Positions 1 to 64,000 of a DNA stretch of 64,000 bases are shown here, one piece after another. Below the pieces are notes generated by a model. The model saw only the letters and a program-made list of their open reading frames with translations. It made no database searches and was not told the origin of the DNA. Position 1 is the stretch's first letter; each line of letters begins with the position of its first letter. The stretch lies in IMG/VR virus record IMGVR_UViG_3300037264_001603, positions 1 to 64,000 of that record; one strand, 5' to 3'. Source of the DNA: a virus. The position numbers and the translations under genes are program-made.

Positions 1-4
1 AGGT

Positions 5-75
5 TTAGGGGAGGACTACGGTATGGTGAGGGTCCCTAGGAAAATGTGGACGCATATGAGAGTGTTAGGGGAGGA
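5..75 (+). repeat. 11-bp direct repeat TTAGGGGAGGA, 60 bp apart
   Basis: Copies at 5-15 and 65-75 are identical and each carries an SD-like GGGGAGG. The 60-nt period is a multiple of three, so both copies read LGED in the same frame. Confidence 0.7.
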
Positions 76-166
76 TTCCTTGACAGCACTGGAAGAGTAT
101 CTTATGATTCTTCCTGTGGAGGCGTGCTGGCACAGGCGCATCTTAAGGAGACCCGATGGAATTTGA
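23..166 (+). CDS. small hypothetical protein (47 aa), possibly continuing left of the window
   Basis: The frame is open from base 2, and an ATG at 23 follows a GGGGAGG Shine-Dalgarno at 8-14 with 8-nt spacing. The peptide is basic and Trp/Met-rich, with the short sequence LGED encoded twice (upstream of the ATG and again mid-gene) by an 11-bp direct repeat. It overlaps the next gene by 11 nt and the promoter at 80-108 lies inside it. It could be the end of a longer gene cut by the window edge, or non-coding leader. No function recognised. Confidence 0.35.
   Translation: MVRVPRKMWTHMRVLGEDSLTALEEYLMILPVEACWHRRILRRPDGI
80..108 (+). promoter_or_regulatory. sigma70-like promoter TTGACA-N17-TATGAT
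   Basis: A perfect -35 TTGACA at 80-85, a 17-bp spacer and TATGAT at 103-108. The -10 sits in CTTATGATT, a core shared with 12948, 20956 and 25064. An imperfect hairpin (CCTGTG 113-118 / CACAGG 131-136, GGAGG in its loop side) begins about where the transcript should start. It should drive the gene at 156. Confidence 0.75.
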
Positions 167-419
167 AATTACCAAAGAGGGCATCCTCGCCGTGATCAAC
201 GCGTCCAGTAGTCTGAGCAAAGACGACATCCTGGAGTTGGCTAGAGAGAACTTCACTGCGGACGATCTACCTCCTGGGGAACCCTATATGCTCCTCATGC
301 TCGAAGAAGAAGAGCGGATTGACGGAGTAGACCGGGCCCATTGGTTCGTCATCCCCAGAGTCCGGATTGAGGAGATCTGTGTCAATCACTTGGAAGCAAC
401 CGGGCGATCTTGGGACTGA
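156..419 (+). CDS. hypothetical acidic protein (87 aa)
   Basis: The start ATG follows AAGGAG at 144-149. The protein is acidic with a central YMLLMLEEEE segment and a C-terminal VRIEEICVNHLEATGRSW tail. No conserved domain recognised. It is the first gene behind the TTGACA/TATGAT promoter at 80-108 and is followed by a 180-bp intergenic promoter region. Position directly behind a strong promoter suggests early or abundant expression, which is inference only. Confidence 0.7.
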   Translation: MEFEITKEGILAVINASSSLSKDDILELARENFTADDLPPGEPYMLLMLEEEERIDGVDRAHWFVIPRVRIEEICVNHLEATGRSWD

Positions 420-449
420 AAAAACCCCCTGGAAATGACCTTGAGTTTG

Positions 450-478
450 TTGCAAGTTAGCTCATTCTATCGTATAAT
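450..478 (+). promoter_or_regulatory. sigma70-like promoter TTGCAA-N17-TATAAT
   Basis: TTGCAA at 450-455, 17-bp spacer, consensus TATAAT at 473-478 within CGTATAATTC, a 10-mer also present at 24749 and 37437. The predicted start near 485 coincides with a 5-bp hairpin (GAGCA 488-492 / TGCTC 500-504). Confidence 0.8.
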
Positions 479-515
479 TCCTTTCAGGAGCATAGAGATT
501 GCTCTGAGTTCGTGT

Positions 516-579
516 GGATTACGCTCGTAGCGCGCCGAGAAAATTGTGTAAACACCCGGTTTTGCTCGGATTACGCTCG
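516..579 (+). repeat. 12-bp direct repeat GGATTACGCTCG in an untranslated leader
   Basis: Copies at 516-527 and 568-579 lie 52 bp apart in the 115-nt leader between the promoter at 450-478 and the gene at 600. They could be protein or RNA binding sites. Otherwise the 420-599 gap holds only the promoter and a start-site hairpin. Confidence 0.6.
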
Positions 580-599
580 ATTGCAAAATAGAGGTTTTC

Positions 600-932
600 A
601 TGCTTGAAACTGAGATCATACCCGTAGAGGAAGCCAGCTACGACAAGAAGACTATGCAAGCCAACTTCTCGGCTTTGCTTTATCTTCTCACTGAGCAGCA
701 GGCCATGATTGGCAAATTGCTCCAGGCGTTACTGGATTCGTCAACGATAAACTCACACCAGCTAACTGACATCACAGATACTCACTCGGGCAAGGAAGGA
801 TTGACCCCGACCTATACCCTATTGTACCAGCGCTACGCTCAATACTTCGTACGTACCAAAGCGCTACTAGACAACCCACCCGACGCGGACGGAACTTACC
901 GTGACAAACCCCAGGAGCCTACCAATGAGTAA
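600..932 (+). CDS. hypothetical protein (110 aa)
   Basis: ATG follows GAGG at 591-594. The first half is predicted helical (NFSALLYLLTEQQAMIGKLL), and the C-terminus is polar and proline-rich. It is the first gene after the promoter at 450-478 and overlaps the next gene by 8 nt, suggesting translational coupling. No family recognised. Confidence 0.7.
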   Translation: MLETEIIPVEEASYDKKTMQANFSALLYLLTEQQAMIGKLLQALLDSSTINSHQLTDITDTHSGKEGLTPTYTLLYQRYAQYFVRTKALLDNPPDADGTYRDKPQEPTNE

Positions 933-1317
933 CGGAAACGGTGTAATGGATAAACAGTCCCGCGGCGAATATGAGCAAATCTCCGAGCGCGATAAAGAGA
1001 TCCAGGCATCCTTTTGGGCCATGATCTTCCTGACTTCGGAAATGGCTTTGGCTTTTCGGGCTCTCCGCGACAAGTTACAGGCCCGGGGCTCTTTGCTACC
1101 CGAGGACAACGCTGCCATTGATCAGATTGCCTCCAGTGGGGAGAATCTGCGCCGCGCCTATGAACATATTGAGCATGCCTTCCGCGAGAAGTACGAGCGG
1201 GTCCGGACAGCCATGGACTCCCCCGCAGAAGTTACCGAAGTGGTACACAAGCAACAGGCGCGAGAGACGATTGATTTGAACAAGCCGCAATTCAAGATAG
1301 TTACAGACATGAAGTAG
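925..1317 (+). CDS. hypothetical helical protein (130 aa)
   Basis: The start chosen is ATG 925, 8 nt after AGGAG at 912-916; an in-frame GTG at 901 lacks comparable support. The protein is largely helical with a membrane-like or amphipathic stretch (ASFWAMIFLTSEMALAF, near residues 27-44) followed by charged helices. It overlaps the upstream stop by 8 nt. Function unknown. Confidence 0.7.
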   Translation: MSNGNGVMDKQSRGEYEQISERDKEIQASFWAMIFLTSEMALAFRALRDKLQARGSLLPEDNAAIDQIASSGENLRRAYEHIEHAFREKYERVRTAMDSPAEVTEVVHKQQARETIDLNKPQFKIVTDMK

Positions 1318-1326
1318 GGGATTATC

Positions 1327-1701
1327 ATGAACAAAGAGATTCACATTGACATGGAAGAGACGACCACCGCTTTGGCCGAAAGGCTAGCCCGCGATACCAT
1401 GTTCCAAGCCATCTGTAAGGGTGAACCTCAAGCCATGCGTCGTCTTGAACAGCAGGGTAGTATCAATATCCCTATCGACCTTCGAAGAGAGGCTCCACTT
1501 GGTCAACGCCAGGTCGAGTCTCTTTTGCGTTTTATGGTCCCGCGCGAAATTGAGCGGGCCCTGGAAGACGCAGAAGGGGACAATAAAGTCTACGACGCAC
1601 TTGGAGAGCATCGAATTTTAGGTAGACCCCGTGGAAAGAACAAGGGGAGGATTCTACAACAATGTGGAAAGCCATCAAAGACGAAATTGCTCGTGACGTG
1701 A
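1327..1701 (+). CDS. hypothetical protein (124 aa)
   Basis: ATG follows an AGGGG-type SD nine bases upstream. The first 100 residues look helical and acidic (LAERLARDTMFQAICKGE). The C-terminal 25 residues are basic (GRPRGKNKGR) and overlap the start of the next small membrane protein by 40 nt. The basic tail could bind nucleic acid. No family recognised. Confidence 0.65.
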   Translation: MNKEIHIDMEETTTALAERLARDTMFQAICKGEPQAMRRLEQQGSINIPIDLRREAPLGQRQVESLLRFMVPREIERALEDAEGDNKVYDALGEHRILGRPRGKNKGRILQQCGKPSKTKLLVT

Positions 1702-1820
1702 AAGGACTTTTGGCTTTACTCGGCATCCTGTTCCTGATCTCTATTCCAGGTTGGGGAGTGCTTGGCTTCCTCTACTTCCTGAACCAGTTCTGCAAAGCTC
1801 TGGGCATTGACGTCCAGTAG
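1662..1820 (+). CDS. small single-pass membrane protein (52 aa)
   Basis: ATG 1662 lies 11 nt after GGGAGG at 1645-1650. A charged N-terminus (MWKAIKDEIARDVKG) is followed by about 25 hydrophobic residues (LLALLGILFLISIPGWGVL) and a short tail, so one transmembrane helix. It is followed immediately by a second small membrane protein. The pair could serve lysis or envelope modification, but there is no direct evidence. Confidence 0.55.
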   Translation: MWKAIKDEIARDVKGLLALLGILFLISIPGWGVLGFLYFLNQFCKALGIDVQ

Positions 1821-1830
1821 GAGCGTGGGC

Positions 1831-2013
1831 ATGTTGCTGTTTCTGTTACGATTGGTACTAGGCTGCCTTGTAGCTATTGGCTGCTGGCTCTTTGGAACCG
1901 CTATAGGAGTGCTGTTGTTTCCTAATGGTTCCCCCGCCGAAAATTTGGCAATTGTGCCCTCGGCTGCGGGCCTGTTCGTTGGGATTCAACTCGCTTTCCG
2001 ACGAGTGTGGTAG
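1831..2013 (+). CDS. small two-helix membrane protein (60 aa)
   Basis: ATG 1831 is preceded by AGGAG at 1819-1823, which overlaps the stop of the gene before it. There are two hydrophobic segments, about residues 2-30 and 39-56, joined by a short Pro/Asn loop (FPNGSPAEN). Topology would fit a small holin or membrane effector, but nothing else supports that. Confidence 0.6.
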   Translation: MLLFLLRLVLGCLVAIGCWLFGTAIGVLLFPNGSPAENLAIVPSAAGLFVGIQLAFRRVW

Positions 2014-2039
2014 AATGAAAGGTTCCAAGGAGGAGCTGA

Positions 2040-2858
2040 GTGCCAATTCTGACGAACGTATCGCTCCAGTTCGATGGGAAAAACGAATACCTGGAGAATG
2101 CGTTTCAGCAGGCGATCGGGATAGCCAACCTATGGACTATTACGATCTGGATCAAACCGAAAGAGACGCCTAGTGTTTTTACGGCTTCCGGCCAGCCCCT
2201 TTTTAAGCCAGACGGAAAAGCTCTCCTCCACATCAAGGGAGTGCTGCACAGAAACGAGGTTCTGATTTGGGGAGACCGGATCAAGGACAGCGTTAGCGAA
2301 GAATTCATTGTAGTAGAGAACTGGAATGCAGACTCGGGTCGCATTCGAGTTACCAGATTCAACATGGCCCAGAAGCGACAGGAGTGGCGACTTTTTGCCT
2401 GTGCTTGGGATGGTAATAACTTGACTGCCTGGGATAATGGCATCAAGTTGACAGATACATACGACACGGTTTCAGGAACCGGGTCTTTCATCATGGAAGA
2501 CCCGACCACGTCCGGGCGGACTCGCGCATTGCGCTTAGGGGTGGCCTATACGGGCTCACCCTACACATTAGAAGACCCGCGGCTAGTGGCGTGGTCGGGA
2601 CTCCTTGGTCCCGTCGGAGTTTGGAACACGGTACTGGGCGATCTTGAACTAGGAGCGATTGCTTCTGGAACGTTCGCATACGACCTGAGTACCAACTCTG
2701 GGACCTATACCTCCAGTGGAACTTTAGTTCACTGGTGGCGGTTAGGTGCCGATAGTGCCGATATAGGCAAAGACTACACCCCAACGGGGGACAAATCAAT
2801 AAACATCGGAGTTGACGCCACCGTCACCGGCACCAACATAGTAGTGGATTCGCCATGA
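2040..2858 (+). CDS. LamG/concanavalin A-like adhesin (272 aa), copy 1
   Basis: GTG start behind AAGGAGG. The fold signature is a LamG-type jelly roll: opening SLQFDGKNEYL, then WTITIWIKP, a central LFACAWDGNNLTAWDNG strand pair and a closing GPVGVWNTVL. It is a clear paralogue of the protein at 18879 (DGKN-YL, IANLWT/VANTWT, and IGKD near the C-terminus align). Such domains bind carbohydrate or surface polymers, so a receptor-binding or virion-surface role is inferred. It overlaps the next gene by 4 nt, forming a two-gene cassette. Confidence 0.8.
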   Translation: MPILTNVSLQFDGKNEYLENAFQQAIGIANLWTITIWIKPKETPSVFTASGQPLFKPDGKALLHIKGVLHRNEVLIWGDRIKDSVSEEFIVVENWNADSGRIRVTRFNMAQKRQEWRLFACAWDGNNLTAWDNGIKLTDTYDTVSGTGSFIMEDPTTSGRTRALRLGVAYTGSPYTLEDPRLVAWSGLLGPVGVWNTVLGDLELGAIASGTFAYDLSTNSGTYTSSGTLVHWWRLGADSADIGKDYTPTGDKSINIGVDATVTGTNIVVDSP

Positions 2859-3580
2859 CCGCGGAGAATGGATTCAATAGAGCGCCGATACAGAGTACGG
2901 CTACTAATGGTCCTCTTTTCACGGACCAGGAATTTTCCTGGGTCCACACGGAAGGCATTACTGGAAGTGGTTCTTTCCTCGTGATCTTCGTAGGCTCGAT
3001 TGAAACTAGTCGAGAAGGAAGAGCACAGGCACTTAGCGCGACTTTTTCAGGAGCCACCAATCAAATGTTAACTCTGGCACACGAGTTAACAGGTAATGGC
3101 CGTGCATTTCCTTCGGCCCACATTTTCACATTGACCGAGCCTGACTTTGAGGGAACCTATCCCGATACAAGCGGGACCATCACGGTGAGAATGAATGAAC
3201 CCGTGTCCAATGCTCACGCCCTCTCTGTAGTTTTTTCGGGCGTGAACACTACGTCTCTAGGTTATTCGCCGAGCAGTTTCCGCAGCCGGGTAGAAAACAA
3301 TATCACATCTACCGGAACCTTAAGCGGCTCTCTCTCAGCAGTTCCTGGAGACCTACTAGTAGATTGTGTCGTAGCCAACGCGGGTATTCCCGACGATCAT
3401 ACGCTGGGATCCGATCAGATTTTGATTGACCATCTTTATCTGAATTCGGGAGAAAGCGCAGCCATGTCAGTAAGTCACAAGTTCGCCAGCACCGCAGCAC
3501 ACACTAAGGGTATGTTCCGTAGCGGAGTTACCGCTCTGGACACCGTTAGTGAAGTCAAATTCGTGGTAAAGATGCACTGA
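2855..3580 (+). CDS. beta-rich virion-surface protein (241 aa), partner of LamG copy 1
   Basis: Starts in an ATGA overlap with the LamG gene. It is Ser/Thr/Gly-rich with alternating hydrophobic residues typical of beta-sandwich fibre proteins. It is paralogous to the protein at 19685, which also follows a LamG gene: DCVVANAG..DDHTLGSDQ here matches the DVCMSEASNHQTHTLGASQ region there. The conserved order suggests the two products act together, probably on the virion surface. Confidence 0.75.
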   Translation: MTAENGFNRAPIQSTATNGPLFTDQEFSWVHTEGITGSGSFLVIFVGSIETSREGRAQALSATFSGATNQMLTLAHELTGNGRAFPSAHIFTLTEPDFEGTYPDTSGTITVRMNEPVSNAHALSVVFSGVNTTSLGYSPSSFRSRVENNITSTGTLSGSLSAVPGDLLVDCVVANAGIPDDHTLGSDQILIDHLYLNSGESAAMSVSHKFASTAAHTKGMFRSGVTALDTVSEVKFVVKMH

Positions 3581-3747
3581 TGTCTACCGAGGATTTCTTC
3601 TTCAACATTCTCAAAGAGTACGTAGAGAAGCTAGGTAAACCAAAACCCTCTTTGACTGAAGAGGAAGTTCGGGAGCTAGAAACTCAAGCCACCGATAGAG
3701 AAGAACAGGAGAGGGAAACCCCTACTCCAGAGGATGACAATGAGTAA
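3580..3747 (+). CDS. small acidic protein (55 aa)
   Basis: ATG overlaps the TGA of the preceding gene (ATGA). The N-terminal amphipathic helix (MSTEDFFFNILKEYVEKLG) is followed by a very acidic tail rich in Glu, Thr and Pro. Overlap with genes on both sides supports it as a real operon member. Function unknown. Confidence 0.55.
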   Translation: MSTEDFFFNILKEYVEKLGKPKPSLTEEEVRELETQATDREEQERETPTPEDDNE

Positions 3748-3997
3748 GGTATTGCTAGATCATGCAGAGAAGGTCCGCGACCGCTATGAAGTGCTGGTAG
3801 ACAAAATACCAACCGAGGACAAGATCATTATGGCACATGAAGCCGAACAGAATGCAAGTTTGGCCCCCTGGGAGATTTCCGAAATTGTGCAAAGCGCACT
3901 AGCCGAACTTCCAGAGGGCATGGAAGAGCATGTCGATGTCCTATTCGATGTAGTTTATGATGCAGTGTCTGAGGCCCTAGAGCGGGCGCGAGGGTAA
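3740..3997 (+). CDS. hypothetical helical protein (85 aa)
   Basis: ATG 3740 is preferred over ATG 3734 because GAGG at 3730-3733 is then 6 nt away. The product is an acidic all-helical protein (KVLLDHAEKVRDRYEVLVDKI; ALAELPEGMEEHVDVLFDVV). No family recognised. Translationally coupled to the small acidic gene before it. Confidence 0.65.
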   Translation: MSKVLLDHAEKVRDRYEVLVDKIPTEDKIIMAHEAEQNASLAPWEISEIVQSALAELPEGMEEHVDVLFDVVYDAVSEALERARG

Positions 3998-3999
3998 CT

Positions 4000-4152
4000 A
4001 TGCCCAGTGAATTGCTCCTAGAGCAGAAGCAGAAAATCATCAATCGAATCGAGGGTGAGAGGGCTTATATCCAGCCGGAACTCATTTCGGCTTTGGCCCT
4101 CATCGAAATTCTGGAGAGACTGGAGAATGAAAAGGACCAAAATCTACGTTGA
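4000..4152 (+). CDS. small helical protein (50 aa)
   Basis: ATG 4000 lies two bases after the previous stop. The product is a short Glu/Leu-rich helix (LLLEQKQKIINRIEGERAY). It overlaps the next gene by 26 nt. Too short to classify; retained because the spacing and overlap fit the operon. Confidence 0.5.
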   Translation: MPSELLLEQKQKIINRIEGERAYIQPELISALALIEILERLENEKDQNLR

Positions 4153-4327
4153 TGGATTTTTGGCGGCGGAAATTGACACTCCCAGCACTAGGTATTTGCT
4201 GGACCAAGAGATCAAGACCAATCCACTCATTCAGGCTGCCCTCAAGGACAAGAAGATCCTCAACACTGTCCCCATCCCCCACGATTACCCCCAATTCGTA
4301 ATCGTGGCCACGGAGTTATCCGAATGA
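4127..4327 (+). CDS. hypothetical protein (66 aa), tandem paralogue 1
   Basis: ATG 4127 follows GGAGAG at 4112-4117. It opens with KRTKIYVDGFLAAEIDTP, which aligns with KIFVDGELADTFDVP in the next gene. Both continue with a helix (LIQAALKDKK / KLTAVLEGRD) and a closing strand ending VATELSE / VTTRPE. The two look like a tandem duplication of a small alpha-beta fold. Function unknown. Confidence 0.65.
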   Translation: MKRTKIYVDGFLAAEIDTPSTRYLLDQEIKTNPLIQAALKDKKILNTVPIPHDYPQFVIVATELSE

Positions 4328-4560
4328 TTACCTATTTCTCCCTAGATACCCTTTCGCATTTTGGGGGTTGTACCCTCAAGATCTTTGTGGACGGGGAGTT
4401 GGCAGATACTTTTGATGTTCCCAAAGAGCCCGCGCCTGGGGACCAACTTACTACCCCCAAACTCACTGCAGTCTTAGAAGGACGAGACGTCGTCAGTGTG
4501 AACTTTGTGGGGACGATGGTACTTGTAACCACTCGTCCCGAGATTGCGGATGGGGACTGA
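4324..4560 (+). CDS. hypothetical protein (78 aa), tandem paralogue 2
   Basis: Starts in an ATGA overlap with its paralogue. It shares the KI-VDG-LA opening and the helix-strand end of the gene at 4127, with an 8-residue N-terminal addition. The next gene begins on its TGA. Function unknown. Confidence 0.65.
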   Translation: MITYFSLDTLSHFGGCTLKIFVDGELADTFDVPKEPAPGDQLTTPKLTAVLEGRDVVSVNFVGTMVLVTTRPEIADGD

Positions 4561-4751
4561 TGCGCAAGGAAGACTTCGTCTGTGACTTCTGTGATCAGCC
4601 GGCGTCCAAGCTTCGACGAGTGGCTCTCGATGGGGACTATGACCGCTTGACAGCTGGACACAAGCCCAAGTACGCCTGTGAGCCTTGCAGCGTCCAGAAA
4701 GAGAAAGAGCGTATGGGTTTGGAGCGCGGCCCGAAAAAAGCCAAATTTTGA
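4560..4751 (+). CDS. small zinc-finger protein (63 aa)
   Basis: ATG overlaps the upstream TGA. Two CxxC pairs (CDFC near residue 8 and CEPC near residue 40) form a zinc-ribbon pattern, followed by a Lys/Arg-rich tail (KEKERMGLERGPKKAKF). The combination suggests nucleic-acid binding or a regulator. Closes a run of overlapping genes that began at 3580. Confidence 0.65.
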   Translation: MRKEDFVCDFCDQPASKLRRVALDGDYDRLTAGHKPKYACEPCSVQKEKERMGLERGPKKAKF

Positions 4752-4784
4752 GCGCGCGCTAAACGAATAGGGTTCCACCCAGTA

Positions 4785-4827
4785 GGGAGAGAGGAAGGAC
4801 TTTCCAATCCACTCTCCCTCCTATAAT
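4785..4827 (+). promoter_or_regulatory. strong hairpin followed by a lone TATAAT box
   Basis: GGGAGAG (4785-4791) pairs with CTCTCCC (4812-4818), with an inner GGAA/TTCC stem. TATAAT sits at 4822-4827, 15 nt before the next gene, but no convincing -35 is present 16-18 bp upstream. This may be a terminator plus a weak or activator-dependent promoter. Confidence 0.4.
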
Positions 4828-4841
4828 CCCGTAGAGGCGAT

Positions 4842-5180
4842 ATGACTACCAAGAATCAGGTAGAGCAGCAACTACGTACCAGTTGGGATTTACCAGAGAC
4901 AACCAAGCATCTCCAGCATGTGGTGCAGGAGATAGAGAAGTGTGTTCCAGGAGAGCGTACCAAAGAGCTGATGTATGAGCTGGTTTGTATGGTCATGGAA
5001 TGTGGCGAAAGACTGCATGAGCTGGAGACCCGTATGGCAACCGGCAATATTGTGGAGGATAATGCCAAAAGGGAAGAGAGATATCGAGTGGAATTGCAAC
5101 AGGCCAAACGGAAGGGTGAGGAAGGTACCAATGCGTACTACCATCACGATCCTGCTGATGTCAAGAACTGGCGTGGCTAA
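4842..5180 (+). CDS. hypothetical helical protein (112 aa)
   Basis: ATG follows GAGG at 4834-4837. The sequence is helical throughout (TKHLQHVVQEIEKCVPGERTKEL) with a basic, coiled-coil-like second half ending in YYHHDPADVKNWRG. Followed by a 136-nt gap holding the promoter at 5255-5283. No family recognised. Confidence 0.65.
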   Translation: MTTKNQVEQQLRTSWDLPETTKHLQHVVQEIEKCVPGERTKELMYELVCMVMECGERLHELETRMATGNIVEDNAKREERYRVELQQAKRKGEEGTNAYYHHDPADVKNWRG

Positions 5181-5254
5181 AAGCAGTTACAATAGGGGAA
5201 TTGGCTATACCCAAACGCGCGAAATTTTTTCACAAAGGCCAGACCTAAAGCTTG

Positions 5255-5283
5255 TTGACTTTCCAGGGTTTCTGCGGTATAAT
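5255..5283 (+). promoter_or_regulatory. sigma70-like promoter TTGACT-N17-TATAAT
   Basis: TTGACT at 5255-5260, a 17-bp spacer and a consensus TATAAT at 5278-5283. A 4-bp hairpin GAGT-CGAGA-ACTC (5288-5300) lies at the predicted transcript start. Drives the cupin gene at 5317. Confidence 0.8.
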
Positions 5284-5316
5284 TGAAGAGTCGAGAACTC
5301 ACAGGAAATGGAGACC

Positions 5317-5730
5317 ATGAGCGATCACCACTACGAACGAAACTGGTTGACCAAAAGGGAAATCTATCGAAAACCAGGAGAACTCTACCTTAGCCGCTAC
5401 GTCATTTTCCGATGTCGGTGGTTTGGTGCGTACATCCATAAGTTCTGGATTTCGGATTACGATGTTCCCCATGATCACCCCTGGAATTTCCTATCGATTC
5501 CGCTAACCACCGGGTACCGGGAGCATTTGCCTGACGGGACCAGTATTTGGCGGGGAGCCCTCAATCCCAAGTTCCGCACCGCAAACGAGTTTCATTGGGT
5601 GGAACTGGAGAAGGGCCCCGCTTGGACGTTTTTCCTGCATGGACGCCGACGTCGTGAATGGGGATTTTTGACCAAAGACGGATGGGTGGACAACGAAACG
5701 TACAACAAAAGCTTAGGCCTGTCCCAATAG
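5317..5730 (+). CDS. cupin-like protein (137 aa)
   Basis: ATG 5317 is chosen because AGGAA at 5303-5307 is 9 nt away; ATG 5308 would sit almost on the SD. The central DVPHDHPWNFLSIPLTTGY segment, with its His-x-His metal-binding pattern followed by GY, and the later FLHGRRRREWGF are typical of small cupins found in phages. The residues probably bind a divalent metal, but the substrate is unknown. First gene behind a strong promoter. Confidence 0.7.
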   Translation: MSDHHYERNWLTKREIYRKPGELYLSRYVIFRCRWFGAYIHKFWISDYDVPHDHPWNFLSIPLTTGYREHLPDGTSIWRGALNPKFRTANEFHWVELEKGPAWTFFLHGRRRREWGFLTKDGWVDNETYNKSLGLSQ

Positions 5731-5738
5731 GAGAGCGT

Positions 5739-6026
5739 ATGAACTTCTGGTCAATTTACCTTCCTGTCTTTGCTGCCTTAGTCAGTGCATTCGCTGTTAC
5801 AGAAGTGTTCCATCTCGGACTAGGGTACTATTTTCACAAGAAGCAGGAAAAGCTACGCAAGGAATTTGAAGAGAAGGTAGCTCGGGGTGAAATTGATCCC
5901 ATGCAAATGATGTTTGGTGGGATGGGGCCGCCGCCTGGAATGAGCTACAACCCGCTACCCACCGTAGAAGGTACCGAGAATGTCATAGTGCCAACTACGA
6001 AAGAAGGACATGGTCAGTACCTTTAA
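5739..6026 (+). CDS. single-pass membrane protein (95 aa)
   Basis: ATG 5739 follows AGGAG overlapping the previous stop. One N-terminal transmembrane helix (YLPVFAALVSAFAVTEVFHLGLGYYF) is followed by a charged coiled-coil segment and a Met/Gly/Pro-rich region (MMFGGMGPPPGM). Overlaps the glycosylase gene by 17 nt. Function unknown. Confidence 0.65.
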   Translation: MNFWSIYLPVFAALVSAFAVTEVFHLGLGYYFHKKQEKLRKEFEEKVARGEIDPMQMMFGGMGPPPGMSYNPLPTVEGTENVIVPTTKEGHGQYL

Positions 6027-6603
6027 CACTCTGGTCCAGATCGCAGCGTTGACTTACGATTGTAATGCGTGCGGGTTGTGTGCCACGAGAAACAACAGCG
6101 TTCCCGGAGAAGGACATTCCCGAGCACGTTTGATGTTCGTTGGAGAAGGTCCGGGAGAAACAGAGGACGCGGAGGGGCGTCCCTTCGTAGGGAAAGCCGG
6201 GGCGTTACTCAATGAAGCCCTGCGGTTGGCAGACATTGAGCGCGAGGCGGTGTTTATCACCAACGTGGTAAAATGTCGTCCTCCAGGCAATCGAAATCCG
6301 TCCCAAGAAGAAATGACAAGTTGCTCACCATACCTGTTCAAACAGATTGAAGTAATCAAACCTGGGATGATCGTTCTTCTAGGTAAAGTAGCATCGGAGT
6401 TTCTTCTACAGCGGCCGGTGAAAATTACCAAAGAGAATGGTAAATTGGATTTCCTCCCCAGCGGTACTTGTGTGATGCCGGTTTTACACCCGGCCTATGT
6501 TTTGCGAAATCATCAGCCGGAAGTACGTGCAAGTTTCTTCCGAGCTATCCAAGATGCGAGGAACATAGCCTATGGAAACTCCGATCCTGGATTACATGCG
6601 TAA
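6010..6603 (+). CDS. type-4 (Fe-S) uracil-DNA glycosylase (197 aa)
   Basis: Removes uracil from DNA by hydrolysing the N-glycosidic bond. The four cluster cysteines C18, C21, C90 and C106 match the family-4 spacing (CxxC...C-x15-C). GEGPGE at 45-50 is the active-site loop, RPFVGKAG follows, and HPAYVLRN (H160) is the second catalytic motif. Length is normal for the family. It implies that uracil is treated as damage in this phage, consistent with the dUTPase at 26603. Confidence 0.93.
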   Translation: MVSTFNTLVQIAALTYDCNACGLCATRNNSVPGEGHSRARLMFVGEGPGETEDAEGRPFVGKAGALLNEALRLADIEREAVFITNVVKCRPPGNRNPSQEEMTSCSPYLFKQIEVIKPGMIVLLGKVASEFLLQRPVKITKENGKLDFLPSGTCVMPVLHPAYVLRNHQPEVRASFFRAIQDARNIAYGNSDPGLHA

Positions 6604-6724
6604 GGTTCTAGATGAACACACCTTGCCGCTGGCTGATCGTGGTGCGGGGCTAGTAGATGCTCCTTGGTTGGTCGACATGATCCACAAGGTGGAGGAAGTG
6701 TACAAGAATGACCAGCCACGTTAG
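6572..6724 (+). CDS. small hypothetical protein (50 aa)
   Basis: ATG 6572 lies 10 nt after GAGG at 6558-6561, inside the end of the glycosylase gene. The product is an acidic helical peptide (METPILDYMRKVLDEHTLPL...). It overlaps the following small gene by 17 nt. The chained overlaps support translation. No family recognised. Confidence 0.5.
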   Translation: METPILDYMRKVLDEHTLPLADRGAGLVDAPWLVDMIHKVEEVYKNDQPR

Positions 6725-6878
6725 CCTACCTCCACTGCAAGACTATGCACACAAATTGATGCTCTTGGAGGCCATTCGCTGCTACACAGAGCAGGATTAT
6801 TACGGGCTGAAGTGGATCGAAGTACAAATGTTCACCTTCGTGAACCGATTGCGGGAGTTGGATAAACTTGACCGATAA
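6708..6878 (+). CDS. small hypothetical protein (56 aa)
   Basis: ATG 6708 with GGAGG at 6691-6695 upstream. Helical, with aromatic residues in YTEQDYYGLKWIEVQMFTF. Overlaps both neighbours. Function unknown. Confidence 0.5.
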   Translation: MTSHVSLPPLQDYAHKLMLLEAIRCYTEQDYYGLKWIEVQMFTFVNRLRELDKLDR

Positions 6879-7107
6879 CAAAGATGATGACAATCTTCAT
6901 GAGGGAAGTGATAATCTGATTTGCTTCAATTTCGTGATTGATCTACACGACAATCGCGACCCAGGGGCTTGGGATAGAATCCTTGATGCGTTCATCGAGG
7001 CCGTTGAAAAAGAAGGTGCGTGCGCAGGCGGGGGCCTCCACGAAACTGGAACCAACAAGTATTGCGACATCTGTCAGGAAGAGGACGATGACGATGGAGA
7101 ACTTTAG
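6868..7107 (+). CDS. acidic Cys-containing protein (79 aa)
   Basis: TTG start at 6868 with GGGAG at 6853-6857; no in-frame ATG lies near the N-terminus. Highly acidic at both ends (DNKDDDN; EEDDDDGEL). The core carries ICFNFVIDLHDNRDPGAWDRILDAF, and a CDIC pair lies near the C-terminus. No family recognised. Confidence 0.6.
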   Translation: MTDNKDDDNLHEGSDNLICFNFVIDLHDNRDPGAWDRILDAFIEAVEKEGACAGGGLHETGTNKYCDICQEEDDDDGEL

Positions 7108-7387
7108 GGAGATTGGGGAATACATCCGCGCGCACTTTATGGGCTGTCGGTTTGTGGGCATCTCCAGTGATAATGAGGTCTTCATCGAATTCGAGAACGA
7201 TGATCTCGATATCCACCTAGGCACTTCCCAACGACTACGGGAACTCTTTCCCTACATCGCCAAGGTGACGACGGTAGTGAAACCATCTCTTGCTCAGGTC
7301 AAGCAGATGGTAGATGAACTGAATTCTCTTTTGGAAGAGCCAAAGCCTGCTCCGAAACCACCCCTGCTGGGCATTGGAGAGTTCTAG
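7094..7387 (+). CDS. hypothetical protein (97 aa)
   Basis: ATG 7094 is 9 nt after GAGG at 7081-7084, which makes it better placed than ATG 7088. An N-terminal alpha-beta region (CRFVGISSDNEVFIEFENDDLDI) is followed by a helix and a proline-rich tail (EEPKPAPKPPLLG). Overlaps the preceding acidic gene by 14 nt. Function unknown. Confidence 0.65.
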   Translation: MENFREIGEYIRAHFMGCRFVGISSDNEVFIEFENDDLDIHLGTSQRLRELFPYIAKVTTVVKPSLAQVKQMVDELNSLLEEPKPAPKPPLLGIGEF

Positions 7388-7392
7388 GTTGC

Positions 7393-7641
7393 ATGGCGAT
7401 CCCACTCAGATCTCTCATTGACAAGTTAGCAGTAGAGAGGGGCGAACGTCGCGGCAAGGTGTTCCACCTAAAGATCTCTACCAACGAGTTGTTGGTACTA
7501 TTGGCAATGCAACCTAATGCCTCCACCCACCGCACCGTTAAAGCGTTGGTAGAAACACATTACCCCGGCACTAAGGTAGAGGCGCTAAGTTACGATGCAT
7601 CTGGTGGGTTTCGATTATACATCAAGATTTGGAGTAAGTAA
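7393..7641 (+). CDS. small basic hypothetical protein (82 aa)
   Basis: ATG five bases after the previous stop. Basic, with a helical first half and a beta-rich end (VEALSYDASGGFRLYIKIWSK). Its stop shares a base with the ATG of the kinase gene (TAATG). Function unknown. Confidence 0.65.
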   Translation: MAIPLRSLIDKLAVERGERRGKVFHLKISTNELLVLLAMQPNASTHRTVKALVETHYPGTKVEALSYDASGGFRLYIKIWSK

Positions 7642-8093
7642 TGGCCGGACAATTGACTTTTGCTATTATCAAACCACACGCGGTACTATCCCGCAAGGTG
7701 GGCAAGATTATCGACAGAATTGAAGAAGGTGGTTTCGGTATCGTATTGGCCAAGACCATTCAACTACATCTGGACGGGGCGCGCGAGTTCTACAAGGAAC
7801 ACAAGGACAAGCCCTTCTATGATAACCTATGTCGTACCATGTGCGGCGGGCCCGTATGGGCCCTAGTTCTAGCCAAGCCCAACGCCGTAGGTGAGTGGCG
7901 AGGATTTATCGGTGCCACCAATCCCGCAGAAGCGGAAGAGGGAACTCTCCGTAGGGAATTTGGGGATCAGCAGAACATTACCAATAATGCGGTTCACGGA
8001 TCCGCAACAGATCACGATGCCAAGCGGGAGATCAACTTCTTCTTTGGACGCGAGATCAAATTGGCGGAGAAGTTGCATGAGATTGGTAACTAA
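7641..8093 (+). CDS. ndk: nucleoside diphosphate kinase (150 aa)
   Basis: Transfers the gamma phosphate between nucleoside triphosphates and diphosphates. The opening TFAIIKPHAV, the substrate region GPVWALVLAKPNAVGEWRGFIGATNP and the catalytic His119 in NNAVHGSATD are diagnostic. The end, INFFFGREI, is also family-like, and length is normal. A gene for this housekeeping enzyme fits the large set of nucleotide-pool enzymes here. The deformylase gene starts inside its 3' end. Confidence 0.95.
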   Translation: MAGQLTFAIIKPHAVLSRKVGKIIDRIEEGGFGIVLAKTIQLHLDGAREFYKEHKDKPFYDNLCRTMCGGPVWALVLAKPNAVGEWRGFIGATNPAEAEEGTLRREFGDQQNITNNAVHGSATDHDAKREINFFFGREIKLAEKLHEIGN

Positions 8094-8592
8094 CCGCGAT
8101 TTCAAGCGCGATGATTTTGAGAAGAGACTTCGGTACGTTTGTGAACCTGTGTCCCGAGTCACCCCTCAGTTGCGCGACGTGGCCTTGGATTTAGTGTCCA
8201 CGATGTACAAGCATAACGCAATTGGACTTGCTGCCAATCAAGTGGGTCTGCGGATTAGACTTTGTGCCCTGGACCCCGCGTGGATGAATGGTCAAAAGAT
8301 GCCGATAGTAATGTTCAACCCCGAGTTCATTGAATGTGGGGAAGAACTGTATGACTCGCCCGAAGGTTGTTTGAGTTTACCTGATTTGGGTTTACGCGTT
8401 CCGCGCTTTAGAAACGTCGTTGTACGTTTTCTGGGCTTGGACAACAACACGTACACTATCAAAGATGACAGAAGCCTACTCTCAACCGTCATGCAGCATG
8501 AGGTTGACCATCTCAACGGAATTTTGATGACAGACCGTGCCATCGAGCCGGTGGAGGTTATCTACAAAGATAGTATCGTCAAGGGGGACTAA
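8077..8592 (+). CDS. def: peptide deformylase (171 aa)
   Basis: Removes the N-formyl group from nascent proteins. All three family motifs are intact: GLAANQVG (50-57), EGCLS (96-100) and HEVDH (141-145), giving Cys98, His141 and His145 as metal ligands and Glu142 as catalyst. ATG 8077 is 8 nt after GGAG at 8065-8068 and overlaps ndk by 17 nt. Phage deformylases are known in cyanophages and marine phages. Here the phage also has a methionine aminopeptidase (23962), which acts next on the same N-termini. Confidence 0.95.
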   Translation: MRLVTNRDFKRDDFEKRLRYVCEPVSRVTPQLRDVALDLVSTMYKHNAIGLAANQVGLRIRLCALDPAWMNGQKMPIVMFNPEFIECGEELYDSPEGCLSLPDLGLRVPRFRNVVVRFLGLDNNTYTIKDDRSLLSTVMQHEVDHLNGILMTDRAIEPVEVIYKDSIVKGD

Positions 8593-8596
8593 GGGT

Positions 8597-8974
8597 ATGA
8601 TGACAAAGAACTCTGTCGTACTCTGGAAAGACGTACACGAGATTTCCCACAAGGTGTGTAAGTACTATGGACTTCGGTATGCCAAGATCCTACCGGAGAC
8701 CCGTAAGCTGGCAAAGCATTATGGCGAGTGCCAGGCTTGCGAGAAGTGTGTAAGAGCCGAGCATATCAACAATAGAAACTGTAACGAGAAGAGCCTCCAT
8801 ATCCGAGTTCACCAGCTAAACAAGCCGAGGGTGCCTTTAGCAACCTCAACCATCTTGCGCACTCTTGCCCATGAACTCGCACACCTTCGGGAGTGGGACC
8901 ATGGGAGAGCGCACAGATCTTTTGAAAAAGAGATCGTAGAATACATCAAGGAACTAGGATACGACGTGATCTAA
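8597..8974 (+). CDS. SprT/WLM-like zinc metalloprotease (125 aa)
   Basis: HELAH at residues 92-96 is an HExxH zincin motif, with further histidines at 102 and 106 (DHGRAH). Upstream is a cysteine cluster (CQACEKC and a later C), possibly a structural zinc site. Compact size and the motif environment resemble SprT/WLM-type proteases, some of which cut DNA-crosslinked proteins. Target here unknown. A second ATG at 8600 would shorten it by one residue. The stop shares a base with the next start. Confidence 0.75.
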   Translation: MMTKNSVVLWKDVHEISHKVCKYYGLRYAKILPETRKLAKHYGECQACEKCVRAEHINNRNCNEKSLHIRVHQLNKPRVPLATSTILRTLAHELAHLREWDHGRAHRSFEKEIVEYIKELGYDVI

Positions 8975-9444
8975 TGAAATCTCATGTAATAGCACTAATG
9001 GCAACAGTGCTGATGTTGATTGGCTGCCCTCCCGCGAGTGCAGGTTCTTTAGCAGGAGATACCCGATTTACCCGCAGTGGGTCTAATTTGGGACTTACCG
9101 CAGAAGAAGTAATCGACAAAAATGGCCAACCAGCCGATCGCCAAGCAGACGGCTGTGCAGTTCCGTTATTCATTGAGGGGCGCGACCCGATCCCCGTGCC
9201 AGGCGAGGCCTGGATGTATGGTGCTCAGGGTGAGAATGCTATGGCACAACTTTCCCTTTGCATGGTCCAAGGCTACGTAGTAGCTGAGAAGTCTCAGTGG
9301 ATGGACGGCGACGGCGCGAGAATCACAATGGGCTCCGTCGAAAGTATTGATCAGGGCTTACTAAAAAAGGCATTGAAGGATGCATTACAAAATTCTACTC
9401 AGGAACAAAGACAATTGCCGCAAGGCGACGAGATCGAAATCTAA
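8974..9444 (+). CDS. secreted or lipid-anchored protein (156 aa)
   Basis: The N-terminus is a classic signal peptide: MKS, a hydrophobic core (HVIALMATVLMLIG) and a lipobox LIGC at 15-18; ASAG a few residues on offers an alternative signal peptidase I site. The mature part has two further cysteines and no recognised domain. Export to the envelope suggests a role such as exclusion or lysis. TAATG overlap with the metalloprotease gene. Confidence 0.7.
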   Translation: MKSHVIALMATVLMLIGCPPASAGSLAGDTRFTRSGSNLGLTAEEVIDKNGQPADRQADGCAVPLFIEGRDPIPVPGEAWMYGAQGENAMAQLSLCMVQGYVVAEKSQWMDGDGARITMGSVESIDQGLLKKALKDALQNSTQEQRQLPQGDEIEI

Positions 9445-9514
9445 CACTGTTGCCAAACAGATCAATTAAAGCCGAGGTGGAACCCCTGGGCTACTTTTAC
9501 ATAAGGACCAAGCA

Positions 9515-9838
9515 ATGACTACAGAGTACGTTGATAGATTGCCCGATAATCTAACGGCCGGAACCAAGGGTGTAATGGCTGTTGCTGTCAAGACGGAAAA
9601 AGGATACACCCTCACCCGGGAGTTTGGATTCACGGTAGAAGAAGAGAACGGACATGTTCTCGCGTTTGATTTCCTAGAGCACCCAGACCTTGGAATTGCG
9701 GTGCTGTTTGGAAGCCAGGTATTTGCACTCAAGTTTTGGACGGACGCGGATCTCCACAAAGGGACCGAAATCTTCACCAAGGCTGCGACTGCTGAACTAG
9801 AGAGGAGAAAGAGTCTTGAACCTCAAACAACCGCTTAA
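9515..9838 (+). CDS. hypothetical beta-rich protein (107 aa)
   Basis: ATG behind AAGGA. The sequence has alternating beta strands (VMAVAVKTEKGYTLTREFGFTV; GIAVLFGSQVFALKFW) and a helical C-terminus. No family recognised. The 70-nt gap before it holds no clear signal. It overlaps the aldolase gene by 23 nt. Confidence 0.65.
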   Translation: MTTEYVDRLPDNLTAGTKGVMAVAVKTEKGYTLTREFGFTVEEENGHVLAFDFLEHPDLGIAVLFGSQVFALKFWTDADLHKGTEIFTKAATAELERRKSLEPQTTA

Positions 9839-10604
9839 TCGTTACATTGATCACACCTTACTAAAGCCAGACGCCACCCTACAAGATTTCCAGAAGCTGG
9901 TGGACGAAGCAGTCAAGTACAACTTTGCATCCGTCTGTGTCTCTCCCTTCATGGCTGGTCCTGCCGTCAATGCATTGAAGGAACACCCGGATATCAAGAT
10001 TTGCACGGTGGTTGGTTTTCCCCACGGCAACATTCCTTTCCCATTGAAGGTTCAGGAAACCGAGTACCTCATTGAGCAGGGTGCCCATGAGATCGACTTT
10101 GTAATCAATGTTGGTCTATTGAAATCTGGAATGTACGATAACGTAGGTAGCGAGATAGAACACATCGGACACATTTGCCATAAGGCGGGGGTGATTTCCA
10201 AGTGTATTATTGAGACTGCCTACCTTACCGAGGACGAAAAGTCTTTCATGTTCCGGGCTCTGGCAGAAAGAACGCTGGTCGACTTCATTAAGACCAGTAC
10301 AGGTTACGGCCCCGACGGGGCAAACCTTCGGGACGTTCTGGACTGGAATGCACGACGAAGTTTGTTCGAGGAGAAGACCGCCAGTCGAGTACTTTTCCTG
10401 ACCTCGGCCACGTTCGCCGGGGCGCAACGTGAAGGAAAGCCCATGCAGATTAAAGCAGCGGGCGGTATTCGAGACCTAGACACCGCACTCAAGTTCATTG
10501 CGTGCGGTGCCGATCGGCTCGGTATGAGTGCTTCTGTGAAAGTAATGGAGGAATGGAATGCTCGGAATTCCCAAACTTTCACCGGAGGAGAAGAGCAAGC
10601 TTGA
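9816..10604 (+). CDS. deoC: deoxyribose-phosphate aldolase (262 aa)
   Basis: Cleaves 2-deoxyribose-5-phosphate to glyceraldehyde-3-phosphate and acetaldehyde, feeding salvaged deoxyribose to central metabolism. The signature opening IDHTLLKPDAT, EIDFVINVG (D94), the Schiff-base lysine K159 in KTSTGYG and K213 in IKAAGGIRD are all present. TTG start behind AGAGGAG. About 40 residues longer than typical bacterial DeoC, with an insert between the two lysine motifs (around 175-205). Confidence 0.93.
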   Translation: MNLKQPLNRYIDHTLLKPDATLQDFQKLVDEAVKYNFASVCVSPFMAGPAVNALKEHPDIKICTVVGFPHGNIPFPLKVQETEYLIEQGAHEIDFVINVGLLKSGMYDNVGSEIEHIGHICHKAGVISKCIIETAYLTEDEKSFMFRALAERTLVDFIKTSTGYGPDGANLRDVLDWNARRSLFEEKTASRVLFLTSATFAGAQREGKPMQIKAAGGIRDLDTALKFIACGADRLGMSASVKVMEEWNARNSQTFTGGEEQA

Positions 10605-10827
10605 TAGGTTGATTTCAAACATCCAGAGAACATCGGGTTCTAAAAAGCCTACCGATTCTCAGCGCTGGTTCATGAAGCATCAACTCAGGGTTCTCCTGAT
10701 AAGGCTTGGTGAGCCCCGAAGACCAGACTTGGACCTTCGTGAACAGGCACTGAAGATTATCAACGACGGATGGCCTTTCAAGATCTATAGGCTGAGGAAG
10801 CTAATCAAAAATGGACGACGAGGGTAG
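10558..10827 (+). CDS. small basic protein (89 aa)
   Basis: ATG 10558 follows GGAGGAA inside the end of deoC (47-nt overlap). Basic and helical (KLDRLISNIQRTSGSKKP; KIYRLRKLIKNGRRG), consistent with a nucleic-acid-binding peptide, though no domain is recognised. Confidence 0.6.
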   Translation: MLGIPKLSPEEKSKLDRLISNIQRTSGSKKPTDSQRWFMKHQLRVLLIRLGEPRRPDLDLREQALKIINDGWPFKIYRLRKLIKNGRRG

Positions 10828-10843
10828 TAAACATCATAGTCTG

Positions 10844-10938
10844 AGTAGATTGCAAATCAAGTCTACTTCTCTAATCGGTGCAATACGACAAGACAACGCA
10901 CCACAAGCAAGCTACCCGTTCGCCTGCGGGCACGGGTA
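10844..10938 (+). promoter_or_regulatory. two hairpins in the leader of the clamp-loader operon
   Basis: AGTAGA (10844-10849) pairs with TCTACT (10862-10867). TACCCGT (10913-10919) pairs with ACGGGTA (10932-10938), with an inner GCC/GGC step. The second ends two bases before the AGGAGG SD of the next gene, so it could modulate initiation. A TTGCAA at 10850 has only a poor -10 (TAATCG, 16-bp spacer). Confidence 0.45.
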
Positions 10939-10952
10939 TTAGGAGGACAACA

Positions 10953-11237
10953 ATGGTTGACGAGAAGCTGGAAATTCCAGAAGACAATACGTTGAATGTG
11001 GAGGGTAAGCCGAACGCTGCGCTTTGCCCCATTTGTACTACTGTTCTAGAGGACGCGGAGAAGGACTATTCCTACAGAAGGAACAATCCCGACACCCGCT
11101 GGTTCTTTTGCACGGACTGTGGATGCCACCTGGGCTACCACCGTATGAAGAAGAAGTGGAAGGTTGATCCCTACGATCTTAACGACAATAACAAAGTACG
11201 GGCGTACTTTGGGTTGGACCCTGTAACACCTGAGTAA
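10953..11237 (+). CDS. zinc-ribbon protein (94 aa)
   Basis: ATG 10953 is preceded by a perfect AGGAGG. The pattern CPIC...CTDCGC with about 30 residues between is a zinc ribbon; the rest is acidic at the N-terminus and basic around HRMKKKWKVDP. It lies 10 nt before the clamp-loader ATPase gene, so a replication or transcription accessory role is plausible. Confidence 0.65.
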   Translation: MVDEKLEIPEDNTLNVEGKPNAALCPICTTVLEDAEKDYSYRRNNPDTRWFFCTDCGCHLGYHRMKKKWKVDPYDLNDNNKVRAYFGLDPVTPE

Positions 11238-11247
11238 GGAGTTTTCC

Positions 11248-12222
11248 ATGAGTGAGGTTTTAGCTCTTAAGTATCGACCGAAGACCTTTGCAGAAGTAAT
11301 TGGTCAGAATCAGACTGTGAAGCAATTGCAGTCCGCATTAGAGAAGGAAACTTTAGGTCACGCACTGCTGTTCTGTGGCACACGGGGCACTGGGAAAACC
11401 ACCACGGCTCGTATTGTGGCCCGAGAACTAAACAGTCGCTTTCCGGATGTATTCGAGAATTGGGAAAACCGACAGCATTTGGTTCTTACCGAAATCGACG
11501 CAGCCTCCAACACAGGTGTGGATAATGTCCGAGAGCTGATTGAGAGTATTCGTTATGCTACTCAGGGACACCGCGTCGTGATCATCGACGAGGTTCACAT
11601 GCTTTCCAAGAACGCGTTCAACGCGCTCCTGAAGACGCTAGAGGAACCGCCTAAGGGTGTTACGTTCATTCTCTGCACTACAGAGCCCCATAAGCTACTG
11701 GACACTGTGAAGTCCCGCTGCCAGCTCTACGAGTTTCACGAAGTGGAACGCAAGACACTGGAAGCTTACTATGATCACATTATGGGACTTGAGGGTATCA
11801 AGGTTGACGTATCTGCGGCAGCATTGAAGGCCAACGGCAGTGTACGAGACGGACTGTCTATTCTCCAGAAGGCCCTTTCCGGAGAGGTAGAAGCAGACAA
11901 CTCCAAGACTTACTTCGAGTTGGTGGGTGCTATCTACAGCCAAGACATTACTACCGCCCTCTCCTTGGTTTCCGAGCTACGCAAAGCCGAAGAAGCTAGG
12001 GTGATTGTGCAGACGTTGGAGAAGTGGTTCTATTGGTGCTCGATGGAAGCCTTCGGCATGAAGACCCCCGTTCGAGACTTCTTTGGGGACGCACAACTCA
12101 GCTTTGACCTTTCGCACCTGCAGCGGCTGTTCGATTCTTGTCTAGAAGTGGAGCGGAACTTTACCGCTACCCCGAATAGCAAGATCGTGCTTGAGATGGG
12201 AGTAATGAAGCTTTGCCTGTAG
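11248..12222 (+). CDS. dnaX: DNA polymerase III gamma/tau-like clamp-loader ATPase (324 aa)
   Basis: AAA+ ATPase that loads the sliding clamp. Opens with the DnaX signature LALKYRPKTFAEVIGQ. Walker A GTRGTGKT at 44-51, Walker B VIIDE at 111-115 and the SRC arginine finger at 156-158 are intact, as is EIDAASNTGVDNVREL. The four-cysteine zinc module of bacterial DnaX is absent, and the protein ends after domain III without the tau tail. It overlaps the HolA-like gene by 10 nt. Confidence 0.93.
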   Translation: MSEVLALKYRPKTFAEVIGQNQTVKQLQSALEKETLGHALLFCGTRGTGKTTTARIVARELNSRFPDVFENWENRQHLVLTEIDAASNTGVDNVRELIESIRYATQGHRVVIIDEVHMLSKNAFNALLKTLEEPPKGVTFILCTTEPHKLLDTVKSRCQLYEFHEVERKTLEAYYDHIMGLEGIKVDVSAAALKANGSVRDGLSILQKALSGEVEADNSKTYFELVGAIYSQDITTALSLVSELRKAEEARVIVQTLEKWFYWCSMEAFGMKTPVRDFFGDAQLSFDLSHLQRLFDSCLEVERNFTATPNSKIVLEMGVMKLCL

Positions 12223-12947
12223 AAGGATTCTACTACACCTACGGCGACGACGCCAACATGATTGAGAGGAAGTGGCTTCCTGATATTGAGAAGCGCTATC
12301 CTAGGGCCACGTGGTTGCGTTATGATGCCACGATAGACGACCTAAACGTTGGTGGGCTGGTAACGGAGTACCAAACTCATGATCTGTTCAGTCAAGGCAA
12401 AGTTATCGTCATTCGTAACGCGGATGCGAAACAAGCCCAAGTGGAAGCTCTCGCTGAGGAACTTCTTACTGCTCCTATGGCTGGTTGTGCCCTGGTCCTT
12501 ATTGCTGGTGGTTGGAATAAAACTACTCGGCTGGGGAAAATAGCCAAAGACAAGTTCGTGGTCAAGGAGTTTGCCAAGCCCGAACAAAAGCCCTTCGATT
12601 TGATCGACGCACTTAACACCAAGAACTCTACAATGGTGATGCGCCACAGCGATAGGCTTTTTGAAACGGACTACAACCCCCTGGCTATGTTCTCTTTGAT
12701 CTTTGGACACTTTCTCCTTTTGCGCCAAATCCACGAGCACAGACGTCTCTCTTCAGAAGATATTGCTCGGGAACTGAAGCAGCATTCTTTCCGAATCAAG
12801 AAAGCCATGGTGGCTTTCCGATATTGGGATAAGAACCAACTGGACGAGGCCCTTCGAATCTTGGGAAACCTGGATAGTCTGTTGCGCACTTGGCAATACG
12901 ACGAGCGAATGCTGCTCCAAATGACCTTGATAAAGTTGTGTTTGTAG
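12213..12947 (+). CDS. holA: DNA polymerase III delta (HolA)-like clamp-loader subunit (244 aa)
   Basis: The order of features matches HolA: an opening YYTYGDDANMIERKW, WLRYDATIDD, then THDLFSQGKVIVIRNADA (the LFS-x-K-R-V-V-x(2)-N-A motif), and a C-terminal LKQHSFRIKKAM...LDEALRILGNLD helical collar. It is shorter than the bacterial 340 aa. TTG start with GGGAG upstream inside dnaX. Coupled to the DnaX-like gene, it should form a minimal two-gene clamp loader. No delta-prime gene is seen nearby. Confidence 0.8.
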   Translation: MPVEGFYYTYGDDANMIERKWLPDIEKRYPRATWLRYDATIDDLNVGGLVTEYQTHDLFSQGKVIVIRNADAKQAQVEALAEELLTAPMAGCALVLIAGGWNKTTRLGKIAKDKFVVKEFAKPEQKPFDLIDALNTKNSTMVMRHSDRLFETDYNPLAMFSLIFGHFLLLRQIHEHRRLSSEDIARELKQHSFRIKKAMVAFRYWDKNQLDEALRILGNLDSLLRTWQYDERMLLQMTLIKLCL

Positions 12948-12955
12948 CTTATGAT
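12927..12955 (+). promoter_or_regulatory. sigma70-like promoter TTGATA-N17-TATGAT
   Basis: TTGATA at 12927-12932, a 17-bp spacer and TATGAT at 12950-12955, in the shared core CTTATGATT. The -35 lies inside the end of the HolA-like gene. It would drive the run of genes starting at 12972. Confidence 0.7.
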
Positions 12956-12971
12956 TTAGACTGAGGATATT

Positions 12972-13181
12972 ATGACAGAGCGCGAAGTAGTGATTTTTGT
13001 GGAAGAGAGGGCGCTGCAGGATACCAAGACCGTCTTTGCTGACGGAACCTGGGATACCGTCGATTTTCGAACCTTAGAAAGCTGTTACCAAAAGGGCTTC
13101 CTCCTGTGGGCGGGAGACAAACTGGTACTAAGTGATCTAGGCAAACGATCTTTTGGAGTACATAATGAACGACATCACTAA
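12972..13181 (+). CDS. small hypothetical protein (69 aa)
   Basis: ATG with GAGGA upstream, 17 bases after the promoter -10. Alpha-beta composition (REVVIFVEERALQDTKTVFADG; LLWAGDKLVLSDLGKRSFG). Overlaps the next gene by 17 nt. Function unknown. Confidence 0.65.
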   Translation: MTEREVVIFVEERALQDTKTVFADGTWDTVDFRTLESCYQKGFLLWAGDKLVLSDLGKRSFGVHNERHH

Positions 13182-13470
13182 GGCCAGGCATTATTTGAAG
13201 AGCCGGGGTTCCAAACTCCAATCTCTTCCCACCTTTCCTTCTATGCTATCTTCAGCGGAACAAGAGTATCGCGATCTGAAGTTGCGCCAAGTTGGTAACA
13301 GGGAAGGAATCTCTTTCGAGGCCCGGGAAGTAGAAGCGGCTTTGGATTACGCTGTGTTGCGCTATCTCAAGCGGCACAATCAACTTCCTCCCAACATAAA
13401 GGACGCCTTTGATCCGGGGAACACCTTGGAGCTAAAGCGTAAACTGGCGATGGCATGGATGAACAGATAG
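13165..13470 (+). CDS. hypothetical protein (101 aa)
   Basis: ATG 13165 has GGAG at 13155-13158, 6 nt upstream; an in-frame TTG at 13153 is less likely. Helical and basic, with FEAREVEAALDYAVLRYLKRH in the middle. No family recognised. Overlaps the next gene by 16 nt. Confidence 0.65.
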   Translation: MNDITKARHYLKSRGSKLQSLPTFPSMLSSAEQEYRDLKLRQVGNREGISFEAREVEAALDYAVLRYLKRHNQLPPNIKDAFDPGNTLELKRKLAMAWMNR

Positions 13471-13697
13471 CAGAAATCACCTTCCGGTGGATGGATGAGC
13501 GGAGATTTGGTTTTCTCTGGCAACACGACTTGGTATTGGTACACTATGAGAAAGACTATCAGACTTACCGGATCTTGACTGACCACAGCGACGACCAGCT
13601 ACCAGCCATCAATAACTGGATTACGGACAAACTGAAAGGGATTCGGGATGCGGACGAGGATACACCCTATCAAAAGAATCGGGATCGATCTAGATAG
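13455..13697 (+). CDS. hypothetical protein (80 aa)
   Basis: ATG lies within the previous gene's end. Aromatic-rich beta strands (FRWMDERRFGFLWQHDLVLVHYE) are followed by an acidic C-terminus. It overlaps the nucleotidase-like gene by 50 nt, so one of the two ends may be misjudged. Confidence 0.6.
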   Translation: MDEQIAEITFRWMDERRFGFLWQHDLVLVHYEKDYQTYRILTDHSDDQLPAINNWITDKLKGIRDADEDTPYQKNRDRSR

Positions 13698-14268
13698 CAC
13701 CGTAGCGGACTATCTAACCGGAGCCATTCCGCTCCTTGAGCAACACTACGGTTTGGTGCCAGACTTGACCAAAGTCGCGTACACAATCGAAGAAGTATTC
13801 GGTTTGACGAAAGAAACTAGGCCCAAGGGAATGCGTGAGTTCCTGTATGAGGAACTGCACTTATTCCGCAAGCTTCCAAAGTTGGAAGAAGATATAGAGC
13901 TGCTGACAGTTCTATTGGCGCAGGATGGAGTAAAGATTTACTTCGTAACTGCCAGAACCGGATCGCGTACGATCCGCGAGGACACATTATTCTGGTTAGA
14001 TAGCAATGGTTTCCAGTATGATGATGTCTTTCATGTGGAAGACAAAGCTGATTTCTGTAAGAAGGCGCACATTCAAGTCATGCACGAGGATGAAATTGGA
14101 CAACTGCTCCGATTGCAAGAAGCGGGTGTAGCTGCCGTAATCAGAAATCAACCCTGGAATGCAAATCTCCCCAGCGACCCTCACCATTTGGAGGGGCAGA
14201 GAGGAAAGCAAGCCCGGGTGAATAATTGGCGAGAGGCTTACAGAGCCATTAAGGAGTTTTTAGAATGA
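13648..14268 (+). CDS. 5'-nucleotidase/HAD-like phosphatase (206 aa)
   Basis: KRIGIDLDSTVADY near residues 9-22 is HAD motif I (DxDxT) with the TVADY continuation typical of 5'(3')-deoxyribonucleotidases. VKIYFVTARTGS is motif II (the T of VTAR), and VMHEDE supplies the late acidic motif. Probably dephosphorylates deoxynucleoside monophosphates, tuning dNTP pools. Start not certain, since no ideal SD precedes it. Sits directly before a deoxyribosyltransferase-like gene. Confidence 0.72.
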   Translation: MRTRIHPIKRIGIDLDSTVADYLTGAIPLLEQHYGLVPDLTKVAYTIEEVFGLTKETRPKGMREFLYEELHLFRKLPKLEEDIELLTVLLAQDGVKIYFVTARTGSRTIREDTLFWLDSNGFQYDDVFHVEDKADFCKKAHIQVMHEDEIGQLLRLQEAGVAAVIRNQPWNANLPSDPHHLEGQRGKQARVNNWREAYRAIKEFLE

Positions 14269-14810
14269 AGTTTTACTTAAGCGGTGGAATGGAATACAAG
14301 AAGAATTTAGGAACTGTTTGGCGAGATTGGCTTACCGAAGAGCTTCAGAAACTTCACCACGATGCCATCAATCCAGTAAAGTTGGAAATGGCGGAAGAGG
14401 AAGAAGCAGAAGGTGACACGACCCGCCAGCCTATTCAAGCTCGTCTGTCTGAATTGAAGGCAGAAGGGAAGCTGAACGAAGTACGAAAGCTTGTTAGAAA
14501 GACTCTATTTCGTAAGGACATGTTCGCCATCCAGTTGGCAGACGCTATCGTAGTCTTTTACGACGAGTCTGTTCAAAAGGGTGCTGGGACTTTGTCTGAG
14601 GCCTGGGAAGCTTTCCGTGAGGGACGGCCAGTCTATCTGGTCACCGAGTTCCCCATGGAGAAGGTTCCCACATGGCTAATCGGAGAGACTACTGCCATCT
14701 TCAAGGATTTCGAAAGCTTCTTGGAGTATGTAAAGGATCACAGTCACATCATTCGTGATCAGATGCATGCCAAGCAGATTCGAGATGAGGTACTCGGCGG
14801 TCTCTACTAA
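14265..14810 (+). CDS. nucleoside 2-deoxyribosyltransferase-like protein (181 aa)
   Basis: The opening MKFYLSGGMEY, the D-x-IQLADAIVVFYDES segment and GAGTLSEAWEAFREGRPVYLVTE follow the NDT superfamily layout (a Rossmann-like core with an acidic catalytic residue and GT-x-E). An acidic insert (EMAEEEEAEGDTT) is unusual. Family members swap bases between deoxyribonucleosides or hydrolyse them. It overlaps the nucleotidase-like gene by 4 nt, consistent with a shared salvage role. Confidence 0.6.
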   Translation: MKFYLSGGMEYKKNLGTVWRDWLTEELQKLHHDAINPVKLEMAEEEEAEGDTTRQPIQARLSELKAEGKLNEVRKLVRKTLFRKDMFAIQLADAIVVFYDESVQKGAGTLSEAWEAFREGRPVYLVTEFPMEKVPTWLIGETTAIFKDFESFLEYVKDHSHIIRDQMHAKQIRDEVLGGLY

Positions 14811-14823
14811 AGGAGGTACCGCC

Positions 14824-15321
14824 GTGGATCCTACGGACGTACAGTCAGTTGAACACACGTTAGAAGTTCTGGGTAACGCGGGCGCGGTACCCGTAGTAAT
14901 CTTTCTTACCCAAATGGTCAAAAGTCGGGTTGGCGATTTCAAGTATGGCTCAGACCTACTTGCGCTAGCCATTGCTTTTGTTTTGTGCTTTGGGTGGACG
15001 TTCTACAACATGTCGCAGGAGGGCTTCTTCCTTTGGCAACAGATGAACAGCCTAGAGACCTTTAGGTGGGGCATTGACCAGTTGATTGTAGGTTTTGCCA
15101 CCTGGCTAGCCGCCAGCAAGATTTACGACCTCGGGCACGGAAACAAGAAGCGCACCCAACAGGTGGTCGCCCTTGAAGACGAGATCGTGAAGCTCCGAAA
15201 CGGCCACTCCAATGAAGAAGAGGAAGCCGACGACGAAGGCTCGGGAGAAGCGGATGGGCAAGCTAAGGAAGATTCTACAGTCTCTGATAAACTGCGTGAC
15301 ATTTTGGAAGGGAAGGACTAA
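14824..15321 (+). CDS. multi-pass membrane protein with charged tail, holin-like (165 aa)
   Basis: GTG 14824 follows an excellent AAAGGAGG. Hydrophobic segments near residues 17-33, 38-60 and 80-101 give two or three membrane helices, then a coiled-coil and a very acidic C-terminus (EEEEADDEGSGEAD). Size, helices and a charged soluble tail resemble some phage holins, but the lytic transglycosylase gene is 8 kb away, so this is tentative. Confidence 0.6.
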   Translation: MDPTDVQSVEHTLEVLGNAGAVPVVIFLTQMVKSRVGDFKYGSDLLALAIAFVLCFGWTFYNMSQEGFFLWQQMNSLETFRWGIDQLIVGFATWLAASKIYDLGHGNKKRTQQVVALEDEIVKLRNGHSNEEEEADDEGSGEADGQAKEDSTVSDKLRDILEGKD

Positions 15322-15325
15322 ACAA

Positions 15326-15790
15326 GTGCCAGGAGTAGCAGACCAAATCGGTAAGACTCAGAAGAAGCAGGAGCAGAAGGCTAGACAAGCGGACATGAAA
15401 GAGCTTTTACGTATGGTCCAGGAAGGTAGACTTCATGAGGCCGACGAAAGGCAACTGGAGTCTCTCAAGTTAGCCTTAGAGATCAATACCCTCATAGGCG
15501 AGAAGTCCGCAGCTCCCGCGCCTACGATTGACCCTACCCAGCTAGTAGAGGCCGTCAAGCAGGCTATCACTGAGGGTATGTCTAACGTAACGATCAACGC
15601 GGTGTCTTCAGGCGACGCGATCAACGACCCCTCCCGCCCCCAGATGAAGCATGTATCACTGGCCGATCTCGTCCAGGATGATACCAAGGTGGACATCTCC
15701 CATAGTGAAGGTGTCAGCAAGGATGTTGCGGGTGGAGAAGCGTCTACCGACAAGCTAGAGCAGTTGAGGAAGCTTAAGGGCGGCAAGTAA
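15326..15790 (+). CDS. hypothetical protein (154 aa)
   Basis: GTG 15326 follows AAGGA at 15313-15317. Lys/Gln-rich helical N-terminus (IGKTQKKQEQKARQADMKELLRMV), a proline/Ala linker and a C-terminal region with VSLADLVQDDTKVDIS. Its stop shares a base with the LamG gene ATG. Possibly a structural accessory, but no family recognised. Confidence 0.65.
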   Translation: MPGVADQIGKTQKKQEQKARQADMKELLRMVQEGRLHEADERQLESLKLALEINTLIGEKSAAPAPTIDPTQLVEAVKQAITEGMSNVTINAVSSGDAINDPSRPQMKHVSLADLVQDDTKVDISHSEGVSKDVAGGEASTDKLEQLRKLKGGK

Positions 15791-16554
15791 TGCCCAGCAA
15801 TATCAGCTCTATCCGGTTTGATGGCATTTCTGGCCAAATGACCGTAACTGATTACAAGGGCGTTACGGGTCGTATTCCACGCAGTATTGCCTTTTGGATG
15901 AAGACCCCCGCATCTGGAGTGGCCAATGAAGGCACCATCTGTTACTGGGGAAACGAACTAGATACAGGTTCTTTGCGAACAGGAACAACTACAAAGGTCG
16001 GACTTGTTTCTGGAGGTAAAGACGAAACACACGCCGCATTGTTTGGTTTAGGCTCCTTCCGAGAATCTGACGATGATGTGGGGGATGGTAAATGGCATCA
16101 CGTTTGTTTCACATGGCCAGGTGGGAAAAAAACCTACGGATCCTCGCAATGCTACATTGATGGGGCATTGAGTAATGGTCCGTCGGGAAAAGTTTCGGGC
16201 TCAGAGAACATAAACACGCCTGAAACACAAGATGTTACATTGGGATGTGAGCCGTCAGTGCTCTTTGGTAATCAAGAGTTCTTTGCCGGCCAATTAGATG
16301 ATTTCTGTATCTTCAGCACTGACATAGGAAGCGTGGGGGCATCTCAACTAGCCGCCAGTGGACATGGGAATATAGATATTGCGGCAAGTGGTATCTTCTC
16401 ATCAAACCTTGCGGTTTGGTATCGTATGGGCGATGTTCCTGGGGACACTGCGGGGGACAACGGGACCATCCAGGATGCTTCTGGGAATGGCAGAGATGCC
16501 GCAACAACGGCCGGTACTACCTTATTGGCAGATCCCGGACCGGAGGTGTACTAA
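15790..16554 (+). CDS. LamG/concanavalin A-like lectin-fold protein (254 aa)
   Basis: SSIRFDGISGQMTVTDY opens a LamG jelly roll; GRIPRSIAFWMKTP, DGKWHHVCFTWPGG, SQCYIDGAL and FAGQLDDFCIFSTDI mark successive strands exactly as in LamG3 domains. It lacks the IGKD-type C-terminus shared by the copies at 2040 and 18879, so it is a more distant relative. Virion-surface glycan binding is inferred. Coupled to the actin-like gene by a TAATG overlap. Confidence 0.8.
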   Translation: MPSNISSIRFDGISGQMTVTDYKGVTGRIPRSIAFWMKTPASGVANEGTICYWGNELDTGSLRTGTTTKVGLVSGGKDETHAALFGLGSFRESDDDVGDGKWHHVCFTWPGGKKTYGSSQCYIDGALSNGPSGKVSGSENINTPETQDVTLGCEPSVLFGNQEFFAGQLDDFCIFSTDIGSVGASQLAASGHGNIDIAASGIFSSNLAVWYRMGDVPGDTAGDNGTIQDASGNGRDAATTAGTTLLADPGPEVY

Positions 16555-17846
16555 TGGTTGACCAGGAAAAACTTCACGAGTTGACCAAAGATGGAATTGT
16601 AACTACCGAAGATGGCATTCGAGTAATCGATGCCTCCAGGCTGGACGGGCCGCAAAGGCTACGTGCAGCACCAGAAAAGCGACAGCCACGAAAAGTTGCC
16701 CCGCCACCGCCTGCTCCGGAACCTGAGCCGGTGGAAGAAGTAGTAGAGGGGCCCAAGGTCTTACTGCCTCCTGATATGCAACAACGGGAGTCATTGAACA
16801 CCCAGTTCAAGAAGGAGTTTACCATGAATGAAGAAAACGTACCGAAGGGAGTAGGCTTGGACGTAGGAACCTCCTTTTTGGTTTCTGGACGATTCAACCA
16901 AGGCGGAACCGTTGACTACCGAAAGGTACGCGACTGCTTTCTCCACATTCCTTTCAAGAGCCCTATCAATCAGAAAATGATTCAGAAGGGGCTGAATGAT
17001 CGACAGGTGCCCTACATTGCCCAAGAGGATGGGTTTTACGTTCTCGGTGAAGATGCATTCATTATGGCCAATGAGCGCCATCAGGAAACTCGACGCCCCA
17101 TGAACCGCGGGGTCCTTTCTCCCAAGGAAAAGGCGGCGTTCCCGATCCTCAAGTCTTTGATCGACCTTGTAGTAGGTCCGCCACGAGTACCGGGGGAGCG
17201 TTTGGTATTCTCCGTACCGGCGAAGCCCATTGATGCCCAGTTCGATCAGGTCTTTCATCAGGACATGCTGCGCTCCTTCATCGCTAGTAAGGGATACGAG
17301 GCCGTGCCTATGAACGAAGCCGAGGCCCTGGCTTATTCCGAGCTTCTCAATGAGGGGCTTACGGGTATTGCCATTTCCTGTGGCGCAGGCATGATGAACG
17401 TAGTAGTCATGTCCTCTGGTGATCCGGTGGTAGCTTTCAGTACCAGCCGCTCCGGCGATTGGATCGATGAACAGGCCGCTATCGCTACGGACATGACGCG
17501 AGCCTTAGTCCAGCAAGAGAAGGAAGGTTCCGAGTTGGACCTAATGTCGCCGGACCCGAGTAATCAGATTCATCAGGCCATTGCTGTTTACTACGGAAAC
17601 CTCTTGGTGTACACGCTAGAGAACATTGCCCACGATCTTGCTCGTTCTCCTGCGCTGCCCAAGTTCAAGGCTCCGATTCCTTTGGTAGTTGGCGGGGGTA
17701 CTTCCCTCCCGCGTGGATTCCTAGACAAATTCAAGCAGGCTCTGGGGGCCGTAGCGATGCCTGTTGAGATTAGTGAGGTACGCCACGCCGCAGACCCGCT
17801 CCATGCGGTAGCACACGGACTTACGTTAGCCGCATCTATGGAGTAG
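16554..17846 (+). CDS. actin-like ATPase with proline-rich N-terminal extension (430 aa)
   Basis: Actin/Hsp70-superfamily layout: phosphate-1 loop GLDVGTS (101-107), phosphate-2 region GIAISCGAGMMNVVVMSSG (about 282-300) and adenosine motif PLVVGGGTSLPRGF (about 380-394). It resembles ParM/MreB-type bacterial filaments rather than eukaryotic actin. Residues 1-90 are a polar, Pro/Glu-rich extension. ATG 16554 has GGAGG 7 nt upstream. An in-frame ATG 16824 (Met91) has AAGGAG 6 nt upstream and would give a core-only form. The role could be filament formation, DNA positioning or virion assembly. Confidence 0.8.
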   Translation: MVDQEKLHELTKDGIVTTEDGIRVIDASRLDGPQRLRAAPEKRQPRKVAPPPPAPEPEPVEEVVEGPKVLLPPDMQQRESLNTQFKKEFTMNEENVPKGVGLDVGTSFLVSGRFNQGGTVDYRKVRDCFLHIPFKSPINQKMIQKGLNDRQVPYIAQEDGFYVLGEDAFIMANERHQETRRPMNRGVLSPKEKAAFPILKSLIDLVVGPPRVPGERLVFSVPAKPIDAQFDQVFHQDMLRSFIASKGYEAVPMNEAEALAYSELLNEGLTGIAISCGAGMMNVVVMSSGDPVVAFSTSRSGDWIDEQAAIATDMTRALVQQEKEGSELDLMSPDPSNQIHQAIAVYYGNLLVYTLENIAHDLARSPALPKFKAPIPLVVGGGTSLPRGFLDKFKQALGAVAMPVEISEVRHAADPLHAVAHGLTLAASME

Positions 17847-17847
17847 A

Positions 17848-18879
17848 ATGCCAACTCTAACTCCCAAAATCGCGCTCAAAAAGCCAGTAGTAAACGTAGA
17901 GACCGATTGGGGGCTTAGGCTAAACGAGACGATTGATATTCTGGACGGCGCGGCCCTAACCGCCAACATCACTGGTCTAGGTAACGTTGTTTATACCGAC
18001 AGTGGGGGTGGCACCGTAACCGTCAGTGGAAGGCTTCTGGTCGGTAAGGGCGCGATTACCCTGATTACCGAAGGTAGCGCTATTGTCATCAGCGGCACCG
18101 GTGGAACGCACGGGGCCCTTCCGGGCTTGGGAAACGACGATCATCCGCAGTATGCCCATCTGGCTCAGAACGAGACGATTTCTGGAACGTGGAACTTCGT
18201 AGGACATCCTACCATCTCTGGTACCCCGGTAGTAACAGGAACAGCCCACGGGAACCTATCCGGACTACTCAACGACAACCATCCTCAGTACGTACTGGTA
18301 GATGGTACTAGGACAATTACTGGCAACCTTACTGTAGCCAGTGGTATTACGGCCACTTCGATTGACGTTTCGTTGGTCAGTGCTTCTTCAGGTACGATCA
18401 CTAATACTCTTACCGTGGGGTCAGGTGTAGTAAACATCAATCCTAATGGGGTTACGATTTCGGGTATTCGAGTAGCTACGATCAATGACATTCTGACAAT
18501 CAGTGGTAGCGGACGCCAGGCCTTCAGAACTATCAATGCGGTTGGATCAGGCACGCACAGTATGGTCGCAAGTGATTATCTGGTGGTAGTAACAGGATCA
18601 GCCACCTACGCAGAATTGATCTTACCTCCTATCAGTTCGGTTTTGGGGCAAACATTCCGAATACAGCTACCTTACAATGGTCCTTTGAGTGATAGGTACC
18701 CCAACCTAACCAGTGTTGTAGTCGATGCCCAAGCAGGAGAGTTGCGAGAAGGTACAGATGTCGCTTCCTATGATCTTCTCTACTACCAAATTACCCCGGC
18801 CGGAGATCCCCTCGGAATGGAGTTCATGGCGGTTGGCGGCGATTTAGGATGGACAGCACTGATTGATCGAGACGTCTAA
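17848..18879 (+). CDS. tail-fibre-like protein with GLxxDxHPQY motifs (343 aa)
   Basis: Two copies of a fibre motif, HGALPGLGNDDHPQY and HGNLSGLLNDNHPQY, about 40 residues apart, are a hallmark of phage tail-fibre and receptor-binding proteins. Surrounding sequence is Gly/Ser/Thr/Val-rich with repeated TISGT-type strands, consistent with a beta-helical trimer. The C-terminal 80 residues differ and may be the tip. One base after the actin-like gene stop. Confidence 0.8.
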   Translation: MPTLTPKIALKKPVVNVETDWGLRLNETIDILDGAALTANITGLGNVVYTDSGGGTVTVSGRLLVGKGAITLITEGSAIVISGTGGTHGALPGLGNDDHPQYAHLAQNETISGTWNFVGHPTISGTPVVTGTAHGNLSGLLNDNHPQYVLVDGTRTITGNLTVASGITATSIDVSLVSASSGTITNTLTVGSGVVNINPNGVTISGIRVATINDILTISGSGRQAFRTINAVGSGTHSMVASDYLVVVTGSATYAELILPPISSVLGQTFRIQLPYNGPLSDRYPNLTSVVVDAQAGELREGTDVASYDLLYYQITPAGDPLGMEFMAVGGDLGWTALIDRDV

Positions 18880-19685
18880 TGGTTACCCTGAGTGTTTACA
18901 ACGAAGGCATCTACAACGATGGGATCTACAACCTCGCTGTTTCGGGCACCACCGCCTCCATCGAGTTGGATGGTAAGAACCAGTACCTGGGAACGTACGA
19001 GCCATCGACATTAGGAGTTGCTAACACTTGGACTCTAGGTTTGTGGGCCAAGCCTCTAACCAATCCTGAACATACCGCAGTCTTTTCTACAGCCAGCCAC
19101 CGGCGCACCAATGAGATCGATGTATTCGTTACACCGATCGCCAGAGAATCTCAAGAACTCGGAAAGAGACCGGCATCACTTCGCGTAATGATCAAGGATG
19201 CCTCGGGAACCACTCTCAAACATTTTGGTTGGGGAGATTTCTTCAAGACCGATGTGTGGACGCATGCGTTCATCCAATGGAATGGCACTGCGCTTACCGC
19301 CTACAAAGATGGCGCGCTAACCACTACTGGTGTGGTACTTACCAGCGTTACTGGAACTATGACAGATGAGTCGCGTCAGATCTTCATGGGCTCTGCTGTG
19401 GCCGGAGTTACTGCCACCTTCAGTGGAATCCTTGGGCACTTTGCCATGTGGAACTCCATTCTTTCCCCCGCCGAATTGGTGGTTGTTTACAGCGGTGGTT
19501 TCGACATAGATCTAACCTCCGCGTCCGGTAGTTATGTTTCCACAAGCAGCTTGAAGCATTACTGGAAGCCTGGTTTGGACGACACCAACATTGGCAAGGA
19601 CTTTGCGGTTAGCGGCACTACTCCCATTGATTTGACCAAGCAGCATAATCTGACCACGGCCAACATTTCTGCGGAGGTCCCATAA
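18879..19685 (+). CDS. LamG/concanavalin A-like adhesin (268 aa), copy 2
   Basis: Paralogue of the protein at 2040. After a short repeat (YNEGIYNDGIYN), the LamG core begins SIELDGKNQYLGTY, then VANTWTLGLWAKP, HAFIQWNGTALTAYKDG and GILGHFAMWNSIL, and ends with NIGKDFAVSG. It overlaps neighbours by one base on both sides (TAATG). As at 2040, it is followed by a beta-rich partner gene. Virion-surface binding inferred. Confidence 0.8.
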   Translation: MVTLSVYNEGIYNDGIYNLAVSGTTASIELDGKNQYLGTYEPSTLGVANTWTLGLWAKPLTNPEHTAVFSTASHRRTNEIDVFVTPIARESQELGKRPASLRVMIKDASGTTLKHFGWGDFFKTDVWTHAFIQWNGTALTAYKDGALTTTGVVLTSVTGTMTDESRQIFMGSAVAGVTATFSGILGHFAMWNSILSPAELVVVYSGGFDIDLTSASGSYVSTSSLKHYWKPGLDDTNIGKDFAVSGTTPIDLTKQHNLTTANISAEVP

Positions 19686-20377
19686 TGGTAGGCAGTCTAA
19701 CTACTGTAGCCACAGGGATCCAAGGTGTGAATGGTAAGTCTCTTTCCTGGGAGATGATCACTACTGGTCCGCTTACCGCCAAACAGACATTGGTAGTCGT
19801 CGTAGCTGGTGTTGATTCGCAGAAAGCGATTCCTATCGTTGCCACCATATCGGGCTCAGCCAAGTCTCCATTTGCGGCAGTACCTTTGACTACGGCCACC
19901 AGTTTTACCGGCCCCGGCGGACACAGCTTTCCCTGTGTGTGGATGATGACGCGACATGCGCCAATCCCAATTGCTGGGACAGTTACCGGTACTATCTACG
20001 TGGAATTCAGTGAAATAGTCAATCGCATGTGCGGGATGTCTGCAATCATTAGCGGAACCAGTGGAAACTACGATGGTGCCGCCGGCGGAATTGCACAGCA
20101 TACCGATTTGCCAAACTTCTTTCTTTCCAGCGCGCACACCACAACCGGAACCAATTCAGTTTTGGTTGACGTGTGCATGTCGGAAGCCAGTAATCACCAA
20201 ACGCATACTTTGGGGGCCAGTCAAACAGACGTCGGCAATGTCTTCTTTACGGGGCCCAAGTATTCGGTTTCCCTCAAGCAGGCCCCTACCCCCGGCACTG
20301 GTACTATGAGTCGGGCAGATGTGGGCGGGCCGTTTGCTGGAGTATCCCTCGTTATCCTAGGACTACAGGGGCAGTAA
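19685..20377 (+). CDS. beta-rich virion-surface protein (230 aa), partner of LamG copy 2
   Basis: Paralogue of the protein at 2855, with the same position behind a LamG gene. The shared signature lies around HTLGASQTDV and the preceding DVCM strand. Ser/Thr/Gly-rich, no transmembrane segment. The repeated gene order suggests the two products of each cassette assemble together. Confidence 0.75.
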   Translation: MVGSLTTVATGIQGVNGKSLSWEMITTGPLTAKQTLVVVVAGVDSQKAIPIVATISGSAKSPFAAVPLTTATSFTGPGGHSFPCVWMMTRHAPIPIAGTVTGTIYVEFSEIVNRMCGMSAIISGTSGNYDGAAGGIAQHTDLPNFFLSSAHTTTGTNSVLVDVCMSEASNHQTHTLGASQTDVGNVFFTGPKYSVSLKQAPTPGTGTMSRADVGGPFAGVSLVILGLQGQ

Positions 20378-20721
20378 TGTACCATAAAGAAGACACACGA
20401 CCTTGGGGTAAGTTTGAGCAGTTCACCTGGAACGAGAAGACCACCGTTAAGATCATCACGGTCAATCCAGGGCAACAGCTTTCTATTCAAAGACACCAGC
20501 GGCGATCCGAGTTCTGGGTCGCCCTTGATGAAGGACTCATTACCTACTTGGAAGGAGAGTGGCGGGTATTTCACAAGGGTGATACTTTTAACATCGCCGC
20601 TCACAAAATTCATTCTATTCGGAATGAATACCAGAAGCCAGCGCGCTTCTTAGAAATCGCCTTTGGCCACTTTGACGAAGACGATATTGAGCGCCTGGAA
20701 GACAAATACGGGAGAAGCTAA
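20377..20721 (+). CDS. cupin, mannose-6-phosphate isomerase type-II-like (114 aa)
   Basis: RPWGKFEQF, IITVNPGQQLSIQRHQRRSEFWVAL and FHKGDTFNIAAHKIHSIRN reproduce the C-terminal domain of type II phosphomannose isomerase (ManC/AlgA), including the RHQxRSE metal-site motif and the later His. As a stand-alone 114-aa domain it may isomerise or bind a sugar phosphate. It is adjacent to adhesin genes. Second cupin in the window after the one at 5317. Confidence 0.8.
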   Translation: MYHKEDTRPWGKFEQFTWNEKTTVKIITVNPGQQLSIQRHQRRSEFWVALDEGLITYLEGEWRVFHKGDTFNIAAHKIHSIRNEYQKPARFLEIAFGHFDEDDIERLEDKYGRS

Positions 20722-20722
20722 A

Positions 20723-20947
20723 ATGGTAAAAGTATTCAAGCCTACGGGAAAAGATACCGTTTCTAATCGCAAGATTACGCAAACTGCCGATGATCGAAAA
20801 CAACAGCTCAAGGACTTTCGAGCGGACAAAGAGCATAAGCAGAAGCTCAAGGACGAGCGATATGCCAAGATGGCTGAGCGTAAGAAGCGTCCCTCCTCTC
20901 CTAAGGGCGGCGGTGGGATTGACATCCGGGTGACTGGAGAAAACTAA
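20723..20947 (+). CDS. small basic protein (74 aa)
   Basis: ATG 20723 follows GGGAGAAG. Rich in Lys, Arg and Asp with a long charged helix (DDRKQQLKDFRADKEHKQKL) and a Gly-rich end (PKGGGGIDIRVTGEN). Probably nucleic-acid or protein binding. No family recognised. Confidence 0.65.
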   Translation: MVKVFKPTGKDTVSNRKITQTADDRKQQLKDFRADKEHKQKLKDERYAKMAERKKRPSSPKGGGGIDIRVTGEN

Positions 20948-20991
20948 GCAATTGTCTTATGATTACATCTGACAAGAACACACATCTTGTC
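20935..20991 (+). promoter_or_regulatory. promoter (TGGAGA-N17-TATGAT) with start-site hairpin
   Basis: TATGAT at 20958-20963 sits in GTCTTATGATT, as at 25062. The -35 TGGAGA (20935-20940) is weak (4 of 6). A perfect 7-bp hairpin GACAAGA (20971-20977) / TCTTGTC (20985-20991) begins where the transcript should start and ends six bases before the next SD. Confidence 0.6.
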
Positions 20992-21007
20992 AGCGGCGGA
21001 GGTGTCT

Positions 21008-22213
21008 ATGAAAGTGCTCCGAGGAGAGAGCGGCATTACCATTTTGTTCCGCCCAATGAAAACCGGATTGGTGGACATGCGCTATTTGGTAATGTGTGGC
21101 GCGGTAGACGAGTCCCCCGCGGAACGAGGGTTCTGCCACGCCTTAGAGCACATGGTGTTCGCTGGTACTGACAAGCGGTCATGGCTACAGATCAACAGAG
21201 ATTGGGAGAAGCTAGGAACCTCCTATAACGCCATAACCGCACAAGATCGCACCTATTACATCGCCACAACCCTGAGGCGAAATTGGAAAGAATGCTACGA
21301 AGTATTGGCCGACATGTTTTACAATTGCAAATTTCCAACGGAGCGCTGGGAAGACATTGAGAAGCCGGCTATCATTTCGGAGATCCTGGACAGCTTGGAC
21401 GATGAAACCTCCGTATTGGAAGAAGAACTCTACATGCATGGAATTGGTGACCGATACCACCCTATCATGGGAGACATTGAGACTATCAAGAACGCCTCTG
21501 TTTCTGACCTCACCAACTTTTATGACCGATACTATCGTGGTTCCAGTGTGTTGCTTTTTATCTCCGGGGACCTCACAGAAGAGGAAGTTCTGCAAGAAGT
21601 GAATAGATACGACCGACTCCGGCCTTCTTCTCCTATTCGCAGGCAGAGATTTGATTTCGAGTTCAACCACGAAGATCTAGATGTTATCGATCCAGGCATC
21701 AAGCAGTGCTACCTACAGGCCCTGCTGCCTCTAAATGTTCCACGCAAATATACTACTCGTACTGCCATAGGCGTGGGAGTCAATTGCCTTTCCCAATTCC
21801 TCTTTGAAGAACTCCGAGAGAAGCGAGGGTTGGTTTATGGTGCCGATGCCTCTTTGTACTGGGACATTCCTGGACGTATCTTTCTGCACCTCCAGACTGC
21901 GACCGATAAGAGTCTATTGGAGAAGACCGAAGCTGCTTTCTTGGAAGCCATTGCTAAGTTCCCGGAAGAAGGACTATCTGGTGAACGTATTCGTAACATG
22001 AAGCTTTTGGAAGAGCACGTGGTGACCAGTGATTCCGAAGATCTAAGCACTTCCGCCGATTGGATGTGGGATGCTTGGAAAGAAGATGTATTTGAAGATC
22101 CGTATAGCAACCACGCTAAGACGGTAGAGTCCCTGTCTGTCGATTCGATTAGGGAAACGACCCGCACCCACGTCAAGGGTGTTTACAAACTTGGAAGGTT
22201 GGTAGAAGACTAA
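21008..22213 (+). CDS. M16-family zinc peptidase (401 aa)
   Basis: The inverted zinc motif HxxEH is HALEH at 44-48, preceded by the usual GAVDESPAERGFCH. The third ligand lies in the downstream IISEILDSLDDET helix, and the R/Y substrate-binding pair appears as FEELREKRGLVYGADASLYW. ATG 21008 is chosen for GGAGG 5 nt upstream; an in-frame TTG at 20987 falls in the hairpin. Size fits a one-domain-pair M16B enzyme that may dimerise. Rare in phages; substrate unknown. Confidence 0.88.
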   Translation: MKVLRGESGITILFRPMKTGLVDMRYLVMCGAVDESPAERGFCHALEHMVFAGTDKRSWLQINRDWEKLGTSYNAITAQDRTYYIATTLRRNWKECYEVLADMFYNCKFPTERWEDIEKPAIISEILDSLDDETSVLEEELYMHGIGDRYHPIMGDIETIKNASVSDLTNFYDRYYRGSSVLLFISGDLTEEEVLQEVNRYDRLRPSSPIRRQRFDFEFNHEDLDVIDPGIKQCYLQALLPLNVPRKYTTRTAIGVGVNCLSQFLFEELREKRGLVYGADASLYWDIPGRIFLHLQTATDKSLLEKTEAAFLEAIAKFPEEGLSGERIRNMKLLEEHVVTSDSEDLSTSADWMWDAWKEDVFEDPYSNHAKTVESLSVDSIRETTRTHVKGVYKLGRLVED

Positions 22214-23202
22214 TGCGCGAAGCTCTTACTTTTGATGATGTGGCCCTTGTTCCTCGTTACAACAATGTTCAGAGCCGGACAGAGCCCGATCTGAGCACCT
22301 GGCTTACCAGAAACTTGAAGATTGGTATGCCTTTGGTTCCAGCTAACATGGATACGGTAATCGGACCCGAGTTAGCTCAAGTCATTGTGTCTAATGGTGG
22401 TATTCCCATTTTCCATCGCTTCACTAACCTGGAAACCCAGAAGAAGTGGGTCGAGGAGTTCCAAGGAAAGGTGGTCTTGTCCTGTGGGATTGGTAAAACA
22501 GATGAAGTCGCTAGGATTCTTGATCTCGGTGCTGTTGGCATTTGCTTTGATGTCGCCCATGGGCATTCCGAAAAGATGGTCAACTTGGTCGGATGGGTCA
22601 AAACTCATTATCCGAACGTGGAAGTTATCGCCGGAAACGTTTGTACAGCAAGGGCGTATCACGATCTTGTTAATGCAGGTGCAGATGCTGTTAAGGTTGG
22701 CATCGGTCCTGGTGCGGCTTGCACTACCCGAGTTGTCACAGGCTTTGGTGTTCCGCAGTTTACAGCTATCAAGGATTGCGCAGAAGAAGCACAACATTTC
22801 CGTGTTCCTGTCATTGCAGACGGCGGGATACGAACTTCAGCAGACATCGTCAAAGCACTGGCTGCTGGTGCCTCTACAGTAATGATGGGTAAGGTGTTTG
22901 CGCTAACAGACGAGAGCGCTGCAGAGAAGCTCAATGGTCGAGCCAAATACCGCGGACAGGCCAGTGAGGATTTCCAGAACGAGTACTATGGCGGCCTCAA
23001 AGAAAAGACCGTAGCAGAAGGTACTGATTTCTGGGCCCCGGTAACAGACAGTGCCCAAGCTGTCATTGATCAATTCCTGGGTGGTTTACGCAGCGGCATG
23101 ACCTATGCCGGTGCGCGAGACATCAAGGAACTACAGAGGAAGGCCGAATTCGTCAAAGTAACCGGATCCTACTCCGTCGAAAGTAACCCCAGGAGAGACT
23201 AA
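22213..23202 (+). CDS. IMP dehydrogenase / GMP reductase family protein (329 aa)
   Basis: [11 protein letters not shown] opens the barrel. [20 protein letters not shown] carries the catalytic Cys170, followed by [20 protein letters not shown] and YRGQASEDF, the flap region. The CBS domains of bacterial IMPDH are absent, so it could be a CBS-less IMPDH or a GMP reductase. The VPQ ending of the Cys loop and the C-terminal [13 protein letters not shown] lean towards IMPDH. Acts in guanine nucleotide supply. Coupled by TAATG to the peptidase before it. Confidence 0.88.
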
Positions 23203-23960
23203 TGGCAGTAAAAATCACCACGGAACTACTCGAACGCGAAAAAGAAGTTCGAGGGTTCATTGAAACCTACGCAGATCTATTCGATCTGGATCCTAACCTC
23301 ATTCGGGGACTGATCACCCAAGAGTCTCGCTTTGTAGCGGAAGCTACCAGCCCAACTGGCTGTTTCGGTTACGGGCAGTTCTCCCATATTGGGGCTAAAC
23401 AAGTTCAGAACATTGCGGCTATGACCGATAAGGCAGCTGATCTGGTTTCCTTTACCAAGCAGAACGCGTCTGATCCCGACGACGGCATCAAGGCGGTCTG
23501 TGCAACCCTCTGGTGGCTCTTCAACAAGAAGTATCATCAGATTACGGATAAGAAGATACAACTGGAAGCAGTTCTCACCTTCTACAATGCAGGAGGCCGG
23601 CCAGCCGCTTTGGTAGTTCAGCACGGCGGTCACGAGAATGCGGTAGAGTTTATCAAGGCCCTGCCCAGGAATCTTCGCAGCCAAGGTGCCACCTACGCAC
23701 CAGAAGTAGCCCAGTGGTTTATCGCTTGGCATGAGCACATGTCCGCCGCGGCCGTCGCAGCCCGGCCCACTCCTGCAACTCCGGTCACGAGGCCCGTCAA
23801 TCCGTTTGACGAGAGGACCCGTGGACTTGATGTGCGCTACAAGGCACTCATCGAAGCACTTCGTTTGATGGACGAGGGCGACGACACCGTGGACATGCTC
23901 ATCAACGTGCGAGATGGACTTACTGAAGTAACAATTATCTTTCCCGGAGAATTAAACTAG
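23202..23960 (+). CDS. lytic transglycosylase-like peptidoglycan hydrolase (252 aa)
   Basis: LIRGLITQESRF supplies the catalytic Glu of the SLT/lysozyme-like fold, followed by SPTGCFGYGQFS (GxxQ region) and TFYNAGGRPA (the AYN/NAG motif). There is no signal peptide or membrane helix. It could be the endolysin, or a virion-associated enzyme. The last 50 residues (ALRLMDEGDDTVDMLINV) are a separate small domain. Coupled by TAATG to the IMPDH gene. Confidence 0.82.
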   Translation: MAVKITTELLEREKEVRGFIETYADLFDLDPNLIRGLITQESRFVAEATSPTGCFGYGQFSHIGAKQVQNIAAMTDKAADLVSFTKQNASDPDDGIKAVCATLWWLFNKKYHQITDKKIQLEAVLTFYNAGGRPAALVVQHGGHENAVEFIKALPRNLRSQGATYAPEVAQWFIAWHEHMSAAAVAARPTPATPVTRPVNPFDERTRGLDVRYKALIEALRLMDEGDDTVDMLINVRDGLTEVTIIFPGELN

Positions 23961-23961
23961 T

Positions 23962-24735
23962 ATGATTGATGGGCAGGATACGGTGGTCAAGACTCCCGAA
24001 CAAATAGAGAAGATGAGAATTTCTGCGGCTTTACTTTCGCGATGCCTAGATATACTGGTGGGACTCGCGAAGCCAGGTAAGTCAGGAAAGGAACTAGACG
24101 CGGTTGCGGAGGAATTTATCCGCGACCACGGCGCAGTTCCAGCTTTCAAGGATTATGGGCCAGCAACCCACCCCTTTCCTTCTTCGATCTGCTTTTCCCG
24201 CAATAGTGTCGTGGTTCACGGCATTCCTACGGAAACGGAAATTATTGAAGAAGGAGATCTCATAACCATTGATTGCGGTTTGAGTTTGGATGGGTGGTTT
24301 GCAGATGCGGCCCGCTTGTTCGGTGTGGGTCAGATCACCGACGAGGACAGAGACATCATTGCGTGGAGTGAGAAGGCTATCGGCGCAGGAATTGACGCGT
24401 GTGTTGTGGGGAACAAACTGGGGGATGTATGTTACGCGATCCAATGCTCTATTGGTCGCAGCCCGTACTACAACATCACGCAATTCTGCGGTCATGCCAT
24501 CGGGCAACGAATGCACGAGGATCCGCAGGTTCCTAACTGCGGATTCAAGGGCAAAGGATTGGAGTTACAGCCAGGAATGGTTTTCTGTTTAGAGCCCATG
24601 CTCAAGAAAACCGACGTTAGTCTGGGGATTCTCCCCGACAAATGGACGATCGTAACTCGGGATGGCACCCGGGCAACACATATAGAACACATGGTCTTAG
24701 TTACCGAAACTAAGCCCGAAATTCTCACTGCATAA
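23962..24735 (+). CDS. map: type I methionine aminopeptidase (257 aa)
   Basis: Removes the initiator Met from deformylated proteins. All five metal ligands are present: D104 and D115 (ITIDCGLSLDGWFAD), H178 (CGHAIGQRMHE), E211 (FCLEPML) and E242 (THIEHMVLVTE), plus the catalytic H86 (VVVHGIP). The length matches the bacterial enzyme. Together with the deformylase at 8077 the phage carries both steps of N-terminal maturation. Confidence 0.95.
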   Translation: MIDGQDTVVKTPEQIEKMRISAALLSRCLDILVGLAKPGKSGKELDAVAEEFIRDHGAVPAFKDYGPATHPFPSSICFSRNSVVVHGIPTETEIIEEGDLITIDCGLSLDGWFADAARLFGVGQITDEDRDIIAWSEKAIGAGIDACVVGNKLGDVCYAIQCSIGRSPYYNITQFCGHAIGQRMHEDPQVPNCGFKGKGLELQPGMVFCLEPMLKKTDVSLGILPDKWTIVTRDGTRATHIEHMVLVTETKPEILTA

Positions 24736-24780
24736 ACGCAGTTTCTGTCGTATAATTCTCAAGTGCGGATAAGTGTCCGC
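24728..24780 (+). promoter_or_regulatory. TATAAT promoter with start-site hairpin for the cold-shock gene
   Basis: A consensus TATAAT at 24751-24756 lies in CGTATAATTC, identical to 471 and 37437. The -35 (CTGCAT, 24728-24733) is poor. Hairpin GCGGA (24765-24769) / TCCGC (24776-24780) lies at the predicted transcript start. A 50-nt leader then precedes the start codon, a length that could allow RNA-level control. Confidence 0.65.
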
Positions 24781-24813
24781 GACGACAGCACAGAATTTCC
24801 TAGGAGTTATACA

Positions 24814-25038
24814 ATGGTTAATGGAGTAGTAAAGTGGTTTGATGCTAAGAAGGGATACGGTTTCGTCGTTTCCCCTGAGGTTGATGGTGATGTATTTGTT
24901 CACTACACCAAGATCAAGATGGAAGGCTTCAAGAAGCTGGAGACTGGCGAGAAGGTCTCCTTTGACCTCATTCGCACCCCCGCTGGGAAGCCTCAGGCAG
25001 ATAACGTTGTTCGAAACGGAGTAGAAACACAAGACTAG
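24814..25038 (+). CDS. cold-shock-domain protein (74 aa)
   Basis: Opens VNGVVKWFDAKKGYGFV (RNP1 = KGYGFV) and continues DVFVHYTKI (RNP2). The length is normal for a CspA-type protein that binds single-stranded RNA and melts structure. ATG 24814 has TAGGAG upstream. Has its own promoter and a structured leader. May help translate the many hairpin-bearing messages seen here, which is speculation. Confidence 0.92.
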   Translation: MVNGVVKWFDAKKGYGFVVSPEVDGDVFVHYTKIKMEGFKKLETGEKVSFDLIRTPAGKPQADNVVRNGVETQD

Positions 25039-25042
25039 GGAT

Positions 25043-25071
25043 TTGACAAAAAAGCCCAGATGTCTTATGAT
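25043..25071 (+). promoter_or_regulatory. sigma70-like promoter TTGACA-N17-TATGAT
   Basis: Perfect TTGACA at 25043-25048, 17-bp spacer and TATGAT at 25066-25071, in GTCTTATGATT. Same architecture as 80-108. The predicted start is near 25078, just before GGGAGG, giving a very short leader. Confidence 0.8.
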
Positions 25072-25092
25072 TGCTGTGGGAGGATTAAAACA

Positions 25093-25365
25093 GTGGGCAA
25101 TACAACTTACGTGGATTTAGAGATCCTTGCCGATCTCGGAGACGAGTATTTGGTACGCGTAGGCAAGGACGGGTTGAATGCTCTGGTGGAGTTTGATGCT
25201 ACCCTGGTTGTTCGCCATTGGGATGGGGAAAAGCCGGTGGTGCTTGAGCCGTATGGAGATACCGCGGTTCGTACCAGAGAAGATGCCAGAAGTACCAATA
25301 ACTTGGAGAATTTGCCAAACGTAGACGTGGACGAGCTACTCACGTGGCTCGTGACCCAGGAGTGA
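25093..25365 (+). CDS. hypothetical protein (90 aa)
   Basis: The start is set at GTG 25093, 9 nt after GGAGG (25079-25083). An upstream in-frame ATG at 25060 overlaps the promoter -10 and cannot be on the transcript. Acidic alpha-beta protein (NTTYVDLEILADLGDEYLVRVG; FDATLVVRHWDGEKPVV). Function unknown. Followed by a 130-nt structured gap. Confidence 0.65.
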   Translation: MGNTTYVDLEILADLGDEYLVRVGKDGLNALVEFDATLVVRHWDGEKPVVLEPYGDTAVRTREDARSTNNLENLPNVDVDELLTWLVTQE

Positions 25366-25397
25366 TTCGAGTATTAGGTTCTCCCTCCAGGGTATGT

Positions 25398-25446
25398 GGG
25401 GAATCTTCCCCCGGGCCTTCAGTGCCCTACCCGACCGCGTCTGCGG
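25398..25446 (+). other. three tandem hairpins in an intergenic leader
   Basis: GGGGA/TCCCC (25398-25411), GGGC/GCCC (25413-25427) and CCGC/GCGG (25435-25446) follow one another with 1-7 nt between. None has a T-tract. They occupy most of the 25366-25496 gap ahead of a gene with its own terminator. May be a structured leader or small RNA. Confidence 0.5.
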
Positions 25447-25496
25447 ATACAATGGCCTAAGAACCTAAAAATACATTGTACGGAGGGAAATACACA

Positions 25497-25772
25497 ATGG
25501 GTGTACTAAAGCACGACGGAACTGTAGTCAATCTTGACGCGCTTGATTCCGTGTTCGATACCAATGCCAATGGCTTTGGTCCTGAGACCACGAGCAACCC
25601 TGACATGGTAGCAGGCGTCAAGGCGAATATGGCAGGCATGCCTTGGACTGGTGGATACAGCCTACCTACGGGTAATCGCTCTTCCAGCACTGGGCTTCCG
25701 CATGTTAGCCTCGGTCGAAGTGGCAAGCTCCCAGCGGGCAACGCTACTCTGGCTGGCGTAACGACTCGATAA
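25497..25772 (+). CDS. hypothetical, probably abundant small protein (91 aa)
   Basis: ATG 25497 with GGAGG at 25482-25486. Low-complexity, Gly/Ser/Thr/Asn-rich and without charge clusters (GYSLPTGNRSSSTGLPHVSLG), like minor virion or decoration proteins. A structured leader in front and a double terminator behind make it a single-gene unit, typical of genes expressed at a distinct level. Confidence 0.65.
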   Translation: MGVLKHDGTVVNLDALDSVFDTNANGFGPETTSNPDMVAGVKANMAGMPWTGGYSLPTGNRSSSTGLPHVSLGRSGKLPAGNATLAGVTTR

Positions 25773-25795
25773 GCGCAGTCAACTTCATTACGGCT

Positions 25796-25862
25796 GGCCA
25801 AGGGCAATCCTTGGCCCGCCCCAAGATGCGGGTGTCCCCCCAAAGGGGGGCATCCTTTCTTA
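25796..25862 (+). terminator. double hairpin terminator
   Basis: First hairpin: GGCCAAGG (25796-25803) / CCTTGGCC (25809-25816), 5-nt loop. Second: CCCCCC (25836-25841) / GGGGGG (25845-25850), 3-nt loop, followed by CATCCTTTCTT. The second is intrinsic-terminator-like, though the T-tract is interrupted by C residues. Confidence 0.75.
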
Positions 25863-25901
25863 CATCGTCCGAGGATTTGAATCCTACAGGAGGTGTATTC
25901 T

Positions 25902-26102
25902 ATGGAAGATCTAGTACTAGGCGCGCTTGGACTAGTCTCCGGTGCAATTCACTGGGGCCTTTCTAACGCACTACCCCTAGCAGTCGGTGCAGTACTTGGT
26001 GGCCCTCTCGGTCACGCCGCTCTTGGAATGGTTGGCGACGTCCTTAGCAGAACTAAGGAAGTAGTTGACTCCATCGGCTCTGCCATTTCTGGCAAGAAGT
26101 AG
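25902..26102 (+). CDS. small glycine-rich hydrophobic protein (66 aa)
   Basis: ATG 25902 is 8 nt after a perfect AGGAGG; an in-frame GTG at 25893 overlaps that SD. Residues 5-45 are almost entirely hydrophobic with spaced Gly (LGALGLVSGAIHWGLSNALPLAVGAVLGG), then a short amphipathic Lys tail (DSIGSAISGKK). It could be a holin, a membrane-inserting virion peptide or a bacteriocin-like toxin. Framed by terminators on both sides. Confidence 0.65.
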   Translation: MEDLVLGALGLVSGAIHWGLSNALPLAVGAVLGGPLGHAALGMVGDVLSRTKEVVDSIGSAISGKK

Positions 26103-26117
26103 TTCACCAGTATTTGG

Positions 26118-26146
26118 AAAGGGGCCTGGTACTACCAGTCTCCTTT
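26118..26146 (+). terminator. terminator-like hairpin
   Basis: AAAGGGG (26118-26124) pairs with CTCCTTT (26140-26146), and CTGGT (26126-26130) with ACCAG (26134-26138), around a 3-nt ACT loop; one mismatch and one wobble. No run of T follows. It separates the small hydrophobic gene from the dUTPase pair. Confidence 0.5.
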
Positions 26147-26162
26147 CTCCAGAGGTTTTCTA

Positions 26163-26603
26163 ATGAAAATGAGCTTTGCCAATTTGAACAAAGATGGGCT
26201 CCATGGAGCTACTGTAGACGGAAACACGCTATTTTTTCAGTGTGTGAAGCCTTTGATTATCCAGCCTGCGGAAATCCAAAAAGTTCATGTTGGAATAGAA
26301 CTTAGAATTCCCGAAGGATTTGTTCTCAATGTCAGTACTCACCCCAAGCTTGCAGATAAAGCAGGGGAGGTCTTTCCGGCCCTTACAGCTGTAGATCATA
26401 CCCATGTGGGTGAAGTAGTGATTCCAGTGCGCAACAACGGGCGCAATCCTTTGAGCCTAATGGTTGGAATGGTATTCGCACGTGGACATTTGGTTCGCGT
26501 CGAGGAGCTAGAATTCACGGAGGAAGCCCCGACGGTGGTTCCTACCGACCTACCTCGCACCCAACCGCAACGGAAGAATCCGTTCAACTTTGAGGTAAAG
26601 TAA
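26163..26603 (+). CDS. dUTPase-fold paralogue lacking catalytic motifs (146 aa)
   Basis: Aligns with the adjacent dUTPase over its core: [26 protein letters not shown] matches [26 protein letters not shown], and [27 protein letters not shown] matches the [23 protein letters not shown] region. Motif II (PRSGLA) is replaced by HPKLAD, the motif III Asp is displaced and the P-loop-like motif V is absent. It is thus probably not an enzyme. It may be a structural partner or a regulator. TAATG-coupled to the intact copy. Confidence 0.75.
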
Positions 26604-27034
26604 TGAAGTTCGTTTTGAAGCGTCTTCACGAAGATGCAATTGTTCCGACTTATCAAACCCCCGGATCAGCTGGTGCAGACCTCTGCTCCGTAGAGGATGT
26701 TGAGATTCCTGAGGGACAAACCCGGGTGGTAAGTACTGGACTTGCTATAGAAATTCCTGCTGGATTCGAGATACAGATTCGTCCCCGAAGCGGCTTGGCG
26801 GCCAAGCACTCGGTCACTGTTCTCAATACACCAGGGACCATCGACAGCGACTATCGAGGTGAGGTAAAAGTCATCCTCATCAACCACGGAACCCGGCCTT
26901 TTGCAATTACCAAGGGTGATAGAATCGCACAGATGGTTATTGGCCGCGTATTTCAAGCGGGCTTCGAAGAGGCCCTCGAACTGAATCAGACCCTCCGCGG
27001 CGCGGGGGGTTTCGGTTCCACAGGAAGGAATTAG
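26603..27034 (+). CDS. dut: dUTP diphosphatase (143 aa)
   Basis: Hydrolyses dUTP to dUMP and pyrophosphate, feeding thymidylate synthase and keeping uracil out of DNA. All five trimeric dUTPase motifs are intact: AGADL (24-28), PRSGLA (61-66), [10 protein letters not shown] (78-87), GDRIAQMV, and [10 protein letters not shown] at the C-terminus. Coupled to the degenerate paralogue by TAATG. Confidence 0.96.
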
Positions 27035-27035
27035 C

Positions 27036-27272
27036 ATGGAAGCTCAGTTACCTATTAACGTTGGTTGTGAAGTTCAAGTTGCAGCTCAAGATGGTATCGC
27101 TACCGTAACCGTGCCCCCGGAATTACGTCTCACGGAAAGGCTAGTCACCTTCTTGAATGCTGCTTTACAGGCTCGTGATCTCACCCTTAAGCATTGGACT
27201 ATTACCACCCCCGAACAGGAAAAGGAATTGGAGAGCCTACCCAATGTCAAGATGGAGCAAACCAAAGAATAA
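27036..27272 (+). CDS. hypothetical protein (78 aa)
   Basis: ATG one base after the dUTPase stop, behind an AGGAA SD. N-terminal beta strands (VGCEVQVAAQDGIATVTVP), then a helix and an acidic end. Overlaps the patatin gene by 29 nt. Function unknown. Confidence 0.65.
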   Translation: MEAQLPINVGCEVQVAAQDGIATVTVPPELRLTERLVTFLNAALQARDLTLKHWTITTPEQEKELESLPNVKMEQTKE

Positions 27273-28089
27273 TGAGATCGATTTGGTACTTTCGTCTTCC
27301 GGAGTACGCGTTCCTTGTTTTATTGGAGGGTTAACTGCCCTCGAAGAACGAGGATACAAGATTCACAGAATTGCCGGCAGTTCCGGAGGGGCCATAATCG
27401 CTGCAGCATACGCACTCGGCATGACCACTGCTGAGATGAGGGAACTTTCACTCGAAATTCCCTATCAAAGCTTCCGGGACTTCAAACTTCGAAACCTCCT
27501 GAGCCTGAGCAACCCTAGTGTTTATACAGGGCAGGAACTAGACGCCTACTATCAACAAATTTTCGGCGATGCTCTAATGCGGGACATGAAACTCGACTGC
27601 CGAATTTCAGTCGTTACAATCATCGGCCGCAAACGCATCCTTATCGATCGAGAGTCTCACCCAGACCTTCCCGTTTGGAAGGCAGTGAGAATGTCCTCGA
27701 CTATCCCCTTCATTTTCCCTTGGTGCGATTTGGACGGGCAGCCCGTCACTGATGGTGGCCTCGTCACCGGCATAAACGATATCTTTCCTAATAACCCGCG
27801 ACCAGTAATCTGTTTGCGGCCCAGAGCAGATCACGTCCTGAAAAAGGCTATCCAGGATGTCAAGGCCTCCAAGTTGTTCATTTGGAATTACCTCAAGATC
27901 ATTGCCGAGTACTTCTTGGATGCGGTAGATAATCAACACGTACCAGAGGTTGAATGGAACCGCACCATTGTCATTCCGACCTTCGACATTGGTGGTTTCA
28001 ACTTTGACATTACCCCGGAAGAGGTAAAGCAACTCATCCAGTACGGGTACAATGCCGTCATGACATCAGAGCTGTCCTTGTCTAAATAG
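27244..28089 (+). CDS. patatin-like phospholipase (281 aa)
   Basis: The catalytic dyad is complete: GSSGG at 45-49 (nucleophile Ser47) and DGG at 170-172. The oxyanion segment is LSSSGVRVPCFIGGL, close to the usual GGGxRG. ATG 27244 follows GGAGAG. No signal peptide or membrane helix, so the enzyme acts in the cytoplasm or after release. Patatin enzymes hydrolyse membrane phospholipids. A role in lysis, host membrane remodelling or virion entry is possible. Ends in a terminator. Confidence 0.87.
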   Translation: MSRWSKPKNNEIDLVLSSSGVRVPCFIGGLTALEERGYKIHRIAGSSGGAIIAAAYALGMTTAEMRELSLEIPYQSFRDFKLRNLLSLSNPSVYTGQELDAYYQQIFGDALMRDMKLDCRISVVTIIGRKRILIDRESHPDLPVWKAVRMSSTIPFIFPWCDLDGQPVTDGGLVTGINDIFPNNPRPVICLRPRADHVLKKAIQDVKASKLFIWNYLKIIAEYFLDAVDNQHVPEVEWNRTIVIPTFDIGGFNFDITPEEVKQLIQYGYNAVMTSELSLSK

Positions 28090-28124
28090 GGTGACTCCTC
28101 GCTAGGAGTGTACCCTCTTATCAT
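28089..28124 (+). terminator. intrinsic-terminator-like hairpin
   Basis: GGGT (28089-28092) / ACCC (28112-28115) enclose ACTCCT (28094-28099) / AGGAGT (28104-28109), followed by TCTTATCATTT. It begins on the stop codon of the patatin gene. Confidence 0.7.
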
Positions 28125-28136
28125 TTGGAGAAAATT

Positions 28137-28412
28137 ATGCCCGTAGTCATTACTGATTTCACCAATCGTGTTTGGGCGGTAGAACAGCCCAACGATGGAT
28201 CTCTACATGTTGGCTTCACTGGTAAACCAGGCCCCCGGCTAACGGACGTCCTGGATTTCATTGAAACCCGCAGCAAGCAGTTTGAGAAGTTCGTTCAGAA
28301 ACGCAAGATAGAGGAGTTCAAGGATGCCCAAAAGAGACGAGGTGCGGTACTTAGCCCAGCAGCTGGGAACGTACAGCATGCGCGTGGAAGGGACACCAGC
28401 ACTCCTTCGTAA
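28137..28412 (+). CDS. hypothetical protein (91 aa)
   Basis: ATG 28137 with GGAG at 28127-28130. The first 60 residues look coding (VVITDFTNRVWAVEQPNDG, then a charged helix), while the last 28 read like out-of-frame sequence (RRGAVLSPAAGNVQHARG) where the next gene overlaps by 89 nt. Confidence 0.6.
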   Translation: MPVVITDFTNRVWAVEQPNDGSLHVGFTGKPGPRLTDVLDFIETRSKQFEKFVQKRKIEEFKDAQKRRGAVLSPAAGNVQHARGRDTSTPS

Positions 28413-28590
28413 GGAGTTGGTACTTCCAGAAGAGATAGCCGTCGGGGACAGAGTGAAACTATTCTCTCTCCCTGATGGAAAGCAATTTGTTTCCAAGGTA
28501 GACATCGACAGCTCCGAGGGTTTGGTTATTCGGAGAATCACTGCCGCACATATCTACTTTGATGGAGAAATCTCAATACAGGAGGCCTAA
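28324..28590 (+). CDS. hypothetical protein (88 aa)
   Basis: ATG 28324 has GGAG 8 nt upstream. The C-terminal half is beta-rich (LPEEIAVGDRVKLFSLPDGKQFV...) and resembles a small SH3-like barrel. The 89-nt overlap with the preceding gene is the longest in the window; ATG 28378 would cut it to 35 nt but lacks a good SD. Confidence 0.6.
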   Translation: MPKRDEVRYLAQQLGTYSMRVEGTPALLRKELVLPEEIAVGDRVKLFSLPDGKQFVSKVDIDSSEGLVIRRITAAHIYFDGEISIQEA

Positions 28591-28592
28591 CC

Positions 28593-29027
28593 ATGTTCGG
28601 TAAAATCAAGAATTTCTTCAAGAAGGCCTGGGAGTGGGCAGAGGCCCTTTGGGAAAAGCACGACGAGATGATGGAAGATATGGTTACCGCCGTTCTTCCT
28701 ATGGTTATCGACGTGGCATTCCGAACGGATCTCAACGGAGATCAGAAGAAGAAGGCTATTGTGGATGCCATCATCGACAATGCTCACCTTTCTGCGGCTA
28801 ATGTCTCTCACTCCCTTCTCAATGAGGCGGTCGAGGTTGCCGCGGCCAAGTACAACATTCAGATTGGCAAGTTGACCCTTGACAAGATGGAGGCGTCTCG
28901 TCAAGCTGCCCTTCAAGCTGCTCGGGACTTTGCTAACAAGAAGCTCCAGATTAGCGGAAAAGAAGCAGAGGCCGCGGGCGTAAACGCAGCGGTTGTTCTA
29001 ACCAATGCAGATGTGGATTCGAACTAA
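28593..29027 (+). CDS. hypothetical amphipathic helical protein (144 aa)
   Basis: ATG follows GGAGG three bases after the previous stop. Opens with an amphipathic Trp/Lys helix (FGKIKNFFKKAWEWAEALW) that could lie on a membrane. The rest is Ala-rich helix (ASRQAALQAARDFANKKL). It overlaps the next, membrane-type gene by 23 nt, and the two may work together at the envelope. Confidence 0.65.
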   Translation: MFGKIKNFFKKAWEWAEALWEKHDEMMEDMVTAVLPMVIDVAFRTDLNGDQKKKAIVDAIIDNAHLSAANVSHSLLNEAVEVAAAKYNIQIGKLTLDKMEASRQAALQAARDFANKKLQISGKEAEAAGVNAAVVLTNADVDSN

Positions 29028-29739
29028 AGCCTTTTTCAAAGAGCTTTGGAGGAGGTTGCTTTTGATTGATTGGGTTTCGGCCGCTTTAGCTATTCTCAAG
29101 GCTGCCAAAAGGGAAGATCTCCGGGTCGAAGACAAGTACATTGTCATTCGACCGCGGCTTCTCAGCGATGAGAACTACTTGAGAGGTGTCTCCGTCCTGC
29201 GTGGAGTACTAACTCTCATCCCTCCGGCAGCCATTGCCGCCCCAATCCTTGGTTTAGGAGCCGTTGGCTTCAACATCTGGAAGCGTATAGCCCTCAGTGC
29301 CGAGTATGATCGTTTAGAGTATCCGCCAATTGACCCCAACATGCTACGACTATCCATCGAAATGGACACAGAACTAAAGAAGCATTACGGGCATTGGATA
29401 CTTGAACACAACTGGGACACAGGTGCTATCGCAGATCTGGAGAAGGTCTACAATGACTTCCAGTTCATGACGGACGGGAAGATGCTCCAAGCCAAGTATC
29501 CTCATGTATCCGACGACTACATTATGGGCAGAGTGATGCTCAACAAGCACAACCTGCAGAAGAATTTGGAACAGATCGAACAAGGGCTATTGAAGGTTTC
29601 CCAGAAACCAGAAATCAGCCACAACATCAGGGAGGCCTTTGAAACGATCAAAGAGCTGTTCCCGGTGATGAACGACTGGTCCCTATTCAACTCGGAAGGG
29701 TTTGACGATATAGTCGAGGTATTGGATACCATTTTCTAA
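29005..29739 (+). CDS. membrane-associated hypothetical protein (244 aa)
   Basis: Two close ATGs (29005, 29011) with only weak SD. Begins with a Trp/Arg/Lys amphipathic helix (FFKELWRRLLLIDW) like the preceding gene, then one membrane segment (GVLTLIPPAAIAAPILGLGAVGF, about 70-92). The remainder is soluble and helical. No family recognised. Confidence 0.65.
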   Translation: MQMWIRTKAFFKELWRRLLLIDWVSAALAILKAAKREDLRVEDKYIVIRPRLLSDENYLRGVSVLRGVLTLIPPAAIAAPILGLGAVGFNIWKRIALSAEYDRLEYPPIDPNMLRLSIEMDTELKKHYGHWILEHNWDTGAIADLEKVYNDFQFMTDGKMLQAKYPHVSDDYIMGRVMLNKHNLQKNLEQIEQGLLKVSQKPEISHNIREAFETIKELFPVMNDWSLFNSEGFDDIVEVLDTIF

Positions 29740-29750
29740 AAAGGATCATT

Positions 29751-30380
29751 ATGCGCATTTCAAGATGGTTTCTGTCTTTAGGATTACTTCTGGTAGTGGC
29801 TTGTCAGACCGTAGCCCCCACCCCTTTTCTGATTGGGAGAATGACCGACCTCAACGATGAGGTAGTCCAACTCTACGTCAATTGTTCAGAGGGTGCCAAC
29901 TACGTCCCTGCCAAGGAGGGTTGTGATTCCCCACTGTTGAGTACCAAGGTAGATGAGTTGATGACTCTCTCCGTGGATTTCATCAGTGCGGACATCAAGC
30001 AGCCCCAAGGGTACGACATTTATCTGGCCACTGCCATGATCTTCTTCCGCATTGGTGAACGGAACCTAAACGAATACACCAAGGCGGAGCAAATCGCACG
30101 CCAGTTTTTTGAGGTACAGAAGGCCCACTCAAGCCGTTCAATAGACGAAGCACGTTTTTACTGGGCCTGGTATGCAGCAGCAACTGCAGCCAAGCAGTAT
30201 TTTGACGATCCTTTGTCTTTGACCGAGGCACGAAAGGCAGATCTTCTTTTAGCCCTGGGGGAAGGAACCAGCATTTTACCTTCAGTGACGGGCCCAAGAT
30301 TGGTCCGACTACATTCTGCCCTAGATACTCTCCGATTTGTCATTGCCTTCATTGACGCCCTGACGACACAACCACAATAG
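29751..30380 (+). CDS. lipoprotein (209 aa)
   Basis: MRISRWFLSLGLLLVVAC is a signal peptide ending in a lipobox (VVAC, Cys18). The mature part is helical, with TPR-like features (AEQIARQFFEVQKAHSSRSIDEARFYWAWYAAA). Suggests anchoring in the outer or inner membrane of the host. Possible superinfection exclusion or lysis role, unproven. Confidence 0.75.
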   Translation: MRISRWFLSLGLLLVVACQTVAPTPFLIGRMTDLNDEVVQLYVNCSEGANYVPAKEGCDSPLLSTKVDELMTLSVDFISADIKQPQGYDIYLATAMIFFRIGERNLNEYTKAEQIARQFFEVQKAHSSRSIDEARFYWAWYAAATAAKQYFDDPLSLTEARKADLLLALGEGTSILPSVTGPRLVRLHSALDTLRFVIAFIDALTTQPQ

Positions 30381-30394
30381 CGCAACGTATTTCT

Positions 30395-30409
30395 GCGCCG
30401 AGGAGGCGC
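30395..30409 (+). promoter_or_regulatory. hairpin overlapping a Shine-Dalgarno site
   Basis: GCGCC (30395-30399) / GGCGC (30405-30409) with loop GAGGA. The SD AGGAGG (30401-30406) of the gene at 30411 is split between loop and stem, so folding would limit ribosome access. Confidence 0.55.
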
Positions 30410-30410
30410 G

Positions 30411-30572
30411 ATGATACGTATCACCGACCATGTCGTAATGGATTGGGGGGTGGTAATTTGGGAACAAGGTGGGGAAACGTTTGAACAGATCGAGGCCTTT
30501 TTATTCAGTGGCTTAATCATGCGACTAGACCCAGCGGATTTCTTTAGCATAACGGATGACGAAGCATGGTAA
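30411..30572 (+). CDS. small acidic protein (53 aa)
   Basis: ATG 30411 follows AGGAGG by 4 nt within a hairpin. The peptide is acidic and hydrophobic (WGVVIWEQGGETFEQIEAFLF). Overlaps the next gene by 7 nt. Function unknown. Confidence 0.55.
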   Translation: MIRITDHVVMDWGVVIWEQGGETFEQIEAFLFSGLIMRLDPADFFSITDDEAW

Positions 30573-30787
30573 TAAACCGACCAATCAAAATGATACAGAA
30601 CTTCGCCAAGACCGACTGTGTTCACTACGACGTAAGGGACGTGCCTAGCTGTTGTGGGCGCACCCATAAGGCCGGTGCTTGCTACATCAATTGGAAAGGC
30701 AACACTGGCGCGAAAACTTGTAGCACCCATATGAAGTGGTGCAAATACGAACAGGATCCTGCAAAGGGACCGGCGAAGGAGCAATAA
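30566..30787 (+). CDS. small cysteine-rich basic protein (73 aa)
   Basis: Six cysteines and several histidines in 73 residues (CVHYDVRDVPSCCGRTH; CYINWKGNTG; TCSTHMKWC), so zinc or disulfide stabilised. ATG 30566 overlaps the previous stop, but ATG 30590 is an alternative. No recognised finger family. If secreted it would need help, as no signal peptide is present. Confidence 0.6.
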   Translation: MVINRPIKMIQNFAKTDCVHYDVRDVPSCCGRTHKAGACYINWKGNTGAKTCSTHMKWCKYEQDPAKGPAKEQ

Positions 30788-30789
30788 CC

Positions 30790-30873
30790 ATGTTCATCCT
30801 ACGTAACTATCAGGTTTTGACCGGTGGCACTGCCACGGTACGCAAGGTTGGAACTGCGCCTGGAACTAACTAA
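30790..30873 (+). CDS. 27-aa miniprotein
   Basis: A perfectly placed AAGGAG (30777-30782, 7-nt spacing) precedes ATG 30790, and the TAA overlaps the next ATG (TAATG). The peptide is MFILRNYQVLTGG followed by 14 residues rich in Thr, Val and Gly. Its main role may be to couple translation into the fibre gene, or it may be a tiny structural peptide. Confidence 0.55.
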   Translation: MFILRNYQVLTGGTATVRKVGTAPGTN

Positions 30874-31247
30874 TGGCGCAACTCTCCATTCGATGCCCGA
30901 GTTCGACCGCGGGAGGTTCAACCTCACTCACTACGGGTGTTGATGTTCAGCGGTTAGTCTTGGTCAGGACTGGGAGTCAGGTCCCGGAAAACACCGTGAT
31001 CGACATTACCAATCCCGGTTCTGGCTGGGTAACTTTTGGAGACTCTATTACTCTTTCAGGATCGGCGGAATTAACGGAGCTTACCCAGGTTTACCGGAAC
31101 GGAGTCATTCAATTGACCGCCGCATCCGCAAGCGATAACAACGATGTATACTTTGTCGCAGCGAGCGGAAGTATTGCATTCGAGTACAAGCTACACACCA
31201 ACGACGTCGTTCAAGTATGGAAATTCAACCCCACCGCAAGTGGGTAG
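30873..31247 (+). CDS. beta-rich fibre/adhesin domain protein (124 aa)
   Basis: Paralogous to the C-terminal 110 residues of the next gene: LVRTGSQVPENTVIDITNPGSGW matches LIRTGGQILENTSINISTPGAGW, and YRNGVIQLTA..NNDVYFV, IAFEYKLHTNDVVQVWKF match throughout. So it is a stand-alone copy of that domain. Virion-surface role inferred from composition and neighbours. Confidence 0.75.
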   Translation: MAQLSIRCPSSTAGGSTSLTTGVDVQRLVLVRTGSQVPENTVIDITNPGSGWVTFGDSITLSGSAELTELTQVYRNGVIQLTAASASDNNDVYFVAASGSIAFEYKLHTNDVVQVWKFNPTASG

Positions 31248-31260
31248 TATTCGGCTTTAC

Positions 31261-31292
31261 CCTTTTTTACCGTAAGCAAATCCCAAAAAAGG
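31261..31292 (+). promoter_or_regulatory. 8-bp inverted repeat sequestering the SD of the next gene
   Basis: CCTTTTTT (31261-31268) pairs with AAAAAAGG (31285-31292); the final GG belongs to the SD AAGGAGG. On the + strand the T-run precedes the hairpin, so it is more likely a translational switch than a terminator. Confidence 0.5.
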
Positions 31293-31305
31293 AGGTTAAG
31301 CCCTA

Positions 31306-32046
31306 ATGAGTCCACGAACACTAACGCTTCAAAACCAGATTCGTTCGACTACTTCGGGTATTGAATACGATGATACTCTGTCACTTCCATTGGCAGAAAC
31401 TCTCGTAAATCTGGCGTTCATTACCGACACCAGCCAAGTAACCGGAACTCTGGTTATGGACTTGAACTTCCTTCGAACTGCCGTTCGAGATATCAAGGGA
31501 GAGACTGCCTTCTACAACTGGTATGATGAGTCCAGCACGCTAACTACGTCTGGATTGATGTCTCTATCCGAAGCACGTCGCGAGATCAACAACCTACAGG
31601 ATTTCGTTGGTTCCAATGGCGATGGCGACGCTACCCCGGATTACACCAGCACTTGTTTCATTGCGCAGAACGACCCCCTTGAAACTGCAATTAGTACCTT
31701 GGATGCCCAGCTTTGTATTGCAACTGGCACCATTTCACAGTCGAACGAAATTCAGAAGAGAGTTCTTATTCGCACAGGCGGACAGATTCTTGAGAACACT
31801 TCGATCAACATCAGCACCCCCGGTGCTGGCTGGACCGTATACGGTGATGACGTTCAGATCACCACTTCCGGTACCTTTGTGGAGTCCACCTCGGTGTACA
31901 CCAACGGTGTTCTACAGCTTACTGCCCCTGATGGCGCGGCAAACAATGACGTTTACTGGGTCTCTACTCCGTACACGATTGCTTTCGAGTACAAGATTAG
32001 AACCAATGACGTTATTCAGATTTACAAGTTCCCGTCTATTCCGTAA
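31306..32046 (+). CDS. virion/fibre structural protein (246 aa)
   Basis: ATG 10 nt after AAGGAGG. The N-terminal half (TLQNQIRSTTSGIEYDDTLSL; a helical SLSEARREINNLQDFVG) is unique, and the C-terminal half repeats the domain of the gene at 30873. Bounded by a SD-masking hairpin upstream and a strong hairpin downstream, as expected for a separately tuned structural gene. Confidence 0.75.
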   Translation: MSPRTLTLQNQIRSTTSGIEYDDTLSLPLAETLVNLAFITDTSQVTGTLVMDLNFLRTAVRDIKGETAFYNWYDESSTLTTSGLMSLSEARREINNLQDFVGSNGDGDATPDYTSTCFIAQNDPLETAISTLDAQLCIATGTISQSNEIQKRVLIRTGGQILENTSINISTPGAGWTVYGDDVQITTSGTFVESTSVYTNGVLQLTAPDGAANNDVYWVSTPYTIAFEYKIRTNDVIQIYKFPSIP

Positions 32047-32052
32047 ATCTTT

Positions 32053-32083
32053 GTAAGGCGAAGGGTACATCCCTTCGTCTTAC
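32053..32083 (+). terminator. 13-bp hairpin after a structural gene
   Basis: A 13-bp stem with one G-T wobble: GTAAGGCGAAGGG (32053-32065) / CCCTTCGTCTTAC (32071-32083), 5-nt loop. No T-tract follows, so it could be a transcript 3'-end protector or a factor-dependent terminator. Confidence 0.55.
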
Positions 32084-32102
32084 CCAGTAAAGGAGGAAAC
32101 CC

Positions 32103-32531
32103 GTGGCAGAGGAGAATGAGGAGCTACGTGGCCGAGCTAAAGCCGATCTACGCAATGAACAGATACGAGTTCTGATTGGTAAATGGGAGAAGAGGCGAGA
32201 CGAGCTTTTGGACGAAGTGTCTTTCCGTAAAGGACAGTTAGAGCTTCTAGAGGAACTGATCAGGCAATCCTACGAAAAAATCTTGGATGTAAACAAAGAA
32301 GAAAAGGCCAAGGAAGAGAAGCGGATTCAGGAAAGGTTAGACGAACTGAAGAAGCAGGCTGAGGTAGAAGAAGAGTCCAGGAGAAGTGCCGAGGCTTTGG
32401 CCCTACACGAACAGAAGCAGCGTGAGGTGGCGGAAGGAAAGAGACAGGGTAAGCCTCACCCCCTTGAGCGGGCCCGGGATCTTCAACTGAGAAAGGCCGC
32501 GGCCAGAAAGAAAAAAGACCAGGAGGAATAG
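32103..32531 (+). CDS. coiled-coil protein (142 aa)
   Basis: GTG start behind AAAGGAGG. Nearly all charged heptad-like helix (KWEKRRDELLDEVSFRKGQL; EEKAKEEKRIQERLDELKKQ), with a basic C-terminus. Lies among fibre genes, so a fibre chaperone or stalk is possible. No family recognised. Confidence 0.7.
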   Translation: MAEENEELRGRAKADLRNEQIRVLIGKWEKRRDELLDEVSFRKGQLELLEELIRQSYEKILDVNKEEKAKEEKRIQERLDELKKQAEVEEESRRSAEALALHEQKQREVAEGKRQGKPHPLERARDLQLRKAAARKKKDQEE

Positions 32532-32534
32532 CTC

Positions 32535-34073
32535 GTGGTACGAACGAGGATCCGAGAAGATCAAGAACAGGATGTCTCGTTTGTTAGTGAGGGTGAGCTA
32601 AACGAGTTCTTTACTTCGGTAGTTATCACTGGTACTGAGGATTCCACAAGTGTAATTCAGAACTTCAAGACCTTCTTCCCCGGACAGGGGTTGATTGTTG
32701 TCACGGACGGCCTTACAGTTACTACAGGGACTCAGCTCGTCACCATCTCTGGTTTCAAGAACGAGTTTGTTTCTGCTTCCGGTAGTCTCCAATCCCAGAT
32801 CCAGGTAGCAGGCGGTGTTACTTCTATTACCGCCAGCGGAATTACTGTTTCTGGGGCTCTAACTTTCGCAGGGCTATCCGGAATAACCCTCATCCCGGAC
32901 TTCAACACCAACACCATCACCTTTTCAGGTTCTGGCGTTACCAGCATTGTAACTGTATCAGGAATTGAAGGCGACATCACCATCCTCGGGGCTGGCGAAG
33001 TAGATGTTATCACCGAAGGCAATACCATTGTCATTTCTGGTACACCACATACCCCAGTTCCCAATGCCATCATAGGTGCTGGGCAAGTTGTTGTCACCTC
33101 GGGTTCAAACATCACAACCATTTCCGGCCAGCCGTCAGTGGGAAATGCCCTTATCGGTGGCGCAAATGTAACTATCGTCTCCGGAACTAGTACTACAACC
33201 ATCTCGTCCGTAAATGATGTATCAGATGCGCTGGTGGGTATCCGGGGCATCGTCGTCAATTCAGGCACTGATACTACCACCCTAGACTTCGTTCCTACGG
33301 CCCTAGTTGGGGTGCAAGGCGTTACAGTTACTTCGGGAAGCAACACGATCACGATTGGTCATGTTCCCAAAGCTTTGGTTAGCGACAATTTTGCGTCAGT
33401 GATTTCCGGAACCAATGTTGATACCATCGTTCACAAAGCTATCATTAGTGGGCAAGGGTCAATTGTTGTAACGGGAACGAATGCCGTAACCATCAACACC
33501 TTTGATGAAACAGATGTGGACTCTATCACCACCAGCGGTGTTACTTTCACAGGAAGCGTCAATCTCAATAGCGATGGCGGTATCCGATTAGTCCCCGGGG
33601 GTGGTAATACCATTACCGTATCCGGTGGTAGTACTGTAGGTCAGCTCGTAGGGAACTTCTTCCAGGTAGAGTTTACTGCCGGTGGAAATGTGGCCAACAC
33701 GTGGTTAGCGGTTAGCGACGCAGCCTTACCTAGCAATATCACTCCCTGGGTAGTATCGTTTCCTTGTCGGCTGGCAGGAATCTTCTTCTCTAACGCAAAC
33801 GCCAATGTGGATCAGGATGTGGAGATTTACGCAGCCAACGCGGGGGCCGGCAATGCTGAAACCTTGCGATACACGTGGCAAGTACGCAATGCCCGGGTTT
33901 CGTATGATACGAACATCTCTGCCGGGGCGTTGATTCTAAATCCTGGTGATAAGGTAGGAGTATTTGTACGAGACCAGGGCGACAATGCCAAAGACGTGTG
34001 TGTGGGATTGTATGTAGAAATCACACAGAGAACCCTCGCAGCCGCTACCGAAAACTACGCAGGTAACTTCTAA
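32535..34073 (+). CDS. large tail-fibre-like protein with beta-helical repeats (512 aa)
   Basis: GTG start three bases after the previous stop. Between about residues 175 and 330 there are five or six repeats of about 24 residues of the form ALVGxxxVTVTSGxNTTTI, a pattern of beta-helical fibre shafts. The C-terminal 140 residues (FFQVEFTAGGNVANTWLAV onward) form a distinct globular head. Receptor-binding fibre inferred. Confidence 0.8.
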   Translation: MVRTRIREDQEQDVSFVSEGELNEFFTSVVITGTEDSTSVIQNFKTFFPGQGLIVVTDGLTVTTGTQLVTISGFKNEFVSASGSLQSQIQVAGGVTSITASGITVSGALTFAGLSGITLIPDFNTNTITFSGSGVTSIVTVSGIEGDITILGAGEVDVITEGNTIVISGTPHTPVPNAIIGAGQVVVTSGSNITTISGQPSVGNALIGGANVTIVSGTSTTTISSVNDVSDALVGIRGIVVNSGTDTTTLDFVPTALVGVQGVTVTSGSNTITIGHVPKALVSDNFASVISGTNVDTIVHKAIISGQGSIVVTGTNAVTINTFDETDVDSITTSGVTFTGSVNLNSDGGIRLVPGGGNTITVSGGSTVGQLVGNFFQVEFTAGGNVANTWLAVSDAALPSNITPWVVSFPCRLAGIFFSNANANVDQDVEIYAANAGAGNAETLRYTWQVRNARVSYDTNISAGALILNPGDKVGVFVRDQGDNAKDVCVGLYVEITQRTLAAATENYAGNF

Positions 34074-34990
34074 TGTCAGATTATCGACGCATAACAGAGC
34101 TGGTTAATACTGGCCCCGCGAACCTATTCTTTGATCAGGTTATTGGATCAGGTGAAGTCTGGGAAATTGGGGATAGAAAGATAGCCGGTTGGCGGGAAGA
34201 TCTTACTGTTTCCGGAGCATTGACTAGCGGCACTCTGAGAGTTAGAGATGGTACGCAAACCTTTGGTATCGCTAATGGTCTCCTGTACTTTTACGACCAA
34301 CACCCCCAAAGGCATACTACCATCACCATTCCAGGACAAGTATTGGTAACCCTGTCTTCTGGAGTAGATGCGCTCGGCGGCGTAAATTACACAATAGGTT
34401 CCCGCGCCATGCTGGGGGATTCTTTCGTAAGTGTGGTCTCCGGTACCAACAGTATTCAGTGGTCAGCCAAGTCGATCATAGGTTCAGGCGCGGTTACCGT
34501 CACTTCAGGAACTGGAACAGTCTCTGTAGATGTGACTGGATCAACCCAAGCCGCCACGGCGCAGCGAGGTTTTACCAAAGAGAGCGAAGGTGTAAGTACT
34601 ACAACTAGTACTACCTTACAAGAAAAGTTATCCATGTCCGCCAACGTGGCCTTGGTGGCGACCGGCACCGAGCCCGAGGCGTATCGATTACTTTGGTACT
34701 ACGAGTACGGATACTCGTCTTCCAGTAATGAGTTTGAGGGCCGATTGCAGGTGGACAACAAAGACGATCTTCACTATGTGGTAGATAGACCTATCGCTAC
34801 TGCCACGGGCACCTACTCTGCGGCCTCGGGATTTGCGGACATGTTGCTTACTTCTGGAACCCACACCTTTGACATTGACTATCGCTCCTCTGCTGCAGGA
34901 AAGACGGCACGTATTCGGAGCGCACGATTGAGTCTTGTTCAGCTAACCCTGGGGCCGACCTCGTCGACCCCTCCCCTGAAAGGCACATAG
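34073..34990 (+). CDS. fibre-associated structural protein (305 aa)
   Basis: TAATG-coupled to the big fibre gene. Contains the same IIGSGAVTVTSGTGTVSVDV-type repeat once and a globular C-terminal region (YRLLWYYEYGYSSSSNEFEGRL) resembling a lectin-like or carbohydrate-binding sandwich. Ends in a proline-rich tail. Probably part of the adsorption apparatus. Confidence 0.72.
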   Translation: MSDYRRITELVNTGPANLFFDQVIGSGEVWEIGDRKIAGWREDLTVSGALTSGTLRVRDGTQTFGIANGLLYFYDQHPQRHTTITIPGQVLVTLSSGVDALGGVNYTIGSRAMLGDSFVSVVSGTNSIQWSAKSIIGSGAVTVTSGTGTVSVDVTGSTQAATAQRGFTKESEGVSTTTSTTLQEKLSMSANVALVATGTEPEAYRLLWYYEYGYSSSSNEFEGRLQVDNKDDLHYVVDRPIATATGTYSAASGFADMLLTSGTHTFDIDYRSSAAGKTARIRSARLSLVQLTLGPTSSTPPLKGT

Positions 34991-35000
34991 GAGGTATAGC

Positions 35001-36026
35001 GTGGCCGAGTTTCCGTATCTATTCAACAAAGAATCCGGCATCACTAATACCGCCCAGCTGTTTAGTGAGATTCAGGACAGTAGCATCACTATTGCTTTAG
35101 ACCGAATTGATGGTACTGATCACACCCTTACAGCTATCTTCAAAGCAGCCCTATCCGGCGGGGAGTTCACAACCCTTAGCGGACTAGTAGTTGCACACGT
35201 TGGTAACCCTAATTTTGATCCTCCGGTATTCGTAACCGCAGGCGTAGACCCTGTGTCGGGAAAGACCGTTCTTGATCCGGCCAGCCCTAGAACCCCAGAC
35301 GGAGAACTTCACGTAGTTGCCAGTAACTTTGGCCACATCACGGGAAACAAAGTCGTCAACTGGACTATGCAGTATACCCTCAATGCGGGAGCAACCATTT
35401 CAGAACGACTAGTGGTTCCTTCTGGTCAGACCTTGGCTCTTGAGTTCATGCAAGGACATGCCCCCACAACCCCATTCAACGTAGAGTTGAATTGGTTCGA
35501 TCATTCGCCCAACAATACCAACACGTTCTTTAGGCGCAATCCCGCTATCCGCATCAAAGAATTCAGTACTATGGTGGTCAGCGGTTCGCACACGCAGGGC
35601 GACAACACTATCCAGGTCAATACTGACAATGGGTTCCTTTTGGCCAACAATCCAGTTCCTCGGCAGTATGGGTTCATCAATCTGGTTACTGGTAAGAGGG
35701 CCTTCATCCGAGCCAACAGCTTGAATGCTGGTACTGGTGTCCTCACCCTGAATGTGGGCATTCCTTTCAATCTTCCCAACAACTCCCCCATTGCTTTGGT
35801 GGATCGACAGATTGCTCGTATAGGTGGCGCAGCGGGTACCTCATTGGTAGACTTTGAAATTCCGCCCAGCTTTGACGGGGACGGCTTCCGCTACATGGAA
35901 ATGAAGCTTCAAAACACCCACGCCAGCACAGCTGGTGTAGTTTTCGCCATGCTCAATGGGTGGATGACTTCTACTCTCAGCGGTACTATTCCTGGGGCCG
36001 GCGGAGGTGCCGAAGATGAGAACTAG
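35001..36026 (+). CDS. putative virion structural protein (341 aa)
   Basis: GTG start after AGGAGG. Beta-rich, with repeated short turns (DGTDHTLTAIF; VSGSHTQGDNTIQVNTDNGF). No clear family, but composition and position within the fibre block indicate a virion protein. Overlaps the next gene by 11 nt. Confidence 0.7.
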   Translation: MAEFPYLFNKESGITNTAQLFSEIQDSSITIALDRIDGTDHTLTAIFKAALSGGEFTTLSGLVVAHVGNPNFDPPVFVTAGVDPVSGKTVLDPASPRTPDGELHVVASNFGHITGNKVVNWTMQYTLNAGATISERLVVPSGQTLALEFMQGHAPTTPFNVELNWFDHSPNNTNTFFRRNPAIRIKEFSTMVVSGSHTQGDNTIQVNTDNGFLLANNPVPRQYGFINLVTGKRAFIRANSLNAGTGVLTLNVGIPFNLPNNSPIALVDRQIARIGGAAGTSLVDFEIPPSFDGDGFRYMEMKLQNTHASTAGVVFAMLNGWMTSTLSGTIPGAGGGAEDEN

Positions 36027-37047
36027 TGATACCCTTCTCAAGGTCCGCGACTGGGCTTTCCTCAAAGCGTTGGCTACCATCAAGCCTCTCAAAATGGATT
36101 ACGAAGAGAATGAAGATGGATCGATTAGTGTTTTCGTCAAGCAGGGCAATTCGGAATTCTTTGTCAACTTGTTACCTCCTGGAGGCGAGCAAGTTATCGG
36201 AGGAAGCCTTACTAACGATGAAGACTACGCCGACTTCATAAACAACTACAAGCCGGGAATTGATGCTAATCCTCCGGCTAATGTAGCTCACGTACTGGAT
36301 CCTGTTACCGGATTGGCCGTTCCTTCCTGGAAGACCCCAGTTACCGGAGATGGTAAGGCCCGAGTTTTAGCCAGCCACAAGCCCATCATTCCAGGCAAAG
36401 AGTCCTACAACTTCTTTACCAGCCGCGGAGATTTGGGATTGGTACTGGGAAGTGGCACTGCGCTACGTATAGAGTCCGTGTCCGGAACCGAGTACAATTA
36501 CGTAGATGTTCATTTTAGTACCGACGTCAATCCTTCCGAAGCTATCTACATCTTTGGTGGTGGCATCTCTTGGGAAGATGCTGGTTGGGGAGACGAAATT
36601 AGCCTGGAACTACGCGCCACCCCCACTTCGGTGGTACCCGCAGTAGTGGCCTCTGGTCTTGGTCTTCCATGTGATTACAACTTGGTAGGAGATCGTATTC
36701 GCCACGCGGGTGTGGGGCAAGGCAGTCATGCCCTGGGCGGTTATCCAAAGTGGATTCCCAATTTCACCAAAACTGGGTACTGGGATTTAGACAAGGTAGC
36801 TATGAAGGCCATTCCCAGCGTTTCGGGTACAGGAACTTTTGATTGGCACACTACCGAGCAATTCGTGGGGTGCTATGTTCAAAACCTGTCGGTATACAAG
36901 AGCAACGCCCACCCGATCATCATTGATGCGACTGAATCGGCCCCGCTGCCTTATGGTGTCTATCTCCGTTTGATTGCCCATAACGTCAGTGATACCGATT
37001 GGAAGGTTTGGGCCTTCATGAAGATGTATCGAGAAAGGTTGAAATAA
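36016..37047 (+). CDS. putative virion structural protein (343 aa)
   Basis: ATG 36016 is 8 nt after GGAGG at 36003-36007. Alternating beta strands and aromatic turns (GYPKWIPNFTKTGYWDLDKV) and a compact C-terminus (VYLRLIAHNVSDTDWKVW). No family recognised. TAATG-coupled to the next gene. Confidence 0.7.
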   Translation: MRTSDTLLKVRDWAFLKALATIKPLKMDYEENEDGSISVFVKQGNSEFFVNLLPPGGEQVIGGSLTNDEDYADFINNYKPGIDANPPANVAHVLDPVTGLAVPSWKTPVTGDGKARVLASHKPIIPGKESYNFFTSRGDLGLVLGSGTALRIESVSGTEYNYVDVHFSTDVNPSEAIYIFGGGISWEDAGWGDEISLELRATPTSVVPAVVASGLGLPCDYNLVGDRIRHAGVGQGSHALGGYPKWIPNFTKTGYWDLDKVAMKAIPSVSGTGTFDWHTTEQFVGCYVQNLSVYKSNAHPIIIDATESAPLPYGVYLRLIAHNVSDTDWKVWAFMKMYRERLK

Positions 37048-37415
37048 TGCCAACACAGATCAAACATAACGGCGGATTAGTGGATGCGGTGCTAGAACTA
37101 GGTTTTGACGCCGTCAAGTATTTCGAGATTTCGGCCACAGGGGTTGCGCAAATGTTGACCATCAGCCCCCCGGCCCGTAGATTGACTTTACGAAACGCGA
37201 GCACGTCTGTACCTGCCTACTTCAACATCACTGGGGATGACGCAGTAGCAGCAGCCAGCTCTACTCCGGGCGACAACATAAAGCTCGGGCCAGAATGCAC
37301 TTTTGAAATGGACTTTGACACTTTGAAAAATATCTCCTTCATTACCGGCGGTGGCACAGCGCTGATTGAGGGTTGGTTGGGTTGGAAAGGTTCCGTCTGT
37401 TATCCACAAACCTAG
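37047..37415 (+). CDS. small beta-rich structural protein (122 aa)
   Basis: TAATG start on the previous stop. Beta-sandwich-like (VKYFEISATGVAQMLTISPP; RRLTLRNASTSVPAYFNITG). Similar in style to small tail or head decoration proteins, but no direct homology is claimed. Ends the fibre block; a promoter follows at once. Confidence 0.68.
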   Translation: MPTQIKHNGGLVDAVLELGFDAVKYFEISATGVAQMLTISPPARRLTLRNASTSVPAYFNITGDDAVAAASSTPGDNIKLGPECTFEMDFDTLKNISFITGGGTALIEGWLGWKGSVCYPQT

Positions 37416-37444
37416 TTGCTAATTTGTGATTCACCACGTATAAT
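37416..37444 (+). promoter_or_regulatory. sigma70-like promoter TTGCTA-N17-TATAAT
   Basis: TTGCTA at 37416-37421, 17-bp spacer, TATAAT at 37439-37444 in CGTATAATTC. A small TCCTT/AAGGA stem (37445-37457) overlaps the SD of the HNH gene but falls across the predicted start, so it may act only on longer read-through transcripts. Confidence 0.8.
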
Positions 37445-37466
37445 TCCTTAGTAAGGAGATCATCTC

Positions 37467-38117
37467 ATGAGTAAGCTCAACGCTGGAACTCTCGTACTCA
37501 ACCGTAGTTGGTTGGCAGTACAGGTCTGTTCTGTTAAGCGTGCTATCGCTTTGGTCTATCAAGGCCACGCCAAGGTTGTAGCTACAGATGGTCAAGCTTA
37601 CGACTTTGAGGATTGGTCTCAAGTATCGCAAATCATGACCGAGGTGGGCGACGAAGAGTTCATTCACTCCCCTACCCTACGGATCAAGATCCCCCGCGTA
37701 ATCGTCCTCATGTTCTACGACAAGCTGCCAAAACGAACGGTAAGTTTCAGCCGCAAGAACATCTTCGAGCGCGACAAGTACACCTGCCAGTATTGTGGTA
37801 CTCGTCCTCCGAGCAAGCGAGCTGCGCTAAAGTGGATGGAGCAAAAAGCCCTCACGTTCGACCACGTGGTTCCTAGATCCCAGGGTGGAAAGACCACTTG
37901 GGACAACATTGTAACTGCATGCTACGATTGTAACCGTAAGAAGGCAAACCGAACTCCGGAAGACATGGGTTGGCGTCTAAAGCGACGGCCAGATCGGCCA
38001 GATTGGCACCCTACTCTGAACATTCCGCTACGGATTATTCCGCACAAGGAATGGATCAACTTCCTGGATTTGGCTTATTACAACGTGGAGTTAGACAATG
38101 ACAACGAAGGCGGTTGA
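37467..38117 (+). CDS. HNH endonuclease (216 aa)
   Basis: The HNH core is complete: RDKYTCQYCG, then LTFDHVVPRSQGGKTTWDNIVTACYDCNRKKANRTP, with two CxxC zinc pairs and the catalytic His in FDHV. The N-terminal LVLNRSWLAVQVCSVKRAIALVY is the usual extension of this widespread bacterial HNH family. It has its own promoter. It may nick host or competing phage DNA, or take part in packaging. Confidence 0.9.
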   Translation: MSKLNAGTLVLNRSWLAVQVCSVKRAIALVYQGHAKVVATDGQAYDFEDWSQVSQIMTEVGDEEFIHSPTLRIKIPRVIVLMFYDKLPKRTVSFSRKNIFERDKYTCQYCGTRPPSKRAALKWMEQKALTFDHVVPRSQGGKTTWDNIVTACYDCNRKKANRTPEDMGWRLKRRPDRPDWHPTLNIPLRIIPHKEWINFLDLAYYNVELDNDNEGG

Positions 38118-38454
38118 GCTTTTCCAGTACCTTCGCGGGGCTGTTAGATCTGCCTATGGCACAGAAGATTTCCGTGGAAAGGCCGTGCTCTTTGTGGGAA
38201 TGGATCGGGTTGGACAGGAGTTACTTCTCCGGCTATGTCTAGATGAGGTTAGCCTGTTCTTTGCCGACCATCGAGTAACCAATTACTACCAGGCACACGC
38301 TGTTTGTGGGCAGGTGTCCCCGCATCAAGGGGAGCCTGTTGACATCACGCTGGATTTTGAAAACAAGATCTTGGTGGTAAGGGGCAAATCCCTACCACTG
38401 CCCAAGCTGGGACAAGAGGCTTATACCCAGGGGGTCCATGACTTTTACCTATAA
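38098..38454 (+). CDS. hypothetical protein (118 aa)
   Basis: Starts inside the end of the HNH gene (20-nt overlap). KAVLFVGMDRVGQELLLRLCLDEV resembles a short Rossmann turn, but the rest does not continue as a dehydrogenase. No confident family. Confidence 0.6.
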   Translation: MTTKAVELFQYLRGAVRSAYGTEDFRGKAVLFVGMDRVGQELLLRLCLDEVSLFFADHRVTNYYQAHAVCGQVSPHQGEPVDITLDFENKILVVRGKSLPLPKLGQEAYTQGVHDFYL

Positions 38455-38463
38455 GGGGGAAGC

Positions 38464-38745
38464 ATGGTTATCGTACTTCTGGATACCGTTTCAATCCTGG
38501 AACATCGTTTGGGGTTCCTGGAAGGTATTTCCGAAATTGCGACCCAGTGTAATTGGGCCCCTGGCCAAATTCAGGAGCTGCATGATTATCTGCTCGACGA
38601 GGTAATCAAGATCGACAACTTGATGTTCGATACTTACGAAGAAACTGAAGATCCAGAATTGGCCTATCTCATTTGGGAAGCGCACATGGAAGACTTGAGG
38701 CGCTGGTTAGGCCTAATCTTGGGTATCAAGATCAAATACGTTTAG
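38464..38745 (+). CDS. hypothetical helical protein (93 aa)
   Basis: ATG behind AGGGGGA. All-helical and acidic (LDTVSILEHRLGFLEGISEI; LDEVIKIDNLMFDTYEETED). No family recognised; 9-nt spacing to the next gene. Confidence 0.65.
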   Translation: MVIVLLDTVSILEHRLGFLEGISEIATQCNWAPGQIQELHDYLLDEVIKIDNLMFDTYEETEDPELAYLIWEAHMEDLRRWLGLILGIKIKYV

Positions 38746-38754
38746 GAGAATCAC

Positions 38755-38997
38755 ATGAAGACCTTTTGGGCAGCAAGCCTGTTATCCGTACTTTTGGCCT
38801 CGGCGGCTTTAGCCGGCCAACCCGACCCCAACGAGCAGCGGCAGCAGCAAATGGCCCCGTCGGTAGTGGTAATTCCACAACCTGCCCCGGACAAAGATGA
38901 TGGCGGCAACACTTTGATTACAGTGGCCATTGTTGGTGCGGTGGGCGCAGTAGGTGCGGCCTACGTTTCTTCCCGGAGTCGAAAGAAGGGCGAGTAA
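38755..38997 (+). CDS. exported small membrane protein (80 aa)
   Basis: Signal peptide (MKTFWAASLLSVLLASAALAG, likely cleavage after ALA), a Gln/Pro-rich linker and a C-terminal membrane helix with a GxxxG-rich core (ITVAIVGAVGAVGAAYV) and basic anchor. Possible spanin-like or envelope protein. TAATG-coupled to the oxidoreductase gene. Confidence 0.65.
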   Translation: MKTFWAASLLSVLLASAALAGQPDPNEQRQQQMAPSVVVIPQPAPDKDDGGNTLITVAIVGAVGAVGAAYVSSRSRKKGE

Positions 38998-40166
38998 TGT
39001 CCGTTTCGTATTGGCAGGACACTGGTGGCCCCAGAAAACGGGCTTACTCCCATGTAGTGATTATTGGGGCCGGTTTAGCTGGTCTATCTACCGCCTACTG
39101 GTTGCACAAGTTAGACCCTACGCTAAGCATAGCCATTGTAGACAAGGGCACCGTTGGGTACGGAGCATCAGGGCGCAATGCAGGTTTCATTACCTGCGGT
39201 TCTACAGAACACTTCTCCCGTATGGCATCTGCGTATGGGGAGAGCAAGGCAGAAGAGATTTGGAAGTTTACCGAATACAACCACCGCTTGATTGTCGAAA
39301 CCTTTGGGCTAGAGAGATTGCAGTCGGAATGCGAATACCGAAATTTGGGAAGTTGGACTCTGGCGGCTACGGAACACGAGATCCAGGTAATCGGTGAGAC
39401 TGTAAAGCATCTTCAAGGCAAGGGTGTGAATGTTCAATGGTACGACAAAAAGATCGTAGATAACTGGCTGCATTGTGAAGGGTTTCACGGCGGTGCCAAA
39501 TACGCAGACGACGGAGAAATTCATCCGGTAAAGTATCTGAACCTACTGCAGCAAGAATCTGGCGCAACGCTTTACACCAACCAGGAAGTCTTTGGTTTCG
39601 AAAGCGACGGGGATGCCGTACTTGTAAAAACCAATCAATTGGATCTCCGTGCCGAGGCTGTGGTCCTTTGTACTAATGCTTGGAGTGGGCAACTTTCCTC
39701 CTGGTTCCAAGACAAGATAGCACCTACACGCGGGCAGATTATCGTAACTGAGCCTGTCGCGCCGTTTCTAGAGCCTGCCTATTGCAGCTTTGTTCTAGAC
39801 TACTTCCGACAACTCGTTGATGGAAGAGTTTTGATTGGCGGCTTTCGCAATGCTGACATTGAACGCGAAGTAGGTTTCTCGGACGAAATCAATCCTACCA
39901 TCGACGAGAAGTTGGAAGGATTTTTGCACGATCATTTTCCTCGACTTCGTAATGCTCGCATCGACTATCGATGGAGCGGAGTCATGGGGTTCTCTGCAGA
40001 TGGTTATCCCATGGTCGGGGCCTTGAACGAAGACCCGCGGATCTTCTACAATGTGGGGTTTACCGCACACGGATTAGGGTTTACTTTTGCAACCGGGGAG
40101 CTGACAGCCAAGCTTATTCTTGAAGGACAAGATCCCGGAATTTTCAGTGGGAGAAGGTTCTCATGA
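38997..40166 (+). CDS. FAD-dependent amino acid/amine oxidoreductase (389 aa)
   Basis: VVIIGAGLAGLSTAYWL (GxGxxG at 24-29) binds FAD; GTVGYGASGRNAGFI, PTRGQIIVTEPV and the C-terminal GFTAHGLGFTFATGEL are hallmarks of the DadA/PuuB/glycine-oxidase group. Length is complete. Likely oxidises an amine or amino acid with O2 as acceptor. Such a gene is unusual in phages and may alter host polyamine or amino acid pools. Confidence 0.88.
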   Translation: MSVSYWQDTGGPRKRAYSHVVIIGAGLAGLSTAYWLHKLDPTLSIAIVDKGTVGYGASGRNAGFITCGSTEHFSRMASAYGESKAEEIWKFTEYNHRLIVETFGLERLQSECEYRNLGSWTLAATEHEIQVIGETVKHLQGKGVNVQWYDKKIVDNWLHCEGFHGGAKYADDGEIHPVKYLNLLQQESGATLYTNQEVFGFESDGDAVLVKTNQLDLRAEAVVLCTNAWSGQLSSWFQDKIAPTRGQIIVTEPVAPFLEPAYCSFVLDYFRQLVDGRVLIGGFRNADIEREVGFSDEINPTIDEKLEGFLHDHFPRLRNARIDYRWSGVMGFSADGYPMVGALNEDPRIFYNVGFTAHGLGFTFATGELTAKLILEGQDPGIFSGRRFS

Positions 40167-40480
40167 CTTTTGATGATCTAACGAGGGATTCGAAAGAACT
40201 ATTGGATCTCCGCCCGGACGGGTGGACATGTAGCACCCTTCGCGACATGGTAAAGCTAGCGGAGGAAACAGGTGAGGTGGCCGAATGTATGGTCAAATCA
40301 CACAAGACCAAGGAAGACTTGGGAGAAGAACTTTCTGATGTTTTGGTTGTAGTGGGAGTAATTGCTTTGCGTGCCGGAATTGATTTGAAGGCAGCACATC
40401 CCAAAAAGCAAGTCAAGAGAGTTCAGAAGTTGCTCAAAAGGTTTCACGGCGGAATTTACCCCTCAAAAATTGAGGGGTAG
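40163..40480 (+). CDS. mazG: MazG-like nucleotide pyrophosphohydrolase (105 aa)
   Basis: KLAEETGEVAE (E34, E35, E38) and EDLGEELSDVLVVV (E55, D59) form the EExxE...ExxD magnesium site of all-alpha NTP pyrophosphohydrolases. One domain, as in phage MazG. Hydrolyses (d)NTPs to monophosphates, recycling host nucleotides. Overlaps the oxidoreductase gene by 4 nt and ends in a strong hairpin. Confidence 0.88.
   Translation: MTFDDLTRDSKELLDLRPDGWTCSTLRDMVKLAEETGEVAECMVKSHKTKEDLGEELSDVLVVVGVIALRAGIDLKAAHPKKQVKRVQKLLKRFHGGIYPSKIEG
40456..40480 (+). terminator. hairpin overlapping the mazG stop codon
   Basis: TACCCCTCAA (40457-40466) / TTGAGGGGTA (40470-40479) with a 3-nt loop and a flanking wobble pair. 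The stop TAG lies in the stem. No T-tract follows, so termination efficiency is uncertain. Confidence 0.55.
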
Positions 40481-40535
40481 AAAATCACAATCCCCGATAC
40501 TAAAATCTCGCTTCAAAGTGTGGGTTCTGCGAGAT
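40478..40535 (+). promoter_or_regulatory. possible promoter and 7-bp inverted repeat
   Basis: TAGAAA (40478-40483)-N17-TAAAAT (40501-40506) is a plausible but weak promoter. ATCTCGC (40505-40511) / GCGAGAT (40529-40535) overlaps its downstream side and could be an operator or leader hairpin. Confidence 0.35.
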
Positions 40536-40554
40536 CCCATTTGTAGGAGGACGT

Positions 40555-41391
40555 ATGATGGCTTATGATTCGCAATTCGTTCTGTGTGTATTACACAACG
40601 GTAGTCCCGTAAGGGAAATTGATGGCACAGCCCATCTTCCGTTTCACAGCGAGTACAAGATTCGTGTAAAGAACAAGCATTCGTTTTTGAGGGCAAAGGC
40701 CCGTGTGTGGGTAGATGGTCGACAGGTATCTAACCTCGGAGACTTCATTCTACAGCCCAATGAGACTTTGGATCTGGAAAGGTTTCTCGATGAATCCATG
40801 ACCAACGGACGACGTTTCAAGTTTGTCCCGCTTGGGGATGGTAGAGTCAACGATCCGACTGATCCGGAAAATGGCATCATCAAGGTAGAGTTCTATCGTG
40901 AGAAGCGATGGGATCCGCCGCGCATTACACCGAGACCGATTAAACGGTACGGTACCCAACCCGACTGGACTTACAATCAGAGTAATAGTGCAGGCCCTAT
41001 TCTTACTGGCGGAGGACGTTCCTCTTGCTCGGTGAACTACATGTCTAGCACCATTACCAGCTCTATTGTTTCTGAGCAGTCTCCCTTTGTTGAAGAAGGG
41101 GCCGGTGCCACAGTAGAAGGGGGTCATTCTGGACAGAACTTCGTGTATGGAAGTGATTTCCCGACTGAGCCTTATCCGGTAACGCTTCGATTGAACATTC
41201 GTGGTTTGGAACGTGGAAACTGGGACAACGAGTTTGAAATCTCTCCGCAGCCTCGGCCGCAGAAGAAGATGATCAAGTTCTGCCCCAATTGTGGAGCAAA
41301 GCGACATCGCCTGGCTGACAAGTTCTGCCATCGATGTGGTACTGCCTATCACCCACGCTACGACCAAGAGCGTGGACGTATTGTAAGATAG
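40555..41391 (+). CDS. beta-rich protein with C-terminal double zinc ribbon (278 aa)
   Basis: Good TAGGAGG SD; ATG 40555 or 40558. Residues 1-110 form a beta domain (RAKARVWVDGRQVSNLGDFIL then LERFLDESMTNGRRFKFV), the middle is Ser/Gly-rich low complexity, and the C-terminus has a double zinc ribbon CPNCGAK...CHRCG. No family I can name. The combination is similar to scaffolding or assembly proteins of large phages, but this is guesswork. Confidence 0.7.
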   Translation: MMAYDSQFVLCVLHNGSPVREIDGTAHLPFHSEYKIRVKNKHSFLRAKARVWVDGRQVSNLGDFILQPNETLDLERFLDESMTNGRRFKFVPLGDGRVNDPTDPENGIIKVEFYREKRWDPPRITPRPIKRYGTQPDWTYNQSNSAGPILTGGGRSSCSVNYMSSTITSSIVSEQSPFVEEGAGATVEGGHSGQNFVYGSDFPTEPYPVTLRLNIRGLERGNWDNEFEISPQPRPQKKMIKFCPNCGAKRHRLADKFCHRCGTAYHPRYDQERGRIVR

Positions 41392-41397
41392 CCTTTC

Positions 41398-41425
41398 AGT
41401 CCTGGTACGGAGGGGTACCAGGACT
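41398..41425 (+). other. perfect 11-bp hairpin with GGAGGG loop
   Basis: AGTCCTGGTAC (41398-41408) / GTACCAGGACT (41415-41425), loop GGAGGG (41409-41414). The loop presents an SD-like or CsrA-type GGA motif. It lies between two genes, 3 nt before the SD of the next. Not followed by T. Confidence 0.65.
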
Positions 41426-41438
41426 TCCAGGAGAGAGA

Positions 41439-41681
41439 ATGCCGGAACCTTGGAAAGTCATTACTTGCGGACAAGAGCAGTGTATGGCTGAAACATTAGA
41501 TGACAAAGGAAAAGTGAAACCGGAATACAAGATCTATCCGGACATTGATACCGCGGAGTTTACGCAGTTCACTTGCAAGAGATGCGGCCATGTTGAGACC
41601 TGGGGCGTTACCAGGCGCAGCGTGGCCAAAGTACTCTACGAAAGGCTAACGAATGCTGGAATGGGTTCAAACCTGGCCTGA
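41439..41681 (+). CDS. small zinc-ribbon protein (80 aa)
   Basis: ATG 41439 follows AGGAGAG. A Cys pair CGQEQC and a CKRC pair define a zinc ribbon. Basic C-terminal helix (RRSVAKVLYERLTNAG). Overlaps the membrane protein gene by 29 nt. Likely a DNA/RNA-binding accessory. Confidence 0.65.
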   Translation: MPEPWKVITCGQEQCMAETLDDKGKVKPEYKIYPDIDTAEFTQFTCKRCGHVETWGVTRRSVAKVLYERLTNAGMGSNLA

Positions 41682-41901
41682 GTGGTTACAAACCGTATGG
41701 TTCTTTTACGTTACCTTTCACGACATAATCCAATGGGCGGTTATTGTCCTGTTTGGACTTACCGCCTGGGGACAACGTCATAAGAAGAGGCAGCTTGAGT
41801 TACTCATAGAGCACATCCATGAGGAATTGCATCAGCACATTCACGAGGATGCGTCGTTCCATGAGGATCTTGGGCAAAGCGGTATGACCAAAGGAGAGTA
41901 A
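41653..41901 (+). CDS. membrane protein with histidine-rich tail (82 aa)
   Basis: One or two membrane helices (LQTVWFFYVTFHDIIQWAVIVLFGLTAW), then a basic turn and a tail with regularly spaced His and Glu (EHIHEELHQHIHEDASFHED), which suggests divalent-metal binding. Function unknown. Abuts the next gene. Confidence 0.65.
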   Translation: MLEWVQTWPEWLQTVWFFYVTFHDIIQWAVIVLFGLTAWGQRHKKRQLELLIEHIHEELHQHIHEDASFHEDLGQSGMTKGE

Positions 41902-42120
41902 ATGTCCTTGGTAAACAAAGAAAACCTCCTAGCTGCACAACACATGTACCTGAATAGAATTAAAACTCTTCAACGGGAAGTAAACCGTGTGGTAGACAAG
42001 GGTCTACAACTTGGAGAGGCCAACGCGCAGACAACAATGTCCGCTCTCGATGAAATCGAAAAGGAGCTAGAGGGCATCGATGAGTGTCTCACAGTCCTGA
42101 AGCATCTCTTTAGGAGTTAG
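41902..42120 (+). CDS. small helical protein (72 aa)
   Basis: ATG adjacent to the previous stop (TAAATG). Two predicted helices with a Glu-rich second half (SALDEIEKELEGIDECL), possibly a coiled coil. No family recognised. Confidence 0.62.
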   Translation: MSLVNKENLLAAQHMYLNRIKTLQREVNRVVDKGLQLGEANAQTTMSALDEIEKELEGIDECLTVLKHLFRS

Positions 42121-42121
42121 T

Positions 42122-42721
42122 ATGGATTTGCGTTTGTATCCCTTACGGGAAGAGGATTTTGATCGTATAATTGAACTGGGGGACTTGGTCCAAGGTAAGA
42201 ACTACTTGAACCCCGAGTCGATTAGCAAGATACACAGCATGAGTTATAGTCACGGCGCATGTTGTAGCTACGTCATGTATGATGGCCCCAGGATACATGG
42301 TAAGTTGATTGGCTTTCGGCTAACGTACGCGCCCGGGGTGTGGATACCCAATGAGTGGTGCTCCACCGAAGGTTGGCGAGCGCCGCCAGAAAAAGTCTGT
42401 TACTTCAAGTCCAATACCCTTCATCCGGATTACCAAGGAAAGGGGATTGGGCCCGTCCTGCTGAATGTCTCCATTGAATCAGTAAAACGAATGGGGGCGG
42501 TGGCAGGCGTTACGCACATCTGGATAGAAAGTCCTAGCAAGAGTGCGTACAAGTACTTTGCCAAAACCGGAGCAGAAACGCTCTGGATTTGGCCGGGACG
42601 TTGGAAAGACGACCTGGAGAATGAAGGATACCAATGCGCGGTCTGCTGCGCCGACGGACAAGTAAGAGCTTGTAGTTGTAATGCAGCCGAAATGATTCTA
42701 TACTTTGGAGAGGAACAATGA
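42122..42721 (+). CDS. GNAT-family acetyltransferase (199 aa)
   Basis: LHPDYQGKGIGPVLLNVSIE is motif A (Q-x-x-G-x-G) of GNAT acetyl-CoA binding, preceded by the KLIGFRLTY strand and followed by SAYKYFAKTGAE (motif B). A C-terminal Cys cluster (CAVCCADGQVRACSC) is unusual and may bind metal. Acetylates an amine on an unknown target. Overlaps the next gene by 4 nt. Confidence 0.85.
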   Translation: MDLRLYPLREEDFDRIIELGDLVQGKNYLNPESISKIHSMSYSHGACCSYVMYDGPRIHGKLIGFRLTYAPGVWIPNEWCSTEGWRAPPEKVCYFKSNTLHPDYQGKGIGPVLLNVSIESVKRMGAVAGVTHIWIESPSKSAYKYFAKTGAETLWIWPGRWKDDLENEGYQCAVCCADGQVRACSCNAAEMILYFGEEQ

Positions 42722-43008
42722 GTACACAAGTGGTTGATGGGGTTTGGGTAATCGTTTGTGATTGGGTAGACGGGGGCGGAAATGCCTGCACTCAAGGACG
42801 CGATGGTGGCCCGCGCATGTTCGTAGATCCTGATGGTGGGAAAAAGCCCGAGAACCACTTTCAATGTGGCGCGCACCACGGGGTTCTGAAGCAAAAGGAT
42901 AAGCCCGAGTTTCAGCTTCCTGCTGATCACACGCTGAATGAGGCAGTTCTTCACCCCGGCCAAGAAACAGACGGAGTTGTGGTAGAAGAGGTAGATGATG
43001 TCGGATAG
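42718..43008 (+). CDS. hypothetical protein (96 aa)
   Basis: Overlaps neighbours by 4 and 14 nt. Contains WVIVCDWVDGGGNACTQGRDGG and CGAHHG, so possibly a zinc-bound fold, with an acidic C-terminus. No family recognised. Confidence 0.62.
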   Translation: MSTQVVDGVWVIVCDWVDGGGNACTQGRDGGPRMFVDPDGGKKPENHFQCGAHHGVLKQKDKPEFQLPADHTLNEAVLHPGQETDGVVVEEVDDVG

Positions 43009-43270
43009 TACTGCCCCCTCTACTCTGAAGACCGGCAAATACTCTATCCAGTTTTCTGGTAGTGGCACTACCATTTTTGCCGAAGAAGAGTTTGGAGACA
43101 AGAAGTGGATTGCCACGACCACCGACCCTGAAATGGCCATGACTATTGTCGAGGGTTTGATTTTGGTAGAACACAAACGGTTCTATCATCCTGAAACAAA
43201 ACCAGTGATCAAGGATCAAGAGAATAAACCTCTTCCCCCTTTCCTCAGGAGAGGGGTTGAGAAGTCCTAG
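42995..43270 (+). CDS. hypothetical protein (91 aa)
   Basis: Two tandem ATGs (42995, 42998) overlap the previous gene end. Beta-rich first half (YSIQFSGSGTTIFAEEEF), then a helix and a proline-rich end. A compact terminator lies on its stop. Function unknown. Confidence 0.62.
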   Translation: MMSDSTAPSTLKTGKYSIQFSGSGTTIFAEEEFGDKKWIATTTDPEMAMTIVEGLILVEHKRFYHPETKPVIKDQENKPLPPFLRRGVEKS

Positions 43271-43322
43271 GATCGCGTATACCGCGTTTTTCTAGGAGGG
43301 CCCGACTCTCGGGGTCGGCCCC
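43266..43322 (+). terminator. terminator hairpin with T-tract, then a second hairpin
   Basis: CGCG (43274-43277) / CGCG (43283-43286) with loop TATAC, followed by TTTTT (43287-43291), all inside an outer CCTAG/CTAGG pair (43266-43270 / 43292-43296). A second stem CCGAC (43302-43306) / GTCGG (43314-43318) with outer GGG/CCC follows. Confidence 0.7.
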
Positions 43323-43347
43323 CACACAAAACAAGGAGGGATGACCA

Positions 43348-43578
43348 ATGGGTGGATTCTTCCTACGACCGAAAGATACGAATCGAGCATCGAATGGCCA
43401 CATCAATGCCGAGCCAATCGGTGTGGTTTCTGATTACGAAGCAGAGTACACTGATGAAGCGGGTGTGGCAGTTCACCGCCGACGACATCCGTCGAATGCC
43501 ACTGAGCCAAAGGGCAATGCTCCGCTACCGGGGGGTAGCTGGAGAGGGGCTGTTTCTAAGTCCGGAAGGATTCGATAG
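43348..43578 (+). CDS. hypothetical protein (76 aa)
   Basis: An excellent AAGGAGGG SD supports ATG 43348. Polar and basic with Gly/Pro (HRRRHPSNATEPKGNAPLPGG). A second open frame from 43352 overlaps it but has poorer support. GTG of the next gene overlaps its stop. Confidence 0.62.
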   Translation: MGGFFLRPKDTNRASNGHINAEPIGVVSDYEAEYTDEAGVAVHRRRHPSNATEPKGNAPLPGGSWRGAVSKSGRIR

Positions 43579-43841
43579 TGAGCGATTATCGACGAGTACA
43601 ATGTTTTGGCACTAAGCGCCGGCCGCGTAAGGCAGACGAGCCTTGTCGAAAGCAGTTTCTCTGGATTGCGCGCGGCGCTTCAGGTAACTTTGGTCGAAAG
43701 GGCGCACAGGCTTGTCCTAATTGTGGCACTTTGCCTAACTTCGATCATCCGTACAATAAGTTCTTGAGTGGCGACATTACTCACGAGCAAGCAGTTGCTC
43801 TGATGCCTGAGTACACAAAAAGTTTGGAAGAGAGCAAATAA
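43578..43841 (+). CDS. small zinc-binding protein (87 aa)
   Basis: GTG start on the previous stop. Basic N-terminus (CFGTKRRPRKADEPCRKQFLW) with a later CPNCGT, so four cysteines can make a zinc site. May bind DNA. Ends just before a promoter region. Confidence 0.65.
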   Translation: MSDYRRVQCFGTKRRPRKADEPCRKQFLWIARGASGNFGRKGAQACPNCGTLPNFDHPYNKFLSGDITHEQAVALMPEYTKSLEESK

Positions 43842-43844
43842 CAA

Positions 43845-43873
43845 TTGACTTTCTTGGAAACTTGTCTTATCCT
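43845..43873 (+). promoter_or_regulatory. sigma70-like promoter TTGACT-N17-TATCCT
   Basis: TTGACT at 43845-43850, 17-bp spacer and TATCCT at 43868-43873 inside GTCTTATCCTT, close to the CTTATGATT group. Opens the thymidylate synthase transcript with a 130-nt leader. Confidence 0.65.
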
Positions 43874-43904
43874 TAGGAAGCCTGTTGGGGTTGCTATTAG
43901 ATCT

Positions 43905-43931
43905 TATCTTAACCTACACTAAGATATCTTA
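43905..43931 (+). promoter_or_regulatory. inverted repeat and 12-bp palindrome in the thyA leader
   Basis: TATCTTA (43905-43911) pairs with TAAGATA (43920-43926), and TAAGATATCTTA (43920-43931) is itself a perfect 12-bp palindrome. Two alternative structures could compete, or the palindrome could be a dimeric repressor site. The rest of the 43842-44008 gap shows nothing else. Confidence 0.5.
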
Positions 43932-44008
43932 CTGAGTAGGGGCAAGAGCCAATTCCAAGCCTTACAGATTTCAAATTAGAACACGCGCGTACCAATGGGG
44001 AGATAGTT

Positions 44009-44827
44009 GTGAAGCAGTACTTAGACTTGCTTGAGGATTGTTTTTACGGAGAAGAGAAGGACGACAGGACAGGTGTAGGTACCACGGGTGTTTTCGGGAG
44101 ACAGCTCCGCTTCAATCTCCAAGATGGATTCCCTTTGCTCACGACCAAGAAGGTATTCACCAAAGCCATCATTCACGAACTGCTTTGGTTTATCACCGGC
44201 GAAACCAACATCCAATACCTGCAAGAGAATGGCGTTACCATTTGGGACGAGTGGGCAGATGCAGATGGAAACCTCGGACCTGTGTACGGACATCAGTGGC
44301 GGCATTGGCCTACCTACAAGGAAGTTGAGGATGGTTTGCTCATTCCAGGACCAGAGCTTGATCAACTTGATCAGGTAGTCAAGGATCTGAGAAAGAACCC
44401 CAGCTCCCGTAGGCACATCGTTACTGCGTGGAACCCAGCCGACGTACCAAATATGGCACTTCCGCCTTGTCACCTTCTGTACCAGTTCTATGCCGCCAAT
44501 GGTCGATTGTCGTGTCAGATGTACCAAAGAAGTTGTGACGTTTTCCTGGGAGTACCATTTAACATTGCGAGCTACGCCCTGTTGACGATGATGGTAGCGC
44601 AGGTAACTGGATTGGTACCCAACGAGTTCATTCACACCTTTGGCGACGTCCACCTGTACAAGAATCATCGTGAGCAAGCAATCGAGCAGTTGTCCCGCGA
44701 GCCCCGACCGCTTCCCAAGATGATCATCAATCCCGATGTGAAAGACATCGACGATTTCAAGTTCTCGGATTTCCAGTTGGTGGGGTACAATCCTCACCCA
44801 GCCATCAAGGCGGAGGTAGCGGTCTAA
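44009..44827 (+). CDS. thyA: thymidylate synthase (272 aa)
   Basis: Methylates dUMP to dTMP using methylene-tetrahydrofolate. [11 protein letters not shown], the [10 protein letters not shown] segment, catalytic Cys154 in [13 protein letters not shown] and [20 protein letters not shown] are intact. GTG start behind GGGGAG. Overlaps the DHFR gene by one base, matching the enzymes' coupled folate cycle. Uses dUMP supplied by the dUTPase at 26603. Confidence 0.97.
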
Positions 44828-45474
44828 TGCTTTTGTCCCTTATCGTGGCGTATGCTAAGGATAGTGCTGGTGCGCGGGTGATTGGTTTGAAGAACCAAAT
44901 GCCTTGGCACTTTCCTCATGATTTGGAGCGCTTTCGAGAGCATACGTTGGATTGTGCAATCATTATGGGGCGCAAAACATTCGAGTCTATTGGGCGCGTT
45001 CTACCTCGGCGTGAGAACATTATCCTTACGCGGCAGCTTGACTATAAGGTCCCGGGAGCTTATATCTTCCATGATCTAGAAGCCGCTTTGGACTTTGCAG
45101 GCACCCGGAACAGCGAGGCCTTCATTATTGGGGGACAAGAGCTTTATGAGCAAACCCTAGAGCGGGCGGACCGGCTGTATTTGACTTCCTTCAAGATTTC
45201 TGGGATCGAAGGCGACTCCTTCTTCCCGAACTATGAGCTAAACAAATACAAGATGATTCACCACGAGAAGTCAGGCATTAGTGGGGATTGTTTCCGCATC
45301 CTGGAAAGAATTCGCTATACTGCCTCGCAGCAGGCAGGGTCCGAAGCCACTGCGTATTCCTCTATTACAGGAATGTCCACCGCAGCAGCAGCGGCCGGTC
45401 CTGGTCAAGACGAAGTAGAGGACGACGAGGAGGATGCAGTTCTTGTGCCTTGGGAAGTCGGGTATGTTCTCTAA
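44827..45474 (+). CDS. folA: dihydrofolate reductase with C-terminal extension (215 aa)
   Basis: Regenerates tetrahydrofolate after ThyA. LIVAYAKDSAGARVIGLKNQMPWHFPHDL, CAIIMGRKTFESIG, NIILTRQ and EAFIIGGQELYEQTL are canonical DHFR motifs. The usual domain ends near residue 165; a further 50 residues are Ala-rich then acidic (GQDEVEDDEEDAVLVPW). The extension is not part of the DHFR fold. TAATG coupling both sides. Confidence 0.95.
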   Translation: MLLSLIVAYAKDSAGARVIGLKNQMPWHFPHDLERFREHTLDCAIIMGRKTFESIGRVLPRRENIILTRQLDYKVPGAYIFHDLEAALDFAGTRNSEAFIIGGQELYEQTLERADRLYLTSFKISGIEGDSFFPNYELNKYKMIHHEKSGISGDCFRILERIRYTASQQAGSEATAYSSITGMSTAAAAAGPGQDEVEDDEEDAVLVPWEVGYVL

Positions 45475-45755
45475 TGGTGGAATTTAGAGGTGTCGTTAAC
45501 ATCAACGAACAAGGCGAGATTGTTTGCTTTTGTTCTCTAGAAGAGGCATTGCGTGGTCAGTGCTTGTGCCAGAACAAGTATGATTGTCCAGAAGCGATTA
45601 TCAGTGTCGAAACGCTTCCTGGGACTAAGCCATCCGAACGGGGTATAAGGCAAGTCGTGGTGGATACGGAGCGGGTGGCCAAGGAAGTAACCAAGATCAA
45701 GGAAGGCCTGTCTAGGTTGGAACAGGCTGTCAAGAAAACCAAGTTTAGACTTTAG
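45474..45755 (+). CDS. small Cys-containing protein (93 aa)
   Basis: ATG 45474 overlaps the DHFR stop (TAATG). Five cysteines near the N-terminus (CFCSLEEALRGQCLCQNKYDC) followed by a helix-rich second half. May be a small zinc-binding partner. No family recognised. Confidence 0.62.
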   Translation: MVEFRGVVNINEQGEIVCFCSLEEALRGQCLCQNKYDCPEAIISVETLPGTKPSERGIRQVVVDTERVAKEVTKIKEGLSRLEQAVKKTKFRL

Positions 45756-45770
45756 GGAAAAGGGGAACCC

Positions 45771-46352
45771 ATGCTTATCGTAGGATTTGGAACAACTGCC
45801 CAGGTGGGCAAGGACACCGCAGCGGAATATCTTGAGAAGAAGTACCCAGGACGAGTCAAGAGAGTAGCGTTTGCGGACAAGTTGAAAAAGATTGCGATGG
45901 ATCTTTTCGGTTTGAGTTGGGAGCAGTGCTATGGTTCCCAGCAAGTCAAGGAAGCAGTAGATCCTCGCTACGGAATGACGCCTCGTGAGATTCTCCAGGG
46001 AATTGGAGAAAAGATGCGACATGTGTTTCCGGATATCTGGGTAGACACAGTATTCAATACTACCATTCCGGAGTATGTTCAGCAGGGGTTTGATTGCTTT
46101 GTCATTTCCGATGTGCGCTACCCCAATGAAGCCAACAAGATTCACGCAATTGGCGGGTCGGTAGTGAAGGTAACTCGCAAGGGAAGTGGTGTAACGGTAG
46201 GTGCTTCTCATTCTAGCGAAACCTCAATGCAGGATTACAAAGAGTTTGACTTCATCCTTGAAAATAATGGCGACTTCCAAGAATATTTCTGGAAGATTGA
46301 CCAGCTGATGAAGGAGCTAAACTACAATGGCAGAGAAGAGAGACAAGACTGA
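45771..46352 (+). CDS. deoxynucleoside monophosphate kinase (193 aa)
   Basis: P-loop at 5-15 (GFGTTAQVGKD followed by T) and VISDVRYPNEANKI match T4 gp1-type dNMP kinases that phosphorylate dTMP, dGMP and modified dCMP. Length fits. Completes the dUTP-dUMP-dTMP-dTDP-dTTP route together with dUTPase, ThyA and Ndk. Overlaps the next gene by 26 nt. Confidence 0.85.
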   Translation: MLIVGFGTTAQVGKDTAAEYLEKKYPGRVKRVAFADKLKKIAMDLFGLSWEQCYGSQQVKEAVDPRYGMTPREILQGIGEKMRHVFPDIWVDTVFNTTIPEYVQQGFDCFVISDVRYPNEANKIHAIGGSVVKVTRKGSGVTVGASHSSETSMQDYKEFDFILENNGDFQEYFWKIDQLMKELNYNGREERQD

Positions 46353-47172
46353 TACCAGCGGACGAGGACTAGGGCACTCGTGGGCTGATGATAATGTGGA
46401 ACGCGGTGCGCCCGATGCAGATTTTGAGAAGCGACGCCCCACTTACCCACTTGGGGATGACCCCCGTGGTCGAGAGATTGATTTCGAAGACGACTCTGGT
46501 CGAGAATCGTATGGTAAGAACGACGTTTATCGAGCTTATCGCGGACAAGCCCCAATTGAAGGACAGGAGTACGGCGCGCCTGTTCGAGCAGGTAAGATCT
46601 ACAAGAAGGTTCAGGATCTTCGCCCTGAGCAACCTAATCGTAGTACCAACATTGAATACCACGCCGCTCTTCAGGCAGGACAGGCAGCAGAGCTAACTGC
46701 CACTAACTTCCAAGCTTTGATGCCCAGCCCCACTATTTCGACGCCTGCCCCAGGGGCTAGCTTTAGCCCGGGTGCGACGTTGGAAGTCATTGCCCCTACG
46801 ACAGCTCTTCGAAATCTCCACTCTGCTATTCTGGAGATCAATGGGTTAGCAGTGGAACGAAGAGTAATTGATCGCCGCGACCAAGATTCTACTACTCAGC
46901 ACGATTTCCATTTCTTCTACACGATTCCGTCCAACCAGCCCCTTGGTTCCATGTCCGTTACGGTGCGTGTGTTCAATATGGAATCTGCCTTCCGGGGAGT
47001 GATCGCAGACGATGCATTGTTTACTACCAACGTTCAAACTGGCATAGGTAGTGCGGAACACCCTCGACCGGGTTCGGCCACATCTTCGGATGCCTACCAA
47101 CTACAGCTGGATGATACAGGTATTCTTCGCCAGCACGCAGGTGCGGTTAGCATCACAGTCAACATTGTGTAA
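46327..47172 (+). CDS. putative structural protein with Ig-like domain (281 aa)
   Basis: Residues 1-90 are polar and charged low complexity; about 130 onward forms an Ig/cadherin-like beta sandwich (PTISTPAPGASFSPGATLEVIA, NQPLGSMSVTVRVFN). Typical of phage surface proteins that bind weakly to cell-wall polymers. 10 nt before the next gene. Confidence 0.68.
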   Translation: MAEKRDKTDTSGRGLGHSWADDNVERGAPDADFEKRRPTYPLGDDPRGREIDFEDDSGRESYGKNDVYRAYRGQAPIEGQEYGAPVRAGKIYKKVQDLRPEQPNRSTNIEYHAALQAGQAAELTATNFQALMPSPTISTPAPGASFSPGATLEVIAPTTALRNLHSAILEINGLAVERRVIDRRDQDSTTQHDFHFFYTIPSNQPLGSMSVTVRVFNMESAFRGVIADDALFTTNVQTGIGSAEHPRPGSATSSDAYQLQLDDTGILRQHAGAVSITVNIV

Positions 47173-47182
47173 AGGATGGTAA

Positions 47183-47668
47183 ATGTCTAAGCCCAAAAAC
47201 AAGGGTTCGGTAAACGTAGACGCGGTCCGTCGCGAAGTCAAAAAGATGGTGCAGGACCACGATTCTAAGCACGATTCTAAGCCCCAGAACCCCAAGGCTC
47301 GTTCTTCGATTCATCGGGAAAGCCCTCTCGAACAAGAGATGGGGACTACCAAATACAAGCAGATGATTCATGATCACAACGAGAAGAACGCACACATCCT
47401 GGATCGTTTGCCTTTTACTTTTCCAGCCAAAAAGAAGATTCGTTCGCACCTCAGCGTGTTGTTAGAGTGCCCAGAATGCGGGGACGAGAAATGGGGGAGC
47501 GAACACACGGTAGGTTTTGTTTGTAGCAAATGCAACAAGTATGTCTCTGCCAAGAACCCGGAAGCAGAAAGTAGGGGATACGACCCTGACCTGAAAGTCG
47601 GAATTCGCGGTACAGCGTCCGATAAGCTCCGTCTACTTGAGGAACGGGACAAGAAAAAAGGCCAATAG
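47183..47668 (+). CDS. zinc-ribbon protein (161 aa)
   Basis: CPECGDEKWGSEHTVGFVCSKCNK is a canonical CxxC-x-CxxC ribbon in the middle of a very Lys/His-rich helical protein (KKMVQDHDSKHDSKPQNPKAR). Likely nucleic-acid binding, perhaps transcription related. The promoter at 47671 follows within 3 nt. Confidence 0.68.
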   Translation: MSKPKNKGSVNVDAVRREVKKMVQDHDSKHDSKPQNPKARSSIHRESPLEQEMGTTKYKQMIHDHNEKNAHILDRLPFTFPAKKKIRSHLSVLLECPECGDEKWGSEHTVGFVCSKCNKYVSAKNPEAESRGYDPDLKVGIRGTASDKLRLLEERDKKKGQ

Positions 47669-47670
47669 GC

Positions 47671-47699
47671 TTGCGAAAATCCAAAAAACCATGTATAAT
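47671..47699 (+). promoter_or_regulatory. sigma70-like promoter TTGCGA-N17-TATAAT
   Basis: TTGCGA at 47671-47676, 17-bp spacer, TATAAT at 47694-47699 in GTATAATTG. The start of transcription would lie about 20 nt before the NusG-like start codon. Confidence 0.78.
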
Positions 47700-47725
47700 T
47701 GGAACAGGTTGAGAAGGAGCCTATA

Positions 47726-48268
47726 ATGTCTGATCAGAAGAAGCAATGGCACTCTTGGGTGATCAAGCGGAACCGCTTGGACAACGTAGTTTCCTACATC
47801 AAGGAGAACTGCCCCGAGATCGACAAGTTTTTCTACCCCTTTATCAAGAAGGAGTACCAAACCAAGAAGGGCGTTAACCGTATCAAGGACATGCCCCTTT
47901 ACGAGGGATACCTATTCTTGAGGTACCACAGCCATCCGCAGGTTTTCCACAAGCTTAGCCAATACCCCCAAGTCACTACTTACTGCGGGCCCGTTTCTGA
48001 ACTTGAAATCGATAAGATGCAGGCCGCACAAGGGAAACTGATTTCGGAGTTGAAAGCTAGCCGTTTCAAGCAGGGCGACACGGTCATCCTCAAGGATGGC
48101 CCGTTCAAGGGTTGGGAGGCCAAAGTGGTCTCCCTGAGCGGGACGTCTGTAAAGGTGAAGATTGACGCTGTAATCCTTGGGTCTTCAAATCACGAAGTGG
48201 TTTATTCCGAGGATCTGCTGGAAAAGAAGACTGAACTACAAAACTCCGAAGTGCAGGACATCCTCTAA
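47726..48268 (+). CDS. NusG/RfaH-like transcription elongation factor (180 aa)
   Basis: NGN domain from WHSWVIKRNRLDNVVSYI through LYEGYLFLRYHSHPQVFHKL, then a KOW motif KQGDTVILKDGPFKGWEAKV. ATG 47726 has AAGGAGC upstream; a longer in-frame start falls within the promoter. The KOW region would contact ribosomal S10 or NusA, the NGN domain RNA polymerase. A phage copy may make polymerase read through terminators in this gene-dense, hairpin-rich genome. Own promoter gives separate timing. Confidence 0.85.
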   Translation: MSDQKKQWHSWVIKRNRLDNVVSYIKENCPEIDKFFYPFIKKEYQTKKGVNRIKDMPLYEGYLFLRYHSHPQVFHKLSQYPQVTTYCGPVSELEIDKMQAAQGKLISELKASRFKQGDTVILKDGPFKGWEAKVVSLSGTSVKVKIDAVILGSSNHEVVYSEDLLEKKTELQNSEVQDIL

Positions 48269-48279
48269 AGAGAAAATAC

Positions 48280-48696
48280 ATGTCAGGTAAACCTGGAAGT
48301 AGTGGAAGACGTCCTGGATTTAAGCATTCCGACGATACTAAGCGGAAAATTGCCGATACCTTGCGAGGCTCGTTGCTATCTGACACCCGTAAGGAACATA
48401 TCGCGCAAGCCAAGATGATGTATGATTTAGACGAAAAGTGCGTCCGCCGGTTCGAGGAATTGAAGGCTAACTACCCGGATCAAGAGGAGTTTTTTGAGGA
48501 GAATGAGGCTGACCTCCTTTTCGCCATGCGCGACCTGCGCACCGAAAAGGAACTGGGTGACATTCGCAAGCACGTTGAGAATGCTATACTCAGACAAGAC
48601 GAGCCGTACCAATACTCCAGTAGCTCCTGCTACGCAGCCGAAGATGCGATGATCGCACTTCTGGACTTCAAGAGATACATACAGAAACTCCACTAA
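48280..48696 (+). CDS. protein with NUMOD3-like DNA-binding motif (138 aa)
   Basis: The start (SGRRPGFKHSDDTKRKIADTLRG) is a NUMOD3-type repeat found next to homing nuclease domains. The rest is helical with an acidic stretch and no nuclease motif. Could be a degenerate homing endonuclease or a DNA-binding regulator. Ends beside a large inverted repeat. Confidence 0.65.
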   Translation: MSGKPGSSGRRPGFKHSDDTKRKIADTLRGSLLSDTRKEHIAQAKMMYDLDEKCVRRFEELKANYPDQEEFFEENEADLLFAMRDLRTEKELGDIRKHVENAILRQDEPYQYSSSSCYAAEDAMIALLDFKRYIQKLH

Positions 48697-48775
48697 AGTA
48701 CCAAAGCATTTTAACCAACTGCCCTACTTAATGAGGGGATAGTGTCTATCTTTTCCCCTTTTGCTATTTGGTACT
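48697..48775 (+). repeat. long inverted repeat enclosing a terminator-like hairpin
   Basis: AGTACCAAA (48697-48705) pairs with TTTGGTACT (48767-48775), extended by GCA/TGC with a 2-nt bulge. Inside, GATAG-TGT-CTATC (48738-48750) is followed by TTTT. Together they occupy the whole gap between the regulator genes and the terminase block. Confidence 0.65.
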
Positions 48776-48788
48776 ACGAGGATTAGGA

Positions 48789-49454
48789 ATGATCGATACG
48801 CCAAAAGACCCAAAACTGGACGTCGATGACCTCACTCGCAAGGGCGAGGAAGATCCTAAATCTAAAGGGTGGAACAACCCGAACAGTCGTAAGAATTTGA
48901 GGCAGTACCAAGAGCCCCTCGTTCCCGAAGTCGTTTCAGGAGATCTGGAAGACGAAGAGAGCGACATCTCACAGATTGTAATAGGGCGCAAGCTAAGTCC
49001 CGACGTAGTCAGAAAATTGATGCCCCAGCGGGGAGTCCTTACTGCCGCCGAAAAAAAGCGGTTCATTGGGGTGGTTCAACAATTTCTGGGAGATTTCAAG
49101 ACTGAAGAGCCCACAGCTGCTGACGTAGATGATATCTTCGAAATAGCGGAAAGCGACATCATGAAAACCCGGCTGCTCTCAGCCGCCAAAGATAGTCCCG
49201 ATGCCATCGTCAATATCAACCAAGCGTTGGAGCGTATCTACAAGAGAAAGCAAACTGCTAAAGAGAACCTATCCGCCCGCCGATCTGATCGGAAGGATGC
49301 CAGGGCTTCTCAGGACATCAACATCGTTGATCTCGTGGTCCGTTACGACCTAGAACAAAAGAGACGAGACGAAGAACGTGTTGCTGTTCTACTCGCGGAA
49401 GAAGAGACTACAGCCAATAAGCTTAGCGAGGTCCTGGAGAAGGACGGATACTAA
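48789..49454 (+). CDS. putative terminase small subunit (221 aa)
   Basis: ATG 48789 follows AGGA. Positioned 2 nt before the large terminase, where the DNA-recognition subunit usually lies. Helical with a coiled-coil C-terminal half (VRYDLEQKRRDEERVAVLLA), and an N-terminal KGWNNPNSRKNLRQY segment. The assignment rests mainly on position and size. Confidence 0.6.
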   Translation: MIDTPKDPKLDVDDLTRKGEEDPKSKGWNNPNSRKNLRQYQEPLVPEVVSGDLEDEESDISQIVIGRKLSPDVVRKLMPQRGVLTAAEKKRFIGVVQQFLGDFKTEEPTAADVDDIFEIAESDIMKTRLLSAAKDSPDAIVNINQALERIYKRKQTAKENLSARRSDRKDARASQDINIVDLVVRYDLEQKRRDEERVAVLLAEEETTANKLSEVLEKDGY

Positions 49455-49456
49455 TC

Positions 49457-51289
49457 TTGCAGAGTCTGCTGGAAGACTTAGACTTTCTTAACCAATCAGA
49501 TGAACTCGTAGAGTTCTATCGACAATATCCTGAAATCGCAGCCGAAGACCTTCTAAGAGTCAAACTTAGTTCGATTCAAAAGGTAGTCTTGAGGTCCATG
49601 TGGTTTCGGGACTATGTTATGGCCATCATGTGTCGAGGCGCTGGTAAGACTTTCTTACTGGCTGTCTTTTCGTGTTTGAAGGCCATGCTCTACCCAGGAC
49701 ATCGCGTCGGACTTCTAGCCCCTACCTTTCGTCAGAGCAAGTACATCTTTGACGAATGTGATAAGCTCTATCATCGCTCCCCCGTCCTGCAAGCGGCCTG
49801 CGAGCGTAAACCCACCTCGGCCTCGGACAACTGCTACCTCCGCTTCAAAGCCGTAGGCACCAAGAACCCCTCCGTCATTCAAGCCATCCCCCTCGGCGAC
49901 GGTACCAAGATCAGAGGTTCGCGTTTCTTCACCATCCTCTGCGACGAGTTTCCTCACATTCCAGACGAGATCTTCAACATGGTTATCCGTCCAATGGCGG
50001 CTACTCTTGCCGACCCGATGGAGAATGTAGAGAAGGTTTCTCGCCAGAAAGAGCTGTTGGAACGAGGTTTGATTACCCAAGCAGACATTGATGCTGACAC
50101 CGCCACCAACCAAATCATCATTACGTCATCTGGTTACTTTACCTTTAACCACATGTACAAGTTGTATTGCGCTTACAAAGAGGAAATGAGGACGGGGAAT
50201 GGTAAGTATGCCGTTTTTCGTGTGCCTTACTGGCTTTTACCAGACGGATTTTTGGATAAGAAGGCAATTGAAGCTGCCAAACGAGAAATGTCTAGCCTTG
50301 AGTTTAGGATGGAGTATGAAGCAGCCTTCATTCCTGACACAGATGCGTTCTATAAGGCTTCCCTATTAGAAGCATGTTCGCGTACAGGGTTCTCTACACG
50401 GGTTGCGGGCGAGCATGGAAAGACTTATTGTTTAGGTATAGACCCAGCCAGAAGTGAAGACTCCTTCGCTATCGCTATCGCAGAACTTGGCGTCCCAGCT
50501 AAAATCGTCCATGCCCTAGAACTTCAGAAGCAGCCCTTCCCTAGAATGGCGGAGCTGATTGAAGATCTATGCGATGCATTCAACGTTCAACACATTTACA
50601 TGGATGCTGGCGGTGGTGGATTAGCCATCAAAGACATTCTTGCAGAAAACAATCGCGGCCATCGAGCAGGCCCAATTTTGGATCCCGAGGATGAGGCCCA
50701 TCAGGTCAAATCCGGAAGACACATCATAAAGATGTGCAACTTCGGAGTAGATTTCATCTCGGAGTCCAACTTTGCGGCACTAAGACTGCTTGAGAACCGC
50801 GATTTGCTTTTTCCGAGTGTGCCTGTTGGAGATACTCCCACCCCCGCTGAAGAAGAGGGTTGGGATAAGATCCAGGAAATGAAGCGCCAGATGCAGATGA
50901 TCTCGCTTTCGGAGACTCCCACTGGTAAGTATCATTTCGATGTACCCAAAGGCGAAGGACACGGGAAGCAGAAGAAGGATTTGTATACATCCTTCATGCT
51001 GGCTGCCCGTTGTGTATATGACCATTTGTGGGCACATGAACTTGCGGAGAGTGTTCTCTTCCACGGGGGCGTACTTAGGCCCCGGGAAGATCGAGCTTCT
51101 CGTCCCGTCATCAACTCTGATGGCGTTCCTGTCGATGATGCTATTCCCCAGGTGATTAGGGATAAACTGGAAATGGCACAAGATCCTGTCGGCTTCAAAC
51201 AGCGTTTGATGCAAAGGGCATTCAATAAGCGTACCTTGTTGACTAGTCCCTACGCCGTCTTGAAACCGGTTCCCAAGAAGAAGAAATAG
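49457..51289 (+). CDS. terminase large subunit (610 aa)
   Basis: Motor ATPase plus nuclease that packages DNA. Walker A RGAGKTF (60-66), Walker B LCDEF (161-165) and a C-terminal RNase H-like nuclease (LGIDPARSEDSFAIA; HIYMDAGGGG; KKDLYTSFMLA) give all catalytic acids. TTG start just after the small-subunit stop. Length matches large myovirus terminases. Confidence 0.95.
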   Translation: MQSLLEDLDFLNQSDELVEFYRQYPEIAAEDLLRVKLSSIQKVVLRSMWFRDYVMAIMCRGAGKTFLLAVFSCLKAMLYPGHRVGLLAPTFRQSKYIFDECDKLYHRSPVLQAACERKPTSASDNCYLRFKAVGTKNPSVIQAIPLGDGTKIRGSRFFTILCDEFPHIPDEIFNMVIRPMAATLADPMENVEKVSRQKELLERGLITQADIDADTATNQIIITSSGYFTFNHMYKLYCAYKEEMRTGNGKYAVFRVPYWLLPDGFLDKKAIEAAKREMSSLEFRMEYEAAFIPDTDAFYKASLLEACSRTGFSTRVAGEHGKTYCLGIDPARSEDSFAIAIAELGVPAKIVHALELQKQPFPRMAELIEDLCDAFNVQHIYMDAGGGGLAIKDILAENNRGHRAGPILDPEDEAHQVKSGRHIIKMCNFGVDFISESNFAALRLLENRDLLFPSVPVGDTPTPAEEEGWDKIQEMKRQMQMISLSETPTGKYHFDVPKGEGHGKQKKDLYTSFMLAARCVYDHLWAHELAESVLFHGGVLRPREDRASRPVINSDGVPVDDAIPQVIRDKLEMAQDPVGFKQRLMQRAFNKRTLLTSPYAVLKPVPKKKK

Positions 51290-51299
51290 GAGATCTTAG

Positions 51300-53159
51300 A
51301 TGGCCGACGAAGTAAAGGACAGGTTGAACCAGGACCTCAAGAACTCTAAAGTTCTCTCCCATGAGGAAGTTAGGCCCGGTGTTCATGCGATGGAAATTGA
51401 TGTAGGCCCTAAAGGCAAGCCTGCCGCAGAGCTAGCTTATCTTGATCCTCGTCGCGGCGATACCAACCCAATGAAGTTCCACGAGGGTGGTCGAGTTATT
51501 ACCCGCGATTATGTTCGACGCGTAGACCTGGATCTTTTGAGTGGTAGGCCAGAGGTTACTCGGGCGCAACCACAACAGATTTACCAGCGCGCTATCGATT
51601 TCTACAAGGCCAAGGGCCCCTATGGTACTTGGATTGACACCCTTTCTAACTTTGCATCCAAGGGTTTCAAGAATGACATCGACGACGAAGACATCAAGCT
51701 CTTCTATGACACCTGGACTGAAGAGATCGGTTTCCAGGAGACGGTAGAGAAGATCTTCTTTGATTTCTTTCGCGTGGGAATGGTTCGTACCTTCAAGTTG
51801 GTGGGTAAGTTTGACCCCAAGCTGAAGCCAGAAAATTTTGATTCAGTAGTAGCTCGCCGCAGCCAAGCTAATCTTTCCGAGAGTTCTGAGGACATGAAGA
51901 AGCTGATTGCGTATCGAGATATTGCAGCAGCTAAGAAGATTTGGTCCAAGTCCTTTGTCCCCCTGCAGTACACCATCCTCAATCCGGTGCTGATTGAGAG
52001 TCGTGGGTCCCTATTGTTCGATCAGACTGAAACTTACCTGAAGCCCGAAGCCTTCAAGGAACTATCTGAAGTACTAAAGAATCCTTCCAAAGCCAGCCCG
52101 GAACAACGTAAGTTCATTTCCGCCCTGCCCAAGGAACTCAAGGACGCTATTCGTAAGAACCAACCTGTTCTTCTTCCCGCCGAGTTGGTAGGCAAGTGCG
52201 ACTATCGACGCCAGGACTATGAACGCTATGCGATGCCTAAAGCGGCTAGAATGTTCGATGACATGTTCTACAAGGATAAGCTCAAGGAAGCAGACTATTC
52301 CACTTTGGATGGTATCACCAATTACATCCTCAAGGTTACTGTGGGTAATGACGAGCATCCCGTAACGACCCAAGCCGAACTGGATTCTATCGCTCGACTA
52401 TTTGATACTTCCAGCAAGAGCTTCGATATCGTCTACAACCACACTCTGGAGATCGAGAAGATTACCTTCCCCGAGATTAGCCAGATTCTGGGTGTGTCCA
52501 AGTTCGAGCAGGTAAACGACGATCTGAGCCAGGCGATTGGAGTTACCCGGGCCCTGTTAGATGGGAACACTACCGGTAATGCTGAAGGTATCAAGGCTGC
52601 TCTCAAGGGATTTTCTGAGGAAGTAAACTACGCTAGACGTCAAATTCGGCGTTGGATCAATAACGAGTACGAAGAAGTTGCTCTGGCTATGGGCTTTGAT
52701 CGTTATCCAATTGTACGTTTCGACGAGAACACCCTCAAGGACGAGATCATGATGATGAGCGTCATCCAGGGTATGATCGACCGACGCATCCTCTCCTACG
52801 AGACGGGTATCGAGAAGCTAGGCTTCGACTTCTCCAACGAGTTGGCCAACTTCAAGCAAGAGAAGCCGCTGGTTCAGGACGGTATTCTGGGCATCCTTGG
52901 TTCGCCGTACAACATGAAGGCGATGCCGGCGACCGGCCCGGTTCCGGACAAGGATACTACTGTCGACGGACAGCCTACCACGGTTACCAAGAAGGATCTT
53001 ACCGACTTCCAGAACAACATCCAGAAGATGGTTGAGGAAAACATTCAGAAGGTCCAGCGTACCCCTGTGGGTACTCCGAGCGAGGGCCGCCCCCGAAAGG
53101 GACGCGGCAAGCCCCGCCAGAAGTCCACCACCCCGAACATTAAACCAACAAAACCCTAA
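51300..53159 (+). CDS. portal protein (619 aa)
   Basis: Located directly downstream of the terminase with the expected length. Features typical of portals: helical stem (YGTWIDTLSNFASKGF), the FFDFFRVGMVRTFKLVG strand-turn-strand, and a disordered Pro/Lys C-terminus (TPSEGRPRKGRGKPRQK). No single motif is diagnostic, so the call relies on synteny and composition. Forms the ring through which DNA enters the head. Confidence 0.82.
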   Translation: MADEVKDRLNQDLKNSKVLSHEEVRPGVHAMEIDVGPKGKPAAELAYLDPRRGDTNPMKFHEGGRVITRDYVRRVDLDLLSGRPEVTRAQPQQIYQRAIDFYKAKGPYGTWIDTLSNFASKGFKNDIDDEDIKLFYDTWTEEIGFQETVEKIFFDFFRVGMVRTFKLVGKFDPKLKPENFDSVVARRSQANLSESSEDMKKLIAYRDIAAAKKIWSKSFVPLQYTILNPVLIESRGSLLFDQTETYLKPEAFKELSEVLKNPSKASPEQRKFISALPKELKDAIRKNQPVLLPAELVGKCDYRRQDYERYAMPKAARMFDDMFYKDKLKEADYSTLDGITNYILKVTVGNDEHPVTTQAELDSIARLFDTSSKSFDIVYNHTLEIEKITFPEISQILGVSKFEQVNDDLSQAIGVTRALLDGNTTGNAEGIKAALKGFSEEVNYARRQIRRWINNEYEEVALAMGFDRYPIVRFDENTLKDEIMMMSVIQGMIDRRILSYETGIEKLGFDFSNELANFKQEKPLVQDGILGILGSPYNMKAMPATGPVPDKDTTVDGQPTTVTKKDLTDFQNNIQKMVEENIQKVQRTPVGTPSEGRPRKGRGKPRQKSTTPNIKPTKP

Positions 53160-53195
53160 CCGAGGTTAGGTAATTCTACGGAGGGTTAGCAAACC

Positions 53196-55484
53196 ATGAC
53201 TACAAAAGACGTAGGCAAGAACGCCGCAAAGAGCCTACTCGAAGAAGTTCGAGAGCTTGCTCTAGTTGTAGGCGAAGATTGTCCAGAAGGGCATCGCAAA
53301 GATCCTGGCAGCGGAAGATGCTTGCCAATGGGCGGACAAGACCACACACGATTCACGCGAAGCGTCAATAATGATGACGGCCCACAGTGGCGCGGAGAGG
53401 TCGATAAGACCAATACCACCTTTGCTTCCCAGAAAGAAGTGGCCCTTGACGCAGATGATATGGACGAACCACAAAGTTGTGCTGCCGGCACGACTTTTTC
53501 TTTTGTGCAGAGAAAATGCGTTTCCCTAGAGGAAGCCGAAGCGGAAGATAACGGAGACCTTGCGTTCGTAGAGGAAGAGGTAGCGGTGCAGCCTGAAGGC
53601 CGTCGCGATACTCCTAATCACGCATGCCCGGCCAACCAGTTCTTCGATTTCAAGCGCCGCGAGTGCATCCCTCTAAACAAGGATACTGTATTGGCATCTG
53701 AGGATGTGGACGATGAGTTCAAGAAGGTGGTAGCTACTTACTTGTCGGGACGACTAGGAGTAACCTCCCCTGATCCTATTGATGGCCACAAGCATTTGGT
53801 TACAGTAGACACCGAAGGGAGTGGTAAGTCTTCCGTTTCTTCTAGCTATCATGGGGCGGAGTCTTACTATCATTCCCATGATGTAGAAGGTTATCTAGTT
53901 CAGGATTACAAGAAAGGCGACTACCTCTCTCAGCACTTTGGACACGTTATTCCCAAGGAAATGTGGGAGCACGAGGACCACAGTTCAGACGCGGTTCCGG
54001 GCACGGCTGTGCCAGTTGCCGCCGAAGAAGCCAAGGAACTGCGCTCCAAGCAGCGAAACGCTCTTCCGGACAGCTCCTTTGGAGTTCCCGGTAAGAGGAA
54101 GTTCCCGCTAAACGACTGCGGGCATGTGCGCAATGCCATGGCTCGTTTCAATCAGGCCAAGGGCCTGACTTCCGGCGAGAAGGCGACTCTCCGCCGAAAG
54201 ATCCTATCCCGGGCCAACGCCTGTGGAATCAAAGTCACCAGCTTCGGTAAGGCAAATACTGCAGAGGAGTTTGCCGCCGTCGTACAGGAGCTAATAGCAA
54301 TGGAAACTCCAACCGAGACCCCTGTAGAGACTACAGAAACCGCTGAACGAATGAAGACATATGAGGCCGCAGCCCCGTACGCGGGACCTTGTCCTCCCGG
54401 AATGGTGTGGGATAAGATGGCCAAGAAGTGCTCCAAGGTTAGAGGTTTTGTAGAGGAACTGGCCAACCATTCTGAAATCGTTAGCAAGCAGCCAGAAGGC
54501 CGCCGAGACCCCGTTGGTTTCCAGTGCCCCGCTGGCAGCTTCTTTGACTTTACGGATCGCAAGTGTGTTCCTCTTGATCCTTCCAAGAAGCCTGGTACTA
54601 CAACTACTAAGGCCAATGAGGAAGAGGATGCCGCAAAGAACAACCTCTCCCCGGGTCCCGCAGGTCAGCCTGCTCGTCTTCCCCAGGATTGCCCAGCCGG
54701 TACTATTTGGGATGGCGATCTACGAACTTGCAAGCCTTTAGACAGCAGCAAGAAGACCAAGTCCGCTGAGGAAGAGGCTGCATTGCCGGACTTCCTGAAA
54801 AAGATGATGGAGAAGAAAAAGAACAAGAAGGCCAAGTCTGAAGAGGAAGAGTCCCAGAGTACTTCTAACGGCCCCGGTAATAAGGGTGGCCCCGGTTGCC
54901 CTGAAGGCCAGTTCATGAATCCTGTTACTAAGAAGTGCATGCCTCGCAAGGGTGCCTTCAAGGGGAAGAGTGAGACTGAGACCGCAGGACGCGAAGGCCT
55001 AACGACTGAAGTTCCGGGTAAGGTAAAGCTTCCCCAGGATTGCCCAGATGGTACCATTTGGGATGGCAACCGCCGCACCTGCACCCCACTAGATCCTAGC
55101 GACAAGAACCGCCCTAGCGGTAGTTCTGGTCCGATGAATCCCAAGAGTGTGGCTTCTCTATCCACCGCACAGTTGATTCAGGCGCTGGATGAGATTCTCA
55201 AGGAGCAGGGTGCCAAGGAGAAGAGTAGGGTTGTAGCCAAGTCTCTTCCCAACGCCGCGTTTCCTCCCTCCCTCGTCAGCGCTGCTCACCGCGCTTTGAT
55301 GCATCACAATCCAGACGTTACAGATCCCTATGATAACGCATCGGTTGATGTGGCCCGCCTGCGCAATGCTCTTTACCGCTCAGGCAAGGTAGAAGGTTTC
55401 TCGGATAAGGCTGTTGAGGATGGAATTGAACATCTTCTCTTCCACGCCCGCGAGATCGTAGAGGCCCGAACAAAAAAAGACTAA
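53196..55484 (+). CDS. two-cysteine-repeat protein with DUF6582-like region (762 aa, zero-frame product)
   Basis: Eight copies of a module C-x-x-G-x(7-9)-C-x-P (for example CPAGTIWDGDLRTCKPLD, CPAGSFFDFTDRKCVPLD) are spaced along the protein, separated by acidic or Lys-rich linkers. Between modules 3 and 4, FGVPGKRKFPLNDCGHVRNAM...GEKATLRRKILSRANACG resembles the DUF6582 region seen in phage head proteins. It ends at TAA 55482 right after a slippery A-run. A -1 shift there would add two more modules (see the next entry). Between portal and protease genes, so a head protein. Confidence 0.8.
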   Translation: MTTKDVGKNAAKSLLEEVRELALVVGEDCPEGHRKDPGSGRCLPMGGQDHTRFTRSVNNDDGPQWRGEVDKTNTTFASQKEVALDADDMDEPQSCAAGTTFSFVQRKCVSLEEAEAEDNGDLAFVEEEVAVQPEGRRDTPNHACPANQFFDFKRRECIPLNKDTVLASEDVDDEFKKVVATYLSGRLGVTSPDPIDGHKHLVTVDTEGSGKSSVSSSYHGAESYYHSHDVEGYLVQDYKKGDYLSQHFGHVIPKEMWEHEDHSSDAVPGTAVPVAAEEAKELRSKQRNALPDSSFGVPGKRKFPLNDCGHVRNAMARFNQAKGLTSGEKATLRRKILSRANACGIKVTSFGKANTAEEFAAVVQELIAMETPTETPVETTETAERMKTYEAAAPYAGPCPPGMVWDKMAKKCSKVRGFVEELANHSEIVSKQPEGRRDPVGFQCPAGSFFDFTDRKCVPLDPSKKPGTTTTKANEEEDAAKNNLSPGPAGQPARLPQDCPAGTIWDGDLRTCKPLDSSKKTKSAEEEAALPDFLKKMMEKKKNKKAKSEEEESQSTSNGPGNKGGPGCPEGQFMNPVTKKCMPRKGAFKGKSETETAGREGLTTEVPGKVKLPQDCPDGTIWDGNRRTCTPLDPSDKNRPSGSSGPMNPKSVASLSTAQLIQALDEILKEQGAKEKSRVVAKSLPNAAFPPSLVSAAHRALMHHNPDVTDPYDNASVDVARLRNALYRSGKVEGFSDKAVEDGIEHLLFHAREIVEARTKKD

Positions 55485-55536
55485 GCGGATGGATTGATGA
55501 AGGTCAGATTACCAACCCCGCTGAGTTTCATCCGCT
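55460..55536 (+). promoter_or_regulatory. candidate programmed -1 frameshift signal
   Basis: SD-like AGAGG (55460-55464), slippery heptamer A AAA AAA in the zero frame (55472-55478), GACTA spacer, then an 8-bp stem AGCGGATG (55484-55491) / CATCCGCT (55529-55536). The zero-frame stop overlaps the spacer/stem start. This is the layout of the dnaX frameshift signal. Confidence 0.65.
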
Positions 55537-55933
55537 GTGCCAACCCCAGGAAGTGTTTGATCCCAAGTCCGGCTCTTGCATCCCCGTCACTAATGTGAAG
55601 GGAGCTGATCCAGCGGGTACGCTGGAATGTCCGCCGGGCTACGTCCTGGACGAAAGTTTGGGCATGTGTCGTCCGGACGATCCGGTGAACACGGCGTCTA
55701 TGTCTTCAGGAGATAACTTTGTTCGATTGGAAGATATTCCTAAAGAATTGAGACCCGACCCTAAGAAGGTCAATAAGAAGAAAGAGACAGCTGCCCCCTT
55801 CAGACCTGACGCTAAAATGGAACGCTGCATTCGTGATGTAAAAGCCAATTTGGGTAACAAGAATCCCAAATTCAAAGGACAATCTGTTAAGAGTGCAGCG
55901 ATAGCAATTTGTAGATCGCGCCTCAAAGAATAG
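55478..55933 (+). CDS. frameshift extension of the cysteine-repeat protein (151 aa)
   Basis: The -1 frame is open from the A-run to TAG 55931 with no credible start: the first GTG (55553) has AGGA almost touching it. It continues the same architecture, with modules LCQPQEVFDPKSGSCIPV and ECPPGYVLDESLGMCRPDD, then a basic tail (CIRDVKANLGNKNPKFKG). A shifted product would be 912 aa. An assembly error in the A-run is the alternative. Confidence 0.65.
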   Translation, partial: RLSGWIDEGQITNPAEFHPLCQPQEVFDPKSGSCIPVTNVKGADPAGTLECPPGYVLDESLGMCRPDDPVNTASMSSGDNFVRLEDIPKELRPDPKKVNKKKETAAPFRPDAKMERCIRDVKANLGNKNPKFKGQSVKSAAIAICRSRLKE

Positions 55934-55943
55934 GAGGTAGCCG

Positions 55944-56213
55944 ATGTGGGATTTTTTTCTCGAACTTCTAAAGACACATGGGCTACTAGCGGTGATCGAG
56001 GTTGCGGAAGCCCTCGTAATAGTTTATCTTTTTAGAGAGTCGCAGAAGAAGGATAAAGAGGTCCGCACTCTCAACGATAAACTTCTGGCCCAGTCGGAGA
56101 AGCGTTTAGAAGATGCATTAGAAGAAAAGGAATCCTACGAGGAGCTTGCTCGTGGGTTGGATAGATCCATAGACTTGCTAATCAAGGTATTCAAGAAGCA
56201 AAACGGAGATTAG
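55944..56213 (+). CDS. membrane-anchored coiled-coil protein (89 aa)
   Basis: ATG behind AGGAGG. One N-terminal transmembrane helix (FFLELLKTHGLLAVIEVAEALVIVYLF), then a Glu/Lys coiled coil. The topology resembles Rz/spanin-like or holin-anti-holin pieces, but the location amid head genes is odd. Function unknown. Confidence 0.66.
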   Translation: MWDFFLELLKTHGLLAVIEVAEALVIVYLFRESQKKDKEVRTLNDKLLAQSEKRLEDALEEKESYEELARGLDRSIDLLIKVFKKQNGD

Positions 56214-56214
56214 T

Positions 56215-56439
56215 ATGGCCCAAACAGCTCTACAGGAGGTAGAAACTTCCATGAAGAAGATTCTAGACCAGCGTAATGCCGACGTCGAGAAGGTTAAGGC
56301 CGCTAAGAAAGTGCGCCGAAAGAATACCATCAAGAATTTGGATTCCTTATGCGAATTGATTCAGAACGGGGACCACAAACATGACTCAGAAGAGGCAAAA
56401 GCCGAGGCCCTCCCCGAGCCTCAACCCCTGGTAAGTTAG
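56215..56439 (+). CDS. small charged helical protein (74 aa)
   Basis: ATG one base after the previous stop. Lys/Glu-rich helix (KKILDQRNADVEKVKAAKKV) and an acidic Pro-rich tail. Might be a scaffold-like or capsid core peptide. No family recognised. Confidence 0.64.
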   Translation: MAQTALQEVETSMKKILDQRNADVEKVKAAKKVRRKNTIKNLDSLCELIQNGDHKHDSEEAKAEALPEPQPLVS

Positions 56440-56445
56440 GAGGAC

Positions 56446-57822
56446 ATGATGACAACAGAGAACAAGGTCAGAGTCTATGCTCCGATTCAAGTCCAGCAGG
56501 AAGTGGAGCTGGCAGCAGCGGAGAAAGCGGCAGTTCTAACTTTTCCAGACGAAAAACAGGGCGATCTTCAGTATATTCGCTCCATTCTAGTATCTGCCGG
56601 TACTAACAAGAACGGTGCCCATTTCTTGCCTTCCGAGATGATGCGGGCACACAATACCATCGTGCATAAGGCTATTGATATTGAGCACGAAGAGGATAAG
56701 GTTATTGGGCATATCTACGAATGTGCTTTCCTCTACAAGGATGGTTCCCAGTTTGATCCGACCAAGGTAATGGCGGAGTTCCAGGAAACCTCCAAGAATC
56801 CTGATGATCTTGATATGGACATTGCTGTAGCGGGTGTGATACACAAGATGCGGTTCCCACAGTTGGCCGAAGAGATTTTCAAGGGCGACTGGAAGGTCAG
56901 CATGGAATGCTACTTCAAGGATTTCGATATCAAGATTGGCAATCAGATCATTACTCGGTCCGAAGCGCAGGCTTTGGGCTATAACCCCGACGACCTCATC
57001 GGGGGCTTTGTAAAGGTAGTCGCTGGTACGAAGGCGCTAGGCAAGCACTTCGTTGCCCGAGTACTTCGAAACATTACCTTCAGTGGTATGGGTATCGTCA
57101 AGAACCCAGCCAACCCCCACTCCATCATTATGGAAACTGCTGCTCATCGTGAGCAACTGGAAAAGGGAGAGCAGGTAGTTGATTTGGAGCACATCGATAA
57201 CCTCCGAGGTCATAAAATCGAACTCTCTTCCGCAAAGGAAGATGAGCCAAAGGAGAAGGCTGCTGCCGTAAAGGTGGTCTCCGAAGATGGAACTATGCAA
57301 GCAGAAGAGCAAATCTACATCGAATTAGACAACGAAACCGGCGGCATCAAGCGCGTACTTACCGTTGGCGGTAAGGAAGACGCAGGTCTTCGCTGGTCTG
57401 GCCCTGGTACTGGTGGGCCTGGCAGCATTACCTCTTATCCTGATGAGCTTTGTAAGAGCTTCAAGAAGAGAGTAACCAAGTTCAATGCATTGGATCAGTC
57501 CGAGGCACAGGTAGTTCATGAGCACTGGTGTGCTCTGTTCGAAGAGTCCTGCCCGGTTATTGGTGCTACGGCCAAGGCCCCGGAATGTCTACGCAACGTT
57601 CGTAACCGAACTACGCGGGACGAGGCTGATAACACTCTGACCAAGACGGTACGGGACCATGTTTCCAAGGGACCGGCCAACACTTTCACTACGACCCTGC
57701 ACCAGCAATCTGCTTCTACCGGAGATCGCAAGGAGCAGGTGTCTCGTATCCGTACAGAAGCAGAAGCACTTAGAAATTCTCTTCGATCTTTTGTTGCGGC
57801 CGAAAAAAAAACTTTAGAATAA
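56446..57822 (+). CDS. prohead maturation protease (458 aa, zero-frame product)
   Basis: RSILVSAGTNKNGAHFLPSEMM, HKAIDIEHEEDKVIGHIYEC and FSGMGIVKNPANPHSIIM are typical of large-phage prohead proteases that cleave scaffold and capsid during maturation. ATG 56446 or 56449 behind AGGAGG. The C-terminal 180 residues form an added domain. The frame ends at TAA 57820 soon after a run of nine A; a -1 product would continue to 58139. Confidence 0.78.
   Translation: MMTTENKVRVYAPIQVQQEVELAAAEKAAVLTFPDEKQGDLQYIRSILVSAGTNKNGAHFLPSEMMRAHNTIVHKAIDIEHEEDKVIGHIYECAFLYKDGSQFDPTKVMAEFQETSKNPDDLDMDIAVAGVIHKMRFPQLAEEIFKGDWKVSMECYFKDFDIKIGNQIITRSEAQALGYNPDDLIGGFVKVVAGTKALGKHFVARVLRNITFSGMGIVKNPANPHSIIMETAAHREQLEKGEQVVDLEHIDNLRGHKIELSSAKEDEPKEKAAAVKVVSEDGTMQAEEQIYIELDNETGGIKRVLTVGGKEDAGLRWSGPGTGGPGSITSYPDELCKSFKKRVTKFNALDQSEAQVVHEHWCALFEESCPVIGATAKAPECLRNVRNRTTRDEADNTLTKTVRDHVSKGPANTFTTTLHQQSASTGDRKEQVSRIRTEAEALRNSLRSFVAAEKKTLE
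57803..57811 (+). promoter_or_regulatory. A9 run, candidate transcriptional or ribosomal slippage site
   Basis: Nine consecutive A near the end of the protease gene, reading GAA AAA AAA ACT. Runs of this length cause RNA polymerase slippage in bacteria, and the Thermus dnaX gene uses A9. Only a weak 5-bp hairpin (GAGCC/GGCTT, 57828-57843) follows, so polymerase slippage seems more likely than a ribosome shift. Confidence 0.55.
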
Positions 57823-58139
57823 TCAGTGAGCCAATTGAGGCTTCCTCAGTCATAGCTTCGAACAAGGTAGTAAGATACAAGAGTAAGGCGGATGCATTCA
57901 AGACCGCTCACGCCTTAGAGCCCTCCGCAGAGAGGGAGAAGGTGGAAGGTTTCGTTCTTTTCGTTGGAGCCGGTCCAGACGTACTAGAGGCCGGTACCGA
58001 TCGCGAAGCTGCGATTGAGAGGGCCGTGGAAATTCTCAATGAGAATGACACGGTCGTTTTCCTATCGAAACTTCAATCCAAATTTGGCCAAGTATACGTA
58101 ACTAAAGATCAGCTGATGCTAGTAAGGAAATCAGAATAA
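57810..58139 (+). CDS. -1-frame extension of the prohead protease (109 aa)
   Basis: The frame is open from the A-run for 44 codons before any start codon (GTG 57942, with AGGGAG upstream as a fallback start). The sequence looks coding throughout: VIASNKVVRYKSKADAFKTA, VEGFVLFVGAGPDVLEAG and a helix IERAVEILNENDTVVFL. A fused product would be 564 aa. If slippage does not occur, a 65-aa protein from GTG 57942 is the alternative. Confidence 0.6.
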   Translation, partial: NFRIISEPIEASSVIASNKVVRYKSKADAFKTAHALEPSAEREKVEGFVLFVGAGPDVLEAGTDREAAIERAVEILNENDTVVFLSKLQSKFGQVYVTKDQLMLVRKSE

Positions 58140-58152
58140 GGAGGAACGCAAA

Positions 58153-58365
58153 ATGGCAAAGCCGGATATTCAAGCGTCGTTCATCACTGCTTCTGGTACC
58201 CTATATCGTGATAAAGGTAAGCTTGGGCTCGAAGATAAAGGCCCGATTACCGGGAAAGCTCTCGGGGCTCTCAACTTTGCTAACGATGGCGCTGCCGCCC
58301 TCGGTGGCGTTCGCGTAGGCGAACTTTATCACAACGCAGGTGCAGTGAGAATCCGACTAGTCTAA
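58153..58365 (+). CDS. small virion-like protein (70 aa)
   Basis: ATG behind AAGGAGGAA. Gly/Ala-rich with beta turns (PITGKALGALNFANDGAAALGG) and a closing strand GAVRIRLV. Composition like small head decoration or fibre peptides. The gap behind it holds several structures. Confidence 0.66.
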   Translation: MAKPDIQASFITASGTLYRDKGKLGLEDKGPITGKALGALNFANDGAAALGGVRVGELYHNAGAVRIRLV

Positions 58366-58393
58366 CTAGTCTAGGTTTAACCGTATTAGTGTG

Positions 58394-58505
58394 TTGACTA
58401 CACTTTAGTCAAGGATTGCTTTTACAAGGGACACGGAGTAGATGAGAGGAAGTGTGACACAAAGAGCACACACGTTTGAAGCTCGTCGGGGGACGAGATA
58501 CAAAC
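58394..58505 (+). other. structured intergenic leader before the scaffold gene
   Basis: TTGACT (58394-58399) / AGTCAA (58407-58412) is a perfect 6-bp hairpin. GTTTG (58474-58478) / CAAAC (58501-58505) encloses CTCGTC (58482-58487) / GACGAG (58492-58497) with a symmetric 3x3 internal loop. The tandem CTAGTCTA repeat at the end of the preceding gene adds to the density. Likely translational control of scaffold and capsid genes. Confidence 0.55.
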
Positions 58506-58533
58506 AGAATCCTGATAAGGAGGAAAAGCCGAT

Positions 58534-59418
58534 ATGACAGACCTAAACAAGGAAGAGTTCAACGCAGCTGTCCAGGCTGAAGTCGAGAGAATTCTTTCCT
58601 CCAAAGAGGAAGCTCAGGCTCGTGCTGAGGCTGAGACTGCCCTAAAAGAGGCTAAGGAAACCTTCGAGACCTTGAAGGCATCGCTAGAGGCAAAAGATGC
58701 CAAGATCAAGGAATACGAAGAGGCCCTTGCTGTTCTCGACAATTCAGAGCCGACTGATGCTGAAGTCGCAACCAATGAGAAGATCGTGGCCCTTGAGGCA
58801 GAGCTTGCTGATTGGAAGCACAAGGCAGAAGTAACACAGGCTGCCCTTGATACACTCGCTCGTGAGGAGACTGCGGCCGGACGTATGTCCGCACTGGAAG
58901 AAGACGGCGTCGCCCTTGATGACGAAGCCGCCGAAGTACAGTACGCCAAGATCCGAGACATGTCGGATGAGGCATTCGCATCTTACAAGAGTGAGCTTGT
59001 TGCTCTAAAGACTAAGTACGCCTCCTCTTCAGAAGAAGAAGGAGAAGAGGAAATCGAGGTTAACAAACTGTCCGCACAGGAAGTTAGCTCAATTGCTCAA
59101 AGCCTAGGGTGTGACCCGGCTGACTCCAAATGCATTTCCCTCGTCAACGAAGTGGCACAAAAGGTCGCTGAAGTTTCTAAGAATCGACGCACCCCTGCCG
59201 CTGTAGAAGAGACCCCGGTTGTTACCGAGGAAGCTTCGCAGGAGACGGTGGAAGAGCCAAAGAAGGAGACCGCTTCTACCAAGAAGATGTCTCTGGGAGA
59301 GGCAATTACTCGATCTATGAATCAAGAGATTCGCGCAAGCGCATCTCTGAAGGAAGAAATGTCCCAAGCATGGGAGGAGTACATCGCTGAAAAGCGAGGT
59401 AAGAAAAAGTCAAACTAA
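58534..59418 (+). CDS. capsid scaffold protein (294 aa)
   Basis: Acidic, Ala/Glu-rich coiled coil (EEAQARAEAETALKEAKETF onward) and a basic C-terminus (EEYIAEKRGKKKSN), the usual layout of scaffolds whose C-terminus binds the capsid shell. Precedes decoration and major capsid genes. The protease at 56446 would cleave it. Confidence 0.78.
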   Translation: MTDLNKEEFNAAVQAEVERILSSKEEAQARAEAETALKEAKETFETLKASLEAKDAKIKEYEEALAVLDNSEPTDAEVATNEKIVALEAELADWKHKAEVTQAALDTLAREETAAGRMSALEEDGVALDDEAAEVQYAKIRDMSDEAFASYKSELVALKTKYASSSEEEGEEEIEVNKLSAQEVSSIAQSLGCDPADSKCISLVNEVAQKVAEVSKNRRTPAAVEETPVVTEEASQETVEEPKKETASTKKMSLGEAITRSMNQEIRASASLKEEMSQAWEEYIAEKRGKKKSN

Positions 59419-59432
59419 GGAGGTACTAACAC

Positions 59433-59903
59433 ATGGTGTTCATCCCACGAGACCCTGTTGTTCAGAACCAATTCCTTGTTCATGATACGAGCAAGGGTGA
59501 CGGTACTGAATCCGCAGGTTGTGTGGTTTATCTTTCGGGAGATCAGCTTGTAGCGTGTGTAAGTGGTTCTGGCAATGCCCCGTACGGGTTTCTTATGCAG
59601 AACGTCAAGGCCGAGTCCTCCGCACATCCGACAGGTTTCCGACTCCCAGGCGATCTGGGCAGCTCTGATGCCTTTAGTGGCGATCCTGTTGCGGTTGCTC
59701 ACCTTGGTGTTTATGACACCACTTTCTATGTTTCCGCGGCTTATACAGCTGGCACGAATTTGACCGTTGGACCTAATGGTAAAGTATGCCCCACGGGCAA
59801 CGGAGCCCAGGTCAATTCGACGGTAGTAGGCGTTGCGCAAAATTCCCTGACTGCTGCTCAAGCAGCTGCAGGCGAAAAACTGCGAGTCAAACTCTCAGTC
59901 TAA
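59433..59903 (+). CDS. capsid decoration / head-stabilisation protein (156 aa)
   Basis: Start behind AAGGAGG. The C-terminus AAYTAGTNLTVGPNGKV...VVGVAQNSLTAAQAAAGEKL resembles DUF2190-type capsid-stabilising proteins, and position between scaffold and capsid gene fits. It probably binds the outside of the shell. Confidence 0.72.
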   Translation: MVFIPRDPVVQNQFLVHDTSKGDGTESAGCVVYLSGDQLVACVSGSGNAPYGFLMQNVKAESSAHPTGFRLPGDLGSSDAFSGDPVAVAHLGVYDTTFYVSAAYTAGTNLTVGPNGKVCPTGNGAQVNSTVVGVAQNSLTAAQAAAGEKLRVKLSV

Positions 59904-59922
59904 CCCAAAGGAGGAAATTGTC

Positions 59923-60990
59923 ATGGACAAGCAAAAGCTTGCTGAACTTTTTAAGGCAACTGCTGCATTTGACACTCCTGAGGGTGTCGAAGCATACAAG
60001 GCCTTCGCACAGGCACTAACCGTGCCCATTCTCCAGGAAATTCGAGACGCATCCATTATGCGACAGCTCTTCGCTGTTGAGCGACTCGCTCCTGGTGCTC
60101 AGGCCGTCTATCCAGTTGCTGACGACTTCGAGGTACCGGTGTTCGTTCTACCTGGCCTCGGATACATCGCACAGAACTTCGTCGAAGGTGTTGGTGAGGA
60201 AGTATACGTTCCTACCTTCTCCATCTCTGCATCCGCAGACTGGAAGGTAACCTACGCCCGAGATTCCCGCATTGACATTCCGGAGAGAGCAGCCCGCAAT
60301 ACTGCTCGTGCAATTGCAGACTTCGAGGAAGAGTCCGGTTGGCGCGTAATCGTGCCCGGCGGTACTACTAACTTCTCGGGTCAGGGTCTTCTCGGCCCAC
60401 GCAATGCTCCGATTTATCAGGTTCCTGCCGGTGCAACCGGTGAGAAGTTCCTTTCCAAGGAATTGATCAACCTGATGATGGTCGGTATGAAGCGAGTTCG
60501 CCGATCCCTAACTGATCTCTACATCTCCCCTGAGGACGCCGCTGACATTCGTGAGTGGACTGATACCCAGGTCGATCCTATCACCCGCCGAGAGATTTTC
60601 CAGGCTGCTGGTATGGGTACGGTTTGGAACGTCAATCTCCACGAGGTCTTCCAACTCGGTGCCACTGGTCGATTCAACATCAATCAGAACGGTGCTTCGT
60701 TTGGTATCTTCCAGGTTGATGGCGCTGGCGATTTCAACGACTATTCCCCAACCAACATTAACACTGTTGACGCGAATGGTAACGTTACCACCGCTGGTGA
60801 GACTCAGGTTTGGGGTTTCGATCTCTCTGTTAATGACTCTCTCGTCATGCCTATTCGCAAGGAGTACGAGGCCCACGACGATCCGACTCTTCTACGACAG
60901 CAGAAGCAAGGTTTCTTCGGCTGGGAGGAAGTTGGTTTCGCTCTACTCGATTCTCGAATGGTATCTCTTGGTGTCATCGACCGATCGTAA
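59923..60990 (+). CDS. major capsid protein (355 aa)
   Basis: AKGGAGG-type SD (AAAGGAGG) gives high initiation. HK97-type features: an N-terminal arm, APGAQAVYPVADDFEVPVFV, the long FSISASADWKVTYARDSRIDI strand and a helical spine AARNTARAIADFEEESGWRV, then a beta-rich C-domain. Followed by two strong terminator hairpins, as usual for the most highly expressed gene. Confidence 0.88.
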   Translation: MDKQKLAELFKATAAFDTPEGVEAYKAFAQALTVPILQEIRDASIMRQLFAVERLAPGAQAVYPVADDFEVPVFVLPGLGYIAQNFVEGVGEEVYVPTFSISASADWKVTYARDSRIDIPERAARNTARAIADFEEESGWRVIVPGGTTNFSGQGLLGPRNAPIYQVPAGATGEKFLSKELINLMMVGMKRVRRSLTDLYISPEDAADIREWTDTQVDPITRREIFQAAGMGTVWNVNLHEVFQLGATGRFNINQNGASFGIFQVDGAGDFNDYSPTNINTVDANGNVTTAGETQVWGFDLSVNDSLVMPIRKEYEAHDDPTLLRQQKQGFFGWEEVGFALLDSRMVSLGVIDRS

Positions 60991-61007
60991 TCTCATTTCA
61001 TCCTTTA

Positions 61008-61101
61008 GGGAGGGGGTGGAAACGCCCCCTCCCTCTGGGAGCAAGTATATGGGGTCGCTACTTTACCGATAGGGATTCGGCATGACCCCTATCGGTTTTT
61101 T
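61008..61101 (+). terminator. double intrinsic terminator after the capsid gene
   Basis: First: GGGAGGGGG (61008-61016) / CCCCCTCCC (61025-61033). Second: ACCGATAGGG (61065-61074) / CCCTATCGGT (61087-61096) with T6 (61096-61101). The second is a textbook rho-independent terminator. Confidence 0.9.
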
Positions 61102-61117
61102 GTATGGGGAACAATCA

Positions 61118-61178
61118 GCCAGGCCCTGGTTTGTCCTAGGTAAAACGAGGTCTCCCCGCCCCGTTACCAGGGTCTGGC
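61118..61178 (+). repeat. 13-bp inverted repeat in the leader of the gene at 61195
   Basis: GCCAGGCCCTGGT (61118-61130) pairs with ACCAGGGTCTGGC (61166-61178), one G-T wobble, enclosing 35 nt. Each arm is itself nearly palindromic. Ends 1 nt before the SD region (AAGGAG) of the next gene. Confidence 0.6.
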
Positions 61179-61194
61179 ATAAGGAGAAAAGGTA

Positions 61195-61476
61195 ATGCCT
61201 GATGCAAATCTATACGAGAGTGTGAGTAGGTATGCTCATCTTACCGGCGCAGCCACTGCTATTAGCAGAAGCGGGCCGGCTAAACTTCACAGGATTACCG
61301 TTAATGATGCGGGGGCTACAACCCTCACCGTTTACGATGCCAGCACGGCAGTTGCGCCGGTGATCGCTGTCATTGATTGTAGCGTAGCTGGAACGTATGA
61401 GTTCGGGTTAACTCTTACAGGCGGACTTACCGTAGTTCTTGCTGGTGCTGCTGACGTTACTGTAGTCTATCAGTAA
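61195..61476 (+). CDS. small beta-sandwich virion protein (93 aa)
   Basis: Almost entirely beta strands (AKLHRITVNDAGATTLTVYD; YEFGLTLTGGLTVVLAGAADV), resembling small head decoration or tail-tube-like modules. A separate transcript is implied by the terminator upstream; a promoter could not be found. Confidence 0.68.
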   Translation: MPDANLYESVSRYAHLTGAATAISRSGPAKLHRITVNDAGATTLTVYDASTAVAPVIAVIDCSVAGTYEFGLTLTGGLTVVLAGAADVTVVYQ

Positions 61477-61486
61477 AGGAGATTTC

Positions 61487-61834
61487 ATGTTGCTTTTCTT
61501 GCTTATTCAGATCTTTTTCTGTGTGGTGCTGACCGAACTACTTACGGAGTTAGCAATCAAGTCACAGATTTTCAAGCCCGTACGTGAGCAGCTTTTCCGA
61601 TTGGGAAAATGGTTCCATGAACTATTCACCTGCGGGTACTGCTTTTCTGTATGGGCGGCTTTCGGGGTTGTCTTTTTGACCGAAACAAGTTATCCTTTAA
61701 GTGGGAACAAATTTCTGGACCTGGGCCTGATGGCCCTAGTGATCCATCGTCTGTCCAACATCCTACATAATGTGATCGACAAGTGGACAGATAAGTATTA
61801 CGACACTCGGTATGTAAATACCGACAAGGAGTAG
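61487..61834 (+). CDS. DUF1360-like membrane protein (115 aa)
   Basis: Three hydrophobic helices: residues 1-18, FTCGYCFSVWAAFGVVFL near 48-65, and LGLMALVIHRLSNIL. The CGYCFSVW signature matches the DUF1360 membrane family seen in phages and Bacilli. Role unknown, perhaps envelope alteration. Confidence 0.75.
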   Translation: MLLFLLIQIFFCVVLTELLTELAIKSQIFKPVREQLFRLGKWFHELFTCGYCFSVWAAFGVVFLTETSYPLSGNKFLDLGLMALVIHRLSNILHNVIDKWTDKYYDTRYVNTDKE

Positions 61835-61847
61835 GAGGGGAGACTTT

Positions 61848-62372
61848 ATGAAGGGATATGTACAGAATACAGGCAATGCTGCTTTCTTTGTGCTTCAGCG
61901 ACAAGTTCCGCCCAACGGAAAGGTAAAGCTGGAAGACGCATTCAAAGTGGTAGGTAAGAAGAGTGGATTGAGTGAGGATCAGGAAGCTGAGTTCGTGCAA
62001 TTCTTGCGGGAGAAGGTTCTTCTTCGTGGAACTTGGGGCTATTTTGACGCCAGTGGGTCTTCTTTAGACGCACCTGTCGACAAGGCACCTAAGGCCAAGA
62101 AGGTTGTCAACGAAAAGGTCTCCACCAAGAAGCAGGATGACGCCAAGGGTGCGGGTAGAAATCTTCGCCGCTCCGATGTAGACGATATTGGTAGGGGAGT
62201 AGAAATCACCCCCGCGTCCATTATCGAAGCACCCTACGATGCTGCTCGAACTATGATTGAAAAGACCAAGGATCGCACGGTGCTGAAGAAAGCTTTGACT
62301 CTTACTAAACACTTTTCTGGCAAAGAACAGCATATGCGGCATCTTCTCAAGAAGCTCGAACAAACCGCGTAA
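61848..62372 (+). CDS. hypothetical capsid-block protein (174 aa)
   Basis: ATG behind GGAGGGGA. Starts with a small beta strand (YVQNTGNAAFFVLQRQV), a Lys/Ala linker and a helical C-terminus. Similar to head-protein accessory genes by position only. Confidence 0.66.
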   Translation: MKGYVQNTGNAAFFVLQRQVPPNGKVKLEDAFKVVGKKSGLSEDQEAEFVQFLREKVLLRGTWGYFDASGSSLDAPVDKAPKAKKVVNEKVSTKKQDDAKGAGRNLRRSDVDDIGRGVEITPASIIEAPYDAARTMIEKTKDRTVLKKALTLTKHFSGKEQHMRHLLKKLEQTA

Positions 62373-62387
62373 AGGGGGACAACGTAG

Positions 62388-63353
62388 ATGACATCGGTTC
62401 TCAAACCAGAGATTACCTCGATCATCAACGGCCTCATTACCATCACAGTCAGAAGTTCCAGTGAGGTAGGGGCTGTTTTCAATCAGTTACTGGTTATGCG
62501 GGCCGATGGGGCTAGTGGTCCCTACTCTACAATTACGACCATCGCCCTCACGGGTGCCGGCGCATATACTTATCTAGACACCGGAACCAACCCTGGGAAG
62601 TACTACAAGGCCCAGTTTTTTCACAGCGTAAGTCTAGTCAGCAGCGTCTTTTCCGAGGTAGGTCAGGAAACCGGTATCTTTTCGGAGTATACGGTTCCCA
62701 CCAGTACTGCTACATACCCACCTGAGATTGCCCTTTCTGAGCAAGACCGGGAGATTGTAGAGTCTATTCGAGTAACTATTGGAGACTTTGGAGTAATCGA
62801 GAGAGACTACTATTCCTCCACTGATCCTCAGTCCCAGCATTCTTGTGGTAGCCAGATCTCGGCGGACAAGAAGACTTGGGAGCTATTTGAGTGGAAGGGT
62901 TGGCCTCAACGAGTTCTCCTCAATGGACTTGAGAAGACCAGCATTAGTGATCCTCAGATTTTGGGGTATCGCTTTTTGACCTTCACTGGTATCAGTGCTT
63001 GTATCACTGGTACACTAGACATCTTCTACCAGCATTTCCGCTTCTCGGATCGAGAGATTCTTTTGGCCTACGATCGTGCTAAAAACCTACTGGTTTCTTG
63101 TGGCTTGTCTGCCAGCCAGATTACAACCGAGATGCTGATTATGCAGGCTGCCATTCTTCTTTTGGAAGGAGAACTGCGTCAGTCACAAGAAAAGGCTGTT
63201 TCCATTAGAGACGGAGACACCTCATACGACAATACTCAGAACATTCGTTCACGAAGCGAGGACCTGTCAGATCTTAGACAAAAGCTACGAGACCTGCTGG
63301 AGTGTGCCCGGCATATTGCATCTTACGCTCTGGAAGGGATTAGGTTAGACTAA
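62388..63353 (+). CDS. putative head-tail connector protein (321 aa)
   Basis: ATG behind AAAGGGGGA. N-terminal FN3/Ig-like region (EITSIINGLITITVRSSSEVG), then helical and mixed segments (LAYDRAKNLLVSCGLSASQI). Sits where connector or adaptor proteins follow the major capsid gene. TAATG-coupled to the next gene. Confidence 0.62.
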   Translation: MTSVLKPEITSIINGLITITVRSSSEVGAVFNQLLVMRADGASGPYSTITTIALTGAGAYTYLDTGTNPGKYYKAQFFHSVSLVSSVFSEVGQETGIFSEYTVPTSTATYPPEIALSEQDREIVESIRVTIGDFGVIERDYYSSTDPQSQHSCGSQISADKKTWELFEWKGWPQRVLLNGLEKTSISDPQILGYRFLTFTGISACITGTLDIFYQHFRFSDREILLAYDRAKNLLVSCGLSASQITTEMLIMQAAILLLEGELRQSQEKAVSIRDGDTSYDNTQNIRSRSEDLSDLRQKLRDLLECARHIASYALEGIRLD

Positions 63354-64000
63354 TGCCCCGTAAACTGGTGCCTAACTCTATCAAGAAAGAATACAAGAGT
63401 CTCATGCATCAACTGGTGTTAGACTTGTCTCAACCTCTTTGTGTGATCCAAGAGAGCCCCATGTTCGTGGATTGCCCGAACTGTATTTGGGATTCTATCA
63501 ACAAGAAGTCCTCCAATGTCTTCGATGCGTCTTTCGTGGCATTCTCCAACATCTTTGTAGGCACAGATCAGGCCCGCACCCTCACCCCTATTCCTTTTAC
63601 CGAAGGACGTTGCCCTGTATGTATCGGGGAAGGGCAGCTATTCACAGCAAAAGAAGTTTGCATCCCTGCCATGGTAAACTTCGTTAGCCGGGACGACAGG
63701 GGTGGTCGGTTTCTGGATCTTCCTGCCGGAAAAGAAGGTATCAATTTCGTGGTCGTAAAGACCCTGGCCTGTAACTACGAGTTGATTGTAAACAATGAGG
63801 TCTTTCTGCTGCACAACGGTATGAAGTGCGAGAAATTCACTCCCCCGTTTGTTCGAGGGCTGGGTGGGGAAGAGGCAGTATGTGAGGTAGTTCTCCAGAC
63901 CGTAGAGGCCGGTCAGCGCTCTACCGCTAAGTTTGGTAGCAATGATAAGCTCCGCCGAGAGGCCGATGCTCGTCGCAAGATAAAGGGTCCTACGGATTCT
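63353..64000 (+). CDS. putative connector protein, runs off the window (216+ codons)
   Basis: ATG 63353 overlaps the previous stop (TAATG) and the frame stays open to the last base. Two CxxC pairs (CPNC near 42, CPVC near 88) suggest a zinc-stabilised fold. Basic C-terminal region continues beyond 64000. Head-closure or neck protein by position. Confidence 0.7.
   Translation, partial: MPRKLVPNSIKKEYKSLMHQLVLDLSQPLCVIQESPMFVDCPNCIWDSINKKSSNVFDASFVAFSNIFVGTDQARTLTPIPFTEGRCPVCIGEGQLFTAKEVCIPAMVNFVSRDDRGGRFLDLPAGKEGINFVVVKTLACNYELIVNNEVFLLHNGMKCEKFTPPFVRGLGGEEAVCEVVLQTVEAGQRSTAKFGSNDKLRREADARRKIKGPTDS

Follow-up and report, generated by a model that had tools for sequence, protein, structure and literature searches.

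The DNA analysed here, which we call the window, comprises the first 64,000 nucleotides of the uncultivated virus record IMGVR_UViG_3300037264_001603. It carries a block of head genes in which a gene for a cysteine-module protein sits between the portal gene (phrog_2739) and a putative prohead protease gene, from which it is separated by two small ORFs. Downstream lie genes for a decoration-like protein (Phage_cement_2, below the cut-off) and the major head protein (phrog_2522) and, judging from position, a probable scaffold gene. Other parts of the window encode a NusG-like protein slightly upstream of the terminase gene (47699–48268; Pfam NusG 7.9e-5, KOW), an actin-like protein (16416–17846; Pfam Volactin 2e-64, a family known from haloarchaea) and a set of cellular-type enzymes (20987–28089, 38997–40166 and 44827–45474: M16 peptidase, IMPDH, M24 peptidase, patatin-like lipase, FAD oxidoreductase and DHFR).

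Features of the two junctions discussed in the text (coordinates within the window)
Feature	Position	Strand	Details and basis
Zero-frame ORF, cysteine-module protein	53196..55484	+	762 aa; Pfam matches, module search, alignment A5 (19 loci)
SD-like AGAGG	55460..55464	+	7 nt upstream of heptamer; not conserved
Slippery heptamer A_AAA_AAA (P/A-site Lys-Lys)	55472..55478	+	this form or G_GGA_AAA in 19/19 distinct loci
-1 frame extension	55478..55933	+	151 aa; alignment A1, substitution rates, low-confidence AlphaFold model
Zero-frame stop TAA	55482..55484	+	one codon past heptamer
Proposed stem, 5′ arm	55484..55493	+	5 nt past heptamer; covariation
Proposed stem, 3′ arm	55527..55536	+	overlaps conserved -1 frame HPxC codons; covariation
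Putative prohead protease ORF, zero frame	56446..57822	+	458 aa; identity from gene order only
A9 run with in-frame A_AAA_AAA (57804–57810)	57803..57811	+	9 nt before stop TAA 57820–57822
-1 extension of putative protease	57810..58139	+	109 codons from slip point; stop TAA 58137–58139

The zero-frame cysteine-module protein contains eight modules of the CPxG...C.P type, a histidine-rich stretch, a DUF6582 region (Pfam, 1.1e-7) and a helical C-terminal domain. Its cysteine modules match Pfam CBM_14 only partially, and a full CBM_14 (peritrophin-A) chitin-binding domain was rejected: although the protein as a whole scores above the cut-off of Pfam (1e-16), only 19 of the 53 positions are covered in its best stretch, and each module has two cysteines. 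The gene ends ...CGA ACA AAA AAA GAC TAA, and both the heptamer in zero-frame phase and the stop that follows it are where an earlier note on this DNA had placed them. From 55430 the -1 frame stays open as far as its TAG stop (55931–55933) and, as that note had also claimed, the two-cysteine modules go on within it, two more of them preceding a C-terminal helical segment (ERCI...AIAICRS). A fusion through ...RTKK-RLSGWIDEGQ... would be 761 + 151 = 912 aa long. AlphaFold models of both parts are of low confidence (pLDDT 54 for the zero-frame protein and 65 for the extension); a fold search of the PDB with the extension model gave no significant match and Pfam only partial CBM_14 for the extension, so that neither search points to an Ig-like domain there.

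Related loci were collected by a terminase search (48 viral loci) and, in addition, by searches with the -1 extension and the putative protease. Nineteen distinct loci span the junction, namely the window (W) and 18 uncultivated phage loci, with the near-identical pairs L004/L005 and L027/L033 counted once; they come from many metagenomes, and the relatives are divergent. Every one of these loci has the homologous extension in the -1 frame, never in frame with the upstream gene and never with a credible start, and from about ten codons past the shift the loci share a conserved GQITNP.EFHP.C.PEE.FDPKSGSCIP (alignment A1). The extension evolves with a pN/pS of 0.15–0.38. Could it be an independently initiated gene, or be translated by termination–reinitiation? 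The window does hold an in-frame GTG (55553), its earliest possible -1 frame start, and there is overlap between the -1 frame and the zero-frame stop. However, that GTG is within a conserved cysteine module, in most loci the first starts past the stop vary in position and come only after conserved coding sequence of the extension, and no credible SD–start pair was seen at the candidate starts. There is an inserted stretch in L024, L058 and L062, where 75 codons before the first conserved cysteine module are under purifying selection (pN 0.03–0.04, pS 0.30–0.37); in L058 the -1 frame is without ATG, GTG or TTG for 395 nt past the stop. Purifying selection thus acts, on the substitution rates, upstream of any possible start codon. 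The lack of a credible start noted earlier in the window holds in the relatives, none of which has a downstream frame with a credible start and SD, and we regard a separate gene as extremely improbable.

The heptamer is present in all 19 loci, and its distance to the zero-frame stop is exactly 3 nt in every one (heptamer, one codon, stop). It takes two forms: A_AAA_AAA in 11 loci (W, L004, L010, L019, L024, L045, L048, L050, L058, L059 and L062) and G_GGA_AAA in eight (L012, L027, L034, L035, L038, L056, L066 and L068). On the tree of the zero-frame putative protease, which has modest support, the two types require as few as one change; the loci therefore do not represent 19 independent origins, and the two forms, both well-known slippery motifs, may have been exchanged in a single switch rather than in many. 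The signal exceeds what chance would give: when both strands of the 77,320-base record were scanned for ORFs of 100 aa or more, an in-frame XXXYYYZ within 12 codons of the stop occurred in only five of 143, and only two of these five have a -1 extension of more than 31 codons, namely the cysteine-module gene and the putative protease gene.

The two heptamer types also bear on whether the junction is simply a sequencing or assembly error, in which the true A-run would be one base longer and the frame single and continuous. A homopolymer of seven A does lie at the junction, and a one-base miscount would give such a pattern; the earlier note had itself named a run of six or eight A as what would overturn its reading. 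A-type loci have A7–A8 at the site, but G-type loci have only four to six A, which argues against homopolymer misreading, and the GGGAAAA of these eight loci, containing no long homopolymer, excludes an A-run miscount as a general explanation. Moreover, many metagenomes contributed to the 19 distinct loci that share the -1 relation, and error would produce neither a conserved zero-frame stop nor the covarying stem described below, so that its probability seems close to negligible.

Downstream of the heptamer, the 5-nt spacer and the perfect 8-bp stem (55484–55491/55529–55536) described earlier are confirmed, and the stem can be extended to 10 bp. Bases directly past the zero-frame stop pair with the HPxC codons of the -1 frame, and this pairing recurs in differing sequences: the arms are AGCGGATGG/CATCCGCT in W, L004, L045 and L050, GCGGGTGG/CCACCCGC in L068, GCACTGAGGGT/ATCCTCAGTGC in L038, L056 and L066, and GGCGCTG.GGGT/ACCC.CAGTGCC in L012. 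The covariation rests on a register aligned by hand around the structure, towards which the pairing percentages therefore lean; in this register 84.5% of cells are paired, vs 31–50% when the arms are slid by 1–3 columns, and four pairs are altered on both sides. When arms were exchanged between loci, the native combination gave the better pairing in 87 of 105 comparisons, a result that none of 20000 permutations equalled, and for 11 of 16 loci the arm duplex ranked within the top ~2% when set against synonymous recodings. We tested this specific arm pairing because the folding energy of the whole region is not significant in W-type loci, where it is not below that of synonymous recodings; judged only by folding energy, the stem is likewise unremarkable within the window (z -1.56), its support coming from covariation, and an Rfam search gave no match. 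Synonymous change over the stem-loop is nearly absent, as an RNA element lying within the coding sequence would lead one to expect: between W and L045 or L050 there are 0–1 differences in 24 codons (pS 0.06 and 0.00), vs a pS of 0.45 and 0.43 over the whole extension. The conservation in relatives that the earlier note had proposed as a check is thus found throughout for the heptamer and in most loci for the stem, which is weak in L027, L034, L035 and L059, displaced in L048, and was not detected at the equivalent place in the insertion group (L024, L058 and L062), whose members may use other structures instead. A stimulatory structure a few nucleotides past the heptamer is common in the X_XXY_YYZ class, where it is not obligatory.

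The stem and the heptamer types together weigh on a further alternative, transcriptional slippage on the A-run, by which an extra A in some transcripts would lead into the -1 frame. The A7–A8 of the A-type loci would suit such slippage, as would the example of the putative protease gene, where the run is A9–A10, no stem is conserved and transcriptional slippage is quite plausible. At the cysteine-module site, however, the G-type GGGAAAA with its four to six A argues against it, as does a covarying stem, which would act on the ribosome, and we consider it highly unlikely there.

The AGAGG noted earlier as an SD-like element is present upstream of the heptamer, but it is neither unusual within the gene nor conserved; pairing to the anti-SD upstream of the heptamer is within the gene's background range in most loci, and AGAGG is probably not a required element. 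This affects the description of the signal as dnaX-type. In Escherichia coli dnaX (tau/gamma), an A-rich slippery site is followed by a stem, an internal SD stimulates the shift, and the shift gives the shorter product. The cysteine-module gene resembles dnaX in its A-rich slippery site and stem, and the label holds only for these two parts, because the SD is not conserved and the shift gives a longer product (by ~150 aa in the window).

Taken across the 19 loci, the frame relation, heptamer, stem, change of heptamer type, covariation and purifying selection all support the earlier proposal that a programmed -1 frameshift extends the cysteine-repeat protein. On this comparative evidence, the extension is conserved as coding sequence and is entered from the upstream frame, through a slippery site that a covarying stem follows in most loci; programmed -1 ribosomal frameshifting at the end of the cysteine-module gene is by far the best explanation and very probably the right one. 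We count against it that the slipperiness of Lys-tRNA varies between bacteria. Under programmed frameshifting, most ribosomes would terminate at the TAA to give the 762-aa protein, while a fraction would pause at A_AAA_AAA, aided by the stem that starts 5 nt downstream; the two tRNA-Lys would then slip back one base, and translation would run on in the -1 frame to 55931. The product would be a minor form of ~912 aa, with two more cysteine modules and the C-terminal helical segment. The ribosome itself would do the slipping and the two forms would be made in some ratio; both would presumably be head components, and their ratio would matter either to assembly or to the display of a payload at the C-terminus.

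The second recoded gene, the putative prohead protease gene, was found by the genome scan, its slip site having gone unreported in the earlier note. In the window it ends GAA AAA AAA ACT TTA GAA TAA. In-frame A_AAA_AAA inside a run of at least nine A, 6–9 nt before the zero-frame stop, occurs in 20 of the 20 loci examined, all of which also have a conserved ~108-aa domain in the -1 frame past the run (alignment A7). This extension has a pN/pS of 0.06–0.38, and its first possible start lies 14–72 codons into the conserved domain; it gave no significant or convincing family in Pfam or PHROG. The putative protease itself matched no protease family in Pfam, PHROGs or PDB sequences. Among the loci compared there is no conserved structure downstream of the A-run, and no strong SD was seen upstream of it. 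Runs of A9–A10 are a known kind of transcriptional slippage site. The gene is, on this conservation, very likely recoded in the same direction as the cysteine-module gene; with no conserved stem, either ribosomal or transcriptional slippage could be responsible.

Both recoded extensions appear to be specific to one clade. Annotated phages match the zero-frame cysteine-module protein only at the DUF6582 region and give distant matches to the terminase, head protein and putative protease. In L040, L041 and L047 the putative protease gene directly follows the portal gene, without a cysteine-module gene, and more distant relatives of the putative protease are without both the -1 domain and the A-run; the extensions are therefore, as far as the searched collections show, confined to this clade, which includes contigs of 200–300 kb. 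As to the host, a lytic transglycosylase domain and a DnaX-like clamp-loader protein (11248–12222; DNA_pol3_delta2 1.2e-30), both encoded in the window, suggest a bacterium. The contig of L068 was binned in a Candidatus Altiarchaeales MAG, an archaeal assignment that may be a binning error.

The end of the first extension varies within the clade. In L034 the frameshift extension runs on into a Dps/ferritin-like domain (16108–16986; Pfam Ferritin 1.2e-21), in L012, L048, L056 and L068 a separate Dps ORF begins at a point that ranges from 4 nt ahead of the end of the -1 stop to 8 nt past it, and in L008 two Dps-like domains lie within the zero-frame protein (4826–5806). Such fusions and neighbours suggest a Dps-carrying head protein. 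From these and from gene order we infer a head-associated protein with a minor longer form that bears an added module or payload. It seems likely, moreover, that the head operon is doubly recoded, with two conserved -1 sites, in the cysteine-module and putative maturation protease genes, that each add a clade-specific C-terminal domain to a fraction of the copies, the first site serving in evolution as a docking point for swappable payloads including a sub-stoichiometric, virion-carried Dps (ferritin-like) domain.

Frameshifting in phage coat proteins is already known. Head or coat proteins extended by frameshifting occur in Lactobacillus phage A2, T3/T7 and Listeria A118/A500, with a +1 shift in PSA, and tail chaperone frameshifts occur in many phages (PMC5009743). 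The location outside a tail chaperone stressed in the earlier note is thus unusual, but the head proteins of A2, T3/T7, A118 and PSA mean that it is not unprecedented (PMC5009743). There, frameshifting acts on coat or major tail proteins and frequently adds an Ig-like domain, whereas here the protein extended is a distinct one with cysteine modules, encoded between portal and putative protease, and what it gains is further cysteine modules plus an end that can be swapped (helical segment or Dps domain). Lambda gpG/gpGT, which makes two products in a set ratio, shares with the present system a slippery site near the zero-frame stop and a longer -1 product (PMC5009743), and both G_GGA_AAN and A_AAA_AAN heptamers are used in its class (PMC3483164). 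The lambda genes are, however, tail genes, whereas the cysteine-module gene belongs to the head block, where it follows the portal gene and precedes those for the putative protease and the major head protein; a G/GT tail-assembly chaperone, whose gene would sit among the tail genes immediately before the tape measure, was rejected on this position. Bacillus phage G, a distant relative, has an endolysin gene, gp22/gp23, among the genes that separate portal from major head protein, annotated as a two-piece join with the second piece in the -1 frame (NC_023719; L171:5866–7535). It has no detectable homology to either recoded gene and was rejected as a homologous frameshift. In the open-licence literature we found no recoding described either for a prohead protease or for any gene located between the portal and protease genes, and the cysteine-module gene as a recoded gene, as well as the paired arrangement, appear to be new.

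Discussion of frameshifting in dsDNA phages has centred mostly on tail chaperones and a small number of coat proteins; in the present case it appears fixed throughout one clade. Both extensions would be missed or split by standard gene callers. The clade offers natural variants in the form of two heptamer types, several stem forms and one Dps-payload locus, and the system predicts, in a testable way, stoichiometry in head assembly.
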